From positions 1-64,000 of the forward strand of contig NZ_BAMX01000007.1 of the NCBI RefSeq assembly GCF_000963965.1: a stretch of DNA of 64,000 nt. Direction: 5' to 3'. Positions 1 to 64,000 of the stretch are shown piece by piece; within the stretch, counting starts at the first letter, position 1; each line of letters opens with the position of its first letter. This DNA is from Acetobacter orientalis (GTDB taxonomy: Bacteria; Pseudomonadota; Alphaproteobacteria; Acetobacterales; Acetobacteraceae). A program made the translations under genes and the position numbers. Under the pieces are notes generated by a model, which made no database searches, was not told where the DNA came from, and saw only the letters and a program-made list of their open reading frames with translations.

Positions 1-2
1 GC

Positions 3-68
3 TGCGCTCATACCTTCATGTCCGCAATCCACATCGCAGCAAGCGCCATCTTCTACCTCAAAGAATGA
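3..68 (+). pseudogene. IS5-family transposase, C-terminal tail only
   Basis: An open frame enters from the left window edge and ends in TGA at 66-68. Its last residues read CAHTFMSAIHIAASAIFYLK, a tail I recognise from IS5-family DDE transposases common in acetic acid bacteria. The likely right terminus of the element is the motif at 73-84, whose reverse complement is CTGATTAGGCTC. Whether the full transposase is intact cannot be seen, because the rest lies outside the window. Confidence 0.6.
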
Positions 69-72
69 TCCT

Positions 73-85
73 GAGCCTAATCAGC
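73..85. repeat. IS terminal motif, copy 1
   Basis: The sequence GAGCCTAATCAGC occurs here and again at 660-672. Its position after the stop of the + strand transposase tail fits the right terminal inverted repeat of that element. It also marks the point where the - strand transposase remnant is cut off. Confidence 0.5.
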
Positions 86-651
86 GTCCATCGCGCATGA
101 CGATCTTTATGGGGCAGCTTTGATGGCTTGCCTCCAGTCCTGTGGGATCCGTCCTTCACGCAGATCAGCCTGCTCCGCATTAGTATTACGTTACCTGAGA
201 GCCGCTACCAGTGTGGCACCGAGGATCTGACCTGACATCGGTAGGTAACCAGCGTTCCGAATGGTGACATTACAGCGATCAAACAGCGTTTCAATGGCAC
301 CCACCTGGATCAGGTGTTCGCGCAACAGCCAGGCTGTGTTTGGTATCCGGCAGGCGATCCGACAGCTCCAGACCAAGGAAGCGCATGAAGGACAGGCAGT
401 CGTTGATAAGGTCTTCCGTCCGTTCGTCGAGGCAAATTGCTCAGCGTCTGGATGACCAGAATTTTGAATATCAGCACTGGATCAAACGGAGGACGACCGC
501 CTTTGCTTCCGTCTGAATAGACCAGTGCCTTGTTCAACTCCGGACGGAACACCTCAAAATCCACAGTCCGGGAAAACGCTTCAAATTGGTCACCGAGCCC
601 ACTCAACCGAGCAAGCCGCTCTTCAACATCAAAGAAACCAGGCTGCATCAT
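86..651 (-). pseudogene. IS5-family transposase remnant, frameshifted and truncated
   Basis: The N-terminal part (starting MMQPGFFDVEERLARLSGLG, from 651 leftwards) is a well-preserved IS5-type transposase start. The frame is broken at least three times: near 430, near 375 (the sequence resumes as LREHLIQVGAIETLFDR) and near 200 (it resumes as RNTNAEQADLREGR). A last recognisable piece, KLPHKDRHARWT, ends at about 86. It directly abuts the terminus of the neighbouring IS copy. The catalytic C-terminal half is missing, so the gene is dead. The coordinates span the decayed pieces rather than one reading frame. Confidence 0.75.
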
Positions 652-659
652 GAGCCAGC

Positions 660-672
660 GAGCCTAATCAGC
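660..672. repeat. IS terminal motif, copy 2
   Basis: Second copy of GAGCCTAATCAGC, nine bases upstream of the start codon of the - strand transposase remnant. It fits the left end of that element (CTGATTAGGCTC read on the - strand). The two copies bracket the remnant. Confidence 0.5.
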
Positions 673-745
673 ACAGAACACACAAAATAGGAAAATAGAC
701 TTTACAATCCGCACTACATATTTTATCTCTGCATTGGATAAAATT

Positions 746-1729
746 ATGTATACATATAATGCTCTTATACCTAACTACGCACTAAAAGATATTCAAGAAA
801 ATCTTGCTGTTGTTCATTATGGTAATGAAAAAACCAGTATCACTACTCAAAATGATGTGCTCCACATCTGTATTCCCTCTGCTCAAACGCAACTTACGGA
901 ATATTGGAGCTTGCTGCATCTAACCACAGAGGATGCAAACCAAAGGCAATGTCACGCCACGGGCACTGAGGGGTGGTGTACTGATGGTGAGAATTTTTTT
1001 GCAGCCTGCCTTGTTCCTGATGGGCCAGAACTCGCTCCTACCTCAAAGCAGGCGTATATGCGCTTAATACAGCTGGCAGAACAGCTTGGTTACGCCAATA
1101 TTTACCGTATTTGGAATTATGTCGGGCGTATTAACGCCCCAAATAATAATGGGCTTGAACGTTACCGTGACTTTTGTTTGGGTCGGGCAGACGCATTTGA
1201 AGCCTTAAAGTATGCACCCACAACATTACCGGCGGCAACGGGCATTGGTTTCCAAAATGGTGGGGTCGTTGTGTTTTTGATTGCGCGTAAAACACCCCAA
1301 GCCACAAATATTGAAAACCCCCTACAGGTTCCCGCTTACCAATACCCCCAGCGTTACGGCCCTAAAGCACCGTCTTTTGCGCGTGCAACTGTTATTAAGG
1401 TACAAAACGGCTTTTGCCTTTATGTTTCAGGAACGGCAAGTATCCGAAACCATACATCCCTCACGCAGAATATCGAGCAAGAAATTGCCATAACAATTCA
1501 AAATATTCAGCAGCTTTTGAAGACAGCTGCTACCAAATATCCTACCTTTAAACAGAGCATATGTGATTCTTTAAAAATTTACGTGCGACATAAAAAAGAT
1601 ATACCCTTAGTGTCTCAGGCTCTCCAAGCTGCTTTTGGTGTTGAAGCCGCACAAGCTCCCGTTTTAATTTCAGACATTTGCCGGGCAGAATTATCTTTGG
1701 AAGTTGAAGGTGTTTTTCGCGCACCATAA
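746..1729 (+). CDS. Chorismatase (XanB2/FkbO/Hyg5 family)
   Basis: This 327-residue protein belongs to the chorismate-hydrolysing family that includes Xanthomonas XanB2, which makes 3- and 4-hydroxybenzoate from chorismate, and the FkbO and Hyg5 starter-unit enzymes. Family hallmarks are visible in order: RIWNYVGRIN followed by GLERYRDFC and GRADAF in the first half, PAATGIG mid-protein, then YQYPQRYGP, SFARA, LYVSGTASI and a C-terminal CRAELSLEVEG. The length matches XanB2. I prefer ATG 746 because a TGGA at 735-738 sits upstream of it, but an in-frame TTG at 734 is possible. It converges on the aryl-polyene operon, so supplying the hydroxybenzoate starter of the pigment is the natural role. 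Which isomer it makes cannot be read from the sequence. Confidence 0.85.
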   Translation: MYTYNALIPNYALKDIQENLAVVHYGNEKTSITTQNDVLHICIPSAQTQLTEYWSLLHLTTEDANQRQCHATGTEGWCTDGENFFAACLVPDGPELAPTSKQAYMRLIQLAEQLGYANIYRIWNYVGRINAPNNNGLERYRDFCLGRADAFEALKYAPTTLPAATGIGFQNGGVVVFLIARKTPQATNIENPLQVPAYQYPQRYGPKAPSFARATVIKVQNGFCLYVSGTASIRNHTSLTQNIEQEIAITIQNIQQLLKTAATKYPTFKQSICDSLKIYVRHKKDIPLVSQALQAAFGVEAAQAPVLISDICRAELSLEVEGVFRAP

Positions 1730-1734
1730 CACGG

Positions 1735-1770
1735 CTGCTCTGTATTGAATAAAACTGCAATACAGAGCAG
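1735..1770. terminator. Bidirectional hairpin between convergent genes
   Basis: A perfect 13-bp stem (CTGCTCTGTATTG at 1735-1747 and its complement at 1758-1770) has a 10-base loop and lies between two convergent stop codons. A T-rich run (TGTTTTTA) follows on the + strand, so it should end the chorismatase transcript and probably the pigment operon too. Confidence 0.75.
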
Positions 1771-1792
1771 ATCATGTTTTTAAGAAGCTACC

Positions 1793-3058
1793 TTAGGTTT
1801 TTAGACCCAGTTTCTTTTTTAATACGCTTACATCAAACACCGCTTTAAAAGCTGTTATGGGCAGCCCTACCCGCCAACCTGCGGCAAAATCCCCCGCGAG
1901 GAGAGAAATAATTGCATCGCGCATACGCAAAATATTACGTGGGTGCATAAATAATTTGCGTAAAACAGGGTGGTTAATACGGTAAATCAACCATGAAATA
2001 CGGCGCATTTCTTTGCAGGTTTGAGCCTCTGCCGCCTGTGCTGCCTTAGCACCTGCCTGTGGGCTACGCAGCCATGCCTCTGCAACACCAGCCCCCCGAA
2101 AAGCACTCTTCATTGCTAGCAAAACACCTGATGAAAAAACAGGGTCAAGAAAGGCGTAAGCATCGCCTATCATATAATACCCTTCTCCCCATGCTTTGTC
2201 GGCGCGGTAAGAATAATTTCCTGTTGTGGCAAGTGGGTTTAGCAACTCAGCTTGGGCCATACGCTCAGCTACACTTGGGCTTTCCTGCACTTTTTGCCAA
2301 AACAGGTCTAGTACTGGCCCTTGGTGTTTACGAAACGCACTTTTATCGCCCACAAACCCAACGCTCATAATACCATCAGGCAGCGGGATCATCCAAAACC
2401 AACCCTCTTTAACCAGATGGATGGAAATATACCCCTCCATACCGGCCCCTCTGCGCGGTACATTCCTAAAGTGGCTGTATATTGCTGCTGTGGAGTTATT
2501 TTTATCTGCATTTCTGCGCCGTTTACGGGTTGCCAAAAACCCATCTCGGCCAGAGGCATCAAGCACAAAACGGGCCGCAAAATGGTGCTCTTGCCCGTCT
2601 TTGTCTTGGGCTGTTACAAGGGTTGCGGCATCTGGCTTAAAATCTGCCTGCGTAACCTTAATATTTTCAAACGTTTTAGCCCCGTTTTTAGCCGCGTTTC
2701 GGAATAACAACTCATCAAAATCTGCGCGTAGCACCTGATACGCATGGTCATACCGTGCACCAATAGCATGATGAAAGGCAAAAGCCTGACGGCCCTCGCC
2801 TGTTTCCACCACAAATTCAGCGCCGGGCTTATAAATACCCATGGCCTGTACTTGCTCTAATACGCCTAACTCGCGCAGTAAGGGCAAGTTACACGGCAGG
2901 AGAGATTCTCCAATATGAAAGCGGGGGTGTGCGTCTTTTTCCAGCAAAACAACGTTGTGGCCCTTACGGGCCAGAAGCGTTGCAGCAGTACTCCCGGCTG
3001 GGCCGCCCCCAATAACGAGCACATCACAATTCTGCACTGAAATTTCTGGCACGTTCAT
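1793..3058 (-). CDS. FAD-dependent oxidoreductase, tryptophan-halogenase-like
   Basis: A 421-residue flavoprotein of the tryptophan halogenase / geranylgeranyl reductase group. The N-terminal dinucleotide-binding motif VIGGGPAGS starts near residue 15, and ESLLPCNLPLL is typical of the family. Near residue 221 lies GWFWMIPLPDG, which contains the WxWxIP signature of flavin-dependent halogenases. Such enzymes occur in xanthomonadin and other aryl-polyene clusters and may halogenate, hydroxylate or desaturate the aryl polyene. The sequence alone cannot decide which. It is the last gene of the pigment operon; its ATG overlaps the TGA of the ketoreductase gene by four bases. Confidence 0.8.
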   Translation of the reverse strand: MNVPEISVQNCDVLVIGGGPAGSTAATLLARKGHNVVLLEKDAHPRFHIGESLLPCNLPLLRELGVLEQVQAMGIYKPGAEFVVETGEGRQAFAFHHAIGARYDHAYQVLRADFDELLFRNAAKNGAKTFENIKVTQADFKPDAATLVTAQDKDGQEHHFAARFVLDASGRDGFLATRKRRRNADKNNSTAAIYSHFRNVPRRGAGMEGYISIHLVKEGWFWMIPLPDGIMSVGFVGDKSAFRKHQGPVLDLFWQKVQESPSVAERMAQAELLNPLATTGNYSYRADKAWGEGYYMIGDAYAFLDPVFSSGVLLAMKSAFRGAGVAEAWLRSPQAGAKAAQAAEAQTCKEMRRISWLIYRINHPVLRKLFMHPRNILRMRDAIISLLAGDFAAGWRVGLPITAFKAVFDVSVLKKKLGLKT

Positions 3059-3774
3059 GCCATGCCTCCGTTAATACCAATAGTTTGGCCGTTAATATAC
3101 CCCGCTTGCCCAGAGGCAAGAAAAGCCACCAAATCAGCAACCTCCTCTGGTTGGCCAGCCCTTTTAGCTGGCACCAGTGCTGCAATTTGCTCAGCACTCA
3201 TAACCGCTGCCGTTGCGGGAGAGGCAATAACACCGGGGGCTACAGCGTTAACTGTAATACCCCGCCCCCCGACCTCACGCGCGAGGGAACGTACTGCCCC
3301 CTCCAGCCCCGCTTTAGCCGCAGCGTAATTTACCTGCCCCCTATTACCAATACGCGCCGTAACAGAGGAAAGGGCAATAATACGCCCCCAACGGGTACGG
3401 GTCATGGGCAGTAATAAAGGCTGCACCACCGCATAAAACCCATCAAGCGAAACGCCCAGCACATCGCGCCACTGAGTTTCTTCCATACCTGCCATGGTGA
3501 CATCATCGTGCGTGCCAGCATTATGCACCACAATTTGGGGCACCCCACCCGCCAGCACTGTAGCCAGAGCATGCTGTGTTGCAGCAATATCTGCTAAATT
3601 TGCTCTCCATGCTTCTGCGCTAAACCCTTGCGCCTGCAAACTGCTAACTAATGCACAAGCGCGCTCGGTTGAGGCATGGGCGTGAACAATAACATGCAAG
3701 CCATCAGCCGCCAGACGCTGGCAAATAGCCGCCCCAATAGGGCTAGTACCACCCGTTACAAGTGCCCGCTTCAT
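3055..3774 (-). CDS. 3-oxoacyl-ACP reductase, FabG-like (pigment operon)
   Basis: A 239-residue short-chain dehydrogenase/reductase. It shows the Rossmann motif TGGTSPIG near the N-terminus, NAG near residue 85, a serine in LSSVTARIG, the catalytic tyrosine and lysine in NYAAAKAG near residue 148, and the C-terminal GYINGQTIGINGG typical of FabG. It should reduce the beta-keto group after each extension of the ACP-bound polyene, as ApeQ does in E. coli. It overlaps the dehydratase gene upstream and the flavoprotein gene downstream by four bases each, so translation is probably coupled. Confidence 0.88.
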   Translation of the reverse strand: MKRALVTGGTSPIGAAICQRLAADGLHVIVHAHASTERACALVSSLQAQGFSAEAWRANLADIAATQHALATVLAGGVPQIVVHNAGTHDDVTMAGMEETQWRDVLGVSLDGFYAVVQPLLLPMTRTRWGRIIALSSVTARIGNRGQVNYAAAKAGLEGAVRSLAREVGGRGITVNAVAPGVIASPATAAVMSAEQIAALVPAKRAGQPEEVADLVAFLASGQAGYINGQTIGINGGMA

Positions 3775-4211
3775 ACGTGGCCCTCTGTTTGGCGTAGCAT
3801 GACTGTGCCGCGCCCTGTCACCAGCACTGTGCCATCTCCTGCCAACACCCTAAACGCGTAGGCTAACCCTCCGGCCATGCCATGCTCTTTGCAAACATGA
3901 ATGTGCAGCGTGCCATAAGCTGGGTTATCAAGCCGCTCGCACGCAATAACCACATCACGCAAGGCAGCTAAATAACCGGGGGGGCTATTTGCCTCTCCCG
4001 TTAAGGTACCGTGCAACGCTGCGGCTTGCATGGCAATTTCTGCCGCAACAAGTGGGCCTAGCTGCCCATTGCGGCGTAAAGGGTTGTGTACATCATAATG
4101 TGCGCGGCTTGTGGCATGCAATGTTGTAGCCGACCACGCCACACAGCTATCGAGCAAGCAGCTTGCCCCTTGGTGCGGAATACGACTTAAAATGGCGTTA
4201 CGATCTAGCAT
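3771..4211 (-). CDS. Hotdog-fold 3-hydroxyacyl-ACP dehydratase, ApeP-like
   Basis: A 146-residue single hotdog-domain protein. The N-terminal IPHQGASCLLDSCV matches the IPH-x-G-x-x-LLD motif of ApeP-type dehydratases in aryl-polyene clusters; the histidine is the expected catalytic residue. The central GPLVAAEIAMQAAALHG corresponds to the helix carrying the acidic partner. It would dehydrate the 3-hydroxyacyl-ACP to build the conjugated double bonds. A second dehydratase is fused to the ligase encoded at 10002-11654. The gene overlaps the chain-length factor gene by seven bases and the reductase gene by four. Confidence 0.82.
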   Translation of the reverse strand: MLDRNAILSRIPHQGASCLLDSCVAWSATTLHATSRAHYDVHNPLRRNGQLGPLVAAEIAMQAAALHGTLTGEANSPPGYLAALRDVVIACERLDNPAYGTLHIHVCKEHGMAGGLAYAFRVLAGDGTVLVTGRGTVMLRQTEGHV

Positions 4212-4999
4212 GGGCTAACCTCTACCTTGAGTTGCCCCGGCTGACAGGCCACCTTAACAGAACCATTACGCGACTGCGCCAAACAGGTGAGCAAAGACAA
4301 ACTACGGGCAGCAGGGTTGCCCACAGCTAAGGCCCGCAAACCATCATGCGCGGGCATATCTGCTCTCTCGGTGCTTTGAGGGTCATAACACAGTGTTAGC
4401 TGGGCTATAGCCTGTTGGCTTAAGTCTGGGTCAAGCACGAGAGCACACGCAAAAGATGCTTTGGTAACACGCACTGTACCAACCGGGCCGGGAATAGGCT
4501 GGTCATACGCCACAAATAAAACCGGGTGCTGCTCTACCACTGCCTCAGACACTGCTTTTAAAAGCCCCAGCCCAAAAGACCAGTCGTAACACCCCAATGC
4601 TGTGGCAGAAGCAATAGAGCCGTGCCCGATTGTCCAATAGCCAGCAGGGGCATTATGCACCGAGTTATGAAACTGCGTGGGGGAGACCTCACCCCCCGGT
4701 TCAGACAATGCTTTGAGAATACCGTCTATAACCCCGCCATCTCCATTTGCGCTCGCAAAAACCACGGATAGACCAGACGGTTTTACACCGGCTAAAGCGC
4801 AAGCTTCTTCTGCTACCGCAATAGCTAAGCGCGTTACCGGGCCAGAACGCCTACGCTCGTTAGGGGCAAGGGCAGCAGCAGGCGGGGGTATTTGCGCCTG
4901 ATCTGCCCATTCTGCCCTACCTTGCAAACAGGCTTGTGCCTGCGCCCAGCCAGCCAACCCCGGCCCCCAGACAGACACGCCACGCACACTAATTTTCAT
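4205..4999 (-). CDS. Ketosynthase chain-length factor, ApeC-like
   Basis: A 264-residue protein of the truncated ketoacyl-synthase type found beside the catalytic ketosynthase in aryl-polyene loci (beta-ketoacyl synthase family 2). Recognisable parts are WGPGLAGW at the N-terminus, VFASANGDGGV, and QFHNSVHNAPAGYWTIG in the middle, where catalytic synthases carry the active cysteine and this protein has none. In the E. coli system the partner forms a heterodimer with the ketosynthase and sets chain length. Here it follows the ketosynthase gene with a four-base overlap, which supports a one-to-one complex. Confidence 0.82.
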   Translation of the reverse strand: MKISVRGVSVWGPGLAGWAQAQACLQGRAEWADQAQIPPPAAALAPNERRRSGPVTRLAIAVAEEACALAGVKPSGLSVVFASANGDGGVIDGILKALSEPGGEVSPTQFHNSVHNAPAGYWTIGHGSIASATALGCYDWSFGLGLLKAVSEAVVEQHPVLFVAYDQPIPGPVGTVRVTKASFACALVLDPDLSQQAIAQLTLCYDPQSTERADMPAHDGLRALAVGNPAARSLSLLTCLAQSRNGSVKVACQPGQLKVEVSPC

Positions 5000-6198
5000 T
5001 GAGCAGCCCCCAATACAAGGCTACAATTTGTGCCCCCAAACCCAAACGCATTGCTCATAACATAGCGTACTGGCGCTGTTGTATTGCGGGTCATAACCTG
5101 CGCCTTAAACGTAGGGTCAAGCTGCGTAATATTTAGCCCACCCGGCAACAGACCGTCTTGCAGCGTTATGCTGCACATCATGGCTTCCAGAATACCAGAC
5201 GCGCCGAGTGTATGGCCTGTCCAACCTTTGGTAGAGGCACACGGTACTTTATCGCCAAAGACTGTGTAAACTGCGCGGTCTTCCATGGCGTCATTCGCAA
5301 GGCTGCCGGTACCATGCAGGTTAATGTACCCGATATCAGCCGGTTTAAGGCCAGAGCGGGTAAGAGCCTGCTGCATAGCCGCCACAGCCCCACGCCCTTG
5401 GGGGTCTGGGGCAGACATATGGTGGCCATCGCTACTAGCCCCGCACCCTAATAAAAGAGCCTGATACCACACAGCTTGCACTAGGGGCCGTACGCCTGGG
5501 CGTTCTAGCAAGGCAAACCCCGCGGCCTCTCCTATGGAAATACCATGCCGCTGTGCATCACCGGGCCGGGTGGGGTATTCATCTACCAAACCTAATGCGC
5601 CAAAGCCGCGTAATGTCATGCCGCACAGGCTGTCTGCCCCACCAACAACCACTGCATCGCACACACCGGCCTCTATCCAATGCCATGCATCTAAAAACGC
5701 ATGGGAAGAAGAAGCACAGGCATTGGAGACGGTAAGGCAGGGCCCTTCAAGCCCTAAAGCCGCCGCCACATATGTGGGCAAAGAAAAAAGGTCTTGCGTG
5801 TGTTGCTGGTCAAAACCTGGGGGCATGGTGCCATGCTCTACATCACGCTTGGCATAGGCTTGCTCGGTGCTCAAAATACCAGAGGTAGAAGTACCCATAA
5901 TAACCGCAATACGTGTTGGGCCATAATAGGCCCGCGCCTGCGCTACAGCTTGGCTAAACCCATCTGTATTAAGCGCCATATCAGCCAGCCGGTTATTGCG
6001 GCAGTCAAACTGCTGTAAAGGCTCTGGTAGCTTGTGGTTTTCAACCCCCACCACGCGGCCCATATAGCCTTGTGCTACGCCCGCAAAATTACAGGGCACC
6101 AGCCCGCTGCGCCGCTGCTGTAGGGCAACACGCGTAGGTGCTACACCAAGCCCAAGGGCGCTAATGGCTGTTCCGGCTGAGATAACAAGCGGTTTCAT
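4996..6198 (-). CDS. Beta-ketoacyl-ACP synthase II-like, ApeO-like
   Basis: A 400-residue condensing enzyme with the complete Cys-His-His triad: cysteine in SNACASSSH near residue 158, histidine in NLHGTGSLAND near 292, histidine in KGWTGHTLGASG near 326. The C-terminal NAFGFGGTN is also typical. I start it at ATG 6198, where ATGA overlaps the stop of the MMPL gene. A longer frame reaching 6318 would run 120 bases back into that gene and adds no family sequence. It extends the polyene with malonyl-ACP units together with the chain-length factor. I see only one catalytic ketosynthase in this locus, whereas the E. coli cluster has two. Confidence 0.9.
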   Translation of the reverse strand: MKPLVISAGTAISALGLGVAPTRVALQQRRSGLVPCNFAGVAQGYMGRVVGVENHKLPEPLQQFDCRNNRLADMALNTDGFSQAVAQARAYYGPTRIAVIMGTSTSGILSTEQAYAKRDVEHGTMPPGFDQQHTQDLFSLPTYVAAALGLEGPCLTVSNACASSSHAFLDAWHWIEAGVCDAVVVGGADSLCGMTLRGFGALGLVDEYPTRPGDAQRHGISIGEAAGFALLERPGVRPLVQAVWYQALLLGCGASSDGHHMSAPDPQGRGAVAAMQQALTRSGLKPADIGYINLHGTGSLANDAMEDRAVYTVFGDKVPCASTKGWTGHTLGASGILEAMMCSITLQDGLLPGGLNITQLDPTFKAQVMTRNTTAPVRYVMSNAFGFGGTNCSLVLGAAQ

Positions 6199-8531
6199 GC
6201 CCCGTCTGTTGCCGCAGAGGGCGAATATTGTCCAGCCAGCATAAAGCTGAACAGCATGAACAAAAATGCACCACACGCCACAGTTATACCAATCTCGCGC
6301 AGTAAAGCTGTGTGGCACAAACCTAAAAGTCCAAAAGCCAACACGGTCATAACGTTACAGGTTAGCAGCGTGCGCATAGTTCTGGCCCGCTCTGCACTAT
6401 CTAACTGGGGCCTAGCAAAAAACAGGGCGTAATCAAGCCCTACGCCCAGCACAAACTGTATTGAAACCAAATGAATAAGAGAAACCGGCACACCGCGCAG
6501 CGCCAATAGGGCTAACAGCACAACCATAGCAGCGCCCACTGCACACAAAACGCGGGTAAGTCGCTGAATATTACGCAACCCCACAACCAGCACCACAAAG
6601 GCCAAGCCAATACCAACAGCCATCCATTTTAGGGTACGAGCTGTGTGGTGTGCGGTAAGCGCGTTAACCTCGTGGTTCAAATCAAGCGCCATAACATCTG
6701 GCTGGCCAGCCAAAGCCACCTGAATTACTCCAAAATCTGTCACGGCCTCAGGTAATACCATACCCCACCACCCATCTGGGCGTTGAAACAAAAGTGGGGC
6801 TAACGCCATTTCCAGCGGGGTGCCGGCCAAGTCTGGCGGGGTAAGGGCTGGCATGGCACGGGCTTTAGCAACATCAGCCACAAACTGGTCAAACGCTTCT
6901 TTTTTAAACGGTAAACCGGCCTGCTGTTGCACCACGCGCGCTGCAAGAATTGCCCCCTCTGGCAAAGCCTGTGTACGGGTCTGTTGCAAAGCAACGGAAG
7001 GCAGAATATGCGCCGCATCTTCAACCCCTACCAGCGCCCCTTTTTGCGCCAGACTGGTAAACAGCCCATGCAAGGCCTCCTCTCGTTGCAGCACAGCTTG
7101 GGCGCTCTGTGCATGCACAATAATAACATGAGAGGAATCGGGTGCTCCCAGCTCGTGTCGTAATGCCATATCCAAACTACGTGCCGAGGCAGGAATAGGG
7201 CTTAACGCCGTCAGGTCTTTTTCAGCCACCAAAGGCCGCCATACCAAAACAGCTATAGCGCCCATAACTGGCAGCACACAAAGCCAGCGCCACCGCCGCC
7301 ATTGCTCGGCCCGTGCAAGCGGGGCAGATGGCCCACTAACAGAGGGCGCTAGGTCTGCTGCAACAATAAGCGATGGCATAACACCCAAGGTAACACACGC
7401 CGCACTAAGCAACCCAACGGCAGAAAACACGCCAAGCTGCACTAAACCCGGCAGCCCACATAACACCATGCCGGTAAGGCCCAACACGGCCGTTGTTACC
7501 GCAAGGCGCAGGCTTGGGCCTATTCTGCGCAATGTGGCTTGTGGCCCCTCCCCCGCATCTCGGTGACCTATTAGCAGCACTGGGTAGTCTAAAGACACAC
7601 CAAGCATGGTCATGCCAAACCCAAAGGCAATGCCATGCACATAGCCAAAGCAAAGCCTAACAACCACCATGGCCACACTAAGCGAAAGCAGAAACGGCAC
7701 CCCAATAGCCGCCAACACCCATAAAGAGCGAAAACGCCAATACAAAACCGCCACGACCAGTACGGTTGAAAAGGCAGACATCATTTCAATATCGTGCCGC
7801 ATACTGTGCGCGCTTTGCACGGCAAACACAGCGGGCCCGCTTACGAGCAACCGCGCCTGGCCGGGTTGTGCCTTGGCAAACGCCGCTTGAATGGCGTTTT
7901 GTGTTAAACGCTGCGCAGCAAGATCCATACCCGCAGCCCGTGTACGCAAGAGCATAAGAGCACGGTTACGGTCTGAGGCAAACCAGACCCCTTGCTTTAA
8001 AGTGGCATGCACAGCGGGTTGTAAATGCCGCATAACATTAAAAAAAGCGCCGGTTGGGTCTCGTAGGGCAAAGGCCACCACAAGTGGCTCGGCTGAAGAT
8101 TGAAGGCCGTCCCATACGTGTTCAAACCCCTTAGCCAAAGCGCCGGGTGAAAAATCGCGCACGCTCGCATCGGGTGCCAGTTGGTAGCGGTGGTCAAACA
8201 GCAAATCCCGCATTGCGGGGCTATCATCAAGCGAGAAAGACCCGTTTAAAACCAACAGAAATTGAGAATCTTGGCTCAGGCTATCCTGCATCTGGTGGCT
8301 AATGCGTGCCAACTCAGTCTCTGGTGCGCCTTCTATGCCCACTGTAATGAGCGATGCCGCTACCCCGCCCCGTACCTCTCTAAGCAAAAAGCGGGTAGCT
8401 GCATTATGGCCCTGCGGTAAAAACCCCGCCATATCAAGCCGTAGCGGAATACTCGAAAAAACAATAAACGCCACAAGGGCCGAGGCCAACAAAGCATAAG
8501 CAAGCCGCTTGGGGTTTTTACGCGCGCTCAA
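6195..8531 (-). CDS. MMPL/RND-superfamily exporter
   Basis: A 778-residue inner-membrane protein with two similar halves, each starting with one membrane helix, then a soluble loop and a bundle of helices. The first helix is LLASALVAFIVFSSIPL. The conserved stretch GMTMLGVSLDYPVLLIGHR in half one has a counterpart, VSIQFVLGVGLDYALFFAR, in half two, as in MMPL and SecDF-type transporters. MMPL proteins accompany LolA-like carriers in aryl-polyene clusters and are thought to pass the finished lipid-linked pigment towards the outer membrane. Its gene lies between those of the LolA-like protein and the ketosynthase, overlapping both by four bases. Confidence 0.85.
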   Translation of the reverse strand: MSARKNPKRLAYALLASALVAFIVFSSIPLRLDMAGFLPQGHNAATRFLLREVRGGVAASLITVGIEGAPETELARISHQMQDSLSQDSQFLLVLNGSFSLDDSPAMRDLLFDHRYQLAPDASVRDFSPGALAKGFEHVWDGLQSSAEPLVVAFALRDPTGAFFNVMRHLQPAVHATLKQGVWFASDRNRALMLLRTRAAGMDLAAQRLTQNAIQAAFAKAQPGQARLLVSGPAVFAVQSAHSMRHDIEMMSAFSTVLVVAVLYWRFRSLWVLAAIGVPFLLSLSVAMVVVRLCFGYVHGIAFGFGMTMLGVSLDYPVLLIGHRDAGEGPQATLRRIGPSLRLAVTTAVLGLTGMVLCGLPGLVQLGVFSAVGLLSAACVTLGVMPSLIVAADLAPSVSGPSAPLARAEQWRRWRWLCVLPVMGAIAVLVWRPLVAEKDLTALSPIPASARSLDMALRHELGAPDSSHVIIVHAQSAQAVLQREEALHGLFTSLAQKGALVGVEDAAHILPSVALQQTRTQALPEGAILAARVVQQQAGLPFKKEAFDQFVADVAKARAMPALTPPDLAGTPLEMALAPLLFQRPDGWWGMVLPEAVTDFGVIQVALAGQPDVMALDLNHEVNALTAHHTARTLKWMAVGIGLAFVVLVVGLRNIQRLTRVLCAVGAAMVVLLALLALRGVPVSLIHLVSIQFVLGVGLDYALFFARPQLDSAERARTMRTLLTCNVMTVLAFGLLGLCHTALLREIGITVACGAFLFMLFSFMLAGQYSPSAATDGA

Positions 8532-9094
8532 GGGGCAATGGTCATGGTTTGCGTGTCCCCGTTGGCTTGCACCAGCACAATACGCAAAATGGCATTGTTC
8601 TTGCCGCTCAATGTCACACTCTTAGCCAATGCCGCCACTTTATCTGACGCTGGCGTTAAATAAAGGCTCCAGTCAGCGCCCTGCTCTGTTGCCGTAATGT
8701 GGTAGTAGCGCCGTAATAAAGCGGCGTCTCCATCTAAGGGCGCGCGCAATGTATCAACCAACAGCCGTAGGGCTGGCACACGGGCGGTATCAACACTTTG
8801 GGGGGCGGTGTGGTTGCGGCTAATGGTTACCATGTCACCATTAATCACTAAATCTTCTGCCCGTGGTTGCTCGGTGGTTTTTTGCAAATAACCGGGGTGA
8901 CGGTAAATAAGCACGCCTGAACTTTCAAGCGGGGCTTTTAAGGCAGCAAGCGTGCGTGTTTCATGAAAAGGCTTTTGCCGGGTTTGCACCTGCCCTAGGC
9001 GGTTTATAAGGCTGTCGGCAAGGTCTTGCGCAAAGACTGGCTGGGTCCAGTGTAGCACACACACACCGCAGGCCAGCATAAACCATCTTTTCAT
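8528..9094 (-). CDS. LolA-related periplasmic carrier
   Basis: A 188-residue protein with a clear signal peptide (MKRWFMLACGVCVLHWTQPV, cleavage after VFA). The mature part resembles the LolA-like proteins of aryl-polyene clusters: FHETRTLAALKAPLESSGVL followed by a YRHPGYL segment and strand-rich sequence. The expected role is to ferry a hydrophobic product across the periplasm between the MMPL exporter and the outer membrane. The assignment rests on this pattern and on context; primary sequence conservation in this family is low. Confidence 0.78.
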   Translation of the reverse strand: MKRWFMLACGVCVLHWTQPVFAQDLADSLINRLGQVQTRQKPFHETRTLAALKAPLESSGVLIYRHPGYLQKTTEQPRAEDLVINGDMVTISRNHTAPQSVDTARVPALRLLVDTLRAPLDGDAALLRRYYHITATEQGADWSLYLTPASDKVAALAKSVTLSGKNNAILRIVLVQANGDTQTMTIAP

Positions 9095-10002
9095 GACCGC
9101 TCCTTCCAGAAATCATAAAAATTGAACCACGAAAACGGGTCTCGGCGGCATAAAGTTTCAAGCCATGCAGCATAGCGTGCCAGCCATGTTTTTAATATTT
9201 GCGCTTGTTGTGTGCGTGTACCGTCAAGTTTTATGTGCTCGGCAAACGGCTCAAAGCGAATATCATAGTGCCCATCTGAGCACCGCAAAGCGCTAAACAA
9301 GACAACTGGTGCACCCGTTATGGCGGCAAGCCTTAGGGGCCCAAGCGGCAATGGGGCATCTTTACCCAAAACAGGCACAGCCATAGAGCGCCCCATATCT
9401 GGTGCGCGGTCACCCAAAATAGCCACGACCTGCCCCTGCTGCAAAGCTTCTGCTACGTGCAGCATGGTGTGTGGCTCACCAATATGAATAATGGCGTTTT
9501 CGTAATTCGGGTCGAGCTGCTCTATCGCTTTACTGGCGGCCCCAACAAAGCGGCGGTACATAAGCACGCGCAAACGTATTTTACGTGAGGCAAAACGGCT
9601 GACAGAACGCAGCGCGTCAAACGAGCCAACATGCGCCCCCAGTAAAATACAGCCTTTCCCTTTATCAAGAGCCTCAAAAATAGCCTCGCTCCCGCACACG
9701 GTGTAAGGCGGCACTGTCGCTTTATTGCCCAGTATAAAAATACGGTCGAGCACAGTAAGCGCATAAGCATGGATATGCCGCCAGCGCTCCAGCCCTGTTG
9801 GCCTACGCCCTAATGCACGGCATAAATACACCCACGAGCCACGCCGTGCTGTGCCATCATGCAGCAAATAATAAAATGAAATTGGCCAGATAAAACGCGT
9901 AAGGACTTTCCGGCCTAAAATACGGGCCAAAAACAACATAACCGCCATAACCGCATAATTGCCGCGCTCTGGGGCCAGCCATGTTTCAGCCTGCTTACTC
10001 AT
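9091..10002 (-). CDS. LpxL/HtrB-like lysophospholipid acyltransferase
   Basis: A 303-residue protein of the lipid A acyltransferase family. The core catalytic motif is in CILLGAHVGSFDALR near residue 120, where histidine and aspartate have the H-x4-D spacing. ILGDRAPDMGRSMAVPVLG and the C-terminal RDPFSWFNFYDFW are also typical. In aryl-polyene and xanthomonadin loci such an enzyme is thought to attach the aryl-polyene carboxylic acid to a lipid or glycolipid head group in the inner membrane. Its ATG overlaps the TAA of the ligase gene (TAATG) and its end overlaps the LolA-like gene. Confidence 0.85.
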   Translation of the reverse strand: MSKQAETWLAPERGNYAVMAVMLFLARILGRKVLTRFIWPISFYYLLHDGTARRGSWVYLCRALGRRPTGLERWRHIHAYALTVLDRIFILGNKATVPPYTVCGSEAIFEALDKGKGCILLGAHVGSFDALRSVSRFASRKIRLRVLMYRRFVGAASKAIEQLDPNYENAIIHIGEPHTMLHVAEALQQGQVVAILGDRAPDMGRSMAVPVLGKDAPLPLGPLRLAAITGAPVVLFSALRCSDGHYDIRFEPFAEHIKLDGTRTQQAQILKTWLARYAAWLETLCRRDPFSWFNFYDFWKERS

Positions 10003-11654
10003 TAAGCGTGCGCTACGCGAAAAGTGGCACGTAACACCGCATTACCCCCTACACGGCCCGTTAAGCGTGCCCTAGCACCTTCGGTTTTCAAGAAAAAAAC
10101 CACCTGCTGCCCCGGCAAAACAGGCTGCATAAATTTAACCTGCAAAATATGTGTGGGCGCTTCTTTGGCTTGCGCCAAACCTTCTTCCAACACCACCACG
10201 CCGGGCACAACTGGCTGGCCGGGAAAATGCCCCGGCAAACAAGGGTGGTCTGGGCTAACGCACAGCGTACCCAACTGTACCCCATCAGCTTCCTGCGCAG
10301 CCAACTGGCGTAAACCCTGCACGGTTAGCTTTCCAACAGAGTTACGCGGCATAGCCTCAACCAACACAACACGGCGTGGTAAGAACGCAGGGTCAAGCTG
10401 CTCGCGCAGGTGCTGCATAATTTGCTCTGCGGTAAGGTCTGGTGCCACAGCAAAAACCTGCATGCGCGCCAAGGCACCGCTTTGGTCTTCCTCTGGAGCT
10501 AAAAACGCACCATCGATAACTCCCGGCACGGCAAGCAAAACAGTATTCAATGCTGCAAGCGATGTGCGTTTAGCAGCAAGTTTGACAATATCGCTTTTAC
10601 GCCCAATCAACTTAAAGTGCCGCTCAGGCAAAGGCTCCACAAAATCTGATAACGGGAAAGCTGGCGCACCCGGAGCACTTATGCTGGCGTCTTCACCCGC
10701 CACCTCTAGCACAACACCTTTATAAAGCTGCCATAACGGGGTTTGTGTTGTATGCCGCATAGCAACAGACCCTATTTCGGTTGCGCCGTAAATTTCCATC
10801 ACGGGTGCTGCCAACGTAAGCTCTGCTTCATGCGCCACGGCCATGTCCATAGGGGCTGCGGCAGAAATAACTCTGGCAATATGTGGCAAAGCAAGGTTGG
10901 CCCGTAAAAGGCTGCGCAACTGCAACGGAGTTGTCACCAAAATGCGCGGTGCGGGAGAACGCTCCAGCAGAGCTTGCCAGTCTGCCGGGTAAGCGCATGG
11001 CCCTGTTGTGGTTCTGCCCCGTGTGTGTATGGCTTGTAAAACCAATGTTTCAAACCCGTACATATGGTACGGCGGCACTGTGCCGACTGCGGTAGCTGGT
11101 GCTTGTTCAGGGTCTAATAAGTCACGCGCAACACAACTACGCTCGACTAATGCGCCCCAATGTTTTCTATGCCCAACCGGTTGCCCACTGCTGCCAGAGG
11201 TAAACACAACGGCAACAAGTTGCGCACTATCAATAACCGGGTTGGCGGAAAGATGTACCCCCTCTTGCGGCACAGCCTGCCTAGCGCCTATTGGCAGCAC
11301 TAGGCTGTTAGGCGGCAGCCCCTCGGTGGGCAGGTCATTTTCTAGCGCAACGCAAACCGCGCCATAATCCTGCACTAAATCAGTTAAGCGGCTTACTGTA
11401 CGATCACTTGAAAGCAGCAAATACTGGCCACGCAATACCACGGCTAAAAACAAAACCGTAAAAGACCAAATATCTTGGCACAAAGACACCACTGGACAAT
11501 CTGGCAACTGCTGCGCAAGTTTGTGCGCAGCATGCAAAAGATCGTACCCAGTTGCAGGGCCGGACGGGGTATAAAACACCGTTCGCTCAGGAGTATAAAC
11601 TAAGCTTAAATCACGCTCTGCTGTATGCTGCACAGAGCTGGCCACCTGTGTCAT
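10002..11654 (-). CDS. Acyl/aryl-acid ligase fused to hotdog dehydratase (ApeH-ApeI-like)
   Basis: A 550-residue two-domain protein. Residues 1 to about 440 form an adenylate-forming enzyme with the phosphate-binding motif VVFTSGSSGQPVGHRK near residue 150, MEIYGATEIGSVAMR as the acyl-binding core, and a C-terminal PRNSVGKL with the expected lysine. From about residue 460 a hotdog dehydratase follows with HPCLPGHFPGQPVVPGVV, the ApeI signature. The ligase would load the hydroxybenzoate starter onto the ACP and the second domain would dehydrate elongation intermediates. In E. coli these are separate genes. ATG 11654 is chosen because it overlaps the ACP stop codon by four bases; an upstream in-frame start at 11687 is less likely. 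Confidence 0.85.
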   Translation of the reverse strand: MTQVASSVQHTAERDLSLVYTPERTVFYTPSGPATGYDLLHAAHKLAQQLPDCPVVSLCQDIWSFTVLFLAVVLRGQYLLLSSDRTVSRLTDLVQDYGAVCVALENDLPTEGLPPNSLVLPIGARQAVPQEGVHLSANPVIDSAQLVAVVFTSGSSGQPVGHRKHWGALVERSCVARDLLDPEQAPATAVGTVPPYHMYGFETLVLQAIHTRGRTTTGPCAYPADWQALLERSPAPRILVTTPLQLRSLLRANLALPHIARVISAAAPMDMAVAHEAELTLAAPVMEIYGATEIGSVAMRHTTQTPLWQLYKGVVLEVAGEDASISAPGAPAFPLSDFVEPLPERHFKLIGRKSDIVKLAAKRTSLAALNTVLLAVPGVIDGAFLAPEEDQSGALARMQVFAVAPDLTAEQIMQHLREQLDPAFLPRRVVLVEAMPRNSVGKLTVQGLRQLAAQEADGVQLGTLCVSPDHPCLPGHFPGQPVVPGVVVLEEGLAQAKEAPTHILQVKFMQPVLPGQQVVFFLKTEGARARLTGRVGGNAVLRATFRVAHA

Positions 11655-11938
11655 GACGGCTGGCGATGTGCCGCCACATGCGTGCACAGGCTACGCAAAG
11701 AGCTAAAAATTTCCCGGCTATTGGGGTCATCAGAACGAAGTGTTACGCCGTAATCTCGGCCAATCATCAGCACAATTTCAAGCGCGTCAATAGAATCAAG
11801 CCCCAAGCCATCACCAAAAAGCGGGGCTTCCGGGTTAATTTCATCAGCCGTGACCTCAAGCTGCAAAGCTTCAACCAGCCGTTCAGCCACTTCATGCTCA
11901 AAGGGCGTTTGCAGAGTAACAAATGATTGCGTATTCAC
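11651..11938 (-). CDS. Acyl carrier protein of the pigment cluster
   Basis: A 95-residue acidic carrier protein. The phosphopantetheine site is the serine in GLGLDSIDALEIVL near residue 49. It begins with GTG at 11938, preceded by a GAGAG ribosome-binding sequence. It heads the ten-gene operon and would hold the growing aryl polyene (XanC-like). It is the only ACP seen in the locus, whereas the E. coli aryl-polyene cluster has two. The start codon of the divergent membrane protein gene lies only nine bases away. Confidence 0.88.
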   Translation of the reverse strand: MNTQSFVTLQTPFEHEVAERLVEALQLEVTADEINPEAPLFGDGLGLDSIDALEIVLMIGRDYGVTLRSDDPNSREIFSSLRSLCTHVAAHRQPS

Positions 11939-11947
11939 GGAACTCTC

Positions 11948-12625
11948 ATGTCAGATGAAAAATTTGTTAGTCCAGTATCACACAGCCCCGCTCACGCAAA
12001 GCGAGCAAAAGGCTTTTTGGGCATAACACCCCTGTTGCGCAAAGCCGGTTTGGCTCTGTTGGTGTGTAGTTTTATCGTGCCGCGTCTTGGCACGCTGTGC
12101 GACCTGCCACCGCACTATACCACACTTACGCTGCTTTTTTGCCAAGGGGGTGGCATTGCCCTGCTCACTCAAAAATTCCGCTTATGGGTGCCTGTGACTG
12201 CGGCTACCCTTTTACCAGCGTGGTACTGGCCAACCACGCTACGCCTTATAGACGTATGTGGCCTCTATACTCTTGCGTTAGCCACGCCAGCTTGGGTTTT
12301 TATCGGCTCGCTTCTTCCTCAAAAAGAGGCACTTATCACCAAATTTGCCCGCCAAACACATGGCGGCCTACGCCCCGATATTATGCGTTACACTTATTGC
12401 TTAACGTGGTTTTGGAGTTTGTTTTTTGTATTAGCCCTTCTTGCCCCTCTTATACTTTGGCAATACGGCCCACATGGTGCATGGCAATGGCCTTTAAATG
12501 GCGGCACTTTTGCACTGGCTGTTATTTGTGGATTACTGGAATATGGCCTTAGGCGCTTGGTCATACGTAATTTCAAGCATGCTTCCCTTCGCACCTCGAT
12601 AGACCTCTTTAGAAAGCAAGCCTGA
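11948..12625 (+). CDS. Multi-spanning membrane protein, COG4648-like
   Basis: A 225-residue protein with about five or six hydrophobic segments, beginning with AGLALLVCSFIVPRL near residue 40 and ending with GTFALAVICGLLEYGL. I place it with the uncharacterised COG4648 membrane proteins often encoded in aryl-polyene loci, but this rests on context and general appearance more than on a firm motif. ATG 11948 leaves nine bases to the divergent ACP start. A longer frame from 11927 would overlap the ACP gene. It may help assemble or localise the pigment machinery, but no activity can be assigned. Confidence 0.65.
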   Translation: MSDEKFVSPVSHSPAHAKRAKGFLGITPLLRKAGLALLVCSFIVPRLGTLCDLPPHYTTLTLLFCQGGGIALLTQKFRLWVPVTAATLLPAWYWPTTLRLIDVCGLYTLALATPAWVFIGSLLPQKEALITKFARQTHGGLRPDIMRYTYCLTWFWSLFFVLALLAPLILWQYGPHGAWQWPLNGGTFALAVICGLLEYGLRRLVIRNFKHASLRTSIDLFRKQA

Positions 12626-12816
12626 TATACAGCAAAAGCATAATGCAACAGCCAAAAAGAAGAATTTTTAAGCCATTTTAGAGGAAATACTCTCTTACTT
12701 CCCTTATAATTGGGCATTATTTCTGCACCCTCCCTTGCCTCTCGCTCTATTTTTCTTAAAAAACAGCAATACTGCTTCGTTACGGGGCATATGTAAGTGA
12801 GGAACCAGACCCCATT

Positions 12817-13569
12817 ATGACCGACAACGCAGCCAGGCCACCCCACCCCGTTCTTTCTGCTTATTACCAAGACCCAACTAGCCGACAGGGGTTTGTGCAA
12901 TCTATTTTTGACCGCACAGCACGCCATTATGACCGGATCAATGCTATTTTCTCTTTAGGAAGTGGCCGTTGGTACCGTGGCTGGATGCTACGCCGCGTAG
13001 GGCTTAAACCCGGTGATAAAGTGCTGGATGTTGCCACCGGCACCGGCCTAGTCGCCCGAGAAGCTGCCCGCATTGCCGGTGCCCGTAATGTTATTGGGCT
13101 AGATATGAGTGCTGGCATGCTGGCCCAATGCCGCCAAAACCTGCCCATAGCTCTTGTGCAAGCCGATGCACAACGCCTGCCGTTTGCAGATGGTAGCCTA
13201 GATTTTCTCAGCATGGGTTACGCCCTGCGCCATGTAAGCGACCTGCGTAAAACCTTTATTGCCTACCGCCGCGCCCTTAAACCGGGTGGCACTGTGCTTA
13301 TTCTCGAAATTGCCCGTGCAAAAAGCCCTGCTCTGCAGGCCTTCCTTAAATTCTATTTAGGCCGTGTGGTGCCTATGCTCTCTGGTATTGCCGCCACAAA
13401 AGACAGCCGCAAACTGATGGAATATTACTGGGACACCATTGCAGAATGCGTGCCCCCCGAGGAAATCATGCAAAACCTACGCGATGCAGGGTTAGAGAAT
13501 GTACGCCGCTATACTTCGTTTGGGGTTTTTTATGCTTACGCGGCTAACGCGCCACACCAGTCTACTTAA
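12817..13569 (+). CDS. Class I SAM methyltransferase, UbiE-like
   Basis: A 250-residue methyltransferase. The SAM-binding motif VLDVATGTGL lies near residue 70, with GLDMSAGML and the acidic segment VQADAQRLPFADGS after it. FDRTARHYDRIN and the RWYRGW stretch near the N-terminus are typical of the UbiE/MenG group. Aryl-polyene clusters often include a methyltransferase acting on the aromatic ring or the carboxyl end. The position 190 bases after the COG4648-like gene on the same strand suits that role. A respiratory quinone methyltransferase (true UbiE) remains possible, and the sequence does not separate the two. Confidence 0.75.
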   Translation: MTDNAARPPHPVLSAYYQDPTSRQGFVQSIFDRTARHYDRINAIFSLGSGRWYRGWMLRRVGLKPGDKVLDVATGTGLVAREAARIAGARNVIGLDMSAGMLAQCRQNLPIALVQADAQRLPFADGSLDFLSMGYALRHVSDLRKTFIAYRRALKPGGTVLILEIARAKSPALQAFLKFYLGRVVPMLSGIAATKDSRKLMEYYWDTIAECVPPEEIMQNLRDAGLENVRRYTSFGVFYAYAANAPHQST

Positions 13570-13648
13570 CCCTTATACGACTTCTTGGTTAACCCCACCC
13601 ACCCCCTAACATCCATGACCCTGTATAAGAGGCTCCAAATAAATCCTC

Positions 13649-15106
13649 ATGTTTTTACGCGAGCCTCTAGTCGTCTTGTTGGCCCTCATCGTATGTAGTT
13701 TACCTCTTGTTGCCTTAGTACGCCCAAAAACGACAAAATTTTTGCATCCACTTGGTCTCGCTTTGCATAGTTTGCTGCTCACTGCATGCTATGGGCTATT
13801 CTTGCTGCTTTCAGGTTCCGCTTTATTTGCTGCGGCCCTAGCAGGGTGCTTAACCCTCGCGTTGGTTATTGCATCAAATTTAAAATGGACTGTACTAGGC
13901 GAACCCTTAGTCTTTAGTGATCTCTGTGTTATAAAAGATTTTGTAAAGCACCCTAAATTTTATATTTTTGCCATTCCAATACGCATACGCTTATGTGTTG
14001 TTTTTGCACTCTTTTGTATTGGCGTTGGCTATGCTGTCGCACTACGGCACTCCTGCCCTGTAACAGTGCGCCTTTGCGCTTTCGTGCTTACCGCCACAAC
14101 CACTCTATGTCTTGCCAGTCTTCCTGTTACTAGGCTGGCCCCTACTCCTGCTCTTAAAACTGATATTAGCCGCTTTGGACTATTAGGATGTTTATTTGTT
14201 TACTGGCGCTGCTGGCAAAAACAGCCCCCAGCTGTGCCACCCAACCACCAAGAGCAGACAGAACCTACCGCTCCCACATTCGACCTAATTGTAGTTGTTC
14301 AATGCGAATCTTTTACAGACCCACAAACCCTTAATTTGCCAGACACCGTCTCTTTACCCGACATGCCTGAATTAGAGCGCGCCAGAAGCATGGCCAGCCA
14401 CTACGGCGCGTTGCATGTCAACGGCTTTGGAGCTTACACAATTCGCACTGAATATGGCGTATTATTTGGCCGTAGCGAGCAAGAGCTCGCTTTTCAACAG
14501 TTTGACCCCTACCTAACAGCAAAACACGATACGGTATTTTCTCTCCCCCACAAACTGAGGCAGGCAGGGTACACGTCTGTTTTTCTACACCCCTACACGC
14601 TCGATTTTTCTAACCGTGGCAGCTTAATGCGCCATATCGGATTTGATGCTGTTCTGGGCGCAGAATCTTTCTCCCATATTCCCACCCCCGCTATGCCTTA
14701 TGTGCCAGATACACTCTTAGCAGATAAACTTATTGCCCTCTGCACAAGTGCAACCCAACCCTTGTTTCTTTACGCGGTAACCATAGAAAACCACGGCCCT
14801 TGGCAAGAAGAAGGTAAACCGCTCGAAACCTATCTTGAACACCTTAAAAATAGCGACCGTATGATAGGCCAAATTCTCAACAGCTTAGAAGCCAGCCAAC
14901 GCTCCGCCTTACTTGTCTTTTTTGGTGACCACCGCCCTTCTATTTGCCCAGACCTACCACCCACCACGGAACGCAGCACACCTTATTTTGTATCACCTAT
15001 TAGAAACAAAAAACCATACGAATTCGACAATAATATTGTATCGTTAACTCCTGCACAGCTACACCACATGATCATGAAATCAATAATAAATTTTCGTGAT
15101 AACTAA
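13649..15106 (+). CDS. LTA-synthase/sulfatase-like membrane phosphotransferase
   Basis: A 485-residue protein with about five N-terminal membrane helices (residues 5 to about 170) and a C-terminal alkaline-phosphatase-superfamily domain. The domain shows VVVQCESFTDP near residue 220 for the first metal ligands, FGAYTIRTEYGVLFG near 264 with candidate threonine nucleophiles, and VFFGDHRPSI near 425 for the remaining metal site. This resembles phosphoglycerol transferases (MdoB, LtaS, and relatives in capsule loci). It may decorate a periplasmic glycan or lipid. It lies 79 bases after the methyltransferase gene, so it may or may not belong to the pigment locus. Confidence 0.75.
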   Translation: MFLREPLVVLLALIVCSLPLVALVRPKTTKFLHPLGLALHSLLLTACYGLFLLLSGSALFAAALAGCLTLALVIASNLKWTVLGEPLVFSDLCVIKDFVKHPKFYIFAIPIRIRLCVVFALFCIGVGYAVALRHSCPVTVRLCAFVLTATTTLCLASLPVTRLAPTPALKTDISRFGLLGCLFVYWRCWQKQPPAVPPNHQEQTEPTAPTFDLIVVVQCESFTDPQTLNLPDTVSLPDMPELERARSMASHYGALHVNGFGAYTIRTEYGVLFGRSEQELAFQQFDPYLTAKHDTVFSLPHKLRQAGYTSVFLHPYTLDFSNRGSLMRHIGFDAVLGAESFSHIPTPAMPYVPDTLLADKLIALCTSATQPLFLYAVTIENHGPWQEEGKPLETYLEHLKNSDRMIGQILNSLEASQRSALLVFFGDHRPSICPDLPPTTERSTPYFVSPIRNKKPYEFDNNIVSLTPAQLHHMIMKSIINFRDN

Positions 15107-15501
15107 AAATAACACAGCACAGTTATCATTTATTTTTAATAATGCTATTTATATACTGAAACGTAAAGACCTTCCATAAAAACCACTATTCATAGAGTAT
15201 AAGCCAGAAAAGACTGTGTATCATATGCTCCCCTCTCGGGCACCATTGACATGGCTCGCCATGCTACCGCGTTGTCCGAATAAAAATAAACATCATTCCG
15301 AAAACCAGTGTCTTTTCAGTACTACCTATACTTCAGATGGTGCAAAACATGTCTGCAGATCCCGCTTCTGCGACGAGCTACTACCTTACACACTGTCGCA
15401 ATCCATTCTCGCCCCCACCCTGCGGTTCTCAAAAATTACCTCTATACAGAAACAGGAGAGAGCATTCGGCAGTGAGACGATAAGCACCCTCAACCACCTC
15501 T
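15107..15501. other. Intergenic region, no gene seen
   Basis: About 395 bases between the convergent sulfatase-like and acetyltransferase genes. A 134-codon + frame starting at 15216 runs through it and into the acetyltransferase antisense. It has no recognisable motif, so I do not call it. The segment from 15225 to 15420 is richer in GC than its surroundings and could be decayed coding sequence of unknown origin. Confidence 0.4.
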
Positions 15502-16065
15502 TCAGGGAGTATCATCAGACAAATAAAGCGCCTCAAGAAGCAGCATATTTTTTTTCCTATTTTTTATCTTTTTTGCCAGAATGCCAAAATATACTCCCCA
15601 AGGCTCTGTCGATTTTGTAAGCATAGACATTGCCCCTAAAGAGCACCCTTCAGAAAAAATGACACCTGGAAAAATAACAGAGTGTGTACCAACTATAGAG
15701 TGGCGCCCTATTACAACTTTACCCTTAGTTATTTTTTTGTATTTATTTGGAACAGTGGGGTTTGTTAAGGCTAAACCCGTATAATCATCACTTTGCGTGA
15801 AAATATGGCATCCACAAGCAAGTCCTGAAAAATCGTCAAATACAATCCCCTCTGCCCCTCCTGCAATATTGCAAAATACAGCAATATGCACGTTACGCCC
15901 AAAACTAACTTTTCCAGATACAACACAAAAATCATCGATACGTGTATTATCACCGACAGTCATTTGGTCTGGGTCATATAGTGACGCTTTCTCACTAATT
16001 TTAATATTTTCTCCTAAATACTTGAATGGCATATCTTCAAGCTGTTTCCTGGTTAAATAGGCCAT
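15502..16065 (-). CDS. Left-handed beta-helix O-acetyltransferase, WbbJ-like
   Basis: A 187-residue acyltransferase of the hexapeptide-repeat class. Repeats of the isoleucine-patch type run through the middle, for example VGDNTRIDDFCVVSGKVSFG and VVIGRHSIVGTHSVIFPGV. The C-terminal GVYFGILAKKIKNR matches the usual end of O-acetyltransferases that modify surface glycans. The ATG at 16065 has a good GAGGA ribosome site eight bases before it. No polysaccharide genes adjoin it directly, so the acceptor is unknown. LPS, capsule or another exported glycan of this region are reasonable candidates. Confidence 0.82.
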   Translation of the reverse strand: MAYLTRKQLEDMPFKYLGENIKISEKASLYDPDQMTVGDNTRIDDFCVVSGKVSFGRNVHIAVFCNIAGGAEGIVFDDFSGLACGCHIFTQSDDYTGLALTNPTVPNKYKKITKGKVVIGRHSIVGTHSVIFPGVIFSEGCSLGAMSMLTKSTEPWGVYFGILAKKIKNRKKNMLLLEALYLSDDTP

Positions 16066-16563
16066 ACAATATTCCTCTACCCTTAATTCTATACTCTAAT
16101 AAACTCTCTTCAAAATTCTATGCTAATCAGGTCTAACATGATCTGACGAACAAAGAAACTATAGATGGAAAATCGAGTTTGAACCTAAAAAAGCAGAAAC
16201 CAAGCCAATTCCTAAAAATTATACTAGCACCATAAACTCTCTATAAAGAATTTCCACATTTTAAACATTTACCTGACAGCATTCCTGAAACAGAAGCTAG
16301 CTTTGTAGTGCGTGAAATATTTACTAAATTTTCTGAAAAAATGTTTTCTTCTCAAAACTGACTCAGAATACAAAGTAGATGCTAAATTAAGTGTTAGTTA
16401 ATTTTAAATAAATGAAAATAACTACATAATCTATTTTATATATGCTGTTAAAATTTTTGATAAACTATAATTAATTTAACATTAATTTAAAAATTAAAAA
16501 GAAATTAAATGACGCTCATATGAACAATGACTTAAGCTGCTGGACATTGAAAATACCGGGGAA
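16066..16563. other. AT-rich intergenic region with divergent promoters
   Basis: Nearly 500 bases between two divergent genes, very AT-rich towards 16500. It must contain the promoters of the acetyltransferase and of the GGDEF-EAL gene. No gene, repeat or clear operator was recognised. Confidence 0.4.
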
Positions 16564-16569
16564 GTGATT

Positions 16570-19056
16570 ATGTGTTCAGAATTGCCTAAAAATGAATTTT
16601 TATACAAACTTCTTGTGCAAAATGTTTTTGATTACGCTATCTATTTTTTGAACCCCGATGGTGTTGTAACAAGTTGGAACGCAGGAGCAGAAAAAGCCAA
16701 GGGTTACACAGAAAAGGAAATTATTGGCAAAAATTTTTCGATCTTTTATTCAGAAAAAGATCAAAAAAGAGGTCTACCACAAAAAGCACTAGAAACCGCA
16801 CACACAAAAGGTAAATTTGAAGGTGATGGTTGGCGCTTTAGAAAAGATGGTTCAAAGCTACGTGCATATGTCGTTATTGATCCAATTTACAATGATAAAA
16901 AAGAAATTATTGGCTACGCAAAAATAACAAAAGACATAACGCGAGAATATAAAGCTAAAATAATAGCTGATGAGCAGTCAAGAAACTTCAGGCTTATGGC
17001 CGAAGGTATAAAAGACTATATTATGTATATGATCGATAGAAACGGGAAGATCTTAAATTGGAACTCTGGAGCACAAAGAGCCAAGGGTTATACCACTGAA
17101 GAAGTTTTGGGTAAGCATTTCTCCATTTTTTTCACGGAGGACGATTGCCAATCTGGCCTACCATACCGCGCCCTTGCAACCGCTTTAGCAAAAGGAAAAT
17201 TTGAGCACGAAGGGTTTAGAATTAGGCGTAATGGTACAAGTTTTTGGTCTCAAACCACAATTGACCCAGTCTATGACGAAAAAAGCCAACATATTGGTTT
17301 TGCTACAATAACTAAAAATTTGACAGAACAGAAAAAAAATCAAGATGCTACCAATATAATTTATAGAAACCTCAACCTAGCTCTTGAGCATATGTCTCAA
17401 GGCCTATGTCTTTTTGACAAAAATGAATGTATGGTTATATGCAACGACCGTTTCACACAACTACTTGGAATTAACCAAGAAAAATTTGAAATGGGAAGTA
17501 CGTTTACTGATTTTTTGTGGCTTTTGCATACAACATCCAATGATAGTATTTCAGAAATTGCAAAAAGTGTTGATACACAAAGACAGAAACACTTCGAGCA
17601 TGCTGAGCCTGGAAAAATAAACCACGAAGAATACGTTTTTAATGGTTTAACAATTAATTTTAGCAATAGATTTTTAGCTGATGGTGGGTGGGTATCGACC
17701 ATTGAGGATATAACAGAAAAGAGAAAAATTGAGAATGAAGTTAAAATTCTTGCGCATCATGATTTTTTAACAGGATTGAAAAACAGAACATCTTACCAAA
17801 AGAAAATAGATGAAATATTTGGAGCAGATAATAACTCTTTATTATTTGTAGATGTTGATTTATTTAAAGAGATCAATGACCAGTTTGGTCACCCTGCAGG
17901 GGATAATATTCTAAGAGAAGTCGGAAAAAAAATTCAGAAAAATCTTTCCAAAAAAGAAACAGTTTATAGAATAGGGGGAGATGAATTTGCGATTATTTGT
18001 AGGAATTCAAATTTTGAAGAGGATGTTCTTAGTCTCTGTGGTCGAATTTTAAGAGAGTTTAATACTCCAATTCAAACTGAATGGGGAGATATTTCCTTAA
18101 GTGTTAGTATCGGGGTTGCTAGCTCATCTGACTGCAAAAATATTGATACCTGGGTGCAGCATACAGATTTAGCACTTTATGCAGCCAAAGAGGCAGGTAG
18201 AAATCAGTTCCTCCGCTATGAAAAAGGAATGCGAGAAGCAATCCAGAAAAAAAGAAAACTAGAATTTGATCTCAAAAAATCTCTCGAACATGAAGATTTT
18301 TTCCTTGTTTATCAGCCAGTTGTTAATGCTCAAACACATAAAGTTTCTTCTTTTGAAGCCTTGCTACGCTGGAAGCACCCAGTCGATGGTATTATTCCAC
18401 CGATCAACTTCATCCCCTTTGCTGAAGAAATTGGTTTAATGCCGTCTATTGATATGTGGGTTGTAAAAGCAGCTTGTAAAGAAGCTCTTTCTTGGCCACA
18501 TCATGTTTCAGTTTCTATTAATATTTCTGCTAAAACTTTTGAATTGAATAATATTTCAGAATCCATACTTAAAATTATTGAAGATGTTAATATAGACCCA
18601 GGCCGCGTTGAAATTGAAATTACAGAAACCAGCATGCTTTTAAATGCTGAGGAAACAATTAATAAAATTAAAAAACTTACTGAAAATAATATAAAAATTG
18701 CTCTTGATGATTTTGGAACAGGCTATTCCTCATTAAGTTTTCTAAGAGATATCCCCTTTAATCGTATTAAAATAGATCGATCTTTTATCAAAGATATTGA
18801 AAGTAATATACACTCTATTGCAATTATTAAGGCAATAGCAGGCATAGGAGATGCTCTTGGAGTCAGTATTACCGCTGAAGGTGTAGAGACTGCTAGCCAA
18901 ATATCTTTGCTAATGCGCGATAAATGCTATGAGCATCAAGGTTACTATATTAGTAAGCCTTTTGAACAAACACATATTCTACCGTGGATATTGTCCTATG
19001 AATCAGAGATAGTCTCTGGGACATTAACAGAAAAAGAGCAAATATGCTTAGTTTAA
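16570..19056 (+). CDS. PAS-PAS-PAS-GGDEF-EAL cyclic-di-GMP enzyme
   Basis: An 828-residue cytoplasmic regulator without membrane segments. Two similar PAS domains occupy roughly residues 5-135 and 140-260 (each with a WN-x-GA-x-x-AKGYT motif). A third PAS (LALEHMSQGLCLFDKNE) spans about 270-390, followed by GGDEF and EAL domains. RIGGDEFAI near residue 468 is an intact cyclase signature, but the RxxD inhibitory site that often lies just before it is absent. The EAL domain has EALLRW near 595, DDFGTGYSSL near 712 and ITAEGVET, so phosphodiesterase activity is plausible too. ATG 16570 follows a GGGGA sequence at a good distance. It could tune c-di-GMP for the cellulose synthase further right. 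Codon use is AT-rich compared with the pigment genes. Confidence 0.9.
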   Translation: MCSELPKNEFLYKLLVQNVFDYAIYFLNPDGVVTSWNAGAEKAKGYTEKEIIGKNFSIFYSEKDQKRGLPQKALETAHTKGKFEGDGWRFRKDGSKLRAYVVIDPIYNDKKEIIGYAKITKDITREYKAKIIADEQSRNFRLMAEGIKDYIMYMIDRNGKILNWNSGAQRAKGYTTEEVLGKHFSIFFTEDDCQSGLPYRALATALAKGKFEHEGFRIRRNGTSFWSQTTIDPVYDEKSQHIGFATITKNLTEQKKNQDATNIIYRNLNLALEHMSQGLCLFDKNECMVICNDRFTQLLGINQEKFEMGSTFTDFLWLLHTTSNDSISEIAKSVDTQRQKHFEHAEPGKINHEEYVFNGLTINFSNRFLADGGWVSTIEDITEKRKIENEVKILAHHDFLTGLKNRTSYQKKIDEIFGADNNSLLFVDVDLFKEINDQFGHPAGDNILREVGKKIQKNLSKKETVYRIGGDEFAIICRNSNFEEDVLSLCGRILREFNTPIQTEWGDISLSVSIGVASSSDCKNIDTWVQHTDLALYAAKEAGRNQFLRYEKGMREAIQKKRKLEFDLKKSLEHEDFFLVYQPVVNAQTHKVSSFEALLRWKHPVDGIIPPINFIPFAEEIGLMPSIDMWVVKAACKEALSWPHHVSVSINISAKTFELNNISESILKIIEDVNIDPGRVEIEITETSMLLNAEETINKIKKLTENNIKIALDDFGTGYSSLSFLRDIPFNRIKIDRSFIKDIESNIHSIAIIKAIAGIGDALGVSITAEGVETASQISLLMRDKCYEHQGYYISKPFEQTHILPWILSYESEIVSGTLTEKEQICLV

Positions 19057-19144
19057 TTTTTGTACCAGACAGATATAACTGTGCGAGATATTGAAATACA
19101 TTTTTTATTTTCCCAATCAAAGTATAGTTGAAAATATATTTAAA

Positions 19145-19173
19145 TTATCGATCAAAAATCGATAAACGTTTTT
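19145..19173 (+). terminator. Probable terminator after the GGDEF-EAL gene
   Basis: TTATCGAT at 19145-19152 pairs with ATCGATAA at 19158-19165 around a five-base loop and is followed by ACGTTTTTG. The short stem plus T run, about 90 bases after the stop codon, looks like a rho-independent terminator. Confidence 0.5.
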
Positions 19174-19196
19174 GCTCTTTACGGTAGTAACAATGT

Positions 19197-19223
19197 GGCC
19201 CCACTATGATTTATAGTGGGGCC
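19197..19223 (+). terminator. Strong GC hairpin, second terminator candidate
   Basis: An 11-bp perfect stem (GGCCCCACTAT / ATAGTGGGGCC) with a five-base loop. It lacks a long T run, so it may act as a back-up stop or RNA-stabilising hairpin rather than a classic terminator. Confidence 0.5.
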
Positions 19224-19631
19224 TTAAACTTGCCTGAAAAACAACCAAACACCCAAAATTTATGACTGATTATTTAATGTGAACGAAAATGCTTACAAAG
19301 AAATAATATTAAAACGTTATACTAACATGTATATCAACAATTTAGTTAAGCAGTATAAATTAGCGTTAGAAAGAACATCTAAAGCGCCTTATTTTTAGAT
19401 ATCATGCACTCTATAACGCCAACCTTTATGTTTAGATATGAAATTTAAATCCGGCCAACAGAATATGATATAGTGAAATTTGGAGGTCAGACTCCTTGTA
19501 ATATCGCAAAAACAACTTAGTGCAAACTATCTAATAAGCTTAATTTGTTAGAGTGGATAGCGCATCATATCTCTATTCAAACATAGTAAAAAACAGAATC
19601 TGACAAAAAATAAAAAATTATATTTTTTGAG

Positions 19632-19678
19632 AAAAGTGCAAAAAGGGCTTTTTTAAAAAAAGCCCTTTTTGCACTTTT
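19632..19678 (-). terminator. Long hairpin terminator of the autotransporter gene
   Basis: A near-perfect palindrome of about 47 bases, with arms containing GTGCAAAAAGGGC and GCCCTTTTTGCAC and a loop of only one or two bases. It lies 21 bases beyond the autotransporter stop. It is symmetrical enough to work in both directions. Confidence 0.8.
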
Positions 19679-19698
19679 ATTTATACTCCTGACGTCTT

Positions 19699-22600
19699 TT
19701 ACCACTCTAGATGGAAGCCTCCTGTACCTGCAATACCGCGAGAAACATCCGAAAACACTCCAGTAAATTTACCATAAAGAGACCAACCATCGAGTGAGAA
19801 CAGATTGAGGCCAGTCTCAACACGACCTGAATCGTGCCATGACTCTGTACCATGGGTTGTAAAGCTATATTCGGGTGCAAGTTGCAGCGCAGAAGTCGTG
19901 TAACGCTCTGGCAGGAACTCGTGCTGCCATGCCAACCTTGCAAAGGGGGTGAGTGAGACATGCCCCCCCAAAGACTGTTTTGTATCCATCTGCACGCCTG
20001 CGGAAAGTGGGAATGACCAGATTGTACGGTCATGATGCACCAACCCTGTAATAGCCGTAGCGGTCTGTGCACGCTCGTAACTGCCATTCATATTTAGAGA
20101 AGAAAACTGTAAGGCCACAAAGGGACTGATAGAGCTTGCCCCACGATGCAACGTATAGCCGCCCTCAATTTTACCGCTGGCGCTGTTAATTGCATAAGCG
20201 CTAGCAAACCGCTCCTGAATGGACGGAATAACAACAGATGAGGCCATTGTGCCGGGAATATACACACTCCGGTTAGAGTTAACATGCGTGTGCGTATAGC
20301 TTAGCACCATATTTTCATAAAAATTCTTTTGCTTTAAAGCACCATATAGAGCGGCATGGCCGGAGTTAAGCTGGCCATAAGCCGCACGTTCTGCGGCACT
20401 AACATTAGAACGATCCCACCCACCCGCTAAACCAATGAGCATGTTCGGATTTACCTGATAATCTAAACCGGCGGCCATACCATACCCATAGGTATTAAAC
20501 TGCGCTGTACCAGTATGGGTATTCCCATCGTATGTAGTGTTGCCACCGTAGCTGTTAAGCCATGCGTGCCAGTTTTCTGTATTGTTGCAGACTTGAACAG
20601 ATTTTTTATCCTTCTTGGCTATGTTAACACCTTGTGCCGCGCAGTCTCCCAACACAACGCGGCCTGCTTGCACGCCTGTGCGCCATGATGCAGTTTGCTG
20701 CAAGACCGTTGACATAAACAGATCATTATTATCGATAATTGCCTGCTGGTAGTCACTTTGCGCTTCATCATTGAGCGCATGATACATCGCGTTGAGAGCT
20801 TTAACATCTGGTTGGTAATAAAGCGCAGAATACAGGTGCGTTAAACCTGCTGAGTTTGTAACCGGTATTACCCCCAGCATATTTGCCAAAGACCCAGCAA
20901 CAGCATCTGTGCCTTTAGGGGTAAAGGTGACATCACGCGCCAGTACCAAATCTGCACCGTTGCCTGCCAACCCATAGGAGGTAACGGCAGACGGCAGCGC
21001 ATCTATAACTAAACCGTTGTTGGTCGTGCCTTCTTGTGCACTCACAATCACATCACCGCGGGTCCCGGGCCGTATGTCGCCCGGATCGGTAATGTTGAGC
21101 TTGAGCGTGCCTGCCAAAGTGGCCTTACCGCTTACGTTCAGTTTGTCCGTAACAGGGTCTAGTTCTACGTCAGCCACGTAGGTGCCTGTTGCCAACTGCA
21201 CAAAAGAGCCGGTCAGATTGGTCGTGGTAATCTGACCTACCCCTCCGGGCGAGAAATACCCGGCATTGGTCAGTACGTCGTCTGTACCGGTACCAAGATG
21301 TACAGTATCACCTGTAATAAGGCGACCTTCAACATGGTTGGTTAACGCAGCATTACCAAGATTGATTGAACCGATAATAGTACCTGTATTCTCTACGGTA
21401 TCACGTATTTGGGTGCCACTACCTTGAATGGCGGTGCCATCGATCCAACCGCCTGTGCTACTTAAATGACCAACACTATCAAGCACGATAGCTTCTACCT
21501 GCCCTTTTCCGGTAATAAAGCCAGCGTTAACCAACGTATTCGCTGCACCGTCCATCATACCTATGGCAGCACCTGTGCCTGTACCACCAATAATATGGCT
21601 GGAGGCATCTATATTAATGCTTATAGCACCATTGGTTTTGCCAACACTCTGCGCCCAAATAGCGTAAGAACCAGCACCGGTTGTCGCAATATCGCCGCTT
21701 TGGCTGATATGCACAGCACCGGCTGTGCCATTCCCGCCCAGTGTCAGCCCAGTTAGCTGGCCAGAGGCTTGAGCGACCAAACCACCGCCACCAGCGACAG
21801 ATTGTGCTACCAGACCGTTTGCCGCAGCGCCGGTTGTTATAATCTGACGAGCTGTGTTGGTAAGAGTTACTGCACCGCCATTACCTGTATTGTTGCTACC
21901 TGTCGTGCTAATATTTACGTTTTGCCCAGCAGACACAACCAACGCGCCACCGCCGCCAACAGACTGCGCAATGACAGCAGTTGCACCAATGCCCGATGTT
22001 TGAATAGTCGCAGCGTTTGTTACGGTTACATCCCCAGCAGAACCATTAGCCTGTGTGATATCAAAACTCACATCGCCATCACTGTTTAGAGATATGCCAC
22101 CGCCACCCCCAACAGACTGGGCAATAATGCCAACTGCTTCGTTACCTGTGGTTTGAATATACCCACTCTCCAGAGACGTAACGGTAACAGTTTGCCCATT
22201 GCTGCTCTGAGCATTGCCTGTGCCAGTACCACCAATGCTTACGGTATCACCCCCTGTAGCAAGGCCGCCACCGCCGCCAATAGACTGGGCCAGCAACCCG
22301 GTAGACGCCATACCTTTGGTAACAACCTGCCCACTATTGGTAAGAGTAACGGCGCCGCCATCTCCTGCACCGCCGTTAGAGCCTGACGCCAGAGCAATAA
22401 GCTGCTTACCTTTGTTAAATATGCCTAAAATGCTTTGTACAATCCCAAGGCCACCAGTGGCACTACCACCACCACCGCCAACAGACTGCGCAACAGCACC
22501 AGCAGCATACGTGCCCTCTGTTTGTAGATAAGCAGCATTGTTGATGCTCACAGCACCACCCGTACCCCCACCAGCACCATTAGCAAAAACACCGATAGAA

Positions 22601-25600
22601 ACAGCATTTAACCCAGCGGTACCACCATTACCGCCGCCACCGCCAATAGATTGCGCAAAAATAGCATCGGCATTGTCACCCTTTGTAAGAATGGCTGCAC
22701 TTAGCTGGTCAGAACCCTCTGTACCATTCAATACCGTAACAGCATCACCGTTACCCGCGGCACCGCCAGACCCGCCAACCGCAATGCCGTCATAGTTGGT
22801 GCCGCCGCCATTACCCCCACCACCGCCGATGGATTGGGCGAAAATACCGCGTGATGCTGCACCAACTGTCTGGATAACGCCTTGGTTACTGACCGTAACC
22901 GCACCCCCATTACCACCAGCACCGCCAATACCCCCAACAGCCAGAACAGCTTTTTCTGAGGCATCGCCAGCGTTACCGCCGCCACCGCCAATAGACTGCG
23001 CAAAAACACCATCCGCCTCGTTACCTTGCGTAGCCAGTTGCGCGTAGTTACTTACAGAAACACTGCCGCCATTGCCGGTAACTTTATTGGTTAGGGCGTC
23101 CGTTATCAGGCCTGTGGTGCTGCCACCAATGCTTATAAGGCCGCCGCCTTTACCCCCATTGCCACCACCGCCGCCAATAGACTGCGCCATAATGGCCGTG
23201 GCCATATCACCCACAGTGGTGACTGAGGCTGCCAACTGGTTGCCAAATGTACCATTGAGAACAACAACATCACCGCCGTCACCCGCGGCAGAACCCCAGC
23301 CACCTAGCCCTATTTTGCTAGAAGCGCTGGCATCACCACCGGCACCACCACCGCCACCAATGGACTGTGCAAAAACACCAAGTGAGCCACTACCATGTGT
23401 AGAAATTAGGTTCTGGTTATTGATGCTAACAAGGCCACCATTGCCGCCAATACCACCAACACCACCAATGGCTACAATACCGCTGCCAGCAGTACCGCCC
23501 GAGCTACCACCGCCACCACCAATAGACTGCGCCATGATACCATCGGAGTCATCTCCCTGAGTAACTAGTGCTGAGTAGTTATTGACCGCCACAGTGCCAC
23601 CATTGCCGGTAATAGTGCCGGGCAGCAAACTTGTTGAACTGCCACCAATACCTAACTTGCCGCCACCAGCGCCGCCATTACCACCACCACCACCACCACC
23701 GATGGATTGGGCAAAAATGGCATTAGACTGGTTACCCACGGTCAAAATAGTTGCGGGTGTAGCATTTCCTGTTACCCCGTTAATGACCTGCACATCGCCA
23801 CCATTACCGGCGCTTGTGCCCCAACCACCAACACCAACCACACTGGAAGAGCTGGCGTTGCCACCATTACCACCACCGCCCCCGATAGATTGGGCCATGA
23901 TACCGCTTGAGGTATCACCCTGTGTTTGAATAGCGTTAAGGTTGGTTACACTAACTTTGCCACCATTACCCGCCGCACCACCAAAACCACCGAGTGTAAA
24001 CGTGCTGCCCCCTGTTGAGGCATCACCCCCGTTACCGCCGCCGCCGCCAATAGACTGGGCAATAATACCCGCAGCTTCTGCATTTTGGGTTAGCACAATA
24101 CCGTAGTTGGTAACGCTAACAGCACCGCCCTCACCCGCAACTGAGTTAAGCAAACCGCCGCCCATACCACCAATGGTAATTTTGCCAGCACCGTCCCCAC
24201 CATTACCGCCACCACCACCGATGGACTGCGCCAGTATACCCGTAGCACCTTTGCCCGTTGTTTGAATAATACCTTGCCCACTCGGTTGATCTGCGCTGCC
24301 GTTAATAACGCTTACGTTGCCGCCATCACCCGCAGAGCTACCAAAACCACCAATACCCAGCTGACCAGAACTGCCAGAGTTACCTTGCCCACCATCGCCA
24401 CCTCCGCCGCCAACAGACTGCGCAAAAATGCCGATAGAATCTATACCGGTAGTGCTAATATTGCCGGTATTAGTAACTGAAACATCTCCACCACTTCCAG
24501 CTGCACCGCCAAAACCACCAATAGAAATGGTCATGTCGTTCATACCGCTTAAGGCAGATAAATACTGCAAATTGGACATGTCATTGACGTATTCATCAGG
24601 AATAACACCTGACAGGCCAATAATGGCCTTGCCACCACTACCGCCACCACCGCCAATAGACTGTGCGGCAATACCATCTGAAAAATTGCCTACAGTTTGA
24701 ATAAGCCCTGCATTGGAAACAGTAGTTGCACCGCCATCACCACTTGCACCACCAGAGCCACCAATGCTGAGAGAGAGCGATTTATTATCGCCCGTATTAT
24801 TTTTGATATACGTTAAACCATCGGGGTCGTCAGAGGTTTTGCCAATTTTTGGAATATCGGCTTTTTCAATGGTAAGCACCATAGAAATAGAGTTAGCCTG
24901 CCCCCCTGTACCACCACCGCCACCAATAGATTGCGCTAAAATACCAGCTGCATTTACACCAGATGTCGCAATAAGCCCTTGCTGAGTTACATCAACAGTA
25001 CCAGCGTTTTCGCCCGTGCCGCCAAAACCACCAACAGAAATGGCTGCATTAATAACATCCCCCCCGCTATTGCCGTTAAAGACCACCACACCAGACAAAC
25101 TGGTGCCGCCATTACCGCCACCACCGCCTATAGACTGGGCCACAATAGCTTGGGCATTAGCGCCTGATGTTAAAAGCTGGCCGTTACTGTTAACAAAAAC
25201 ATCGCCCCCTATCGCACCGGCACCGCCAAAACCACCTACTGTGGCGCTTAGGTTAACGGTTGTGTCCTCTCCGCCAGAAGAAATCATGAGAGAACCAGCG
25301 TTACCGCCGTTACCGCCACCGCCGCCTATAGATTGAGCGGCGATAGCGTGTGAGCTATCACCCTTGGTTGTAATATCACCTACAGAAATTACATCTACCG
25401 TGCTACCAGCACCGCCAACACCCCCAAAGCCACCTACTGTTGCTACAAAGCTTTTTGACGATTCATTGCTAATTTCACCGGTAAAAGCAGACCCACCGTT
25501 ACCGCCGCCGCCGCCTATAGACTGCGCCAAAATACCACTAGCCTGCGCACCCTGCGTACTAATGGGGCTATTGCTTTTTACGGTTACAGAGCCGCCATCT

Positions 25601-28600
25601 CCACCAGCACCACCCCAACCACCAACACTGGCACTGACGCCAATGCTGTCTTCAGAGGCACCAACCTGTGCACCGAGTGTAGAACCACCCACACCGCCGC
25701 CGCCGCCTATAGACTGCGCAACCACCGCGCCAGCATCATCACCCGTGGTAACAATGGCTCCATCGACCGTCACCAGCACCGACCCAGCACTACTCGCTGC
25801 CTTGCCGCCAAAGCCACCCAACGCAAAGCCAGCACTTACGTTCGTGCCTTCGCTGTAAGACAGGGTTAGGTCTGTTGAGAACCCACCATTACCGCCACCA
25901 CCAGCAACAGACTGCGCCAAAATACCAATGGAGCCTTTGCCAAGTGTGCCAATAAAATCATCACTAGAAACTGTGACATTGCCGGAGTTTTCTCCGCTAC
26001 CGCCAAAACCGCCAATAGAGACCGCTGCGGCAACAGACGTGCCTTCATCTGTGCTCACATCAAGGCTGGCCGTGCCAGCAATACCACCATTACCACCGCC
26101 GCCGCCAATAGACTGGGCCTCGATGCCGATAGAATCATTCCCCTTCGTAAAAACTGTCGCACCCATATTGGATGTAGGGGTGGCGCCGTTTAGCGTATTG
26201 CTGGAAACAGTAACATCTCCAGCCGTGTTGCCCGACCCACCGTGGCCACCAATGCTAAATGCACCAGATGCAGAGTTTTCAGCCGAAAAGGCCAGCGAGC
26301 CAGCAAGGCTCATGCTGCCATTACCACCGCCGCCGCCAACAGATTGAGCAACAATAGCAGACGACATGGCCGCATCTGTCTGAATATACGCCGTGTTGGT
26401 GACACTGACATTGCCCGCCGTACCACCTGTACCGCCTTGCCCACCAACAGCAAGAGACAGCGCACCTGAGTTTTCACCCACAGTACCAGTACCCGCCACC
26501 ACCATGCTGCTATTACCACCACCACCACCGATGGACTGAGCTAAAATACCATCAGACAAAATATCATGCGTTGTAATGATAGCCGTATTGCTGACCGTAA
26601 CGCTCGAAGCCGTACTGCCAGAACCACCTTTACCACCAACACCTACAGAGGCCCCAAAAGAGCTTCCATCTGCACTTAATGAAATGCCAGCAGCCACCAC
26701 TATGCCGCTGTTACCACCACCCCCACCAATAGACTGCGCCATAATGGCGTTGGCCCCAGCACCTGTGGTGTCAATAGTAGCTGTATTACCAAGCGTAACA
26801 CTACCAGCCGCACCACCACCGCCACCAGCACCACCTAATGCCAAAGACAGCGTTGCCGACCCGTCATCTCCACTCAGGGCAAGACTACCTGCGGCAACTA
26901 CACCGCCGTTACCACCACCACCACCAATAGACTGCGCAACAAGACCGTTAGATAACGCACCACTTGTTTGGATAAGACCTGAGTTTTCAAACGTGACGGC
27001 CCCAGATTCTGACCCACTCCCGCCTGCACCACCTAGCCCAACACTAATAGCCAGCGAAGCACCCGTGGCGGCAGAAGCCGCCCCGGCAATGGCCATACCG
27101 CCATTACCACCGCCACCGCCAATAGACTGCGCAACAATAGCAGACGACGAGGCCTCTTGAGTTTTGATATCCCCTGAATTGGTCAGGCTGACATCACCCC
27201 CCTTACCACCAGAACCGCCTTTGTTGCCCAATGCAACAGATAGCCCAGCCCCTACCTGATCAGACAAGGAAATAGCACCGGCAACAGTTGTGCCTGCATT
27301 ACCGCCACCGCCACCAATAGACTGCGCCAAAATACCATCTGCATGGAGGCCATCAGTCTGAATAAGGCCGGTATTCTCTAAGGTAACATGGTCCGCAGTA
27401 CCAGCAGAGCCGCCACTGCCACCAAGCGCAAGAGACGCCGCCACACTTGCTGTACCTGTGGTAAAAGATAGCCCTCCGGCAACACTTAAGCCACCATTAC
27501 CACCGCCACCACCAATAGATTGTGCAGCAAGACCGCCTGAAAAATTACCTGCTGTAACAACTTGGTTTGTGTTTTTTAAATACACAGTAGCAGCATTACC
27601 ACCGCCACCACCGGCACTGCCCAATGCTAGGGCAACGCTACCGTTTGCCTCGCTTGATATGGCCACAGAACCAGCAACAGTTGTGCCCCCATTACCACCA
27701 CCGCCACCAATAGATTGTGCGGTTACACCAGTAGCACTTACCCCATCAGTCTGGATCAAGCCACTATTGGTTAGGCTGACGTCACTCCCCCCACCACCAG
27801 AACCACCAGAACCACCTAAAGCAACAGCGGCACTCAGTGCCCCTTCACCCGCAGAGCCACTGGCAGAAACAACAAACCCACCATTACCGCCACCACCGCC
27901 AATAGACTGTGCAGTCAAACCACCAGACATGGCACCAGACGTTACTACTTGGCCTTGGTTATCAAGCGTTACACCAGCAGCGTTTCCACCTTCACCACCG
28001 GATCCCCCCAAGGCAAGGTTCAGCGCAACAGACGCCTCTCCCGACACAGACAAAGAACCGGCAACATCCAAGCCCCCATTACCACCACCACCACCGACAG
28101 ATTGCGCAACAATACCAGAAGACAGAGCGCCACTGGTTTGCAGAGCGGCTGTATTAGACACAGTTACAAGGCCGGCGTCGGCCCCTGTGCCGCCAGCACC
28201 GCCAAGGCCAACAGCAACAGACCCACTTACATCTGGCGAGAGAGCCACAGAGCCAGCAACAGTTGTGCCACCGTTACCACCACCGCCACCAATAGACTGG
28301 GCTAGTATGGCATTAGATAAGCTACCCTTAGTTTGAATAATCCCTGTATTGGTCAGGGTTGTTGCACCAGCCTGCCCCCCAGAGCCACCCTTACCCCCAA
28401 GGGCCACAGCCCCCGACAAACCAGGCCCGCTAGCTGCCAACGACAAGTTAGCCGCCACCGTCAGGCCGCCATTACCACCGCCGCCGCCAATAGACTGTGC
28501 AACAAGACCACCAGACATAGCTCCGGCAGTAACAATCTGGCCCTCATTGTGCAGGGTCACTGTATCGGCAGTATTACCGCTCCCACCAGCGCCGCCGAGG

Positions 28601-29124
28601 GCAACAGAAACACCCGCTCCACCTTCAAGACCGGCAGCCATAGAGCCACCAACCGTAGTTCCCGCATTGCCGCCACCACCACCAATAGACTGCGCTTCTA
28701 CGGCGTTCGATAGACTACCCTGTGTTTGAATATTTGCTGTATTTGTAAGGTTAACTGCTGCAGCACGCCCACCCGTACCGCCATTACCCCCTAAAGCGAC
28801 AGAACCAGCAATTGCCCCACTTGTTACCGACAAAGACAGATCGGCGGCCACTGTCAGGCCACCATTGCCGCCGCCACCGCCAATAGACTGAGCAGCCAAA
28901 CCTCCAGACAAATCACCACTAGTGCTAATTTGCCCGCTGTTATCAAGCGTTACAGTGTTTGCAGTATTCCCATTCCCGCCTGAACCGCCGAGCGCTACAG
29001 CAAGGCCTACTGAGCCTTCAACACCACCTGAAAATGCGGCCCCGACCGTAGTGCCACCATTACCACCGCCACCACCAATAGACTGTGCAATAACTGCGGT
29101 AGAATTTGTACCGTGCGTGTACAC
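19699..29124 (-). CDS. Giant glycine-rich autotransporter, passenger remainder and beta-barrel
   Basis: This frame of up to 3,141 residues is the continuation, after a one-base frameshift, of the gene that starts at 32786. It contains about 39 copies of a motif centred on AQSIGGGGGNGG, spaced roughly 65 residues apart near the start and less evenly later. Two alternating unit types (GGTTV and GGLTV after the motif) are visible in the first third. After about residue 2500 the repeats stop. A linker with two cysteines (GDCAAQG and VQVCNN) leads to an autotransporter beta-barrel of about 280 residues that ends in the aromatic FHLEW. The GTG at 29124 is not a convincing start, and there is no signal peptide, so this part can be exported only if the frame is restored. 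Confidence 0.85.
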   Translation of the reverse strand: MYTHGTNSTAVIAQSIGGGGGNGGTTVGAAFSGGVEGSVGLAVALGGSGGNGNTANTVTLDNSGQISTSGDLSGGLAAQSIGGGGGNGGLTVAADLSLSVTSGAIAGSVALGGNGGTGGRAAAVNLTNTANIQTQGSLSNAVEAQSIGGGGGNAGTTVGGSMAAGLEGGAGVSVALGGAGGSGNTADTVTLHNEGQIVTAGAMSGGLVAQSIGGGGGNGGLTVAANLSLAASGPGLSGAVALGGKGGSGGQAGATTLTNTGIIQTKGSLSNAILAQSIGGGGGNGGTTVAGSVALSPDVSGSVAVGLGGAGGTGADAGLVTVSNTAALQTSGALSSGIVAQSVGGGGGNGGLDVAGSLSVSGEASVALNLALGGSGGEGGNAAGVTLDNQGQVVTSGAMSGGLTAQSIGGGGGNGGFVVSASGSAGEGALSAAVALGGSGGSGGGGSDVSLTNSGLIQTDGVSATGVTAQSIGGGGGNGGTTVAGSVAISSEANGSVALALGSAGGGGGNAATVYLKNTNQVVTAGNFSGGLAAQSIGGGGGNGGLSVAGGLSFTTGTASVAASLALGGSGGSAGTADHVTLENTGLIQTDGLHADGILAQSIGGGGGNAGTTVAGAISLSDQVGAGLSVALGNKGGSGGKGGDVSLTNSGDIKTQEASSSAIVAQSIGGGGGNGGMAIAGAASAATGASLAISVGLGGAGGSGSESGAVTFENSGLIQTSGALSNGLVAQSIGGGGGNGGVVAAGSLALSGDDGSATLSLALGGAGGGGGAAGSVTLGNTATIDTTGAGANAIMAQSIGGGGGNSGIVVAAGISLSADGSSFGASVGVGGKGGSGSTASSVTVSNTAIITTHDILSDGILAQSIGGGGGNSSMVVAGTGTVGENSGALSLAVGGQGGTGGTAGNVSVTNTAYIQTDAAMSSAIVAQSVGGGGGNGSMSLAGSLAFSAENSASGAFSIGGHGGSGNTAGDVTVSSNTLNGATPTSNMGATVFTKGNDSIGIEAQSIGGGGGNGGIAGTASLDVSTDEGTSVAAAVSIGGFGGSGENSGNVTVSSDDFIGTLGKGSIGILAQSVAGGGGNGGFSTDLTLSYSEGTNVSAGFALGGFGGKAASSAGSVLVTVDGAIVTTGDDAGAVVAQSIGGGGGVGGSTLGAQVGASEDSIGVSASVGGWGGAGGDGGSVTVKSNSPISTQGAQASGILAQSIGGGGGNGGSAFTGEISNESSKSFVATVGGFGGVGGAGSTVDVISVGDITTKGDSSHAIAAQSIGGGGGNGGNAGSLMISSGGEDTTVNLSATVGGFGGAGAIGGDVFVNSNGQLLTSGANAQAIVAQSIGGGGGNGGTSLSGVVVFNGNSGGDVINAAISVGGFGGTGENAGTVDVTQQGLIATSGVNAAGILAQSIGGGGGTGGQANSISMVLTIEKADIPKIGKTSDDPDGLTYIKNNTGDNKSLSLSIGGSGGASGDGGATTVSNAGLIQTVGNFSDGIAAQSIGGGGGSGGKAIIGLSGVIPDEYVNDMSNLQYLSALSGMNDMTISIGGFGGAAGSGGDVSVTNTGNISTTGIDSIGIFAQSVGGGGGDGGQGNSGSSGQLGIGGFGSSAGDGGNVSVINGSADQPSGQGIIQTTGKGATGILAQSIGGGGGNGGDGAGKITIGGMGGGLLNSVAGEGGAVSVTNYGIVLTQNAEAAGIIAQSIGGGGGNGGDASTGGSTFTLGGFGGAAGNGGKVSVTNLNAIQTQGDTSSGIMAQSIGGGGGNGGNASSSSVVGVGGWGTSAGNGGDVQVINGVTGNATPATILTVGNQSNAIFAQSIGGGGGGGNGGAGGGKLGIGGSSTSLLPGTITGNGGTVAVNNYSALVTQGDDSDGIMAQSIGGGGGSSGGTAGSGIVAIGGVGGIGGNGGLVSINNQNLISTHGSGSLGVFAQSIGGGGGAGGDASASSKIGLGGWGSAAGDGGDVVVLNGTFGNQLAASVTTVGDMATAIMAQSIGGGGGNGGKGGGLISIGGSTTGLITDALTNKVTGNGGSVSVSNYAQLATQGNEADGVFAQSIGGGGGNAGDASEKAVLAVGGIGGAGGNGGAVTVSNQGVIQTVGAASRGIFAQSIGGGGGNGGGTNYDGIAVGGSGGAAGNGDAVTVLNGTEGSDQLSAAILTKGDNADAIFAQSIGGGGGNGGTAGLNAVSIGVFANGAGGGTGGAVSINNAAYLQTEGTYAAGAVAQSVGGGGGSATGGLGIVQSILGIFNKGKQLIALASGSNGGAGDGGAVTLTNSGQVVTKGMASTGLLAQSIGGGGGLATGGDTVSIGGTGTGNAQSSNGQTVTVTSLESGYIQTTGNEAVGIIAQSVGGGGGISLNSDGDVSFDITQANGSAGDVTVTNAATIQTSGIGATAVIAQSVGGGGALVVSAGQNVNISTTGSNNTGNGGAVTLTNTARQIITTGAAANGLVAQSVAGGGGLVAQASGQLTGLTLGGNGTAGAVHISQSGDIATTGAGSYAIWAQSVGKTNGAISINIDASSHIIGGTGTGAAIGMMDGAANTLVNAGFITGKGQVEAIVLDSVGHLSSTGGWIDGTAIQGSGTQIRDTVENTGTIIGSINLGNAALTNHVEGRLITGDTVHLGTGTDDVLTNAGYFSPGGVGQITTTNLTGSFVQLATGTYVADVELDPVTDKLNVSGKATLAGTLKLNITDPGDIRPGTRGDVIVSAQEGTTNNGLVIDALPSAVTSYGLAGNGADLVLARDVTFTPKGTDAVAGSLANMLGVIPVTNSAGLTHLYSALYYQPDVKALNAMYHALNDEAQSDYQQAIIDNNDLFMSTVLQQTASWRTGVQAGRVVLGDCAAQGVNIAKKDKKSVQVCNNTENWHAWLNSYGGNTTYDGNTHTGTAQFNTYGYGMAAGLDYQVNPNMLIGLAGGWDRSNVSAAERAAYGQLNSGHAALYGALKQKNFYENMVLSYTHTHVNSNRSVYIPGTMASSVVIPSIQERFASAYAINSASGKIEGGYTLHRGASSISPFVALQFSSLNMNGSYERAQTATAITGLVHHDRTIWSFPLSAGVQMDTKQSLGGHVSLTPFARLAWQHEFLPERYTTSALQLAPEYSFTTHGTESWHDSGRVETGLNLFSLDGWSLYGKFTGVFSDVSRGIAGTGGFHLEW

Positions 29125-31440
29125 TGCGCCGGAGTTATTAAGATTAACGGCACCGCCCGTACCGCCAGACCCACCCTTGCTGCCAACAGCAACAGAGGCA
29201 GCAAGGCCCCCATACTTGCCTGTGCACCACCAGCAAGCACAAACCCGCCGTTACCGCCACCACCGCCAAGAGACTGCGCAACAAGGCCATTGGCCATTGC
29301 TGCATCTGTCAACACTTGGCCCGCATTCTCTAGCGTCACAGCCCCAGCAGACCCGCCAGAACCACCAGAGCCACCTAAAGCAAGGTCAAGCGATACGGCA
29401 CCTGAAGCGGAAAGCGATAAACCGCCTGCCAAATCAAAACCGCCATTGCCACCACCGCCCCCGATGGATTGTGCAACAACGCCAGACGATAACGCACCAG
29501 CAGTGTGCACAGCGCCATCATTGTGCACATGCACATCTGCACTATTCCCACCAGAGCCGCCCGAGCCGCCCAGCCCCACAGACACATTGCCGCTAAAACC
29601 AAGACCCAGAGCAACAGAGGCCGCAACCGTGGTGCCACCATTGCCACCACCGCCCCCAATAGACTGAGCGACAAGACCAGAAGATTGCGCGCCAGTGGTC
29701 TGCAGTGCGCCACTACTGGTAACATCAACCTGCCCGCCGTTGCCGCCGCCGCCGCCGTTACCCCCAACTGCCACAGCAATAGAGCCAGCAGCCCCCAAGC
29801 TGGCTGTACCAGCCACAGCAACAGCCGTACCACCATTACCGCCGCCGCCGCCAATAGACTGCGCCAAGATAGCCGTAGATTGAGCACCCTGCGTAATAAT
29901 CGATTCCGTATTGCCGGTAATCTGCACATGGCCGGCCGTACTGGCCTTACCCGCACTACCACCTAAAGACACACCAATAGCACCACCCACATCAAAAGCG
30001 GCTACTGTGCCTGTGGCAGCTACAGCCCAGCCACCATTACCACCCCCACCACCAATAGATTGGGCAATAATACCACCTGATTGATTACCGAGTGTTTGAA
30101 TACCATCAGAATTAAGCCCGTTAACCTGCACAGTAACATCTTGTGCAGACCCACCGCCGGAGCCTTTACCGCCTATAGCAACCGCACCAGACAGCGTAAC
30201 AGACCCAGCCATTGCAAGACCAAAGCCACCATTACCACCACCGCCACCAATAGACTGTGCAAGTATAGCCGCGGACTCATCACTATGTGTTGCAAGGTTA
30301 CCGCCCATCGTAACGTTTACGCTTGAGGCATCCCCCCCCGCGCCACCATTACCGCCCAATGCAACCGAAAAGGCGGCTACCCCCACACTGGCCGCAGCAC
30401 TAAACCCACCGTTGCCACCACCACCGCCAATAGACTGCGCAATAATACCACTAGAATTCATGCCCCACGTGGCAATATCGTTAGTGGCAGTAACGCTTAC
30501 GCCTGCGCCATTACCCCCTTCCCCCCCGGAGCCACCCATAGCAATCGAGATTGATGCAGAAATAGCAACAGCACCGCCACCGTTACCACCACCACCACCA
30601 ATAGACTGGGCCATGATAGCACTTGAGGCATTACCGTAGGTTGTGAGAGCACCCGAACTACCAATAGAGACAGTACCGCTACTGCCCCCAAAACCACCAG
30701 AGCCACCAATGCTTAAAGCAAGGGGGCCAGCCGAAACGGCAAAACCACCGTTACCGCCGCCACCCCCAATAGACTGGCCGACAATACCCATTGCGCCAGT
30801 AACGCTTGAGGGGTCACCGCCTTTGGCGTTAAGCCCTGTTACAATCGTACCGCTATTTGTAATGGTAACATTATCGCCGGTACCACCACCGCCGGCATGC
30901 CCACCAATACTAAACACACCCGCACTGCTGCCGCCATTACCACCACCACCACCAATGGATTGAGCCAAAATACCATCAGCATAAGATGCCTGCGTGGTTA
31001 AGTTCCCGTGGTTGGTAACACTTACCGTGCCTGCGTTGCCGCCTGCGCCCCCACCGCCACCAAGGCCGACAAACCCATCTCCCGAGCCACCATGCGCACT
31101 ATTTCCCCCCACAGACTGGGCAAGGACAGCATCGGCAGAATTGCCGCTGGTTGTAATTGTTGTTGGTACCAATACATGGTCTGGCGTTGTATAGTTGTTA
31201 ATTGTAACAGAAACATTGCCGCCATTACCGCCAGCAGAACCATTGCCACCAATAGACAACCCGGCAACGCCTACGGCGTTATCTCCGGTGGTTGTAATAC
31301 TACTAGCAGCGTTACCACCAAAAGCGACCTGCGCCGCACCACCAGAGCCACCAGCACCACCGTTACCGCCAGACCCTACAATGGTATAAGACCCACCGCC
31401 GTTACCGCCATCACCCCCTATAGATTCAGCACCCACGCCA
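21640..31440 (-). repeat. Roughly 52 tandem glycine-rich units inside the autotransporter gene
   Basis: The coding repeat has a core encoding AQSIGGGGGNGG (variants AQSV, NAG, NSG), with about 13 copies before and 39 after the frameshift. Spacing is about 195 bases in the part around 26-29 kb, where two unit types alternate and make a higher-order repeat of about 390 bases. On the + strand the same DNA reads as proline-rich frames, which are antisense shadows. Confidence 0.9.
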
Positions 31441-32786
31441 TAAACTGCCGAACCATTGCCAGAGATATTGATGATACCATCAGCCATTGCAGCCACGCTC
31501 CCAGCATTGCCGCCTACACCGCCTTTAGCCCCTTTACCACCCACATAGTAAGTACCGCCCTTACCGCCATCGCCACCTTGGCTAATGGCTAAAACCCCTG
31601 ACTCGCCCTGCGTTGCGTTAATTGTTGCTGTCGGGCTACTGGGTTTATAGGTCAGGCTTGTGTTACTGGGTACCGCAACCCCAGAAGCACCACCATCAAG
31701 CTGGTCGCCTTGGCTTATACTAAAGGTCTGATCGCCTGTGGCAGATTGCGTAACCTGCGCAGTAAGCCCCTGCGTTACATCCCCTAGGCTACCATCTGTG
31801 GGTAATGTGCCAGTACCATTATTGCTTGCAAATGTAGCCGATACTGTACCACCGGAACTTTGTTGGTTATCTGCACCAACAACCGTAACATTATATTGGT
31901 ACAGCCCATTTTCATCGACAGCAGCTTGTGGCGGCGTTGTACCATCTGCACTCGGCGTAAAAACCTGATCATAAATACGCTGCGTACCATCATCATATGT
32001 AATGACAACTTTGCTATAATCGGCGTTAGTTTGAATATTTTTGACGGTACCGTCGCTACCAAAAATAGACGTTCCCATATCATTAGGGGAAATACTGCTA
32101 CTATCCGCAAGCCCCACAGAATTAATCTGCGTTGCACCGTGTAGAGACAAAGTAAGCGCAGAAACGCTACCATCGCTGGCAACCGTATCTGCTGGTGCAA
32201 GCGTGCCATCTATGTGCATCGTCTGCTTGTCACCGCTACTACTGGTTAATACTTCAGTATAAGCTGTGTTACCCGAATTAGGCGTAAAAACAGCCGTACT
32301 ATTATCGCTATAGGTTAACGTTGCTGTATTTGTAGGTGCATCCCAATGCACACTGGTAATGGTAATGGCCGTATTCGTGCTACCACCATTCCCCCCTTTT
32401 TTAGGGGGCACAAACAGCACGCCAATATGGCCGTTTTTACCATTTTTGCCGCTCTCTGTTAACGTGCCTGCATTATCGCCCGCAGTATAAGAAAACGATG
32501 ATGACGGAGAGGAAGACGTAAAACCACCAATGTTAACGGCTTGTGACTCTGCCGCATAAGACTGCGCTGGAAAAAGTACAGCAACCAAAAATGGTGTAGA
32601 ACACATTAATTTTAAGCTAAAAGACGGCACATATACTTTGCTCTCAACACCATAAGAGCGCGAAAAGTTATTCTGCACCAAGGCAGAAAGTACAACTGAC
32701 TCTTGCTGACTTACTCTTGACATATGCTTACAATCAAGTGACGGGAGAGCCCCCTTAGCGGAGGATACAATTTTCTTTTTCATCAC
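29007..32786 (-). CDS. Giant glycine-rich autotransporter, N-terminal part (frameshifted)
   Basis: The N-terminal part begins with a long extended signal peptide of about 80 residues (MMKKKIVSSAKGA at the start, hydrophobic FSLKLMCSTPFLVAVLF, likely cleavage after AQSYA). Extended signals of this kind are common in very large autotransporters. Residues 90-380 are Thr/Ser/Asp-rich beta-type sequence. Glycine-rich repeats with the AQSIGGGGGNGG motif begin near residue 450, with about 13 copies before the break. Translation leaves the true frame at the G run 29207-29211 and ends after about 67 unrelated residues. With one more G the protein would continue into the 19699-29124 frame, giving one gene of about 4,362 residues. 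A surface adhesin or biofilm matrix role is likely by family. Confidence 0.85.
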   Translation of the reverse strand: MMKKKIVSSAKGALPSLDCKHMSRVSQQESVVLSALVQNNFSRSYGVESKVYVPSFSLKLMCSTPFLVAVLFPAQSYAAESQAVNIGGFTSSSPSSSFSYTAGDNAGTLTESGKNGKNGHIGVLFVPPKKGGNGGSTNTAITITSVHWDAPTNTATLTYSDNSTAVFTPNSGNTAYTEVLTSSSGDKQTMHIDGTLAPADTVASDGSVSALTLSLHGATQINSVGLADSSSISPNDMGTSIFGSDGTVKNIQTNADYSKVVITYDDGTQRIYDQVFTPSADGTTPPQAAVDENGLYQYNVTVVGADNQQSSGGTVSATFASNNGTGTLPTDGSLGDVTQGLTAQVTQSATGDQTFSISQGDQLDGGASGVAVPSNTSLTYKPSSPTATINATQGESGVLAISQGGDGGKGGTYYVGGKGAKGGVGGNAGSVAAMADGIINISGNGSAVYGVGAESIGGDGGNGGGSYTIVGSGGNGGAGGSGGAAQVAFGGNAASSITTTGDNAVGVAGLSIGGNGSAGGNGGNVSVTINNYTTPDHVLVPTTITTSGNSADAVLAQSVGGNSAHGGSGDGFVGLGGGGGAGGNAGTVSVTNHGNLTTQASYADGILAQSIGGGGGNGGSSAGVFSIGGHAGGGGTGDNVTITNSGTIVTGLNAKGGDPSSVTGAMGIVGQSIGGGGGNGGFAVSAGPLALSIGGSGGFGGSSGTVSIGSSGALTTYGNASSAIMAQSIGGGGGNGGGAVAISASISIAMGGSGGEGGNGAGVSVTATNDIATWGMNSSGIIAQSIGGGGGNGGFSAAASVGVAAFSVALGGNGGAGGDASSVNVTMGGNLATHSDESAAILAQSIGGGGGNGGFGLAMAGSVTLSGAVAIGGKGSGGGSAQDVTVQVNGLNSDGIQTLGNQSGGIIAQSIGGGGGNGGWAVAATGTVAAFDVGGAIGVSLGGSAGKASTAGHVQITGNTESIITQGAQSTAILAQSIGGGGGNGGTAVAVAGTASLGAAGSIAVAVGGNGGGGGNGGQVDVTSSGALQTTGAQSSGLVAQSIGGGGGNGGTTVAASVALGLGFSGNVSVGLGGSGGSGGNSADVHVHNDGAVHTAGALSSGVVAQSIGGGGGNGGFDLAGGLSLSASGAVSLDLALGGSGGSGGSAGAVTLENAGQVLTDAAMANGLVAQSLGGGGGNGGFVLAGGAQASMGALLPLLLLAARVGLAVRAVPLILITPAQCTRTVQILPQLLHSLLVVAVVMVALRSGPHFQVVLKAQ
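29207..29211 (-). other. Frameshift site in a five-G run
   Basis: On the - strand the sequence reads ATGGGGGCC with five G. With six G the frame would continue as SMGGLAASVAVGSKGGSGG and join the downstream frame without a stop. This is the only break needed to fuse the two autotransporter frames. A sequencing error, a true mutation or low-level slippage would all look the same here. Confidence 0.85.
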
Positions 32787-32870
32787 TACCTGTCACTTTC
32801 GATTAGCAGACACGCCAAAACTCCGCGCACACCAAAGGCGAGATAAAGTTTTTATTTTTTATTTAATGTT

Positions 32871-32896
32871 TTTGCATTAGAAGTATCTAATGCAAA
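32871..32896. promoter_or_regulatory. Perfect 11-bp inverted repeat upstream of the autotransporter gene
   Basis: TTTGCATTAGA (32871-32881) and TCTAATGCAAA (32886-32896) flank a four-base centre. The repeat sits 85 bases upstream of the autotransporter start. It is not followed by a T run on the - strand, so a protein-binding operator is more likely than a terminator for the upstream gene. Confidence 0.5.
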
Positions 32897-33038
32897 CGAG
32901 TGTAAGCCAGCATACCAAATGCTTTATTTTTCGTGTCAACGCGTATTAACAAATGCTGAAAATACGCGTCAAAAGAAATTTATTGAGCTATTCCACTCTT
33001 TACATAACCAGTTCAAAAAACATCAACGGCTCATGTTC

Positions 33039-33680
33039 TTAAAGTGGTGTCTTTGCTTTCCCCCATGCCTCTACGGCAAGAAGAGCATCAAGAAAATGTG
33101 CCATTTTATAATTAATTGTCACCACATCTCCGCCTTGTGCCGCAACGTGTGCCACACGAATGTGCCCATCCTTCGCACCACGTAAACTCGCCATCAGTGT
33201 TGGCGTTGCCTGCACACTCGAAAGGCAACCCGATGTTGTACACATGATATACGGCATACTAAGAGGTGCCGCAGAATCCAGCGTCAGTGTTGAAGGCTTT
33301 GTAAGGTCAAAACCCAAAGGGGTCATCAGGCTCACTTCATAAGGCCGGTCAGATAAAACCGGCGTTGTCGCATTAACCGAATGCCCAACAATAACCATAC
33401 CGATGGAAATAGTCCGTCCCTGTTGCTGCATGCTCAGCTGTTGAGAAACAACACAGGCCGTTGCCGTGTGTGTTGCAGGCATATAGCTACAGCTTGCATG
33501 CCATGGCCCAAAATCTTGCTGCATGGTAATAGGAGAAGGCTGCATAGTAGGAGCGGCTGCATTTGCAGACTGCGCAGCATTATGGGCTGCTTGCTTAGCA
33601 GAAACAGCTGCCTCAGCCGGTGTTAATAAAGCACCTACAGCCAAAAGACCTAAAGCCGACAGAACGTTACGAATATACAT
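33039..33680 (-). CDS. IalB-family (invasion-associated locus B) secreted protein
   Basis: A 213-residue protein with a signal peptide (MYIRNVLSALGLLAVGALL, cleavage after AEA). An alanine/glutamine-rich stretch is followed by the IalB-type domain. Typical features are FGPWHASCSYMP near the start of the domain, CVVSQQLSMQQQGRTI, a central LMTPLGFDL and a cysteine pair in YIMCTTSGCLSS. The four cysteines probably form disulfides in the periplasm. IalB proteins are periplasmic or surface-associated proteins of unknown biochemical role, widespread in Alphaproteobacteria. The gene precedes the autotransporter gene on the same strand with about 250 bases between, so it may assist or be co-regulated with it. 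Confidence 0.82.
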   Translation of the reverse strand: MYIRNVLSALGLLAVGALLTPAEAAVSAKQAAHNAAQSANAAAPTMQPSPITMQQDFGPWHASCSYMPATHTATACVVSQQLSMQQQGRTISIGMVIVGHSVNATTPVLSDRPYEVSLMTPLGFDLTKPSTLTLDSAAPLSMPYIMCTTSGCLSSVQATPTLMASLRGAKDGHIRVAHVAAQGGDVVTINYKMAHFLDALLAVEAWGKAKTPL

Positions 33681-33990
33681 GGCTTACTCCAACTCTTGCG
33701 CTCTATCTGCCGTCATGCGTTACTGCACGTTACATGCAAAATACGATAAAAAATTTATTGTATGGATAAAGGAAAAACATTCATTTTTAATAAGAAAATA
33801 GGCAATAAATATAAAAAATTTATTTACCCAACAGTCTATATTAAAAATACATTCTACTTCCCATACAACAACCCGTGCGTTCGCAACCAAACGCACGCTC
33901 ACCTCTGGAAAGTGTGCAACAGTGTTAAAAGTGTGGCAACCCGCAAACCGTAATGGTTTGTCAACATCGGTTAACAAACCATATCTGCCT
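33681..33990. other. Intergenic region with two inverted repeats
   Basis: About 310 bases between the response regulator stop and the IalB gene. It contains GTGCGTT/AACGCAC (33875-33896, 7-bp stem) and ATGGTTTGT/ACAAACCAT (33953-33982, 9-bp stem). The second lies nine bases after the regulator stop and may form a transcript end, although no T run follows. The first could be an operator for the IalB gene promoter. Confidence 0.4.
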
Positions 33991-34704
33991 TTACAGCATG
34001 TCTAACCGGTAGCCATTCCCTCTTACGGTATTAATAACCGGCCTTGGTAAATCCATCAGGCCTGCCGCAGGGGGTATTTTACGCCGAATACGGGCCATAA
34101 GCGTATCAACCGTACGCTCCGTTACTTCACGCTCACTGCGCTGGCTAATCACATCTACCAAAATGTTTCTGGTTACTGCATGGCCTATAGAGCTGGCTAA
34201 TGCCAACAACAAACCAAACTCTCCAGACGTAAAAGAAGCAGTAGCCCCACTAGGCGAACACAGTTGTTTGCGGATAACTTCCAGCCGCCAATTACCCAAC
34301 ACTATACTTGTCGGCCGTAACGCTCTGCGGCGTAAAACACTCCGTACACGCGCAGCTAGTTCGCGTAAATCAACAGGTTTTGTCACGTAATCATCACCCC
34401 CATCATCAAGAGCTTGAATACGATACGCCATGTCGGAACAGGATGTTACAAAAATTAAGGCTGCATGATCATGCACTCTCAAACGCCGTGCAGCTTCGCG
34501 ACCATCACCATCGGGCAGTTGAATATCACACAGTACCAGATCGGGTGCCATAAGCCGCCACTGCACCTCCATTTCTGCCACAGTCACTGCCACATAAACC
34601 CGATAACCACATTGTTCCAAATATGTACGGATCAGCACCCTCAACTCAACAGCGTCTTCAACAAGCAGGATAGATGCCACACCATCACCGGTTACAAAGG
34701 TCAT
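33991..34704 (-). CDS. OmpR-family response regulator
   Basis: A 237-residue two-domain regulator. The receiver domain has acidic residues in LLVEDAVE, the phospho-acceptor aspartate in LVLCDIQLPDGDG near residue 61, and the lysine in YVTKPVDL near 108. The winged-helix DNA-binding domain follows, with FTSGEFGLLLALAS, the recognition region VTERTVDTLMARIRRKI and the C-terminal INTVRGNGYRLD typical of OmpR/TorR regulators. It lies 24 bases downstream of the hybrid kinase gene and is surely its partner. Its targets are unknown; the IalB and autotransporter genes immediately downstream are the first candidates. Confidence 0.92.
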   Translation of the reverse strand: MTFVTGDGVASILLVEDAVELRVLIRTYLEQCGYRVYVAVTVAEMEVQWRLMAPDLVLCDIQLPDGDGREAARRLRVHDHAALIFVTSCSDMAYRIQALDDGGDDYVTKPVDLRELAARVRSVLRRRALRPTSIVLGNWRLEVIRKQLCSPSGATASFTSGEFGLLLALASSIGHAVTRNILVDVISQRSEREVTERTVDTLMARIRRKIPPAAGLMDLPRPVINTVRGNGYRLDML

Positions 34705-34728
34705 ACAAACACGCTTTCCGGTCAGCTT

Positions 34729-37569
34729 TTATAAGGTTTCATTCTGCCTTAATGTCCGATCTAGTTCTGACAGCAAACACTTTGCTTCTGACAAATCATA
34801 AATCGTGGAAGGTTCACGTAACCCGTCTTCTACAATTGTGGCAAGCTGCCCCAATGCCTCGTACCCATAAGTACGGGCACTCCCACGTATACGGTGCGCT
34901 ACACGGCGTATACAATCATAGTCGGTTGTTTCAAGCGCCATATACAACGCATTGTGACATTCTTGGCAGGCCTGTAAAAAAAGTGGCAACCCCGCAGCAA
35001 TAAGATCTGCCTCCTGCACAACACTGTCGCCTTGGTTAACCAAGGCGGTTCCACAAACTTCTGAAATTGCTTTGAACAATTCATCAAGCACAACAGGTTT
35101 GGCAACAATATGCTCTATACCAACAGCATGGTAACGTAAAATATCACTCTCTATCACGTTAGCCGTCACGGCAATTATGGGCATACTCGCTATCGTCGTA
35201 TTAAAATGAGTCGTTACGTAATGCGCTATTTCTTCACCCGATATGTCGGGCAAAACCATGTCGAGCAACATAACATCAAAATAAGTATTTTCTATTAATT
35301 CACGTGCTTTTTGACCGCTTTCAGCAACCGTAACATGCATATCAAATGTCGCTAGCATATCTTGCATAACCAGACGATTTTCAGGCGTATCTTCCACCAA
35401 CAAGATACGCAACCCAAAGCGAGGCAAGCTTTTTTCGGCTATGTGTGTTACACGTTCCGGCTCTAGGTCTCTCACAGGTAATGTAAACGTAAATCTGCTT
35501 CCTCCTGCTATATTATCTAAAGAAACTTGTCCCCCCATTGCCGTAGCCAGCCGTTTGACAATCGCAAGGCCTAAACCTGAACCCGGTAAAATATTTGTTT
35601 CTGGCCCACGCACAAACTCTTGAAATAACATTCCCAAAACAGGCGGAGGAATACCCGGCCCACTATTAGTCAACTCAAAGACTACCGCCCACTCTTGCGA
35701 GGCATGCATAGTCGCACGAACCACAAACTGTATAGAACCATTTTTTGTAAATTTTATTGCATTATCAGTAACATTACCTAAAAGCTGTTGAATTCTATCG
35801 GGATCCCCCATCACAAGACTGGGTAATACATCAAATGTATATGTAAAAGCCAACCCAACCTGATGACATCTTTCAGCCATTAAATCAGCAAATTTCTGGC
35901 ATAGCAGAGAAAGATCAAACGGTTTCTGAGCTATTTTTACGCGCCCAGCCTCTAGACGAGACATCTCCAGTATGTCGTCCAACAAACGCACAAGTCCGGC
36001 ACCAGAAAATTTCATCAGGTCTAACCTGCGCCTTTGTTCTTCGCTCGGGTTATCGCGCAACAACAGGGTAGTCATACCAAAAATAGCATTTAAAGGTGTT
36101 CTTACTTCATGGCTCAAATGGGCCAAAAAGCGATCTTTATTAACCGCTTCTTTTTCGGCTAACTCTTTAGCACGATGTAACTCAGTTATGGTTTGCTCCA
36201 GCTGGTACGTTCTTTCTTCTACTTGCCCTTCAAGGCTATTATTCAATGCTGCAAGGGAAGAGGATAATACCTTCACTTTATCAAGTGTTTTTACAAAACG
36301 CTGTCCTAAAACAATAATATGAAAAAGCAACAAGAGCAGCCCTCCTAATGGGGCCACATCAATACCCGATAGCCAATGCGCATACATTAAACCGTCGTGC
36401 AGCACACAGAACAAGAAAATAACGACACCGATACCTAAAACATCTGCACCATATTCTCTATTATAAATCGCGACAGAAACACACCATACATAATAAAATG
36501 CTGAAATAATTAAAAATAAAACCGTAGCATCTCTAAATTGCGTGAAAATATAAACTGGCGTTGAAATAGACAAAAGGCAACCAGATATCGCAAAAGCCGT
36601 AATTAAATTCCCAGCTAAACAATGTAAATGCCCAGGAAACATGACCGCCAAAAGTCTAAAATAAATCGGCCATGGCACATAAATAGAAAGATACTCTATC
36701 CTAAAAAGAACAGACATAGATAATGATGGAAACATCTGGGCAAACACACCGCTTGTGCACCCCAATCTGACAGATAGTGAAATAACCAGAACTAGCAGCC
36801 ACCCCCATCCAGACGACTGCGTTGTGAGCCCAAATGCTGCAATATAAAACGCCAGAATAAGAAGAGCCGCAAATACTCCTGTATCAAATACAAGCCTATA
36901 TTCTCTATTTTTTTCTAAATTATCACGAGTTCCTATTAAAATAGGAGCACTCATACCTCCCTCAAAATGAAAATGATTAGAAACCTCTACTGCTAACGTA
37001 ACTATATGCTGCTCTGGCTCAAGTGTAATAAATTGAGTAAGCGGTGTTTTTGCAATTTCATCTTGAGGTTCCGCTGCAACATGGCCAGCACTCGTAATCT
37101 TATACCCATCTATCCAAATTGCAGAAGCTGAGAGAATTTGAGGAATTTGTAAGCTTATTATAGGCGTATGCGCTGGAAGATATAAAAAAACACGATAAGT
37201 TGCTCTTCCCATACCAGAAAAAGTACCATCTTTATTAGGACGTGTACCACCATAATTCCACAAACGTGGCATATTAACAATTTTGTAAGGCGATTGAATA
37301 GAAGCGGTTGGACGAGAAAGGGTACGACCATCAAGTATGTTACAAAAGACTTGCCACTCACCATTTAAAGGTAAAACATCTTGTAACGCCCACAAACGTA
37401 GGTCAGCTTTGCCATTATGCACTGCTGGGCCATTAACAACAGACAAAGCACTTTTAGAGGTGGAATATAAATAGCCTACAGCAAAAACATTACCTAGAAA
37501 AAATATTGACACAACATATTTTAAAAATATTTTTTTATCTAAAAATAACAATATATTTTTATAGTTCAT
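34729..37569 (-). CDS. Tripartite hybrid sensor kinase with 7TMR-DISM input
   Basis: A 946-residue membrane sensor. A first helix near residues 15-35 is followed by a periplasmic domain of about 170 residues with a beta-sandwich look (LNGEWQVFCNI, LQIPQILSASAIWIDGYKI) as in 7TMR-DISM extracellular domains, which are often thought to bind carbohydrates. Six or seven membrane helices span about 225-420. A coiled coil, a HisKA domain (histidine in LAHLSHEVRTPLNAI near 487), an ATPase domain (DNAIKFTKNG, GSGLGLAIV), a receiver (aspartate in MLLDMVLPD near 769) and a C-terminal HPt domain (histidine in VAHRIRGSARTYG near 888) follow. The phosphorelay is therefore complete and can pass phosphate to the adjacent response regulator. 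Confidence 0.9.
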   Translation of the reverse strand: MNYKNILLFLDKKIFLKYVVSIFFLGNVFAVGYLYSTSKSALSVVNGPAVHNGKADLRLWALQDVLPLNGEWQVFCNILDGRTLSRPTASIQSPYKIVNMPRLWNYGGTRPNKDGTFSGMGRATYRVFLYLPAHTPIISLQIPQILSASAIWIDGYKITSAGHVAAEPQDEIAKTPLTQFITLEPEQHIVTLAVEVSNHFHFEGGMSAPILIGTRDNLEKNREYRLVFDTGVFAALLILAFYIAAFGLTTQSSGWGWLLVLVISLSVRLGCTSGVFAQMFPSLSMSVLFRIEYLSIYVPWPIYFRLLAVMFPGHLHCLAGNLITAFAISGCLLSISTPVYIFTQFRDATVLFLIISAFYYVWCVSVAIYNREYGADVLGIGVVIFLFCVLHDGLMYAHWLSGIDVAPLGGLLLLLFHIIVLGQRFVKTLDKVKVLSSSLAALNNSLEGQVEERTYQLEQTITELHRAKELAEKEAVNKDRFLAHLSHEVRTPLNAIFGMTTLLLRDNPSEEQRRRLDLMKFSGAGLVRLLDDILEMSRLEAGRVKIAQKPFDLSLLCQKFADLMAERCHQVGLAFTYTFDVLPSLVMGDPDRIQQLLGNVTDNAIKFTKNGSIQFVVRATMHASQEWAVVFELTNSGPGIPPPVLGMLFQEFVRGPETNILPGSGLGLAIVKRLATAMGGQVSLDNIAGGSRFTFTLPVRDLEPERVTHIAEKSLPRFGLRILLVEDTPENRLVMQDMLATFDMHVTVAESGQKARELIENTYFDVMLLDMVLPDISGEEIAHYVTTHFNTTIASMPIIAVTANVIESDILRYHAVGIEHIVAKPVVLDELFKAISEVCGTALVNQGDSVVQEADLIAAGLPLFLQACQECHNALYMALETTDYDCIRRVAHRIRGSARTYGYEALGQLATIVEDGLREPSTIYDLSEAKCLLSELDRTLRQNETL

Positions 37570-37608
37570 TATCTAAAAACTTTTGTTATGAAATCATCCT
37601 AAGCATAT

Positions 37609-37630
37609 TCAATATTTTTTCTAATATTGA
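37609..37630. promoter_or_regulatory. AT-rich inverted repeat upstream of the sensor kinase gene
   Basis: TCAATATT (37609-37616) and AATATTGA (37623-37630) flank a six-base centre, 40 bases upstream of the kinase start. It may be a regulator-binding site. In such AT-rich DNA an eight-base match can also arise by chance. Confidence 0.3.
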
Positions 37631-37762
37631 TAGTTACAAAAAATAAAATTACGTGCATAGACATTTTACTCCCGAACCATAAAGACCCATATTTTAATCA
37701 TCATCCTACACGTAAATTCGCTTCCTTCATTGAAGCCAGTAAAAGCTACCAATGAAAACCTC

Positions 37763-38509
37763 TCAATCTGGCCCATGAGCTTCTTTTAAAATATCCTCCA
37801 ATGGCCCGCCAGCTAGCACTTGCCCCTCTTTAAGCCAAATCGCACGATCACAATACTGGCGCAAAGTTTCTGAACTATGCGATGCAATAACCAATATACC
37901 CGCGTTATCCATAATTTTATGCAACCTTGCTCGTGCTTTTTCAGCAAAACGCACATCACCTACCGCAATCATTTCATCCATTAAAATAATATCTGGCTGA
38001 ATGGCGGTCGATACACCAAAGCCAAGCCTCATCGCCATACCGGAAGAATAAGTTCTCATTGGCAAGTCTAAATAAGGTCCAAGCTCTGAGAATTCTGCAA
38101 TCTCGGGTACTAACGCTTTTGCTTGCGCTATACTCATACCGAGAAAAACAGCTCGCAGGATAATGTTTTCTCGACCTGTTTGCTCCGGATCCATACCCAT
38201 AGAGAGATCAAGTAAAGAAGATACACGCCCCTTTATTATGGCAGAGCCAGACGATGGCTCATATACCCCGCCCAGTAAGTGCAGCATTGTTGACTTACCA
38301 GCGCCATTATGCCCAACCAGTGCTAAACGCGTGCCTGTTTTTAAGTGTAGGTTAATATCACGCAAAGCATGAATAACAACACGGTCATCTTTAGCTGACT
38401 GGCCAATATGCCCTCCAACCCGCTTCATTAGGTTACTCTTCAATGAGCGGCTACGCGCGTTATAGATTGAAAATTCTACGCTGGCGTTATCTAACTTAAT
38501 TTCAACCAT
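37763..38509 (-). CDS. Polysaccharide ABC exporter, ATP-binding subunit (KpsT/Wzt-like)
   Basis: A 248-residue ABC ATPase. The Walker A motif GHNGAGKST, the signature YSSGMAMRLGFGV (SSGM is typical of polysaccharide exporters), Walker B IILMDEMIAVGD and the switch histidine in VIASHSSET are all present. At this length it lacks the C-terminal carbohydrate-binding domain of O-antigen Wzt proteins, so it is closer to KpsT-type capsule exporters. The permease gene lies nine bases upstream on the same strand. The two subunits would form an inner-membrane exporter for a lipid-linked glycan. Confidence 0.9.
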   Translation of the reverse strand: MVEIKLDNASVEFSIYNARSRSLKSNLMKRVGGHIGQSAKDDRVVIHALRDINLHLKTGTRLALVGHNGAGKSTMLHLLGGVYEPSSGSAIIKGRVSSLLDLSMGMDPEQTGRENIILRAVFLGMSIAQAKALVPEIAEFSELGPYLDLPMRTYSSGMAMRLGFGVSTAIQPDIILMDEMIAVGDVRFAEKARARLHKIMDNAGILVIASHSSETLRQYCDRAIWLKEGQVLAGGPLEDILKEAHGPD

Positions 38510-38518
38510 AATCGACCA

Positions 38519-39319
38519 TCACAACCAATAAACAATACGGGCACGGAAACGTGCAAAAATATAGCCGCTACCTATCATCAACACCAACAATGTGATTGAT
38601 GATAAAATATAGTCGGACATATCGGGTACTATTCCTAAGAAAGGCTTGCTAACCACATGCATTAACGCTGCCATAGGATTGTATTCAACAATCGCCAGAG
38701 CATTCTTACTCAATGAACTGACTGGCCACATAACGGGTGTAAGAAACATTAGAATTTGCATGATAGCTTGCACAATCTGCGGCAAATCACGAAACCGTGT
38801 ACAAATAACTCCCAAACACAAGCTAGAGAAAAAACCACAGCATAAAATAAAAAATATACCCGGAATCACCAAAAACATATTCCATGAAATTGGATGCAGC
38901 ATACAAACAAAAACTAAAAATATAATAATTATATTATGCAAAAAATTAACAAAATTTCTAATTATTGTTCGGAGTGCAAAAATAGAGCGTGGTATAGGAG
39001 TTTGCTTTATATAACCCTGAGCTTGGACAAAGACAGTAGAGCTTTCAATAATACTAGTAGATAACCAAGTCCATGCCACATAATTACAAGCAACATAAGG
39101 TAGAAAACTCTTAATTTCTTGATGAAAAAGAAAACTATAAACGACGCCTATCGCTACAATAAAAATAAGCATGCTTAATGTAATCCAAAACTGCCCCAGC
39201 TTGGATCGCGCGTAGCGTTGCTTAATATCACCAATTCCCAGCAGCCAAGCTAATTGCCACTTAGAAAACCCTTGAACGATATCTTTTAACGCTAAATTAT
39301 AGTAGCTACCACCGTGCAT
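38519..39319 (-). CDS. Polysaccharide ABC exporter, permease subunit (ABC-2 type)
   Basis: A 266-residue integral membrane protein with about six helices. The N-terminal amphipathic segment (DIKQRYARSKLGQFWITLS) is a hallmark of KpsM/Wzm permeases. Further helices include FIVAIGVVYSFLF, IIIIFLVFVCMLHP and LVLMIGSGYIFARFRARIVY at the end. The ATG has an AGGG sequence seven bases upstream. It partners the ATPase encoded just downstream and probably exports the glycan built by the nearby family 2 glycosyltransferases. Confidence 0.88.
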   Translation of the reverse strand: MHGGSYYNLALKDIVQGFSKWQLAWLLGIGDIKQRYARSKLGQFWITLSMLIFIVAIGVVYSFLFHQEIKSFLPYVACNYVAWTWLSTSIIESSTVFVQAQGYIKQTPIPRSIFALRTIIRNFVNFLHNIIIIFLVFVCMLHPISWNMFLVIPGIFFILCCGFFSSLCLGVICTRFRDLPQIVQAIMQILMFLTPVMWPVSSLSKNALAIVEYNPMAALMHVVSKPFLGIVPDMSDYILSSITLLVLMIGSGYIFARFRARIVYWL

Positions 39320-39582
39320 TAAGAGCCCTAACGCTTATACGACCAAGAATACGCAACGCTTCACGTGCTAGTATCTACAAATACCATTTTTGAGAACTTT
39401 TTACCATAGCTGCCACACCACAATAGAACAGAACCAGGAACAGACTATTCAATAATTCCTTCCAAATCACGCCCAGCATAAAATAATATTCATTTTTATA
39501 CACTGAAAAATTAGATAACAACTTCTATTAAATATAATTTAATATTTCTCAATGTAGAAATTTCGCGCATATCTAGTTTTTA

Positions 39583-40638
39583 TTATGAATATAAAAATTT
39601 TCTTATAATTTTTTTTACAACACTTCTTTTCTCACTAAAATTTTGATCGTAAAATAAACTATTTTTTCCAGAAATATTTTGGAAATACTTATCATCTATG
39701 CAGTAGTTTTCTTTTAAAACTCTATTTCTAACACTATTATTTAGCTCAGAAAATATTTTCTGCAACCCAATTTGCTGATAAATTTTTCCTAAATTATCAT
39801 TTTCTACAAAATATTGTAATATTTTTTCAACTTTCAAATCACGTACTGCATCTGCAGGCAAATCATAAAAACGATCAGAGAAAGCCTCGCTAAACAGGGG
39901 TTCCGATAGATCTTCAAAAAAATTCTCTGCAATAAAATAATGCTCATTCATAATTCTTATATTATTTTCAAGAGTAGAAGAGCTTGTATTTTTTTCAGAT
40001 AAAATACGAAAATAGATAAGAGGATCGTTATCAACGTAAATAGGATATTTTTTTACCAGTCTTACCCACATATCAAAGTCTGGAAGCTGCCTAAAACGAT
40101 TATTATATCCTCCCAAACTTGAATAACATTCACGTTTAATCATACTAGACGGGTGACAAAGACAATTTGAATGATCGAAAAAAAATCTTATCCACTCGGC
40201 TTGCGTCCGATTAGGTTGATCAAATATACGTCCAAACGAAAGGCTATCCTTCTTTAAAACAACGTCCTGTGCATTCACAAATACCGCACGTCCAAAGTGA
40301 CCTGCCATATGATTATTTTTTTCTAAATAATTAAACTGTTTTTCTAATTTTCCCTCCATCCACATATCATCGGAATTAATGAGCGCTACATATTTACCTT
40401 TTGCCTGAGCAAGTAACTCATTATGCACCGTACATGCACCACGATTATTTTGGTGTGGAAAAAACTGTATTCTTTTATCATGAAAAGTTTGAATTATATC
40501 TCTCGTACCATCATTGGAACCATCATCAGCTATTAAGAATTCATATTCCCCAAAAGACTGACGAAGCACACTTTCAATTGCACGGCCAACATATGCGGCG
40601 TGATTATAGCTTGGCATAACAACAGAAATAGGCAGCAT
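39583..40638 (-). CDS. Family 2 glycosyltransferase
   Basis: A 351-residue GT-A glycosyltransferase. It begins LPISVVMPSYNHAAYVGRAI, continues with FLIADDGSNDGT, and has the metal-binding site in ALINSDDMWMEGKLEKQ. WIRFFFDHSNCLCHPSSMI and the C-terminal part are less conserved and probably determine the acceptor. The gene is strongly AT-rich, with A/T-ending codons, unlike the cellulose and pigment genes. It follows the other glycosyltransferase gene on the same strand with about 50 bases between. The sugar transferred is unknown. Confidence 0.88.
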   Translation of the reverse strand: MLPISVVMPSYNHAAYVGRAIESVLRQSFGEYEFLIADDGSNDGTRDIIQTFHDKRIQFFPHQNNRGACTVHNELLAQAKGKYVALINSDDMWMEGKLEKQFNYLEKNNHMAGHFGRAVFVNAQDVVLKKDSLSFGRIFDQPNRTQAEWIRFFFDHSNCLCHPSSMIKRECYSSLGGYNNRFRQLPDFDMWVRLVKKYPIYVDNDPLIYFRILSEKNTSSSTLENNIRIMNEHYFIAENFFEDLSEPLFSEAFSDRFYDLPADAVRDLKVEKILQYFVENDNLGKIYQQIGLQKIFSELNNSVRNRVLKENYCIDDKYFQNISGKNSLFYDQNFSEKRSVVKKIIRKFLYS

Positions 40639-40688
40639 AACAACTCATTTTCATAAAATATTATTTTAATATCAAAAATCATGAATTT

Positions 40689-41555
40689 TCATATCTCTTT
40701 TTTAAATTTTAATATTTTCTTAATTACTTTGATTAAAAACACACCTCCCCATGAAATCTTTGCATTTTCTGTTTTTAGCTTTTTGAAAACATCGTCAAAT
40801 TCTTTATTATATTTATTTTGCATAAGACCTTTACAAAATACAATAGTTTTTATTTGTTCTATTTTTTTCTGCTTTGAACTCAAAGAACTCCATGTCCCAT
40901 TTTCATGTATTCTATAGAAAGATAATGGTTCATGCAAATATATAAAATCACCAAACAATCCAGAAAAAATATTTATAACCCAATCATATGATTTGAAGTT
41001 AAATATCTCTTGTGGAAGCCGCTCTATGACATTCTTTCTATAAACTATAGCTGAAAAATTTCCTGGCAAATTATCTTTGATAATAAAAGGAACATCATAA
41101 TACATACTCCCTCCTTTTCCATGGAGTGTTCTTGTGCCTTGAATACCTATTTTCTCATTAAATAAATAATAATTAGACGAACAAAAGACACAATTTTTAT
41201 TATTTTCCAATGCTATAATTTGTTTCCTGAGTTTTTCATCATTAGCCCAAATATCATCACCCTCCAGAATAGCAATATAATCGCCGATGCATGCTTGGAA
41301 GGCTCTCTGATAATTTTTTGTAATACCAATATTTTTCTCTTGAGAAAGATATTCAAAAGCAAATCGATGATCAATCCCATCATATTCACGAATAATATCT
41401 AATGTTCTATCAGTCGATTTATCATCTGCGACAATTAATTGTATTTTAGAGTTGAATTTTTGCTTTAAAATACTTTCTATAGCCTCCCTTATATAAGATG
41501 CATGATTATAGCTAATAAGAATAATAGATAAATTTATATTTTTTTCGTTTATCAT
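40689..41555 (-). CDS. Family 2 glycosyltransferase
   Basis: A 288-residue GT-A glycosyltransferase. The nucleotide-sugar part has LSIILISYNHASYIREAIES and LIVADDKSTDRT, and the metal-binding acidic cluster is in YIAILEGDDIWANDEKL. Later, NLPGNFSAIVYRKNVIERLP and FLYLHEPLSFYRIHENG-like sequence resemble other surface-polysaccharide glycosyltransferases. It is even more AT-rich than its neighbour, which suggests the pair arrived by transfer. It is probably the first gene of a leftward unit running into the exporter genes. Confidence 0.87.
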   Translation of the reverse strand: MINEKNINLSIILISYNHASYIREAIESILKQKFNSKIQLIVADDKSTDRTLDIIREYDGIDHRFAFEYLSQEKNIGITKNYQRAFQACIGDYIAILEGDDIWANDEKLRKQIIALENNKNCVFCSSNYYLFNEKIGIQGTRTLHGKGGSMYYDVPFIIKDNLPGNFSAIVYRKNVIERLPQEIFNFKSYDWVINIFSGLFGDFIYLHEPLSFYRIHENGTWSSLSSKQKKIEQIKTIVFCKGLMQNKYNKEFDDVFKKLKTENAKISWGGVFLIKVIKKILKFKKEI

Positions 41556-42491
41556 ATTTTACCTAATATTTTTACTATTAACAAAAATTTTATGAGCGTT
41601 TACAAATATTGTGATAAGGCTTCTTTCTTCTAGCTCAAAAAAAATACACTTAGCAATACTTTATCTTCCCAAATTTTATAGCATATGGCTGAAATCCCTC
41701 TTCATACTCATCCACGATGAAGGTCTACTATACGATAGTACAATAAATATAACGTTTATATATTATAATGACTCATATAAATAATAGATAAATATGAAGA
41801 AATAAATTATTAAAAATATATATGATTTTTATTATAAATAAATTCCATAATAATGTAAATTTAATAAATATAATGTGATTCACTGACACGAATAGGCTAT
41901 ATTGCTTGCCCTATATTAAGTTCGCTTTGTAATAAAATTAGCAATGACGGATACATTCTCTGGCAATAACCGCTTGGCTCAATTTTTTGTCAAAACAAGC
42001 CGAGGCAAGCTTGTCTCAGAAATCATCAATACCCTCGATTCAATTTGCATCAAGACGGAAGAAAATCTCTTACACGAAAGTATACTGTGATAATCATTTC
42101 AATTTTAAACATTGTAAATTCTATATACTCCATATATCTTATAACAATATATGATTATTTAATAATATTATAAACTTGTTTGAATTATTTTTTTATTTAA
42201 ACATGCAATGGATCGAAACCTAATTTTATGGCGCTTTAATTTTTTTATTGTGTTTCAAATACTCATCTTTACTTATTCAATAAAAATAAAACTTAAAATT
42301 TATATTGTTAATATTATTAGGAACAACAACCATATTAATGAAATAAATAAGTTTTTAACCCGTAATAATTATTATATAGAAACATAATTATTAGCCATAA
42401 AGTGAGGACTATTGATTCTCGTCAATTTACTATATGTGATTTTTATATAAACGCTCTTTCTGTAATTAGATAAACTTTAAGGAACCTCATT
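41556..42491. other. Long AT-rich region without a convincing gene
   Basis: About 936 bases of very AT-rich DNA between the divergent glycosyltransferase and aspT genes. It must hold the promoters of both. The only stretch with ordinary base composition is about 41935-42090, which contains a 48-codon frame listed separately. No transposase remnant or clear repeat was recognised. Confidence 0.5.
41944..42090 (+). CDS. Possible small protein, 48 residues, unidentified
   Basis: A short frame from ATG 41944 to TGA 42090 (starting MTDTFSGNNRLAQFFVKTS) lies in an island whose composition is closer to coding DNA than the flanking sequence. There is no clear ribosome-binding site and I recognise no family. 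It could be a small protein, or the stump of a larger gene left by deletion. Low confidence. Confidence 0.2.
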   Translation: MTDTFSGNNRLAQFFVKTSRGKLVSEIINTLDSICIKTEENLLHESIL

Positions 42492-44183
42492 TTGCACGCA
42501 CTCACTCATTCTCTATCCAATCTGTTTGGAGCGTGCCCGGAAATTGCCCTGTTCCTTGCCCTTGTTATTGGGTGCTGGATTGGACGTTTCCGCTTTGGTT
42601 CATTCCAGCTCGGTGGCGTAGCAGGCTCTCTGCTTGCTGCTGTGCTTATTAGCCAAGTCGGCGTTCATATTGATTCGGGCATTAAAAACGTTTTGTTTGC
42701 CCTCTTTATCTATGCCGTGGGTTATCAAAGCGGGCCTCAGTTCTTTCGCTCTCTTGGGCGGCAGTCCTTGCGCGAAATTTTAATGGCGGTTGTTCTAGCC
42801 CTGTCCGGCCTGCTTACCGTTGTGGCCGTGGCACGCCTTTTCCATCTCGACAAAGGACTTTCGGCCGGGTTAGCGGCTGGTGGGCTCACGCAATCTGCTA
42901 TTATTGGTACGGCTGGTTCTTCTTTGGAGAAACTTGGCCTGCCACTGGCACAAGTGCAGCAGCTACAGGGGAATGTCGCTGTCGGGTATGCTGTAACCTA
43001 TATTTTTGGTTCGATTGGCCCCATTCTACTCTGTATTAATGTGCTGCCTTGGCTGATGAAGCGCAGCATTCGTGACGATGCCCTTAAAGCCGAGGCCGAG
43101 CAGGCTGGCGGTGTACATGTATTAGGGGAAGGTGAGGTCACTGCCCTGCCAACATTAGTTGGGCGTGTCTACCGTGTTGCACAGGCTGGCCTCACGATTG
43201 CCGAGGTCGAAAGCTGGGCGTCTGGCGTTGTTGTCGAACAAGTTCTACGCAATGGCAAAACAACCAGCATCAGCCCTGATTTCACCCTAAACGCAGATGA
43301 TCAGGTGCTGCTGGTTGGGCAACGCACCAACGTACTGGCAACAGGGCAAAAGTTGGGTCAGGAACTGGGCGATGTGCCCGGCATGAGCCTCTCTCTGCTA
43401 CGCCGCAATGTGGTTTTGTCCCGCCCCGACTTTACAGGCAAAACGGTGCATGAGTGCGCGCAATCTCTTTCATCTGCTGCGCGCCACGGGGTATATTTGG
43501 TCGCGTTTTTGCGAGACGGCAAAACCCTTCCAGCCTCTCCCGACATGACAGTGCAGGCCGGAGATATTGTGACACTACTCGGCACATCAGAAGATGTGCA
43601 GCGTGTAGCCGCACAAATTGGCACTATTCTGGTGCCTAGCATCAAAACAGACCTCATTTTCCACTCCTTAGGTGTAGCACTCGGTTTGCTTATTGGGTTG
43701 GGGGTTGTGCATTTGGGGTCTATTCCGCTCACTTTAGGCAGTGGCGGGGGTGCTCTTCTTTCTGGCCTGCTGTTTGGTTGGTATCAAAACCGCCACCCTC
43801 TTAAAGGCAACATGCCAACAGCCGCATCTGCATTGTTGGTGGATATTGGACTGGCTGGATTTGTGGCGGTTACAGGCCTGCAAAGTGGCCAACAAGCCAT
43901 ACAAACCATTATGCAGCACGGCATTACCCTTTTTCTACTGGGTGTTGTGGTTACCCTCTTACCCCTCACTCTTACTATGCTGTTTGGTCGCTATGTACTG
44001 CGGTACGACAATACCGCAGTTTTTGCTGGCGCTCTGGCGGGTTCACGCAGTGCCAACCCGGCCTTTGGGGAAGTGTTGAACAAGGCAGGCAATGCCGTAC
44101 CAACCACTCCCTTTGCCATTACCTACGCCGTGGCAAACGTGCTGTTGACCCTGCTCGGCCCACTTGTTGTCGCCTTTTCCTAA
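42492..44183 (+). CDS. aspT: Aspartate:alanine antiporter AspT
   Basis: A 563-residue transporter of the AAEx family. Membrane helices fill about residues 10-185 and 385-560. The central cytoplasmic part carries two TrkA-C-like domains (for example LNADDQVLLVGQRTNVL and VQAGDIVTLLGTSEDVQ). GGLTQSAIIGTAGSSLEKLG and the C-terminal AGSRSANPAFGEVLNKAG are conserved family stretches. It exchanges external aspartate for internal alanine. With the decarboxylase that follows, each cycle consumes a cytoplasmic proton and moves net charge, which supports pH homeostasis and proton-motive force. The start is TTG 42492, preceded by AAGGAACC. The decarboxylase gene begins 26 bases after the stop. Confidence 0.92.
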   Translation: MHALTHSLSNLFGACPEIALFLALVIGCWIGRFRFGSFQLGGVAGSLLAAVLISQVGVHIDSGIKNVLFALFIYAVGYQSGPQFFRSLGRQSLREILMAVVLALSGLLTVVAVARLFHLDKGLSAGLAAGGLTQSAIIGTAGSSLEKLGLPLAQVQQLQGNVAVGYAVTYIFGSIGPILLCINVLPWLMKRSIRDDALKAEAEQAGGVHVLGEGEVTALPTLVGRVYRVAQAGLTIAEVESWASGVVVEQVLRNGKTTSISPDFTLNADDQVLLVGQRTNVLATGQKLGQELGDVPGMSLSLLRRNVVLSRPDFTGKTVHECAQSLSSAARHGVYLVAFLRDGKTLPASPDMTVQAGDIVTLLGTSEDVQRVAAQIGTILVPSIKTDLIFHSLGVALGLLIGLGVVHLGSIPLTLGSGGGALLSGLLFGWYQNRHPLKGNMPTAASALLVDIGLAGFVAVTGLQSGQQAIQTIMQHGITLFLLGVVVTLLPLTLTMLFGRYVLRYDNTAVFAGALAGSRSANPAFGEVLNKAGNAVPTTPFAITYAVANVLLTLLGPLVVAFS

Positions 44184-44203
44184 AAAATACTTATAAAGGA
44201 TAA

Positions 44204-45798
<1,595 letters not shown>

Positions 45799-45799
<1 letters not shown>

Positions 45800-45816
45800 C
45801 TCTTGCACGCAAGAGT
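45799..45816 (+). terminator. Short hairpin at the aspD stop codon
   Basis: ACTCTTG and CAAGAGT form a 7-bp stem with a four-base loop, starting within the last codon. GTTT follows. It is a possible terminator for the aspT-aspD unit. Confidence 0.45.
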
Positions 45817-45860
45817 GTTTCGTCACGTGAGATAGAAACTCTTACTCCATGCAATGAGCA

Positions 45861-45915
45861 AGCGCGCTACTAGGTTTGAAGCTTTATGGCTTTTACCAAG
45901 CAGCGCGCTACGTTT
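45861..45915 (+). terminator. Possible larger hairpin before the barrel protein gene
   Basis: AGCGCGCT occurs at 45861-45868 and 45902-45909. Being self-complementary, the two copies can pair as a long-range stem. The second copy is followed by ACGTTTTTG. This may be the main terminator of aspT-aspD. Confidence 0.4.
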
Positions 45916-45958
45916 TTGATATCATGCCTTTGCTTGATAAGGTACCACAGGCTTCAAC

Positions 45959-46948
45959 ATGCGTTTTAAATGTAAAAATAACCGACAGAATAATAAAAAA
46001 ATGATACTGAAAAAATCGATTATTTTTTCTATTTTTTCTGTAGCTACCATCTCTTCAGCTCAAGCTGACCAGTGGTACACAGGGTCTTTGGTTTCTCCAT
46101 CAGGCACAACAAGAAAAAACATTCTTAACGTAGAACCCTATTTTTCTTATAGTCAGCCTATGGGGTACTTTGATGCACGCGGCGGCGCACGCCCTGCAGC
46201 ACACCCTATGCAGCGTATGTTTGCAAATTCAACACTCTGGAAATACGGCATTTTACCAGACCTGAGCATTCAGGTGCATACAGTGGTTGATTATGGCTGG
46301 AAAAATGGCAAGGGTCATTCTCATGGGCCAAAAGTGGGAGACATTCCCGTTGACTTAATTTACCGCTTTCTACGCCCAGACCCTAAACGTTACATTCCTG
46401 CACTCAACTTATTTGTTGGCATGATCTTCCCTACCGGTGATTACAACAAACTAGGAGATTCCCAGGATGGTGTAGGTAGCGGTGCCTATGTGTTCCGTTT
46501 TGCTATCACTGAGCAATCTACCTACACCCTACCCGGCAATCATGAACTAAGGTTGCGTGTCTGGAACTGGTTCCGTAGAGCAGTTACGTCAGCCAAACTT
46601 GTAGACACAACTAGCTACGGCACAGCACATGGTTTTCAAGGCCGTGGCCAACCTGGCATGAGCGGCCAAACAGGGTTTTCTTTAGAGTATGCCCTTAGCC
46701 AAAAATGGGTTCTGGCAATGGACTTGGCACGTGACTGGTCAAATGGCTCTAAAGTGCGTGGCTATGATGCCAACGGCCATTACAAAAACACTACCGGCTC
46801 CGCCGGAAGCGACTGGCAAATAGCCCCAGCGTTTGAATATAACTGGAACGCCCATTGGGGCGTTATTATTGGCTCATCTTTCTACTTTGCCGGACACAAC
46901 AAAAGCATTCAGGCCTCACCCCAGTTTGCCGTGAATGCTATTTTCTAA
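45959..46948 (+). CDS. Outer-membrane beta-barrel protein, phenol MetA-pathway family
   Basis: A protein of up to 329 residues with an N-terminal signal (after a possible restart at 46001: MILKKSIIFSIFSVATISSA, cleavage after AQA). The rest alternates strands and turns and ends in a phenylalanine, as outer-membrane barrels do. GVGSGAYVFRFAITEQ and the stretch from YALSQKWVLAMDL to NWNAHWGVIIGSSFYF resemble the family first described in phenol degradation loci, whose members are now thought to be channels for small molecules. It lies 159 bases after aspD on the same strand, perhaps as an outer-membrane route for aspartate or alanine, but no motif shows the substrate. Its end is only four bases from the end of the convergent epimerase gene. 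Confidence 0.65.
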   Translation: MRFKCKNNRQNNKKMILKKSIIFSIFSVATISSAQADQWYTGSLVSPSGTTRKNILNVEPYFSYSQPMGYFDARGGARPAAHPMQRMFANSTLWKYGILPDLSIQVHTVVDYGWKNGKGHSHGPKVGDIPVDLIYRFLRPDPKRYIPALNLFVGMIFPTGDYNKLGDSQDGVGSGAYVFRFAITEQSTYTLPGNHELRLRVWNWFRRAVTSAKLVDTTSYGTAHGFQGRGQPGMSGQTGFSLEYALSQKWVLAMDLARDWSNGSKVRGYDANGHYKNTTGSAGSDWQIAPAFEYNWNAHWGVIIGSSFYFAGHNKSIQASPQFAVNAIF

Positions 46949-46952
46949 AACA

Positions 46953-48089
46953 TTATGGAGCAGCACAGAACTCTCTTGCCGCTCCATAAATATGATACAG
47001 AGAGCTAGCAGGCATATAGTCTACTAGCGGCTGCCCCTGTTCTGACAAACGATCAATCCAGCCCCCATCTAGTGTTTGTGGAGCATAAGATGTAAAAAAC
47101 CGTGCCGTTATGCCATGCAACATAGCATGCTCTTCATGCGTTTTATGCCGCCTACTCGCCAATAACCGTATAAGCTCAGTTTGGGGCCAAATACGTGTAT
47201 TGGCCTCAATTATATGCCCGCACTCGTTTATGGCATCGCACACGCTTTGCTGCATCACCCCATAGCGCAATCCAAGATCGTATAAACGCTCGGCTGTAGT
47301 AATAATGGCATCTTTTTGGCGTACGTCTGGGCATAAGCGCAGGGTTTCTTGCAATAACCATGACCATTCAAAAAGATGGCCCGGCTCTACTATATTTTCC
47401 CCAAAAGGTTCTTTGGGCTTCCATCCTTTTGTAAAAAACTCGAGGAGAAAGCCAGATTGAAGGCAAATAAACTTATTGAGTGCTAAACTGACCAGCCCTT
47501 GCGCACGATCAAGGTAAAATTGGTCTGCCGTAACCTCAAAAAGAGCAAGATATGCTTCTAATAAATGCATATGCGGGTTTTGACTACGTATAGTCTCTTT
47601 TTGTGGTACACTATTTATAAAGCCACCATTAGGTGCTTGAAAAATATTTTCAACTTCTGCAATCGTTTGCCTTACCGTGAGCAATAAACGTTTATCAGAC
47701 GTTAGTCGATAAGCCCAAGCGTAAGCAAAAAGAATAAAAGCATGCGCATAAAGATCTCTTACTGTACTAGCCGGAGCATCATTCTCTGCTAACGAAAATA
47801 TCCAGCCTGCTTGCCCATCACATCGCCAATAGCGCCTTTCGACTTCAGTAAGGCAATGCAACGCATCCTCTGCAGCATAAAAAACACCATCCAACTGTGC
47901 GCGACAAAATGTTGCAATTTGCCGTGCTTGCACCATTAGGCGTAACTCTGGCAACACTACCGGTGTTGCAGTATACGTCAAGCGCTCATAATATAAACGG
48001 CGTACTGGGTCGTAGCCTTTACGGCTCCATAGCGGCAAAGCCTTATTTGGTAACCAATTTTTCCAGAGCACGTGAATATTTTTTCGCAT
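46953..48089 (-). CDS. AGE-family sugar 2-epimerase/isomerase
   Basis: A 378-residue (alpha/alpha)6-barrel enzyme of the N-acylglucosamine 2-epimerase and mannose isomerase family. Family features are YAHAFILFAYAWAYRLT, NPHMHLLEAYLALFEVT, EPGHLFEWSWLLQETLRL with the catalytic histidine, and MPASSLYHIYGA near the end. Substrate cannot be read from sequence; bacterial members include D-mannose isomerase, mannose-6-phosphate isomerase-like and GlcNAc epimerases. It is the third gene of a leftward unit with hldD and hldE, so a step in hexose or heptose supply for LPS is suggested by position. I start it at ATG 48089; an in-frame TTG at 48110 is possible. Confidence 0.82.
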   Translation of the reverse strand: MRKNIHVLWKNWLPNKALPLWSRKGYDPVRRLYYERLTYTATPVVLPELRLMVQARQIATFCRAQLDGVFYAAEDALHCLTEVERRYWRCDGQAGWIFSLAENDAPASTVRDLYAHAFILFAYAWAYRLTSDKRLLLTVRQTIAEVENIFQAPNGGFINSVPQKETIRSQNPHMHLLEAYLALFEVTADQFYLDRAQGLVSLALNKFICLQSGFLLEFFTKGWKPKEPFGENIVEPGHLFEWSWLLQETLRLCPDVRQKDAIITTAERLYDLGLRYGVMQQSVCDAINECGHIIEANTRIWPQTELIRLLASRRHKTHEEHAMLHGITARFFTSYAPQTLDGGWIDRLSEQGQPLVDYMPASSLYHIYGAAREFCAAP

Positions 48090-48119
48090 TATGCGCTCAC
48101 ATCGTATCAATAGTATACG

Positions 48120-49574
48120 TTAAGTTATTTTAGCCATTTTCTGCACTAAACTACTTGTAGAATGGCCCTCAATGAGGGTAACCAACTCAACCCGTCCACC
48201 AGAAGATTTTACAAATTCACTTCCCACCACGGTATCTTCTGTATAATCAGAACCTTTAACTAGGACATTTGGCTTTAGCGCAGAAATTACTTCTAATGGG
48301 GTATCTTCTTCAAAAATAATAACCATATCTACGTCCCGTAAAGCTCCCACAACCGCGGCTCTGGCTCTTTCACTCTGCACAGGACGAGTATCACCTTTCA
48401 AACGACGAACTGAAGCGTCGCTATTTAACGCGACCACTAATTTATCTCCAAACTGTGCCGCTTTATGAATTAATGAAATATGTCCAGGATGAACTAAATC
48501 AAAGCATCCGTTTGTAAAAACAACAGAGGCACCATGCTCTTGCCAGTTCTGCACGATCTCTTGAGCGCGTTCTAAAGGTACAAGAATAGTATTATCACCT
48601 ATATCACTCCGGAGTTTTTGGCTCAGTTCACTCTGTGTAACGACTGCTGTACCAAGCTTACTCACAGCAATAGACGCTGCAACTGTAGCAATAACTACTG
48701 CTGTATCAATATCTTTTTTAGCCGAGATTACGCTAGCAATTGTTGCAATTACAGTATCTCCAGCCCCTGAAACATCATAGACCTCAGATTTGTGCGCCAC
48801 TTCATGTTTTATATGCCCATTACGCTGCCACAGACTCATACCTTCTTCTGAGCGCGTAACCAGCACGTCTCCACCAAACTGCTCTGATGCCACTCTTGCG
48901 GCTTGCTCAACTTCTTGATTAGTACGCAACGATAAGCCTGTAGCTCGCTCCATTTCCGCCCGATTGGGCGTAATAAGTGAGGCCCCCCGATAACAAGCAA
49001 AATTATCCCGCTTAGGATCTACAATGACAGGAATATTTTTTGATCGTGCGTATGTAATCACATTTTGTAGTATATTCTCGGATAAAACACCCTTTGCATA
49101 ATCTGAGCAAATCAACACATCGGCTGTTTCTAATGCAGCTATACAAGCTTTAATCAAACGATTTTGTGTTTCTTGTGAGAACTCAATAATCATTTCTTCA
49201 TCAATACGTACAATTTGCTGTTGTCCACTAAGAACACGCATTTTAGAAATAGTAGACCAACCCTGTTGCTCCACGACCCCTTGTACATCAATTGAAGGCC
49301 ACACACTTAGTGCATGCTTAAGCTCTGTCGCATTTTTATCTGCTCCCACTACGCCAACTAATGCCACAGAGCAACCTAGTGCTGCAGCATTCACTGCTAC
49401 GTTTGCCGCTCCACCAGGAACAATTTTCTGGTGCGTTTTCAGCAGCACAGGTACCGGCGCTTCAGGAGAAATACGCTTTACTGAACCCAATACATATTGA
49501 TCCAGAAGGAGGTCCCCAATAACCACCAAACGTCCAAAATTTAAAGTATTAATCATAGAAATTATTCTTTTCAT
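48120..49574 (-). CDS. hldE: Bifunctional heptose-7-phosphate kinase / heptose-1-phosphate adenylyltransferase HldE
   Basis: A 484-residue fusion protein of the usual HldE length. The N-terminal ribokinase-like domain has VVIGDLLLDQYVLG, SPEAPVPV, GGAANVAVN and the catalytic base in SGAGDTVIA near residue 269. The C-terminal nucleotidyltransferase domain starts with FTNGCFDLVHPGHISLI (HxGH motif) near 358. It makes ADP-D-glycero-D-manno-heptose from D-glycero-D-manno-heptose-7-phosphate, with GmhB acting between its two steps. Two ATG codons (49574, 49556) and a TTG (49589) are possible starts; 49574 gives a typical N-terminal length. It follows hldD by about 30 bases. Confidence 0.92.
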   Translation of the reverse strand: MKRIISMINTLNFGRLVVIGDLLLDQYVLGSVKRISPEAPVPVLLKTHQKIVPGGAANVAVNAAALGCSVALVGVVGADKNATELKHALSVWPSIDVQGVVEQQGWSTISKMRVLSGQQQIVRIDEEMIIEFSQETQNRLIKACIAALETADVLICSDYAKGVLSENILQNVITYARSKNIPVIVDPKRDNFACYRGASLITPNRAEMERATGLSLRTNQEVEQAARVASEQFGGDVLVTRSEEGMSLWQRNGHIKHEVAHKSEVYDVSGAGDTVIATIASVISAKKDIDTAVVIATVAASIAVSKLGTAVVTQSELSQKLRSDIGDNTILVPLERAQEIVQNWQEHGASVVFTNGCFDLVHPGHISLIHKAAQFGDKLVVALNSDASVRRLKGDTRPVQSERARAAVVGALRDVDMVIIFEEDTPLEVISALKPNVLVKGSDYTEDTVVGSEFVKSSGGRVELVTLIEGHSTSSLVQKMAKIT

Positions 49575-49607
49575 GAAGCCATTTATCAAAAAACAAATTC
49601 ATATTTT

Positions 49608-50636
49608 TTATTTCATGCTAATATTCGGAAATGAACTCTGATGCTGCGTATATAGAAATTTAGTATAATCTGCTACACCCTGTGCAACATCGCGAAAAAT
49701 AATCTCGCATCCAGTAGAACGGAAATGAGACATGTCAGCTTGTGTAAAGTACTGATATTTTCCATGAAGATGTGCTGGAAACGGAATATAATGCAAAATA
49801 TCTTGTGTCACCATTTCTGCTAAAGATAATGGGGCTAAGCCCATTAAGGTACGTATTGTATTCACCGTATTTAAAGCAATGTCATTAAATGGCTGCGCTT
49901 TACCTGTACCAAGATTAAAAATACCACTATGTTCAGGATGATCAAAAAACCAAAGTTTAGCAGCCACAAGATCTTTAACGTAAATGAAATCACGCATTTG
50001 CTCGCCAGACTTACAATGCGCGTATGCACCAAATAATTTTACACGACCTTCTGACATGAATTGCTCAAAATTATGGTATGCGACAGAAGCCATACCACCT
50101 TTATGTTGTTCGTATGGGCCATAAACATTAAAATAACGAAACCCTGCAACTTGGGATTTCAAATTTGGAATGCTTTTTCTCACTATTTGATCGAACAACA
50201 ATTTTGAATAGCCATACACATTCAAAGGCTGTTCATAAATAGCATTCTCTTGGAAAACGGAAGATGCTCCATATGTTGCAGCACTAGAAGCATACAACAA
50301 ACGAGCACCCGTATTATGGCAATACTGCAATAATTTTTTACTATTTTCATAGTTATTCGCCATCATATAGCGGCCATCTTTTTCTATAGTAGAAGAACAC
50401 GCGCCTTCATGAAAAATAGTATCAATTTCACCAAAATAACCATTTAACAAAGCATCATAAAACCCTTGTTTATCCTGATAATCACTCAACGAAAGATCAA
50501 CAAGATTACGCGCCTTTTCACCATTAGTTAGATTATCAACGGCAATAATATCTAATAGCCCTCTCTGATTAAGAGCGCGTATAATATTACTGCCTATAAA
50601 TCCGGCAGCTCCCGTAACAATGATGCGTTTCGCCAT
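49608..50636 (-). CDS. hldD: ADP-glyceromanno-heptose 6-epimerase HldD
   Basis: A 342-residue short-chain dehydrogenase-type epimerase. [11 protein letters not shown] at the N-terminus binds NADP. The family-specific [16 protein letters not shown], the active-site [10 protein letters not shown], and [20 protein letters not shown] with [11 protein letters not shown] all match HldD (RfaD). It inverts C6 of ADP-D-glycero-D-manno-heptose to give the L,D form used in the LPS inner core. It is the first gene of the unit with hldE and the AGE epimerase. No gmhA or gmhB is seen in this window. Confidence 0.94.
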
Positions 50637-50842
50637 AGGTTAAACAACTTTATGTAGCCAAGATATAGAAATGTATCATAGCTATGCTTTTTAGTATCCA
50701 TCAATTTGATAGCCGACGAACTAAACAAAAATTAAGTTTAGAATGCCGTAACAATAGATGAGCAATATCATTCTTATAATGATTGATGTTAAAATCCTTC
50801 AATAATGCTTCGCGAAATTTTAAATAACCATGTGATATATTC

Positions 50843-51922
50843 TTAACGCAAGAAATTCCGACTATGCGCTGCCATAATATCTGCACCAAACTGCTGACTT
50901 ACTAAACCTGCCAACATACTTAATGAAGCAGAATAATAATTATCATTCTTTTGTACAGAAGGCATAGCGGCTCTCATCTGACCAAAATCACAAGCACCGC
51001 CAACAGAATAAAAACCAAGAGGCGCATTGTAAGGTGAGCGTTCTCCCGTTTTTAAGTCAACCCATGCAGGTAAATTATTCGCTGGCCATGCTGTCCAATA
51101 ATTTTCAAAGCCAGCCATAAGGTCACTACCTAATTGACCAGCCCATGCAAGATAAAGAGGAACACGCACAGCATCGTATGAGAAACGTGGAGGGTGCTGA
51201 TCTGCTATAGACAAATGCCCCGAGTGCGCAGCGACCTGCAACCAATCTGGTGGTAATTTCCAACGACCAAAACGTCCATTGCGAACAAGTGCCAAACCAT
51301 TACGCATAATAGACTGCCACATTTTCGCATCATCTAAGCCTGTTGCGAGCAGTAAAGACGGCATAACATAATAAGATAAATTAACAACAACACCACTTTG
51401 GTTTGTGAAGCCCGTTAATCCTGGCATTAAAACATATAAACCGCCAATTTTTTGAACCAGTTTTTGGCGCACATCTTTATAAATATCATGAGCAGCTTTC
51501 AGAAAATCATTCCGCTGCCACCGATATCCAGCAAATGTAAGAGCCAGAGCAATCAACAAATCTCCATCTGTTGCATTGTTAGAATCTGGCACTTTCACTG
51601 GAGATGTAGGGAGGTAGTGCCACGCATGCAAAGCACAGTTGGAGAGCTTCAGATTTTTTTCTGTCCATGAAAAAATTTTCTCAAAGGCTTTTTTGTCGTC
51701 GTTAGCCTGTGCAAACAACATACCATACCCTTGGCCTTCGGTATGCGATTGGTATCCATTACCATTATCAATAATTCTCCCATCATCACGCATGAATTGG
51801 GCAGCGTACCATGCCCAATCATCTACAGACTGAGCATACCCTTCTTGCATTGCAAAAGGAGACAAGACCCCGGAGACAAGAAGGCTACGTCGTGAAATAA
51901 TAGGGTGGCGCGTATGTTGCAT
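50843..51922 (-). CDS. bcsZ: Family 8 glycoside hydrolase (periplasmic endoglucanase, BcsZ/CMCax type)
   Basis: A 359-residue cellulase. The N-terminal TRHPIISRRSLLVSGVLSP carries a twin-arginine signal (SRRSLL), so export through Tat is likely. The GH8 catalytic residues are in SHTEGQGYGMLFA near residue 60 (general acid), NATDGDLLIALAL near 115 and RFSYDAVRVPLYLAWAG near 247. Endoglucanases of this type trim nascent glucan and are needed for proper cellulose fibres. In Komagataeibacter the gene lies upstream of bcsAB; here it is the last gene of the operon, ten bases after the SGNH-like gene. An upstream in-frame start at 51958 would overlap that gene and hide the signal, so ATG 51922 is preferred. 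Confidence 0.9.
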   Translation of the reverse strand: MQHTRHPIISRRSLLVSGVLSPFAMQEGYAQSVDDWAWYAAQFMRDDGRIIDNGNGYQSHTEGQGYGMLFAQANDDKKAFEKIFSWTEKNLKLSNCALHAWHYLPTSPVKVPDSNNATDGDLLIALALTFAGYRWQRNDFLKAAHDIYKDVRQKLVQKIGGLYVLMPGLTGFTNQSGVVVNLSYYVMPSLLLATGLDDAKMWQSIMRNGLALVRNGRFGRWKLPPDWLQVAAHSGHLSIADQHPPRFSYDAVRVPLYLAWAGQLGSDLMAGFENYWTAWPANNLPAWVDLKTGERSPYNAPLGFYSVGGACDFGQMRAAMPSVQKNDNYYSASLSMLAGLVSQQFGADIMAAHSRNFLR

Positions 51923-51932
51923 TATATAATCA

Positions 51933-52577
51933 CTATTTATTTGATAAAAGCGGATCAATTGTTTTAACTAGTTGATTGCCCCATTTTGTATAATCAGACG
52001 TTGTCAAATGAAGACCATCTTCTGTTGCGATACTTTTCTGATCCAATAATTTTGTTGAATCAATATAATGGCAAGGCTGAACCTCTTTATTCAAAAGAGC
52101 AGCTAATTCCTGCGTACGCGCATCTGTTTTACCATAGCGCGGGTTATAATGCCCCCATGTTGGGCCAACCCAAATACATTTTGTTGAGCCAATATTTTCG
52201 ACCAACGCATGAACTTGATCTTTTATCCAATCAGTTGGCATTTGAGGCTGATTATAACCAGCCATTGCATCTCCAAACACAACGATCACCGCGTCGGGGT
52301 GCCATTGTTGAATGAGAGTCTGAACATTGGGCGGCGCATCATTTTTATTCATAGAAAGGGTAATATGTTCTGTGCCAATACGTTGAGTGTAGCCACACGC
52401 ATTGACGGGCTTTTCATCAACCCAATCTTCTGGTTTTGAAGAACATAAGCCGTATGTTACGACCTTAGCCCCTTGCGCCACAAATGCTTCTGGCAGATTA
52501 GCAAGCAATGTATTTTTAAAGGTTAAATGACTATCACCAATCATTAGGATAGTCAGACCAGCAAGCAAGGGATTCAT
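51933..52577 (-). CDS. SGNH/GDSL-like protein of the cellulose operon (BcsX-like)
   Basis: A 214-residue protein of the SGNH hydrolase type. Block I is ILMIGDSHLTF near residue 14 with the nucleophile serine, and block V is EDGLHLTTSDY near 188 with the Asp-His pair. Block III reads VVFGDAMAGYN near 100, where the usual Asn-Asp of GxND is not obvious. There is no signal peptide; the N-terminal hydrophobic stretch is the first beta strand. A protein of this class, BcsX, occurs in the second cellulose operon of Komagataeibacter, where it has been suggested to be linked to acylation. Here it lies between bcsD and the GH8 gene. A strong AAGGAAG ribosome site precedes ATG 52577. Confidence 0.75.
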   Translation of the reverse strand: MNPLLAGLTILMIGDSHLTFKNTLLANLPEAFVAQGAKVVTYGLCSSKPEDWVDEKPVNACGYTQRIGTEHITLSMNKNDAPPNVQTLIQQWHPDAVIVVFGDAMAGYNQPQMPTDWIKDQVHALVENIGSTKCIWVGPTWGHYNPRYGKTDARTQELAALLNKEVQPCHYIDSTKLLDQKSIATEDGLHLTTSDYTKWGNQLVKTIDPLLSNK

Positions 52578-52613
52578 TGTTCTTCCTTTTTATCTACAAC
52601 GAGCATGACTCGC

Positions 52614-53033
52614 CTAATGCCCATACGTTAGCATGACAAGTTGAATATTATTTACATCTGATTCCACCGCCCAACTGATACGTGCATCTGGGAGTGCATC
52701 AGGCTGTTGCTCTAACCATACAGAATACAGTCCAGCAAGCACAGGTGCTAACCAATACCCAGATGGCTCTCCTACACTCGCCACTGTAGGGATACCTGTA
52801 TGCTTTAGCACAAGTTTTCTATCTGAGGTATCAATATCTAGAATGACACTTCCCCACTGTATTAAAGCAAGAGCAGCATTCATTTCACGTTCGAGTGCGT
52901 CCATAGTCGCACAAGCTGGAAGTGATAGGCGTGTGGCCATCTGACGTCCCACATCCTTTAGAAAGCGTTCTCCCCCATCCCGCCCAACCTGAGCATCAAA
53001 ACTACGAGCAAATTCCTGAATAAAGAGTGACAT
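52614..53033 (-). CDS. bcsD: Cellulose synthase subunit BcsD
   Basis: A 139-residue protein matching BcsD, slightly shorter than the usual 156 residues of Komagataeibacter. LFIQEFARSFDAQVGRDGGE at the N-terminus, the helical EREMNAALALIQWGSV, and GYWLAPVLAGLYSVWLEQQ near the end are typical. In Komagataeibacter BcsD forms an octameric ring in the periplasm or cytoplasmic scaffold through which glucan chains are aligned into crystalline ribbons. Its presence therefore suggests crystalline cellulose. ATG 53033 is chosen over the in-frame TTG 53039. The gene follows bcsC within 15 bases. Confidence 0.88.
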   Translation of the reverse strand: MSLFIQEFARSFDAQVGRDGGERFLKDVGRQMATRLSLPACATMDALEREMNAALALIQWGSVILDIDTSDRKLVLKHTGIPTVASVGEPSGYWLAPVLAGLYSVWLEQQPDALPDARISWAVESDVNNIQLVMLTYGH

Positions 53034-53046
53034 AATCAAGAAACTT

Positions 53047-56000
53047 TCATTTACTATTCAGAAATGTATAATGTGCCGAAACGCCAGCTATAAACTGATT
53101 CCATGGTCCAGCTTTCTGGTATTCCAAATTAGCGCCAAAACGCAACATAGGGGTTACCTGATAAAAGACATTAGCATGCGCCCCTCCAATAAGGCCGGAT
53201 TGACTAATGGCGTTTACACCAGCAACGGCGCGTGAATGATAAGTCTGATAACCCAACCGAGCACCGGTATCCCACATCCATTTATCAACCTGCCCCCTGT
53301 AAGAGACAGGCACACTGATCGAAAAGAACGATTGCGGTGAAAAATAACCGCCATAACCATAGCTATCTACTTGCCCGTTCACCAATAAATTAGAAAGCGG
53401 TGCATAAGAATCTGGAAGAACATACTGATTATTGTCGAACCGGAACCACATCATATCAGTTCCCAGTCTCACCTCCTGCATATCATCCTTGTAGACAACA
53501 GCAGAGCCACCTAAACTGGCTTCGTACTCCTCGTTTGTACGTGTATTTTTACCATCAAGATAAGAATAGCCTGTCCCAGCGTAAAGGTTAAAACCATCTA
53601 CATCATATGCTAACTGCATTTGTGCATGATTTTTCATAACGCCGCCCCACTTCTGGCCGGTCTCTTTATTTTTTATACCTGAATACGCCACCACACTGTC
53701 AGTAATATTACGACGCTCGAAACCAAAATTAAAATGAAGATTATCCGTAAGAGGTAAGAAAAATTGTAATCCGCCAACAATATTTGTTGTTGCGAATCCT
53801 AATGGAGTAGTTCCTATATCCGCTTTCAACCAACGCCAATCATATCCAGCTTTTAGTGCTGCACCAGCAACATTCCCACCAGAGAAATGCTGGGCATAAT
53901 CTTGCGTAATTGTACCAGAAGAAAGAGACACTGGTGTAATAGAAGCGTTAAAACGTCCACCACCAACTTGTATAGAGCCCAATATAGGAAGAGCTACGTT
54001 CGCTAATTTACTATACCCATTGCCGCTGCGCATATTAAAAACTGGCCCGATATCTAAATAGGGCGCATAAGCTTTTCCTGTCGTTTCAATTTCCTGATCA
54101 ATTGCAGCCAACATTGGGTCTGCTGCAGCTGTGGCTCGAGCCTTTGAATTGTCGTTTAGGAAAGGATTTTCATCTTCCTGCACCTCAATTGGTGTTCCGA
54201 TACTTTCCAGACGAAGAATACGGGCCTGTGCCAAAGCATCTAACGCTTCAGACCACTTACCTGCGGCTTTTGCTACTACAGATGCCCCAACCCATGTACG
54301 TGGGTCAGACGGAGCTTGCTCACGCATTAAGTCTAGATCTTCTCGTGCTTGCGCCATAGAATCCAGCTCTACACACAACCTTATGGCTTGTAAGCGTGCG
54401 TCTAAATCATCAGGATTTTGTAACAGAACAGCCCGTGTTACAGACAGCGCTTTTTCTAAATTATGATTGGACTGATATAACCGTGATAACGCAAGTTGTG
54501 CTGGCGCTTCTCCTTTTCTCAAAGCTGGAGCCAGCGCATCATATGCTTCCGCACGCTTGCCTTCTTCATTAAGATGATCAGCAGACTGAATCGCCAATCC
54601 ATCGCGCAATCCCTGCAAAGATTTACGCTCATCAAGAGTGAGTGAAGTTTCTTCCAATCCAGCTAGAACCCGGCGAGCTGCCTGAGGTTGGCGTGCCTCA
54701 ATCATAACACCTGCGTATGTAATCCGCTGCCCAACTGAAGGAACAGAAGAACGACTTAGCAGCTCACGCAACAAACCTACTGCACCGGTCGCATCTCCTC
54801 GTTTTAGCAAGGCTCTAGCCATCAGGTCTCCGCGCATACCACTTTTGTCCACACCACTTTGTTGTGCCATACGACTAAAATATAGCCGCGCCTCCTGTGG
54901 ATCCTCTGGTGCACTATCAACCATTTTCTGGAATTTTAGCCGTTCTGATATCTGACGAATATCTGCATTCATACTTTGCCTTGGCAAAATTTGCAGTAAG
55001 CGTTCTACTGTCTCTGTGTCATGGGTTTGGTTTGCAAAAAAGATACCCGCCTGTATTGTAGCGGAAGATGCACCTCTTTGAGCTGATAACATAGGCTCCA
55101 TAGTCTGCCTTGCTTCTGCTTTATTTCCAGCCGCCAAAAGTGCTTGCGCCAAATGCAAATTAGCCCATGCATCATGCGGGGTATTCGCAACTGCACGGCG
55201 TAATAGATCTATTTTTTCGTCTAAATTACTGACATTTTCTGCTTTTTTAAGCAAATCAGCATCTTCTATTCTTTTCGCATAGTCTGGAGACACGCTAGCC
55301 AATTGTTTTTCCACTTGGGCTAGTTCACTGCTACGTGCTGTGTTCCGCAATATGCCATAAAGCCCTTGCAAAGCACCAACATTGCTGGGTTGTATAGCCA
55401 ATGCCTGACGATACCAACTTTCAGCCTCAGAAATATTTCCTTCTTTTTTGGAAACATCTCCAGACAAGGTTAATAGACCAGCTTGGTGCGGATCTAATTC
55501 TATAGCTTTTTGAAGAGCATTTTTCGCAGCAGCGTAGTTACCTGACTGTATTAAAGGCTTTACCTGACCATAAGTGGCAGATACCTGCGCAGCAGCTAAG
55601 GCTGAAGACCATTTGTTGGCTGTTTGGGGGTCAGCCTGCGTTGCTTTTTGTAGAAGGTCAGCGGCTTCTTGCATGCGCCCTTGACGCATGCGTACTAAAC
55701 CCAGCCCGCCTAAAGCATCTGCATCTGAGGGACGCTCTGCTACAGCTTGAGAAAAATAAGTGTCTGCATCAGCCACACCATCATTTGCGAGAGCCTGATA
55801 CCCTTGAGTACGACTTAATACTGCATTCTCTGATTCAGCTAATTCTGCACGCTTACGAATAGCAAGAATATCAGTATCCTGCGGGTGAATTTTTAACCAT
55901 GCATCATACGCCGTCACACTCTCAGGTGTTTCCGCCAACCAATGTAATGCTTCGCTCCACGCATGCTCAATAGATGTCTTTTGGCGATCAGAAAGCCCAT

Positions 56001-56658
56001 GGATGTTGGCAAGCTGCTGTAAGCGTTGCAGCCCTTCATTACGCGTCGCAGGCCGCCATGTAAGCACCTCGGCATAAGCAATTTGGGCATCCATATTATT
56101 GGGGCTTTGCGCAACAAGTTGCTTAAGCCCCAAACGCCCTTTATCTCGATACCCAACAGCACCCGCCATAGTTTCATAGTATTCAACAGCATACGCCGGT
56201 GACGGACCATTAGGAAATAATTTACGATACGCGGCAGCTGCTGCACTAGTTTCTCCAGCTTGAGCCAAACTACGGGCTTCAGAGACATCAATAACCGCAT
56301 CGTCATCTGTAGCAAGTTTGGACGTAATACGCTGCATCTCAGGAGTGCCAGGAAAACGTGCACGCAAAGCCTGCAAGGCATTTTGCATACCCGCAGCATC
56401 GTTATCTTCGTGCGCCCATTGTGCTTGCAGCTCTAAAATATGTGGATTATTTGGAGAAAGATGTGCAGCCTGCGCTAGGGTCTGCCGAGCATTATCCATT
56501 TGTTGGTGATCATGCCAATACTGTGCACGTTGCAACAGTAAAGCACCAACATCAACTGATGCTGATTTTGGCATATCCAATGGCTCGGCCCAAGAGGCAG
56601 GTACGGCAATACCACCAAAGCTAACAACGCCCAATCCGAGTGCAGCGAAATACTTCAT
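53047..56658 (-). CDS. bcsC: Cellulose outer-membrane secretin-like subunit BcsC
   Basis: A 1,203-residue protein with a signal peptide (MKYFAALGLGVVSFGGIAVP, cleavage after SWA). About 800 residues of TPR-type helical repeats follow (for example ADALGGLGLVRMRQGRMQEA and WYRQALAIQPSNVGALQGLY). From about residue 860 a BCSC-type outer-membrane barrel begins (YAPYLDIGPVFNMRSGNGYS) and runs to the C-terminus. BcsC carries the glucan across the periplasm and outer membrane. Length and order agree with family members. It begins eight bases after the bcsAB stop, with GGAGGAAT from the end of bcsAB acting as a likely ribosome site. Confidence 0.93.
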   Translation of the reverse strand: MKYFAALGLGVVSFGGIAVPASWAEPLDMPKSASVDVGALLLQRAQYWHDHQQMDNARQTLAQAAHLSPNNPHILELQAQWAHEDNDAAGMQNALQALRARFPGTPEMQRITSKLATDDDAVIDVSEARSLAQAGETSAAAAAYRKLFPNGPSPAYAVEYYETMAGAVGYRDKGRLGLKQLVAQSPNNMDAQIAYAEVLTWRPATRNEGLQRLQQLANIHGLSDRQKTSIEHAWSEALHWLAETPESVTAYDAWLKIHPQDTDILAIRKRAELAESENAVLSRTQGYQALANDGVADADTYFSQAVAERPSDADALGGLGLVRMRQGRMQEAADLLQKATQADPQTANKWSSALAAAQVSATYGQVKPLIQSGNYAAAKNALQKAIELDPHQAGLLTLSGDVSKKEGNISEAESWYRQALAIQPSNVGALQGLYGILRNTARSSELAQVEKQLASVSPDYAKRIEDADLLKKAENVSNLDEKIDLLRRAVANTPHDAWANLHLAQALLAAGNKAEARQTMEPMLSAQRGASSATIQAGIFFANQTHDTETVERLLQILPRQSMNADIRQISERLKFQKMVDSAPEDPQEARLYFSRMAQQSGVDKSGMRGDLMARALLKRGDATGAVGLLRELLSRSSVPSVGQRITYAGVMIEARQPQAARRVLAGLEETSLTLDERKSLQGLRDGLAIQSADHLNEEGKRAEAYDALAPALRKGEAPAQLALSRLYQSNHNLEKALSVTRAVLLQNPDDLDARLQAIRLCVELDSMAQAREDLDLMREQAPSDPRTWVGASVVAKAAGKWSEALDALAQARILRLESIGTPIEVQEDENPFLNDNSKARATAAADPMLAAIDQEIETTGKAYAPYLDIGPVFNMRSGNGYSKLANVALPILGSIQVGGGRFNASITPVSLSSGTITQDYAQHFSGGNVAGAALKAGYDWRWLKADIGTTPLGFATTNIVGGLQFFLPLTDNLHFNFGFERRNITDSVVAYSGIKNKETGQKWGGVMKNHAQMQLAYDVDGFNLYAGTGYSYLDGKNTRTNEEYEASLGGSAVVYKDDMQEVRLGTDMMWFRFDNNQYVLPDSYAPLSNLLVNGQVDSYGYGGYFSPQSFFSISVPVSYRGQVDKWMWDTGARLGYQTYHSRAVAGVNAISQSGLIGGAHANVFYQVTPMLRFGANLEYQKAGPWNQFIAGVSAHYTFLNSK

Positions 56659-56666
56659 ACTAGCAA

Positions 56667-59600
56667 CTATTCCTCCGCTTCGTTTGCACGCAGATAAGCT
56701 TGACGTTTAGCTGCATGAGCCGCTAGCAGCTTTTTCAATATACTCCCTAAGACCAAGATACTTAAGACTGCTAGAATAATAACACGTAATGGATGCTCAC
56801 TGAAATACCAGTCTATCCAGATCCAAATAGGGGCATTACCAACCGTAAAGGTTGGACCACTTCTTGAAGCAGAAATTGTATTTCCCGCAACGAAGGTTAG
56901 ATCTCCTTGGATACCCCTTTCAAGTGTAGGGTCTTCAATCGTATTTATAAGCGTATTCAACCCTTGTGGATTACCCGCTACAAGTACAACCACAGAACGG
57001 CCCGATGCCAGCGGAGACTGAGCACTAATCAGTGCCGCACTCGATTCAAGAGAAACACTACCTTGGAAAGTAACGGTCTGGCTGCCTTGGCGTACCTCAT
57101 TGGCAAACATATATCGTAAACCATTCAAGATGCTTCGCTCTTTTAAACTTATTTTATCACCTTCAAGTTGGTAAGGAGATGCGCGCAATAATGACGCCCC
57201 TCCCTCGCCCAATGTTTGCACTCCACCAGATGCAAGACCAATAGCGATAATATCTTTATTTTTTATTGTTTCTGCTTCTCGAGATGGCACGATATCCACC
57301 CCAGAAATAGGCAACCACGTGTAAGATCCAAAAAGACCGGCTAAATCGAGATAAGCTGTTAAAACGCCTGCGCCTGCACGATCTGGTAGGACAATAGCTG
57401 TTTCCGACAAATCAGCCATTTTTGTGAACGGAAAACCGCTGTTGGCGAAAAGTGCTAAGTTCGGCAACGTGGCAAGATGGTACGCACGGCGCAGATCCAA
57501 ATAAGAATCTGGATTTAATTCCAATGAAAGATCCTGCGCCATAGCACTGCAGTCCCGACGTGCCATGGGTCTACCATCAAAATAAAAATTCAGTTCATTC
57601 TGGCCATAGACACCCCATACGGGTATTTCAACATGGTGCTGTTGCAATGTCGAGCGTGCGGGCAGCAACGCTGCCAGCCAAGAGGGCCATTTTTCAGGTA
57701 AAGACCACGGGAAACTATGGAGATATACACCATTTAAGCTTACATCAACCCGAGACAGGCTAAGGTCAATTAGATTACCCATAGGAGGGCTAAAACTAAA
57801 TTTTGAAGAAAATGGTCTCTCGCGCCATGTGTATAAATCAGGAGCTATACGAAACGGTATTGCGAGTGTACCGGGAACATACCCGTGCCCTCTTAATGCG
57901 CTCTGACTCACCAATTCTCCAAATTTTACCACTCGATCTGTTGGTAAAAATGCAGGAGCATCATAAGGCTTCCGAGGAGCAAGCTTAATATCAGCAGCAC
58001 CAGCCCGCGATACATCCCCCAACATACCAGATGTGTAGGCGAGTGTATTTGCTGCTTGCAGAACCTCTGCGTCATTTCGCCCTGTAATTACAAGCAATGT
58101 TGCATTAGCATCTAATGGGCTAGCTATTTCTGTTATAAGCGGGCCCGAAACAGATAAGCTTTTCCCTAAACTATTAGGCAGAGTATTGGCTGTACCCACG
58201 ACAACAGCATCACTCACCCCTGAGAGTTTATAAGACACAGGAAACGTTACGTGATGAAAGTCTGCCTGTTTACCAAACCACGATGCAATAACCGCTGCTG
58301 CTTTAAGAACACCTCGCCCTTCAGAATTATCTGCCGAGATTTTTTCAGGTAAAACAAAAGGAACAACAGCTCGCTTTACAACGTCTGTGTCTAAAAAAGG
58401 TGATGGAAGAGATGAAAATAAGCGCTTTGGTGGCAAAGGAGCTGTTGTAACTGACAAACGAGACTGCCCAGAGACTTGCGCCCAGAGAACAGGACTTATT
58501 TCGTTCCCGCAATTTTCCGTGTATTGGCCAGAAAAAACAAAATTAAGCACATTTTTTTGCTGAAAGAAAAATGGGTTTATCTTGAATTTTAATGGCCCAA
58601 AAGCAGAACGCCCTGAAGTAACTGGTACTGTTCCGACATATTGGTCATTAAGTTGTATAGTTACACTGCTCACATTAGGCAGCAATGCTGGAGACAAAGC
58701 GCCCGATAAATCAAGCTCAGCATCTGTAACGAGTTTACCTCTAGGCAAACTAAACGGCACACCTTGGATAGCCGCAAATGGTGTCATTCTCAAAACTGCC
58801 CCCGTGCCAAATTCTTGCAGGGTCCAATTTTTTGTACTCGTACCAACCAACGTAGGCATGGCTGTATTGGCAACAGGCGTCCCTAAAGTGAGAGACTGGT
58901 CTGAGACTGGATTACTCACATCCATGTTTGGTAATGGTGGTTCACCATCAGCAACAGGCCCACCACTTGATGCAGTAGGAGTATTACTTTCTACATGGGT
59001 TGGTAAAGGCTGCGCTTGGGAAACACTGGTAAAAATAGTACCCATTAAAAAAAAAGCAAAGCATTGCAGCATTTTTTTAGGCGTCACGATTACAGCCTTT
59101 CGCTCTTGTGCTTTTTTGTCTTCTAATTTCAATACTTGATTATTACGAGTAGCCGCTAATGGAAGGTGCCTACCTGCACTGGCTGGCTTATTATCAACTA
59201 ACCACAAACTACGTATACTACTGATAGCTAACCATAAACTCCGCAATGGTCGGTCTAAAGGATAGTCAGCCCAACTCGTCCAAACATCTGCTCGACCAAA
59301 CACATAGCGAATAACTTGAGCCTCTTCGCGTAAGGAAGAATACTGCCAATCTAAACCAATCGATTTCTGACCTACCCAAGCAATCTTACCTTTGAGGGTT
59401 TCATCGTCTGCAAAAACAAAAACAGTTTGACCATTTTCGAAAAAATTGTTGCTTCCTTCAGGAATTTTTATCTGGCTACCACCAGCAGAAACATCGAGTA
59501 TGTGTGTAGAAAATAAACGCCCCTCAGTAGTACGAAGCGTAACAGGTAAGTGAACCCGAATACGAGCGTTACCACGTATTTGCCGTGATTCATGCCCTAC

Positions 59601-61277
59601 AGCAATCGCCAGTAAAAGTGTTATAATGCTCACAGCAATCCATACTTCATTCAGACACAAAGCATTAAAAACCACTTGAGAATTTTCGAACATTATTAAT
59701 CTATAAAAACCGTAAAGCATACTTAAGAACATTAGACTAAGAAGAATAACATTGGGATATACTGCCTGCCAGTCCAAATAAGAATGCTTAATTGTACCAC
59801 CTTTGTCAGTAACATTGAATTTTCCCAATTTAGGGAACATTAAAGTAACAAGAGTGACACGCACAAGAAACAAGGCAAGGGTTGTTTCGTATATTTCCCC
59901 CCAAAACGAGTACCGCCAATTTTTATTCATACGTGCAGAGGTAAAAATACAATGAAAAAAATGAGGGAATACATAAGCAAAAAGTGTTAGTGGCGATGCT
60001 GCAATAAGCGTCTGGTTAAAAACTAAAAAGCACAAAGGAGATGCCAAGAAAATGAGACGTGGAATTGCAAAAAGAAACCCAACCATCGCAGAAAAATAGC
60101 AGACACGTTGCGGTAAACTGAGGCCTTTTCCAAACAATGGGTTATCTGTTCGTAGAATTTGTAGCATTCCACGAGCCCAGCGCATTCTTTGACCCACATG
60201 CAAAATCAAACGCTCTGTTGCCAAACCGCCTGCTAATGGCATTTTTAGATAGGAAGTAGCCCAACCACGCCTCTGTAATTTAAGCGCGGTATGCGCATCC
60301 TCTGTTACTGTTTCAGTTGCAATACCCCCAACTTCTTGCAAAGCAGTACGGCGAATAACAGCGCAAGAACCACAAAAAAACGTTGCATTCCAAAAATCAT
60401 TTCCTGGCTGAAGGAGACCATAAAAACTATTCCCTTCAGGTGGGACACGGGCACCATTAGCCAAATTACGCTGAAAAGGATCTGGAGAATAAAAATGATG
60501 AGGCGTTTGCAGCAAACCAATATTAGGGTCAGCAACAAACCAGCCTACAGTTGTTTGTAAAAATGCGCGGCACGGTATATGGTCGCAATCGAAAATGGCA
60601 ATTAACTCACCATCGGTTATACCCATCGCATGGTTTAGATTGCCTGCTTTAGCATGAGAGTTGTCTGCCCGACTGATATAACCAATACCTGCTTGTTCAG
60701 CAAATTGCTGAAACTCTACACGGTGTCCATCATCAAGAATATACACATTGAGCTTGTCTGCTGGCCAATCCATTGAAGCACATGCAAGCGCAGTGACACG
60801 TACAATATTAAGTTCTTCATTATATGTCGGGATATACACATCGATTGTTGGCCAGTGTGTCGTGTTATCTGGTAGAGGGGCAGGCTTTCTTTCAAGCGGA
60901 TGAATAGTTTGAAAATACGTCAAGACAAGCATCATAAACGCATAGAATTCTGCCAGAGCCAGAATAATACCAAGAGTAGCCTGAAAGGGCGTTTGAAAAT
61001 CTAGAGTATCGATTAAACGCCAACTTAAATATCTTAAAGAGACAACAACAGAAAGAATTTTTAAATATAAAGCTGCAGTTTCGTCATGCCTTCTATTTAA
61101 TATATAAAAAATGAGAATACCAAGTATACCCACAACAATTTGCCCTTCTGCAGAAAGTCGAGCAAATATCACTACAGTTAAAGAAAATACGGCTAAAAAT
61201 ATAATAAAAAAGCGTGTGACTTTACCAAATTTTTTAGATGAAAAAATTAACTCTTCAATTCTATCAAATAATTTCAT
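56667..61277 (-). CDS. bcsAB: Fused cellulose synthase BcsA-BcsB
   Basis: A 1,536-residue fusion of catalytic and periplasmic subunits, as usual in acetic acid bacteria. BcsA occupies roughly residues 1-725: membrane helices, a GT2 domain with YIPTYNEE, LDDGHR, the substrate site IFDCDH near 229, the base TED near 326 and QRMRW near 362, then a PilZ domain with RGNAR near 567 and DVSAGG near 597, so c-di-GMP activation is expected. BcsB begins near 734 with an internal signal-like helix (CFAFFLMGTIFTSVSQAQ), followed by carbohydrate-binding and ferredoxin-like repeats, and ends with a C-terminal anchor helix near 1500. ATG 61277 overlaps the bcsQ stop by four bases. Confidence 0.96.
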   Translation of the reverse strand: MKLFDRIEELIFSSKKFGKVTRFFIIFLAVFSLTVVIFARLSAEGQIVVGILGILIFYILNRRHDETAALYLKILSVVVSLRYLSWRLIDTLDFQTPFQATLGIILALAEFYAFMMLVLTYFQTIHPLERKPAPLPDNTTHWPTIDVYIPTYNEELNIVRVTALACASMDWPADKLNVYILDDGHRVEFQQFAEQAGIGYISRADNSHAKAGNLNHAMGITDGELIAIFDCDHIPCRAFLQTTVGWFVADPNIGLLQTPHHFYSPDPFQRNLANGARVPPEGNSFYGLLQPGNDFWNATFFCGSCAVIRRTALQEVGGIATETVTEDAHTALKLQRRGWATSYLKMPLAGGLATERLILHVGQRMRWARGMLQILRTDNPLFGKGLSLPQRVCYFSAMVGFLFAIPRLIFLASPLCFLVFNQTLIAASPLTLFAYVFPHFFHCIFTSARMNKNWRYSFWGEIYETTLALFLVRVTLVTLMFPKLGKFNVTDKGGTIKHSYLDWQAVYPNVILLSLMFLSMLYGFYRLIMFENSQVVFNALCLNEVWIAVSIITLLLAIAVGHESRQIRGNARIRVHLPVTLRTTEGRLFSTHILDVSAGGSQIKIPEGSNNFFENGQTVFVFADDETLKGKIAWVGQKSIGLDWQYSSLREEAQVIRYVFGRADVWTSWADYPLDRPLRSLWLAISSIRSLWLVDNKPASAGRHLPLAATRNNQVLKLEDKKAQERKAVIVTPKKMLQCFAFFLMGTIFTSVSQAQPLPTHVESNTPTASSGGPVADGEPPLPNMDVSNPVSDQSLTLGTPVANTAMPTLVGTSTKNWTLQEFGTGAVLRMTPFAAIQGVPFSLPRGKLVTDAELDLSGALSPALLPNVSSVTIQLNDQYVGTVPVTSGRSAFGPLKFKINPFFFQQKNVLNFVFSGQYTENCGNEISPVLWAQVSGQSRLSVTTAPLPPKRLFSSLPSPFLDTDVVKRAVVPFVLPEKISADNSEGRGVLKAAAVIASWFGKQADFHHVTFPVSYKLSGVSDAVVVGTANTLPNSLGKSLSVSGPLITEIASPLDANATLLVITGRNDAEVLQAANTLAYTSGMLGDVSRAGAADIKLAPRKPYDAPAFLPTDRVVKFGELVSQSALRGHGYVPGTLAIPFRIAPDLYTWRERPFSSKFSFSPPMGNLIDLSLSRVDVSLNGVYLHSFPWSLPEKWPSWLAALLPARSTLQQHHVEIPVWGVYGQNELNFYFDGRPMARRDCSAMAQDLSLELNPDSYLDLRRAYHLATLPNLALFANSGFPFTKMADLSETAIVLPDRAGAGVLTAYLDLAGLFGSYTWLPISGVDIVPSREAETIKNKDIIAIGLASGGVQTLGEGGASLLRASPYQLEGDKISLKERSILNGLRYMFANEVRQGSQTVTFQGSVSLESSAALISAQSPLASGRSVVVLVAGNPQGLNTLINTIEDPTLERGIQGDLTFVAGNTISASRSGPTFTVGNAPIWIWIDWYFSEHPLRVIILAVLSILVLGSILKKLLAAHAAKRQAYLRANEAEE

Positions 61278-62035
61278 CGTAAATTTTCCAGATAATGACT
61301 TACGCGCTCAGATATTAAATTCAAATCCAATGCTGCGCGTGATGAGGGAGCATACCCAGAAACGGATTGTTGCATTGCCAGAGCTTCAGTAACATGCTCA
61401 TCGCGATGCACTTTCCCCAAAAGGGATTGTCCCATTTTGTCAGTGAGTCCTTGCCCAATTGCCTTACCCAACCGGCTCACAGGATCAAATTGGTTGATGA
61501 CATATCGACGCCGTTCAGATTTCACCTCTGAATACGTCTTTCCTGAAGCAATATCGCCATACAAAACAACAGATGCCGTATCAGCAGCCAATACTGTCAA
61601 TAACAAGTCTGCATAAGGTAGAATTGCCTGTGTCATTACTGATGGCCCCGGTGGCGTATCAATAATGACGACCATATCTGGTGCCGCAGCCATACGCAGT
61701 AAAGGCTTCCATAATAAGTCAGGCCGCTGCGCTAAAATACCATCCGTTGCAAGAGTCTGTTTAGTAGAAAGCTGTCCATATGGGAGTGTGACCACACCAC
61801 TCTTCTGATCTTGCCTTAGAGCATCACCCCAATTACCAGCCTTTTCAAATAAACCGACAAAGCCATGCCCATCAGATAGGTCTCCGCCCAAATGAAGACG
61901 CAGCATGTTCTGTGGATCAAAGTCCACAGCTATAACTTGAAAACGACGTCTATTAGCCAACCCCATAGCTAAATTAGCCGCAATCATGGTTTTACCCACA
62001 CCACCTTTAGGAGAAACACAACAAATTAGAGGCAT
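61274..62035 (-). CDS. bcsQ: BcsQ, ParA/MinD-family ATPase of cellulose synthesis
   Basis: A 253-residue P-loop ATPase with the deviant Walker A motif SPKGGVGKTMIAANLA, FDPQN, and VVIIDTPPGPS. The YVINQFDPVSRLGK segment near residue 185 and the C-terminal RDEHVTEALAMQQSV are characteristic of BcsQ (YhjQ) rather than chromosome-partition ATPases. BcsQ helps localise and assemble the synthase complex. It is common in enterobacterial operons but absent from the classical Komagataeibacter bcs operon. ATG 62035 is preferred over an in-frame ATG at 62044. The gene overlaps bcsAB by four bases. Confidence 0.88.
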   Translation of the reverse strand: MPLICCVSPKGGVGKTMIAANLAMGLANRRRFQVIAVDFDPQNMLRLHLGGDLSDGHGFVGLFEKAGNWGDALRQDQKSGVVTLPYGQLSTKQTLATDGILAQRPDLLWKPLLRMAAAPDMVVIIDTPPGPSVMTQAILPYADLLLTVLAADTASVVLYGDIASGKTYSEVKSERRRYVINQFDPVSRLGKAIGQGLTDKMGQSLLGKVHRDEHVTEALAMQQSVSGYAPSSRAALDLNLISERVSHYLENLR

Positions 62036-62079
62036 GAAAAACACTTTGACATAAATGTTAAACTATTAAAGCCAAAAAA

Positions 62080-62523
62080 TTAACGAAAAATATCTCGTAA
62101 ACTTGTTGCAGGTCTGGCATCTGACTGCCTCCCAGCAAGAAAAGCAAAAACATCACGTAAAGGTTGTTGCTTCATATTTTTCTCGTCCATTTTTTTTGCC
62201 TGAACGCCCGAAGAAGATGGCGTAACGGGCTTTGTGAAAGATGCAAAGCCACGCACAGCACCAGCCTCGGACTCCTTGGAACTAAATATTTTTTCCAAAT
62301 GATCTGACGTTAAAGGATTCGGCGGCACAATATCCGCCTCTTTGGGCGGATTCTCCACAGCTTCTGAAGCATGCCGTGCTGGCAAAAGATCTACATTATC
62401 AAATTCTTTATATTTCAAACCAGGCTCTTGTACAGCAGCCTTTAAAGCCGAAATATCACTTGCCTCATTAGGCGGAGCATCTGGCACCCCAGCCAAGACA
62501 GCATTTACAAGAGGAAAGTCCAT
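62080..62523 (-). CDS. Small cellulose operon protein with BcsH/BcsP-like tail
   Basis: A 147-residue, largely disordered-looking protein rich in Pro, Ser, Lys and acidic residues. Only the C-terminus looks conserved: PLRDVFAFLAGRQ, then about eight residues, then TSLRDIFR. As I recall it, the end of cellulose-complementing factor (CcpAx/BcsH) of Komagataeibacter has the same layout (an EVFMTLGGR segment followed by PSLREALLRR), and BcsP proteins carry a similar tail. It is therefore probably the scaffold partner of BcsD or BcsQ. It is the first gene of the operon, 44 bases before bcsQ, with a good AGGGG ribosome site. Confidence 0.6.
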   Translation of the reverse strand: MDFPLVNAVLAGVPDAPPNEASDISALKAAVQEPGLKYKEFDNVDLLPARHASEAVENPPKEADIVPPNPLTSDHLEKIFSSKESEAGAVRGFASFTKPVTPSSSGVQAKKMDEKNMKQQPLRDVFAFLAGRQSDARPATSLRDIFR

Positions 62524-63457
62524 AACGCCCCTTTAAATCTTACTGAGTTCCAGCATAACATCGTTGCTTGTAAGAAAATAACACTATTGTAGAACGCCCT
62601 GCCTCATATCCCTCTACGATCAGAACGGACGATGGCACTCCCTAGCAACCAACACAGCATTTCACCAAAAAAATATAAGCACGACCGACGTAGCAAAAAT
62701 AAAACTATCCACAGTAATTACATTATGTAAATCTTGTCTACGCTTAATTAACAAAAGATTTCAAAAAATGCAAATTTTAAAGAAAAATTCATGCACTTAC
62801 AGTAACTAATCTCAAGGTTTGTTAGCTCGCCGAGCTAATCGAATTATTATAATTTACAGACTTACGGTGGTGAGTAGTTTTATAAATTATACATTCTTAC
62901 TGTCTGAGCGCTAGGTATAATAAAACGAATCAAGCACTTTTTCCCGCTGCCATATGGGTTTCCGTATGTGAATGACCCTCATGCTTCCAAATGGAAGCTA
63001 TGCACTTGATATTAAATGCTTTTCAATGAAATGGTACCGTGGAAAGCTACAATGCGCATAAAACCTTCTATAATTGCGTCATTCGATGGAGCCGTTCCAG
63101 ACCGCTAATACTCGACACAACACACCTGAGAGCTTACAGAGCGACAGCCTTCATGCTCCCAAAGAGTTTTTCCCATCATATTGAACTAACAAAAGCAGCC
63201 TGAACCTCAAACGCCATGTTCCGTGTGTGATTCTACCCTATGTAATCACAGAACAATAACAGAAAATAAAACCAATTTTGCGATAAACACGTATAGAAAA
63301 TGCACGACTTTATGGTATATATATTTGTGAAATCTCATAATTATTGTAAAATAAATAAGAAATATGAGCTATAACCTCACATGGCCGCGGTCGCAATCAA
63401 CACTACAGTAAGCCTCACCTTCTCTCGCAAAAAACGAATCCTAAATTCCATCAAAGA

Positions 63458-63492
63458 ACACTAAATAATATTAAAAATATTATTTAGTGTTA
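63458..63492. repeat. Perfect 16-bp inverted repeat
   Basis: AACACTAAATAATATT and its complement flank a three-base loop. It lies just beyond the second hairpin downstream of the partial gene at the right edge. It may be part of a double terminator or the trace of a small palindromic element. Confidence 0.6.
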
Positions 63493-63496
63493 GCCT

Positions 63497-63530
63497 ATGA
63501 GCGTGAATATTTAAGAATACACGCTCATAT
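63497..63530 (-). terminator. Hairpin downstream of the partial gene
   Basis: TATGAGCGTG (63497-63506) and CACGCTCATA (63521-63530) form a 10-bp stem, beginning 11 bases after the stop codon of the right-edge gene. It is a likely transcript end, although no T run follows directly. Confidence 0.5.
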
Positions 63531-63541
63531 GGAAACAATAA

Positions 63542-64000
63542 TTAATAACTTGAATTTGGTATAATGGCTGGTTTTTTAGATTTTTCTTCAGTATTAAGAA
63601 TAACAGTCCCAGACTGTTGAGAATACGTAGCCGTAGAAGTTTGATTAGGCGTTGTAGGTGGGTGAAAAGCGGAAACCGGGCCGAATAATAGACTACCGGT
63701 TGAACGTTTCATAGTACCTTCAGGCTGGCGTGCACACCCGCGGGTTATGATGGAACAAATACCATCTGTGCCAATAATCTCATCGTTATTACCCGTATAA
63801 TGCACATCTGACACCCGATCGTGGTCGAGACGGATGACGGCTGTACAACTTGTACCCCCACCCCCACCAAGATTTTGGATTGTGGTCACAATATCTCCGA
63901 TTGGGATAAGGGTTGAGCCACCGTAGCTTAGCTGTGGCTGAGTGCCTGTGTACGTGAAAATTTGCGTTGTGTCGTTAAGTTGCTTGGTTGCGCTGGGAAT
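63542..64000 (-). CDS. Unidentified protein, C-terminal part only
   Basis: The frame enters from the right window edge without a stop and ends with TAA at 63542-63544, giving at least 152 residues. The GTG at 63889 is not needed as a start because the frame is open upstream (residues such as YGGSTLIPIGDIVTTIQNLG). Visible features are a five-glycine run, several cysteines (SCTAVIRLD, DGICSIITRGCARQ) and a Pro/Thr/Ser-rich tail. I do not recognise the family. The low-complexity tail and paired cysteines would suit an exported protein, but that is a guess. Confidence 0.55.
   Translation of the reverse strand: MPSATKQLNDTTQIFTYTGTQPQLSYGGSTLIPIGDIVTTIQNLGGGGGTSCTAVIRLDHDRVSDVHYTGNNDEIIGTDGICSIITRGCARQPEGTMKRSTGSLLFGPVSAFHPPTTPNQTSTATYSQQSGTVILNTEEKSKKPAIIPNSSY

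Follow-up and report, generated by a model that had tools for sequence, protein, structure and literature searches.

The window analysed here, a stretch of 64,000 nucleotides of Acetobacter orientalis, contains a gene cluster which probably directs the synthesis of a yellow, xanthomonadin-like aryl-polyene pigment lipid of the outer membrane by a type II polyketide route. This type of cluster is already known; the variant found here possesses its own aromatic-starter enzyme and lacks the usual sugar-adding gene. The aryl-polyene assignment rests on the nearest solved structures of the ketosynthase (ApeO), the chain-length factor (ApeC) and the dehydratase model (ApeI:P), and on active-site residues being kept in relatives. 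It agrees with the original prediction of an aryl-polyene or xanthomonadin-like cluster in an acetic acid bacterium, the window lying within an Acetobacter genome and each of the ten operon genes having a counterpart in at least one such cluster on the named records.

Organization of the locus

An ORF check of the window confirmed the predicted genes as open frames: a chorismatase gene (746-1729, plus strand) lies tail-to-tail, and is thus convergent, with a block of ten genes on the minus strand (1793-11938). Since each of the ten overlaps or abuts the next, they likely form a single operon. Between the two convergent stop codons, a terminator-like 13-bp perfect inverted repeat with a loop of 10 bases (1735-1770, without strand) was read from the sequence; it is absent from the hairpin scan, in which loops of up to 8 bases were allowed. 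An eleventh gene, divergent from the operon, begins with ATG at 11948 and ends at 12625 (plus strand). The recurrence of this gene set and order in loci of other genomes speaks against a chance assembly.

Concerning the core biosynthetic genes (all on the minus strand), the ApeO-like ketosynthase (4996-6198, ATG) has 6qsp_A as its best solved relative (E 6.8e-70) and shares Cys160, His294, Lys323 and His328 with 34 of 34 aligned sequences. The only solved relatives of the ApeC-like chain-length factor (4205-4999; PF13723, E 9.7e-27) are 7f28_A and 6qsp_B, 6QSP being the ApeO-ApeC structure (PMC8358021). The ApeQ-like 3-ketoacyl-ACP reductase (3055-3774) scores above cut-off with NF004200 (310 bits) and is 41% identical to the reductase of the Klebsiella cluster. 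The ApeP-like hot-dog dehydratase (3771-4211) alone has no Pfam match, and the ApeP Pfam model matches one of 32 family members; its five AF2 models spread widely (mean pLDDT about 41 to 80.5, the best model reaching 80.5), the top PDB match is 6qsr_B, i.e., ApeI:P, and His13, Glu58 and Gln62 are kept in all 34 aligned sequences. A further dehydratase of FabA/ApeI-like kind is fused to the ApeH-like ligase (10002-11687; PF00501 and PF07977 above cut-off). Its ApeI-like Pfam match is weak (E 0.0057), and in Roseomonas and Azospirillum the two halves of the fusion correspond, by alignment, to a ligase and a small dehydratase encoded separately. The ApeE-like acyl carrier protein (ACP; 11651-11938; PF00550, E 1.6e-9; NF006617, 113 bits, above cut-off) is 45% identical to the first Klebsiella ACP.

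The operon further encodes an ApeM-like MMPL/RND-type exporter (6195-8531; PF03176, E 2.6e-16), 42% identical to the Roseomonas and 28% to the Klebsiella cluster protein, an ApeL-like LolA-type carrier (8528-9094; PF19574, E 1.7e-19) with a counterpart in named clusters, and, in the ApeJ position, an LPLAT-type acyltransferase (9091-10002; PF03279, E 1.2e-9) related to the Klebsiella glycosyltransferase/acyltransferase in the C-terminal half of the latter (30% over residues 262-555). The last operon gene encodes an FAD enzyme of the halogenase/monooxygenase superfamily (1793-3058; PF04820, E 3.5e-28), 49% identical to the Roseomonas cluster protein. While the locus had mostly been read well in the original prediction for 746-12625, the membrane protein at 11948-12625 had not been recognised as ApeG-like (hhalign to ApeG-position proteins: Klebsiella, 96.0%, E 3.9e-9; Azospirillum, 98.9%, E 2.4e-17), and a UbiE-family methyltransferase gene (12817-13569, plus strand) had been missed. 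The latter is 51% identical to a methyltransferase of the Azospirillum cluster and reaches 124 bits with PF01209, whereas the genome's other UbiE scores 278 bits. It is followed by a gene for a membrane phosphoglycerol-transferase-like protein (13649-15106, plus strand; PF00884, E 3.9e-29), a possible anchor modifier. The description of the set as minimal has to be corrected, as these two genes sit just past its supposed end and the core is common across the family, the ketosynthase occurring in 72 of 200 Acetobacteraceae genomes. All in all, the components of an ape-type system were found: a ketosynthase and chain-length factor of the ApeO/ApeC kind, aryl ligase, ACP, ketoreductase and paired dehydratases, as well as acyltransferase, LolA-like, MMPL and ApeG-like genes.

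As predicted, there is one ketosynthase with chain-length factor and one ACP: tblastn with the Klebsiella and Azospirillum cluster proteins (E<=0.01) detected neither a further ACP nor a thioesterase or DUF3261 protein in the window. Genome-wide, PF00109 matches two ketosynthases only, that of the cluster and one on contig C43, and this search revealed no ApeR-type second ketosynthase as in E. coli. The predicted lack of a cluster-type glycosyltransferase likewise stands, none being detected in the window (tblastn, E<=0.01) or genome-wide (E<=1e-10). Two other GT2-family genes are situated 27 kb away (39583-40638 and 40689-41555), one of them a weak match (25%, E 0.003) to the glycosyltransferase of Klebsiella.

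Comparison with known clusters

The organization is most similar to that of Acetobacter cibinongensis 4H-1 (NZ_BAMV01000007.1), in which genes and order are identical, including chorismatase, methyltransferase and phosphotransferase-like gene; protein identities range from 68% (chorismatase) to 95% (ACP), that of the phosphotransferase-like protein being 64%. A plasmid cluster of Roseomonas haemaphysalidis (NZ_CP061178.1) shares ACP, ApeG-like protein, ligase, acyltransferase, LolA, MMPL, ketosynthase, chain-length factor, dehydratase, ketoreductase and 'halogenase', but has a separate small dehydratase and additional antiporter, MipA, deacetylase and methyltransferase genes. The plasmid cluster of Azospirillum ramasamyi (NZ_CP029832.1) possesses the common core, the FAD enzyme and a UbiE-like methyltransferase, but differs in a GT2 gene, a second acyltransferase, a deacetylase, a further methyltransferase, MipA and a separate small dehydratase. 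Neither stretch contains a chorismatase.

According to the table in PMC3949708 (gene lists compared), the xanthomonadin and arcuflavin clusters of Xanthomonas and Azoarcus BH72 have a chorismatase of the XanB2 kind and a halogenase gene where the present cluster has a chorismatase and a halogenase-like FAD enzyme; one ACP, a ketosynthase with an N-terminal-ketosynthase partner, LolA, an exporter and a methyltransferase are shared, whereas they differ from the present cluster in a glycosyltransferase and further genes. The second ACP, ApeR, thioesterase and glycosyltransferase known from E. coli vary among clusters, Azoarcus being listed with a single ACP (PMC3949708). The ape clusters of E. 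coli (CFT073 list, PMC8253772) and Klebsiella contain homologues of ApeO, C, Q, P, E, G, L, M and of the acyltransferase half of ApeJ; unlike the present cluster, they have two ACPs, a second ketosynthase (ApeR), a thioesterase, a glycosyltransferase and ApeN, and neither chorismatase nor halogenase. The aryl-polyene clusters from the same family in the accessible part of PMC8776678 combine a ketosynthase with ligase, dehydrogenase, 'probable halogenase' and transport genes; a word search of that part found neither chorismatase nor xanthomonadin, and no A/B subtypes appear in it.

Proposed pathway and starter supply

The pathway is deduced from gene content, homology, conserved active-site residues and the comparative pattern, all reactions, substrates and products being predicted. 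Chorismate would be converted to hydroxybenzoate by the chorismatase, loaded onto the single ACP by the ligase domain, and extended with malonyl units by ketosynthase and chain-length factor; in each cycle, reduction by the ketoreductase and dehydration by the ApeP-like protein and the ligase-fused ApeI-like domain would build up a polyene with conjugated double bonds. Ring tailoring may fall to the FAD enzyme and the UbiE-like methyltransferase, the acyltransferase would transfer the chain from the ACP to a lipid acceptor, and transport of the lipid to the outer membrane would depend on the MMPL, ApeG-like and LolA-like proteins. In the present lineage, with the sugar-adding enzyme gone, the phosphoglycerol-transferase-like enzyme may modify the anchor instead.

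The chorismatase (ATG at 746) belongs to the FkbO/Hyg5 family (PF21168, E 3.5e-31; TIGR04444, 255 bits, under the model cut-off of 325). In an alignment to Hyg5 and FkbO structures, Gly166, Gly229, Cys312 and Glu319 match the markers of the Hyg5 type (CH-II) and the catalytic Glu (compared with 5ag3); Gly229, Cys312 and Glu319 are invariant in all ten aligned sequences. Judged by sequence, the enzyme thus bears marker residues of hydroxybenzoate-forming types, in line with the predicted ability to make hydroxybenzoate, and would supply the starter, 3-hydroxybenzoate (3-HBA) being judged likelier than 4-HBA. According to passages of PMC3691225, Lysobacter without its XanB2 homologue had about 90% less pigment and regained it when given 3-HBA.

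The chorismatase, predicted to be the cluster's own, does adjoin it, but is an optional neighbour, which only 3 of 49 Acetobacter genomes carry; more than one recruitment is probable. Its distribution favours a role in starter supply: within Acetobacteraceae it is commoner in genomes with the ketosynthase (8/72) than in those without (2/128; Fisher p 0.005, or 0.011 with the present genome left out, kinship being ignored in both). It lies within 20 kb of the ketosynthase in six of the eight genomes having both, and in G032 the cluster is lost and just a broken chorismatase remains. On the other hand, the chorismatase is unlinked in G100, G157 and G211, and at E<=1e-15, 64 of the 72 ketosynthase-bearing genomes have no chorismatase, and therefore the starter must also have another source. 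Clusters with a chorismatase allow 3-HBA and 4-HBA to be compared directly as starters.

Alternative interpretations

That the genes serve another pathway, e.g., a flexirubin-type one or a lipid without aryl starter, is very improbable: the ketoreductase and LolA-like genes do hit FlxB and LolA2, flexirubin models of NCBIfam, below cut-off, but the likeness to ApeO, ApeC and ApeI:P and the gene order agreeing with named proteobacterial clusters speak against it, and no dialkylresorcinol genes were recognised within 746-15106. Within the aryl-polyene pathway, the chorismatase might be of the XanB2 type, forming 4-HBA either mainly or together with 3-HBA, and hence also serving ubiquinone, a double role that XanB2 plays in Xanthomonas (PMC5069965, PMC3949708). 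We regard this as possible but not probable. A genome search found neither UbiC nor any PF01947 lyase in the present genome; against this, Gly166, Gly229 and Cys312 are the counterparts of all three marker residues named for the 3-HBA-only type (PMC7170507) and point rather to the Hyg5 type, a comparison made with the Hyg5 and FkbO structures and the residues named in that paper. As UbiC, PF01947 and chorismatase are all without a match in 186 of 200 family genomes, relatives make ubiquinone without a chorismatase, the source of 4-HBA being unaccounted for in most Acetobacteraceae surveyed. PMC3949708 warns that the product of a chorismatase is not fixed by sequence alone.

The FAD enzyme would tailor the ring in the preferred pathway; that it halogenates the ring, as originally suggested and as proposed for xanthomonadin, is a tentative reading. 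Its best solved relatives are halogenases (5buk foremost), and all 27 aligned sequences keep the two Trp of WxWxIP as well as the Lys preceding Gly-Ala, residues which we take to be halogenase markers. Yet 3nix, termed a flavoprotein/dehydrogenase, scores about equally, the halogenase model CmlS gives 202 bits against a cut-off of 900, and monooxygenase QhpG (165 bits) and maturase LodB (135 bits) of NCBIfam also match, neither at cut-off. The available part of PMC3691225 links the missing halogenase gene of Lysobacter to a non-brominated pigment, whereas the Azoarcus cluster has the gene and its pigment is non-brominated (PMC3949708). Concerning the anchor, the glycosyltransferase is present in all six type A clusters of Acetobacter and in none of the six of type B, to which the present one belongs; its absence is a lineage difference, and the contrast constitutes a natural experiment within one harmless genus, with the same polyene core and differing anchor genes. 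The protein at 13649-15106 has the phosphoglycerol transferase GacH as a solved relative (E 2.2e-8) and reaches 23.5 bits with the LtaS model, against 970. Chances appear even that its gene is an unrelated envelope neighbour, the pigment being unglycosylated or glycosylated by another enzyme: relatives occur away from the ketosynthase in other Acetobacteraceae (e.g., G022, G025, G118, G170), a second copy is found on contig C53, further GT2 genes are present in the window, and the linkage in five Acetobacter may reflect a single inherited event. Rather doubtful, taken as a whole, is the proposal that in type B a dedicated phosphoglycerol-type transferase has taken the place of the anchor glycosyltransferase and its companion lipoprotein, so that the aryl-polyene lipids formed, phospho-decorated and sugar-free, represent a new class, and that starter supply is a plug-in module, for which chorismatases from two deep lineages were brought in beside the clusters of one family, at four or more different positions. 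Against a mere neighbour speaks the distribution of the gene, which is linked to the cluster in five of six type B Acetobacter and missing from all six type A genomes; the linked copies form one separate clade (support 97/92), and the gene stays adjacent to the cluster in genomes down to 67% ketosynthase identity.

Organization and identity of the locus

The locus is a genuine aryl-polyene cluster and is xanthomonadin-like in its chorismatase, its FAD enzyme and its single ACP. It lies at the beginning of the window (G000:C60:1-64000) in a genome of 2.9 Mb and 66 contigs; its closest ketosynthase relative, at 81%, is in G203, which belongs to the same genus. The chorismatase gene (746-1729, plus strand) is convergent with ten minus-strand genes (1793-11938), from which it is separated by a 13-bp inverted repeat at 1735-1770, and on the other side the ACP gene and the gene at 11948-12625 point away from each other. 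The genes listed in the original prediction are open frames at the positions assigned to them and match the families named, with the exception of the small dehydratase, which by itself has no Pfam or NCBIfam match. A UbiE-family methyltransferase gene (12817-13569) situated directly past the proposed end of the cluster had been overlooked. An Rfam scan of the window gave zero matches, and promoter and terminator scans gave no more than chance level. Decay as the cause of the small size of the locus was considered and rejected, the genes being free of stops and the inspected active-site residues being kept. Near the contig start, a weak DUF772 transposase-like fragment (310-651, minus strand; 19.2 of 23.1 bits) adjoins the chorismatase gene.

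Core enzymes and comparison with known clusters

The best solved relatives of the ketosynthase (KS) are 6qsp_A and 7f28_B, and the only solved matches of the chain-length factor are 7f28_A and 6qsp_B; 7f28 is presumably the Acinetobacter pair. The active-site Cys, two His and Lys of the KS are identical in 34 of 34 aligned sequences. 6QSP is the ApeO-ApeC pair of Xenorhabdus doucetiae, according to PMC8358021. Since PF00109 ketosynthases number only two genome-wide, the genome possesses no ApeR.

Concerning the small dehydratase, AlphaFold2 models were built on a four-sequence alignment (best of five with a mean pLDDT of 80.5, the others from 70 to 41), and the top solved match is the ApeI:P heterocomplex (6qsr_B), with FabZ enzymes close behind. 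His13, Glu58 and Gln62 are unchanged in 34/34 sequences; the family alignment itself holds 32 of these 34, without L067 and L069, both of which are included in the aligned-column residue counts. A Pfam scan of the 32 members gave a single weak ApeP match. The fusion of ligase and dehydratase was considered as a novelty and rejected, since 18 of 29 sequences have the aligned dehydratase His (in the remaining 11, which have separate or split frames, the alignment shows a gap) and since the wording ApeH-Nt in PMC8358021 suggests that ApeH of Acinetobacter is a fusion as well.

Comparison clusters were taken from named records, and ape letters were assigned by the order of the genes and by the list that PMC8253772 gives for E. 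coli. By BLAST or family HMMs, the Klebsiella cluster has window counterparts to ApeO, C, Q, P (HMM only), E, L, M and the acyltransferase half of ApeJ. The Klebsiella stretch as fetched contains no ligase gene. In the Roseomonas haemaphysalidis and Azospirillum ramasamyi clusters, ligase, small dehydratase and FAD enzyme pair with the window genes. The divergent membrane protein is a relative of ApeG (hhalign 96.0% and 98.9%).

Methyltransferase and FAD enzyme

The methyltransferase at 12817-13569 is not the housekeeping UbiE, which lies at C43:248619 and scores 278 bits as opposed to 124. The cluster copy is 51% identical to a methyltransferase of the Azospirillum cluster, and a UbiE-like gene lies inside 17 of the 37 stretches fetched around KS or chorismatase genes, some of which end short of its position. 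The pathway thus probably includes a methylation.

The FAD enzyme has as its best solved relative the halogenase 5buk (E 1.2e-50), and the flavoprotein/dehydrogenase 3nix scores about equally. The marks of a halogenase, which we take to be a Lys before Gly-Ala together with WxWxIP, are found in 27 of 27 aligned sequences. Its NCBIfam matches include the CmlS halogenase, the QhpG monooxygenase and the LodB maturase, none reaching its cut-off. An Azoarcus with a halogenase gene makes a non-brominated pigment (PMC3949708). The cluster of G158 carries two adjoining FAD-enzyme genes (L079:3318-6022).

Distribution of the cluster

At E<=1e-60, a KS is found in 72 of 200 Acetobacteraceae and in 12 of 49 Acetobacter genomes, the own genome being counted in both samples. 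Surroundings were fetched for 22 of the 71 other KS-bearing family genomes, for all 11 other KS-bearing Acetobacter, and for four chorismatase or relic places (37 stretches in total, 33 with KS). The class of cluster is already known: aryl-polyene clusters with a 'probable halogenase' have been published from Acetobacteraceae (PMC8776678), and aryl polyenes from acetic acid bacteria of food (PMC12131263) and from Bombella apis (PMC8262860). No paper joining 'xanthomonadin', 'aryl polyene' and 'chorismatase' was returned by the literature search; 'aryl polyene' and 'phosphoglycerol transferase' co-occur, among the matches listed, in one Pseudomonas genome survey. The surroundings of the Variovorax match H6 are without an aryl-polyene gene set. 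Signs of decay are seen in two other Acetobacter, with a split ligase frame in G200 (L062) and several split frames in G227 (L069).

Chorismatase

A single-protein query, which may miss distant chorismatases, gave matches (E<=1e-15) in ten of the 200 genomes of the family and in three of 49 Acetobacter (G000, G203, G211). No XanB2 reference was obtained from the plasmid collection. These are found in 8/72 genomes with KS versus 2/128 without (Fisher p 0.005, or 0.011 without the own genome, kinship being ignored in both). The gene is situated less than 20 kb from the KS in six of the eight KS-bearing holders (G000, G086, G118, G130, G158, G170) and about 1 Mb away in G100 and G157; within Acetobacter, it is linked in G203 and lies on a separate contig in G211. 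Its placement differs among the loci: in the window and in L059 (Acetobacter cibinongensis) it runs towards the FAD gene, whereas it adjoins the ApeG-like gene in L076 and L078, follows the UbiE-like gene in L079 and L081, and lies beyond the glycosyltransferase in L080. The chorismatase tree, from which, as from its alignment, the broken copy of L083 is excluded, has two deep groups, one with the window, G203, G211, G158, G170 and G118, the other with G100, G157, G130 and G086 (the last on a long branch). Together, the differing positions and the two deep groups suggest that the chorismatase was recruited repeatedly.

The GC3 of the window chorismatase (0.36, versus 0.44-0.55 in the operon) is as for a later arrival, whereas in L076 and L078 the GC of the gene resembles its surroundings. 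One of the two holders without KS, G032 (L083, G032:C12), retains the sequences on either side of the G118/G170 cluster region, while the cluster is gone and the chorismatase is N-terminally broken; this apparent cluster-loss site constitutes one case of chorismatase decay upon cluster loss. The other, G081, carries a distant relative (31%). A rule by which the chorismatase goes with loss of the glycosyltransferase was rejected, as the linked-chorismatase loci L080 and L081 retain the glycosyltransferase.

According to PMC7170507, Gly164, Gly231 and Cys318 of Nat-hyg5 mark the type forming 3-hydroxybenzoate (3-HBA), and its catalytic Glu325 corresponds to Glu334 in Hyg5. Mapped by a constant offset of 9 and by alignment to 5ag3, the equivalents in the window protein are Gly166, Gly229, Cys312 and Glu319. 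The last three are invariant in 10/10 aligned chorismatases, and Gly166 is replaced by Ala in L080, L094 and L095. Because the window protein has the marker residues and FkbO differs (Ala at the second and third positions), a hydroxybenzoate product would be expected, 3-HBA being the likelier one; PMC3949708 warns, however, against deciding the product of a chorismatase from its sequence.

In the own genome, neither UbiC nor PF01947 has a match, and in 186 of the 200 genomes of the family UbiC, PF01947 and the chorismatase are all three without a match. Judged from these searches, the chorismatase cannot therefore be the general 4-hydroxybenzoate source of the family, and in most sampled Acetobacteraceae the source of 4-hydroxybenzoate (or of another ubiquinone ring precursor) is unexplained by these three. 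PMC12423496 describes a comparable gap in Hyphomicrobium denitrificans.

Glycosyltransferase and phosphoglycerol-transferase-like gene

The Acetobacter clusters were divided into types A and B by their glycosyltransferase and lipoprotein content, and the KS tree alone separates them as well (forks A 100/98 and B 87/82, other genera beside A). The cluster glycosyltransferase (P0001) is 39% identical to the N-terminal half of the protein in the ApeJ position of Klebsiella and 52% to the GT2 of the Azospirillum cluster; in several relatives (e.g., L064-L067, L070, L072) it is positioned between the ApeG-like and UbiE-like genes. It is found in 6/6 KS-bearing type A Acetobacter, among them the genome that supplied the query and one whose copy contains stops, and in none of the six type B genomes, own genome counted. 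Stops in the glycosyltransferase, as a sign of decay, are seen in G219 (no KS at the threshold) and G220, and G234 has a weak match. The lipoprotein-like gene is likewise present in 6/6 type A (one copy broken, one the query's own) versus 0/6 type B genomes, and also in G219.

The phosphoglycerol-transferase-like gene (13649-15106, plus strand) is linked in five of six type B genomes and absent from 6/6 type A Acetobacter. In the sixth type B genome, G239, the cluster lies on a 3.9-kb contig and the match is absent genome-wide. The gene occurs also in three genomes without a KS match, G229, G244 and, partially, G240. Its cluster-linked copies group in a single clade (97/92), to which the second copy of the own genome, on C53, does not belong. 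It is not a family-wide cluster gene, for its relatives, present in 39 of 200 family genomes, lie apart from the KS in other genera; G107 carries one that shares a contig with the KS at a distance of about 26 kb.

The twelve KS-bearing Acetobacter genomes do not represent twelve independent events, and the simplest history of the anchor genes is one loss and one recruitment. By gene content, the cluster glycosyltransferase is lost and possibly replaced. Addition of a sugar by another enzyme is possible because the window contains two unrelated-looking GT2 genes (39583-40638 and 40689-41555).

Concerning lipoproteins, a family of about 470 aa without Pfam or NCBIfam match (L065:13630-15039 and relatives) accompanies glycosyltransferase-bearing clusters. 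A small lipoprotein-like gene follows the FAD gene in chorismatase-free type B clusters (L061:13732-14094, L062:6013-6375, L063:13213-13578); the L063 copy shows a weak likeness to the STN domain (E 0.0005, below cut-off).

Other features of the window

Two giant overlapping minus-strand frames (19699-29124, 3141 aa; 29007-32786, 1259 aa) match no Pfam family, contain almost no tandem repeats, and are perhaps one interrupted gene. The region 33991-41555 (minus strand), with a response regulator, a hybrid histidine kinase, an ABC exporter pair and the two GT2 genes, is an island with foreign-looking composition, in which GC drops to about 30%.
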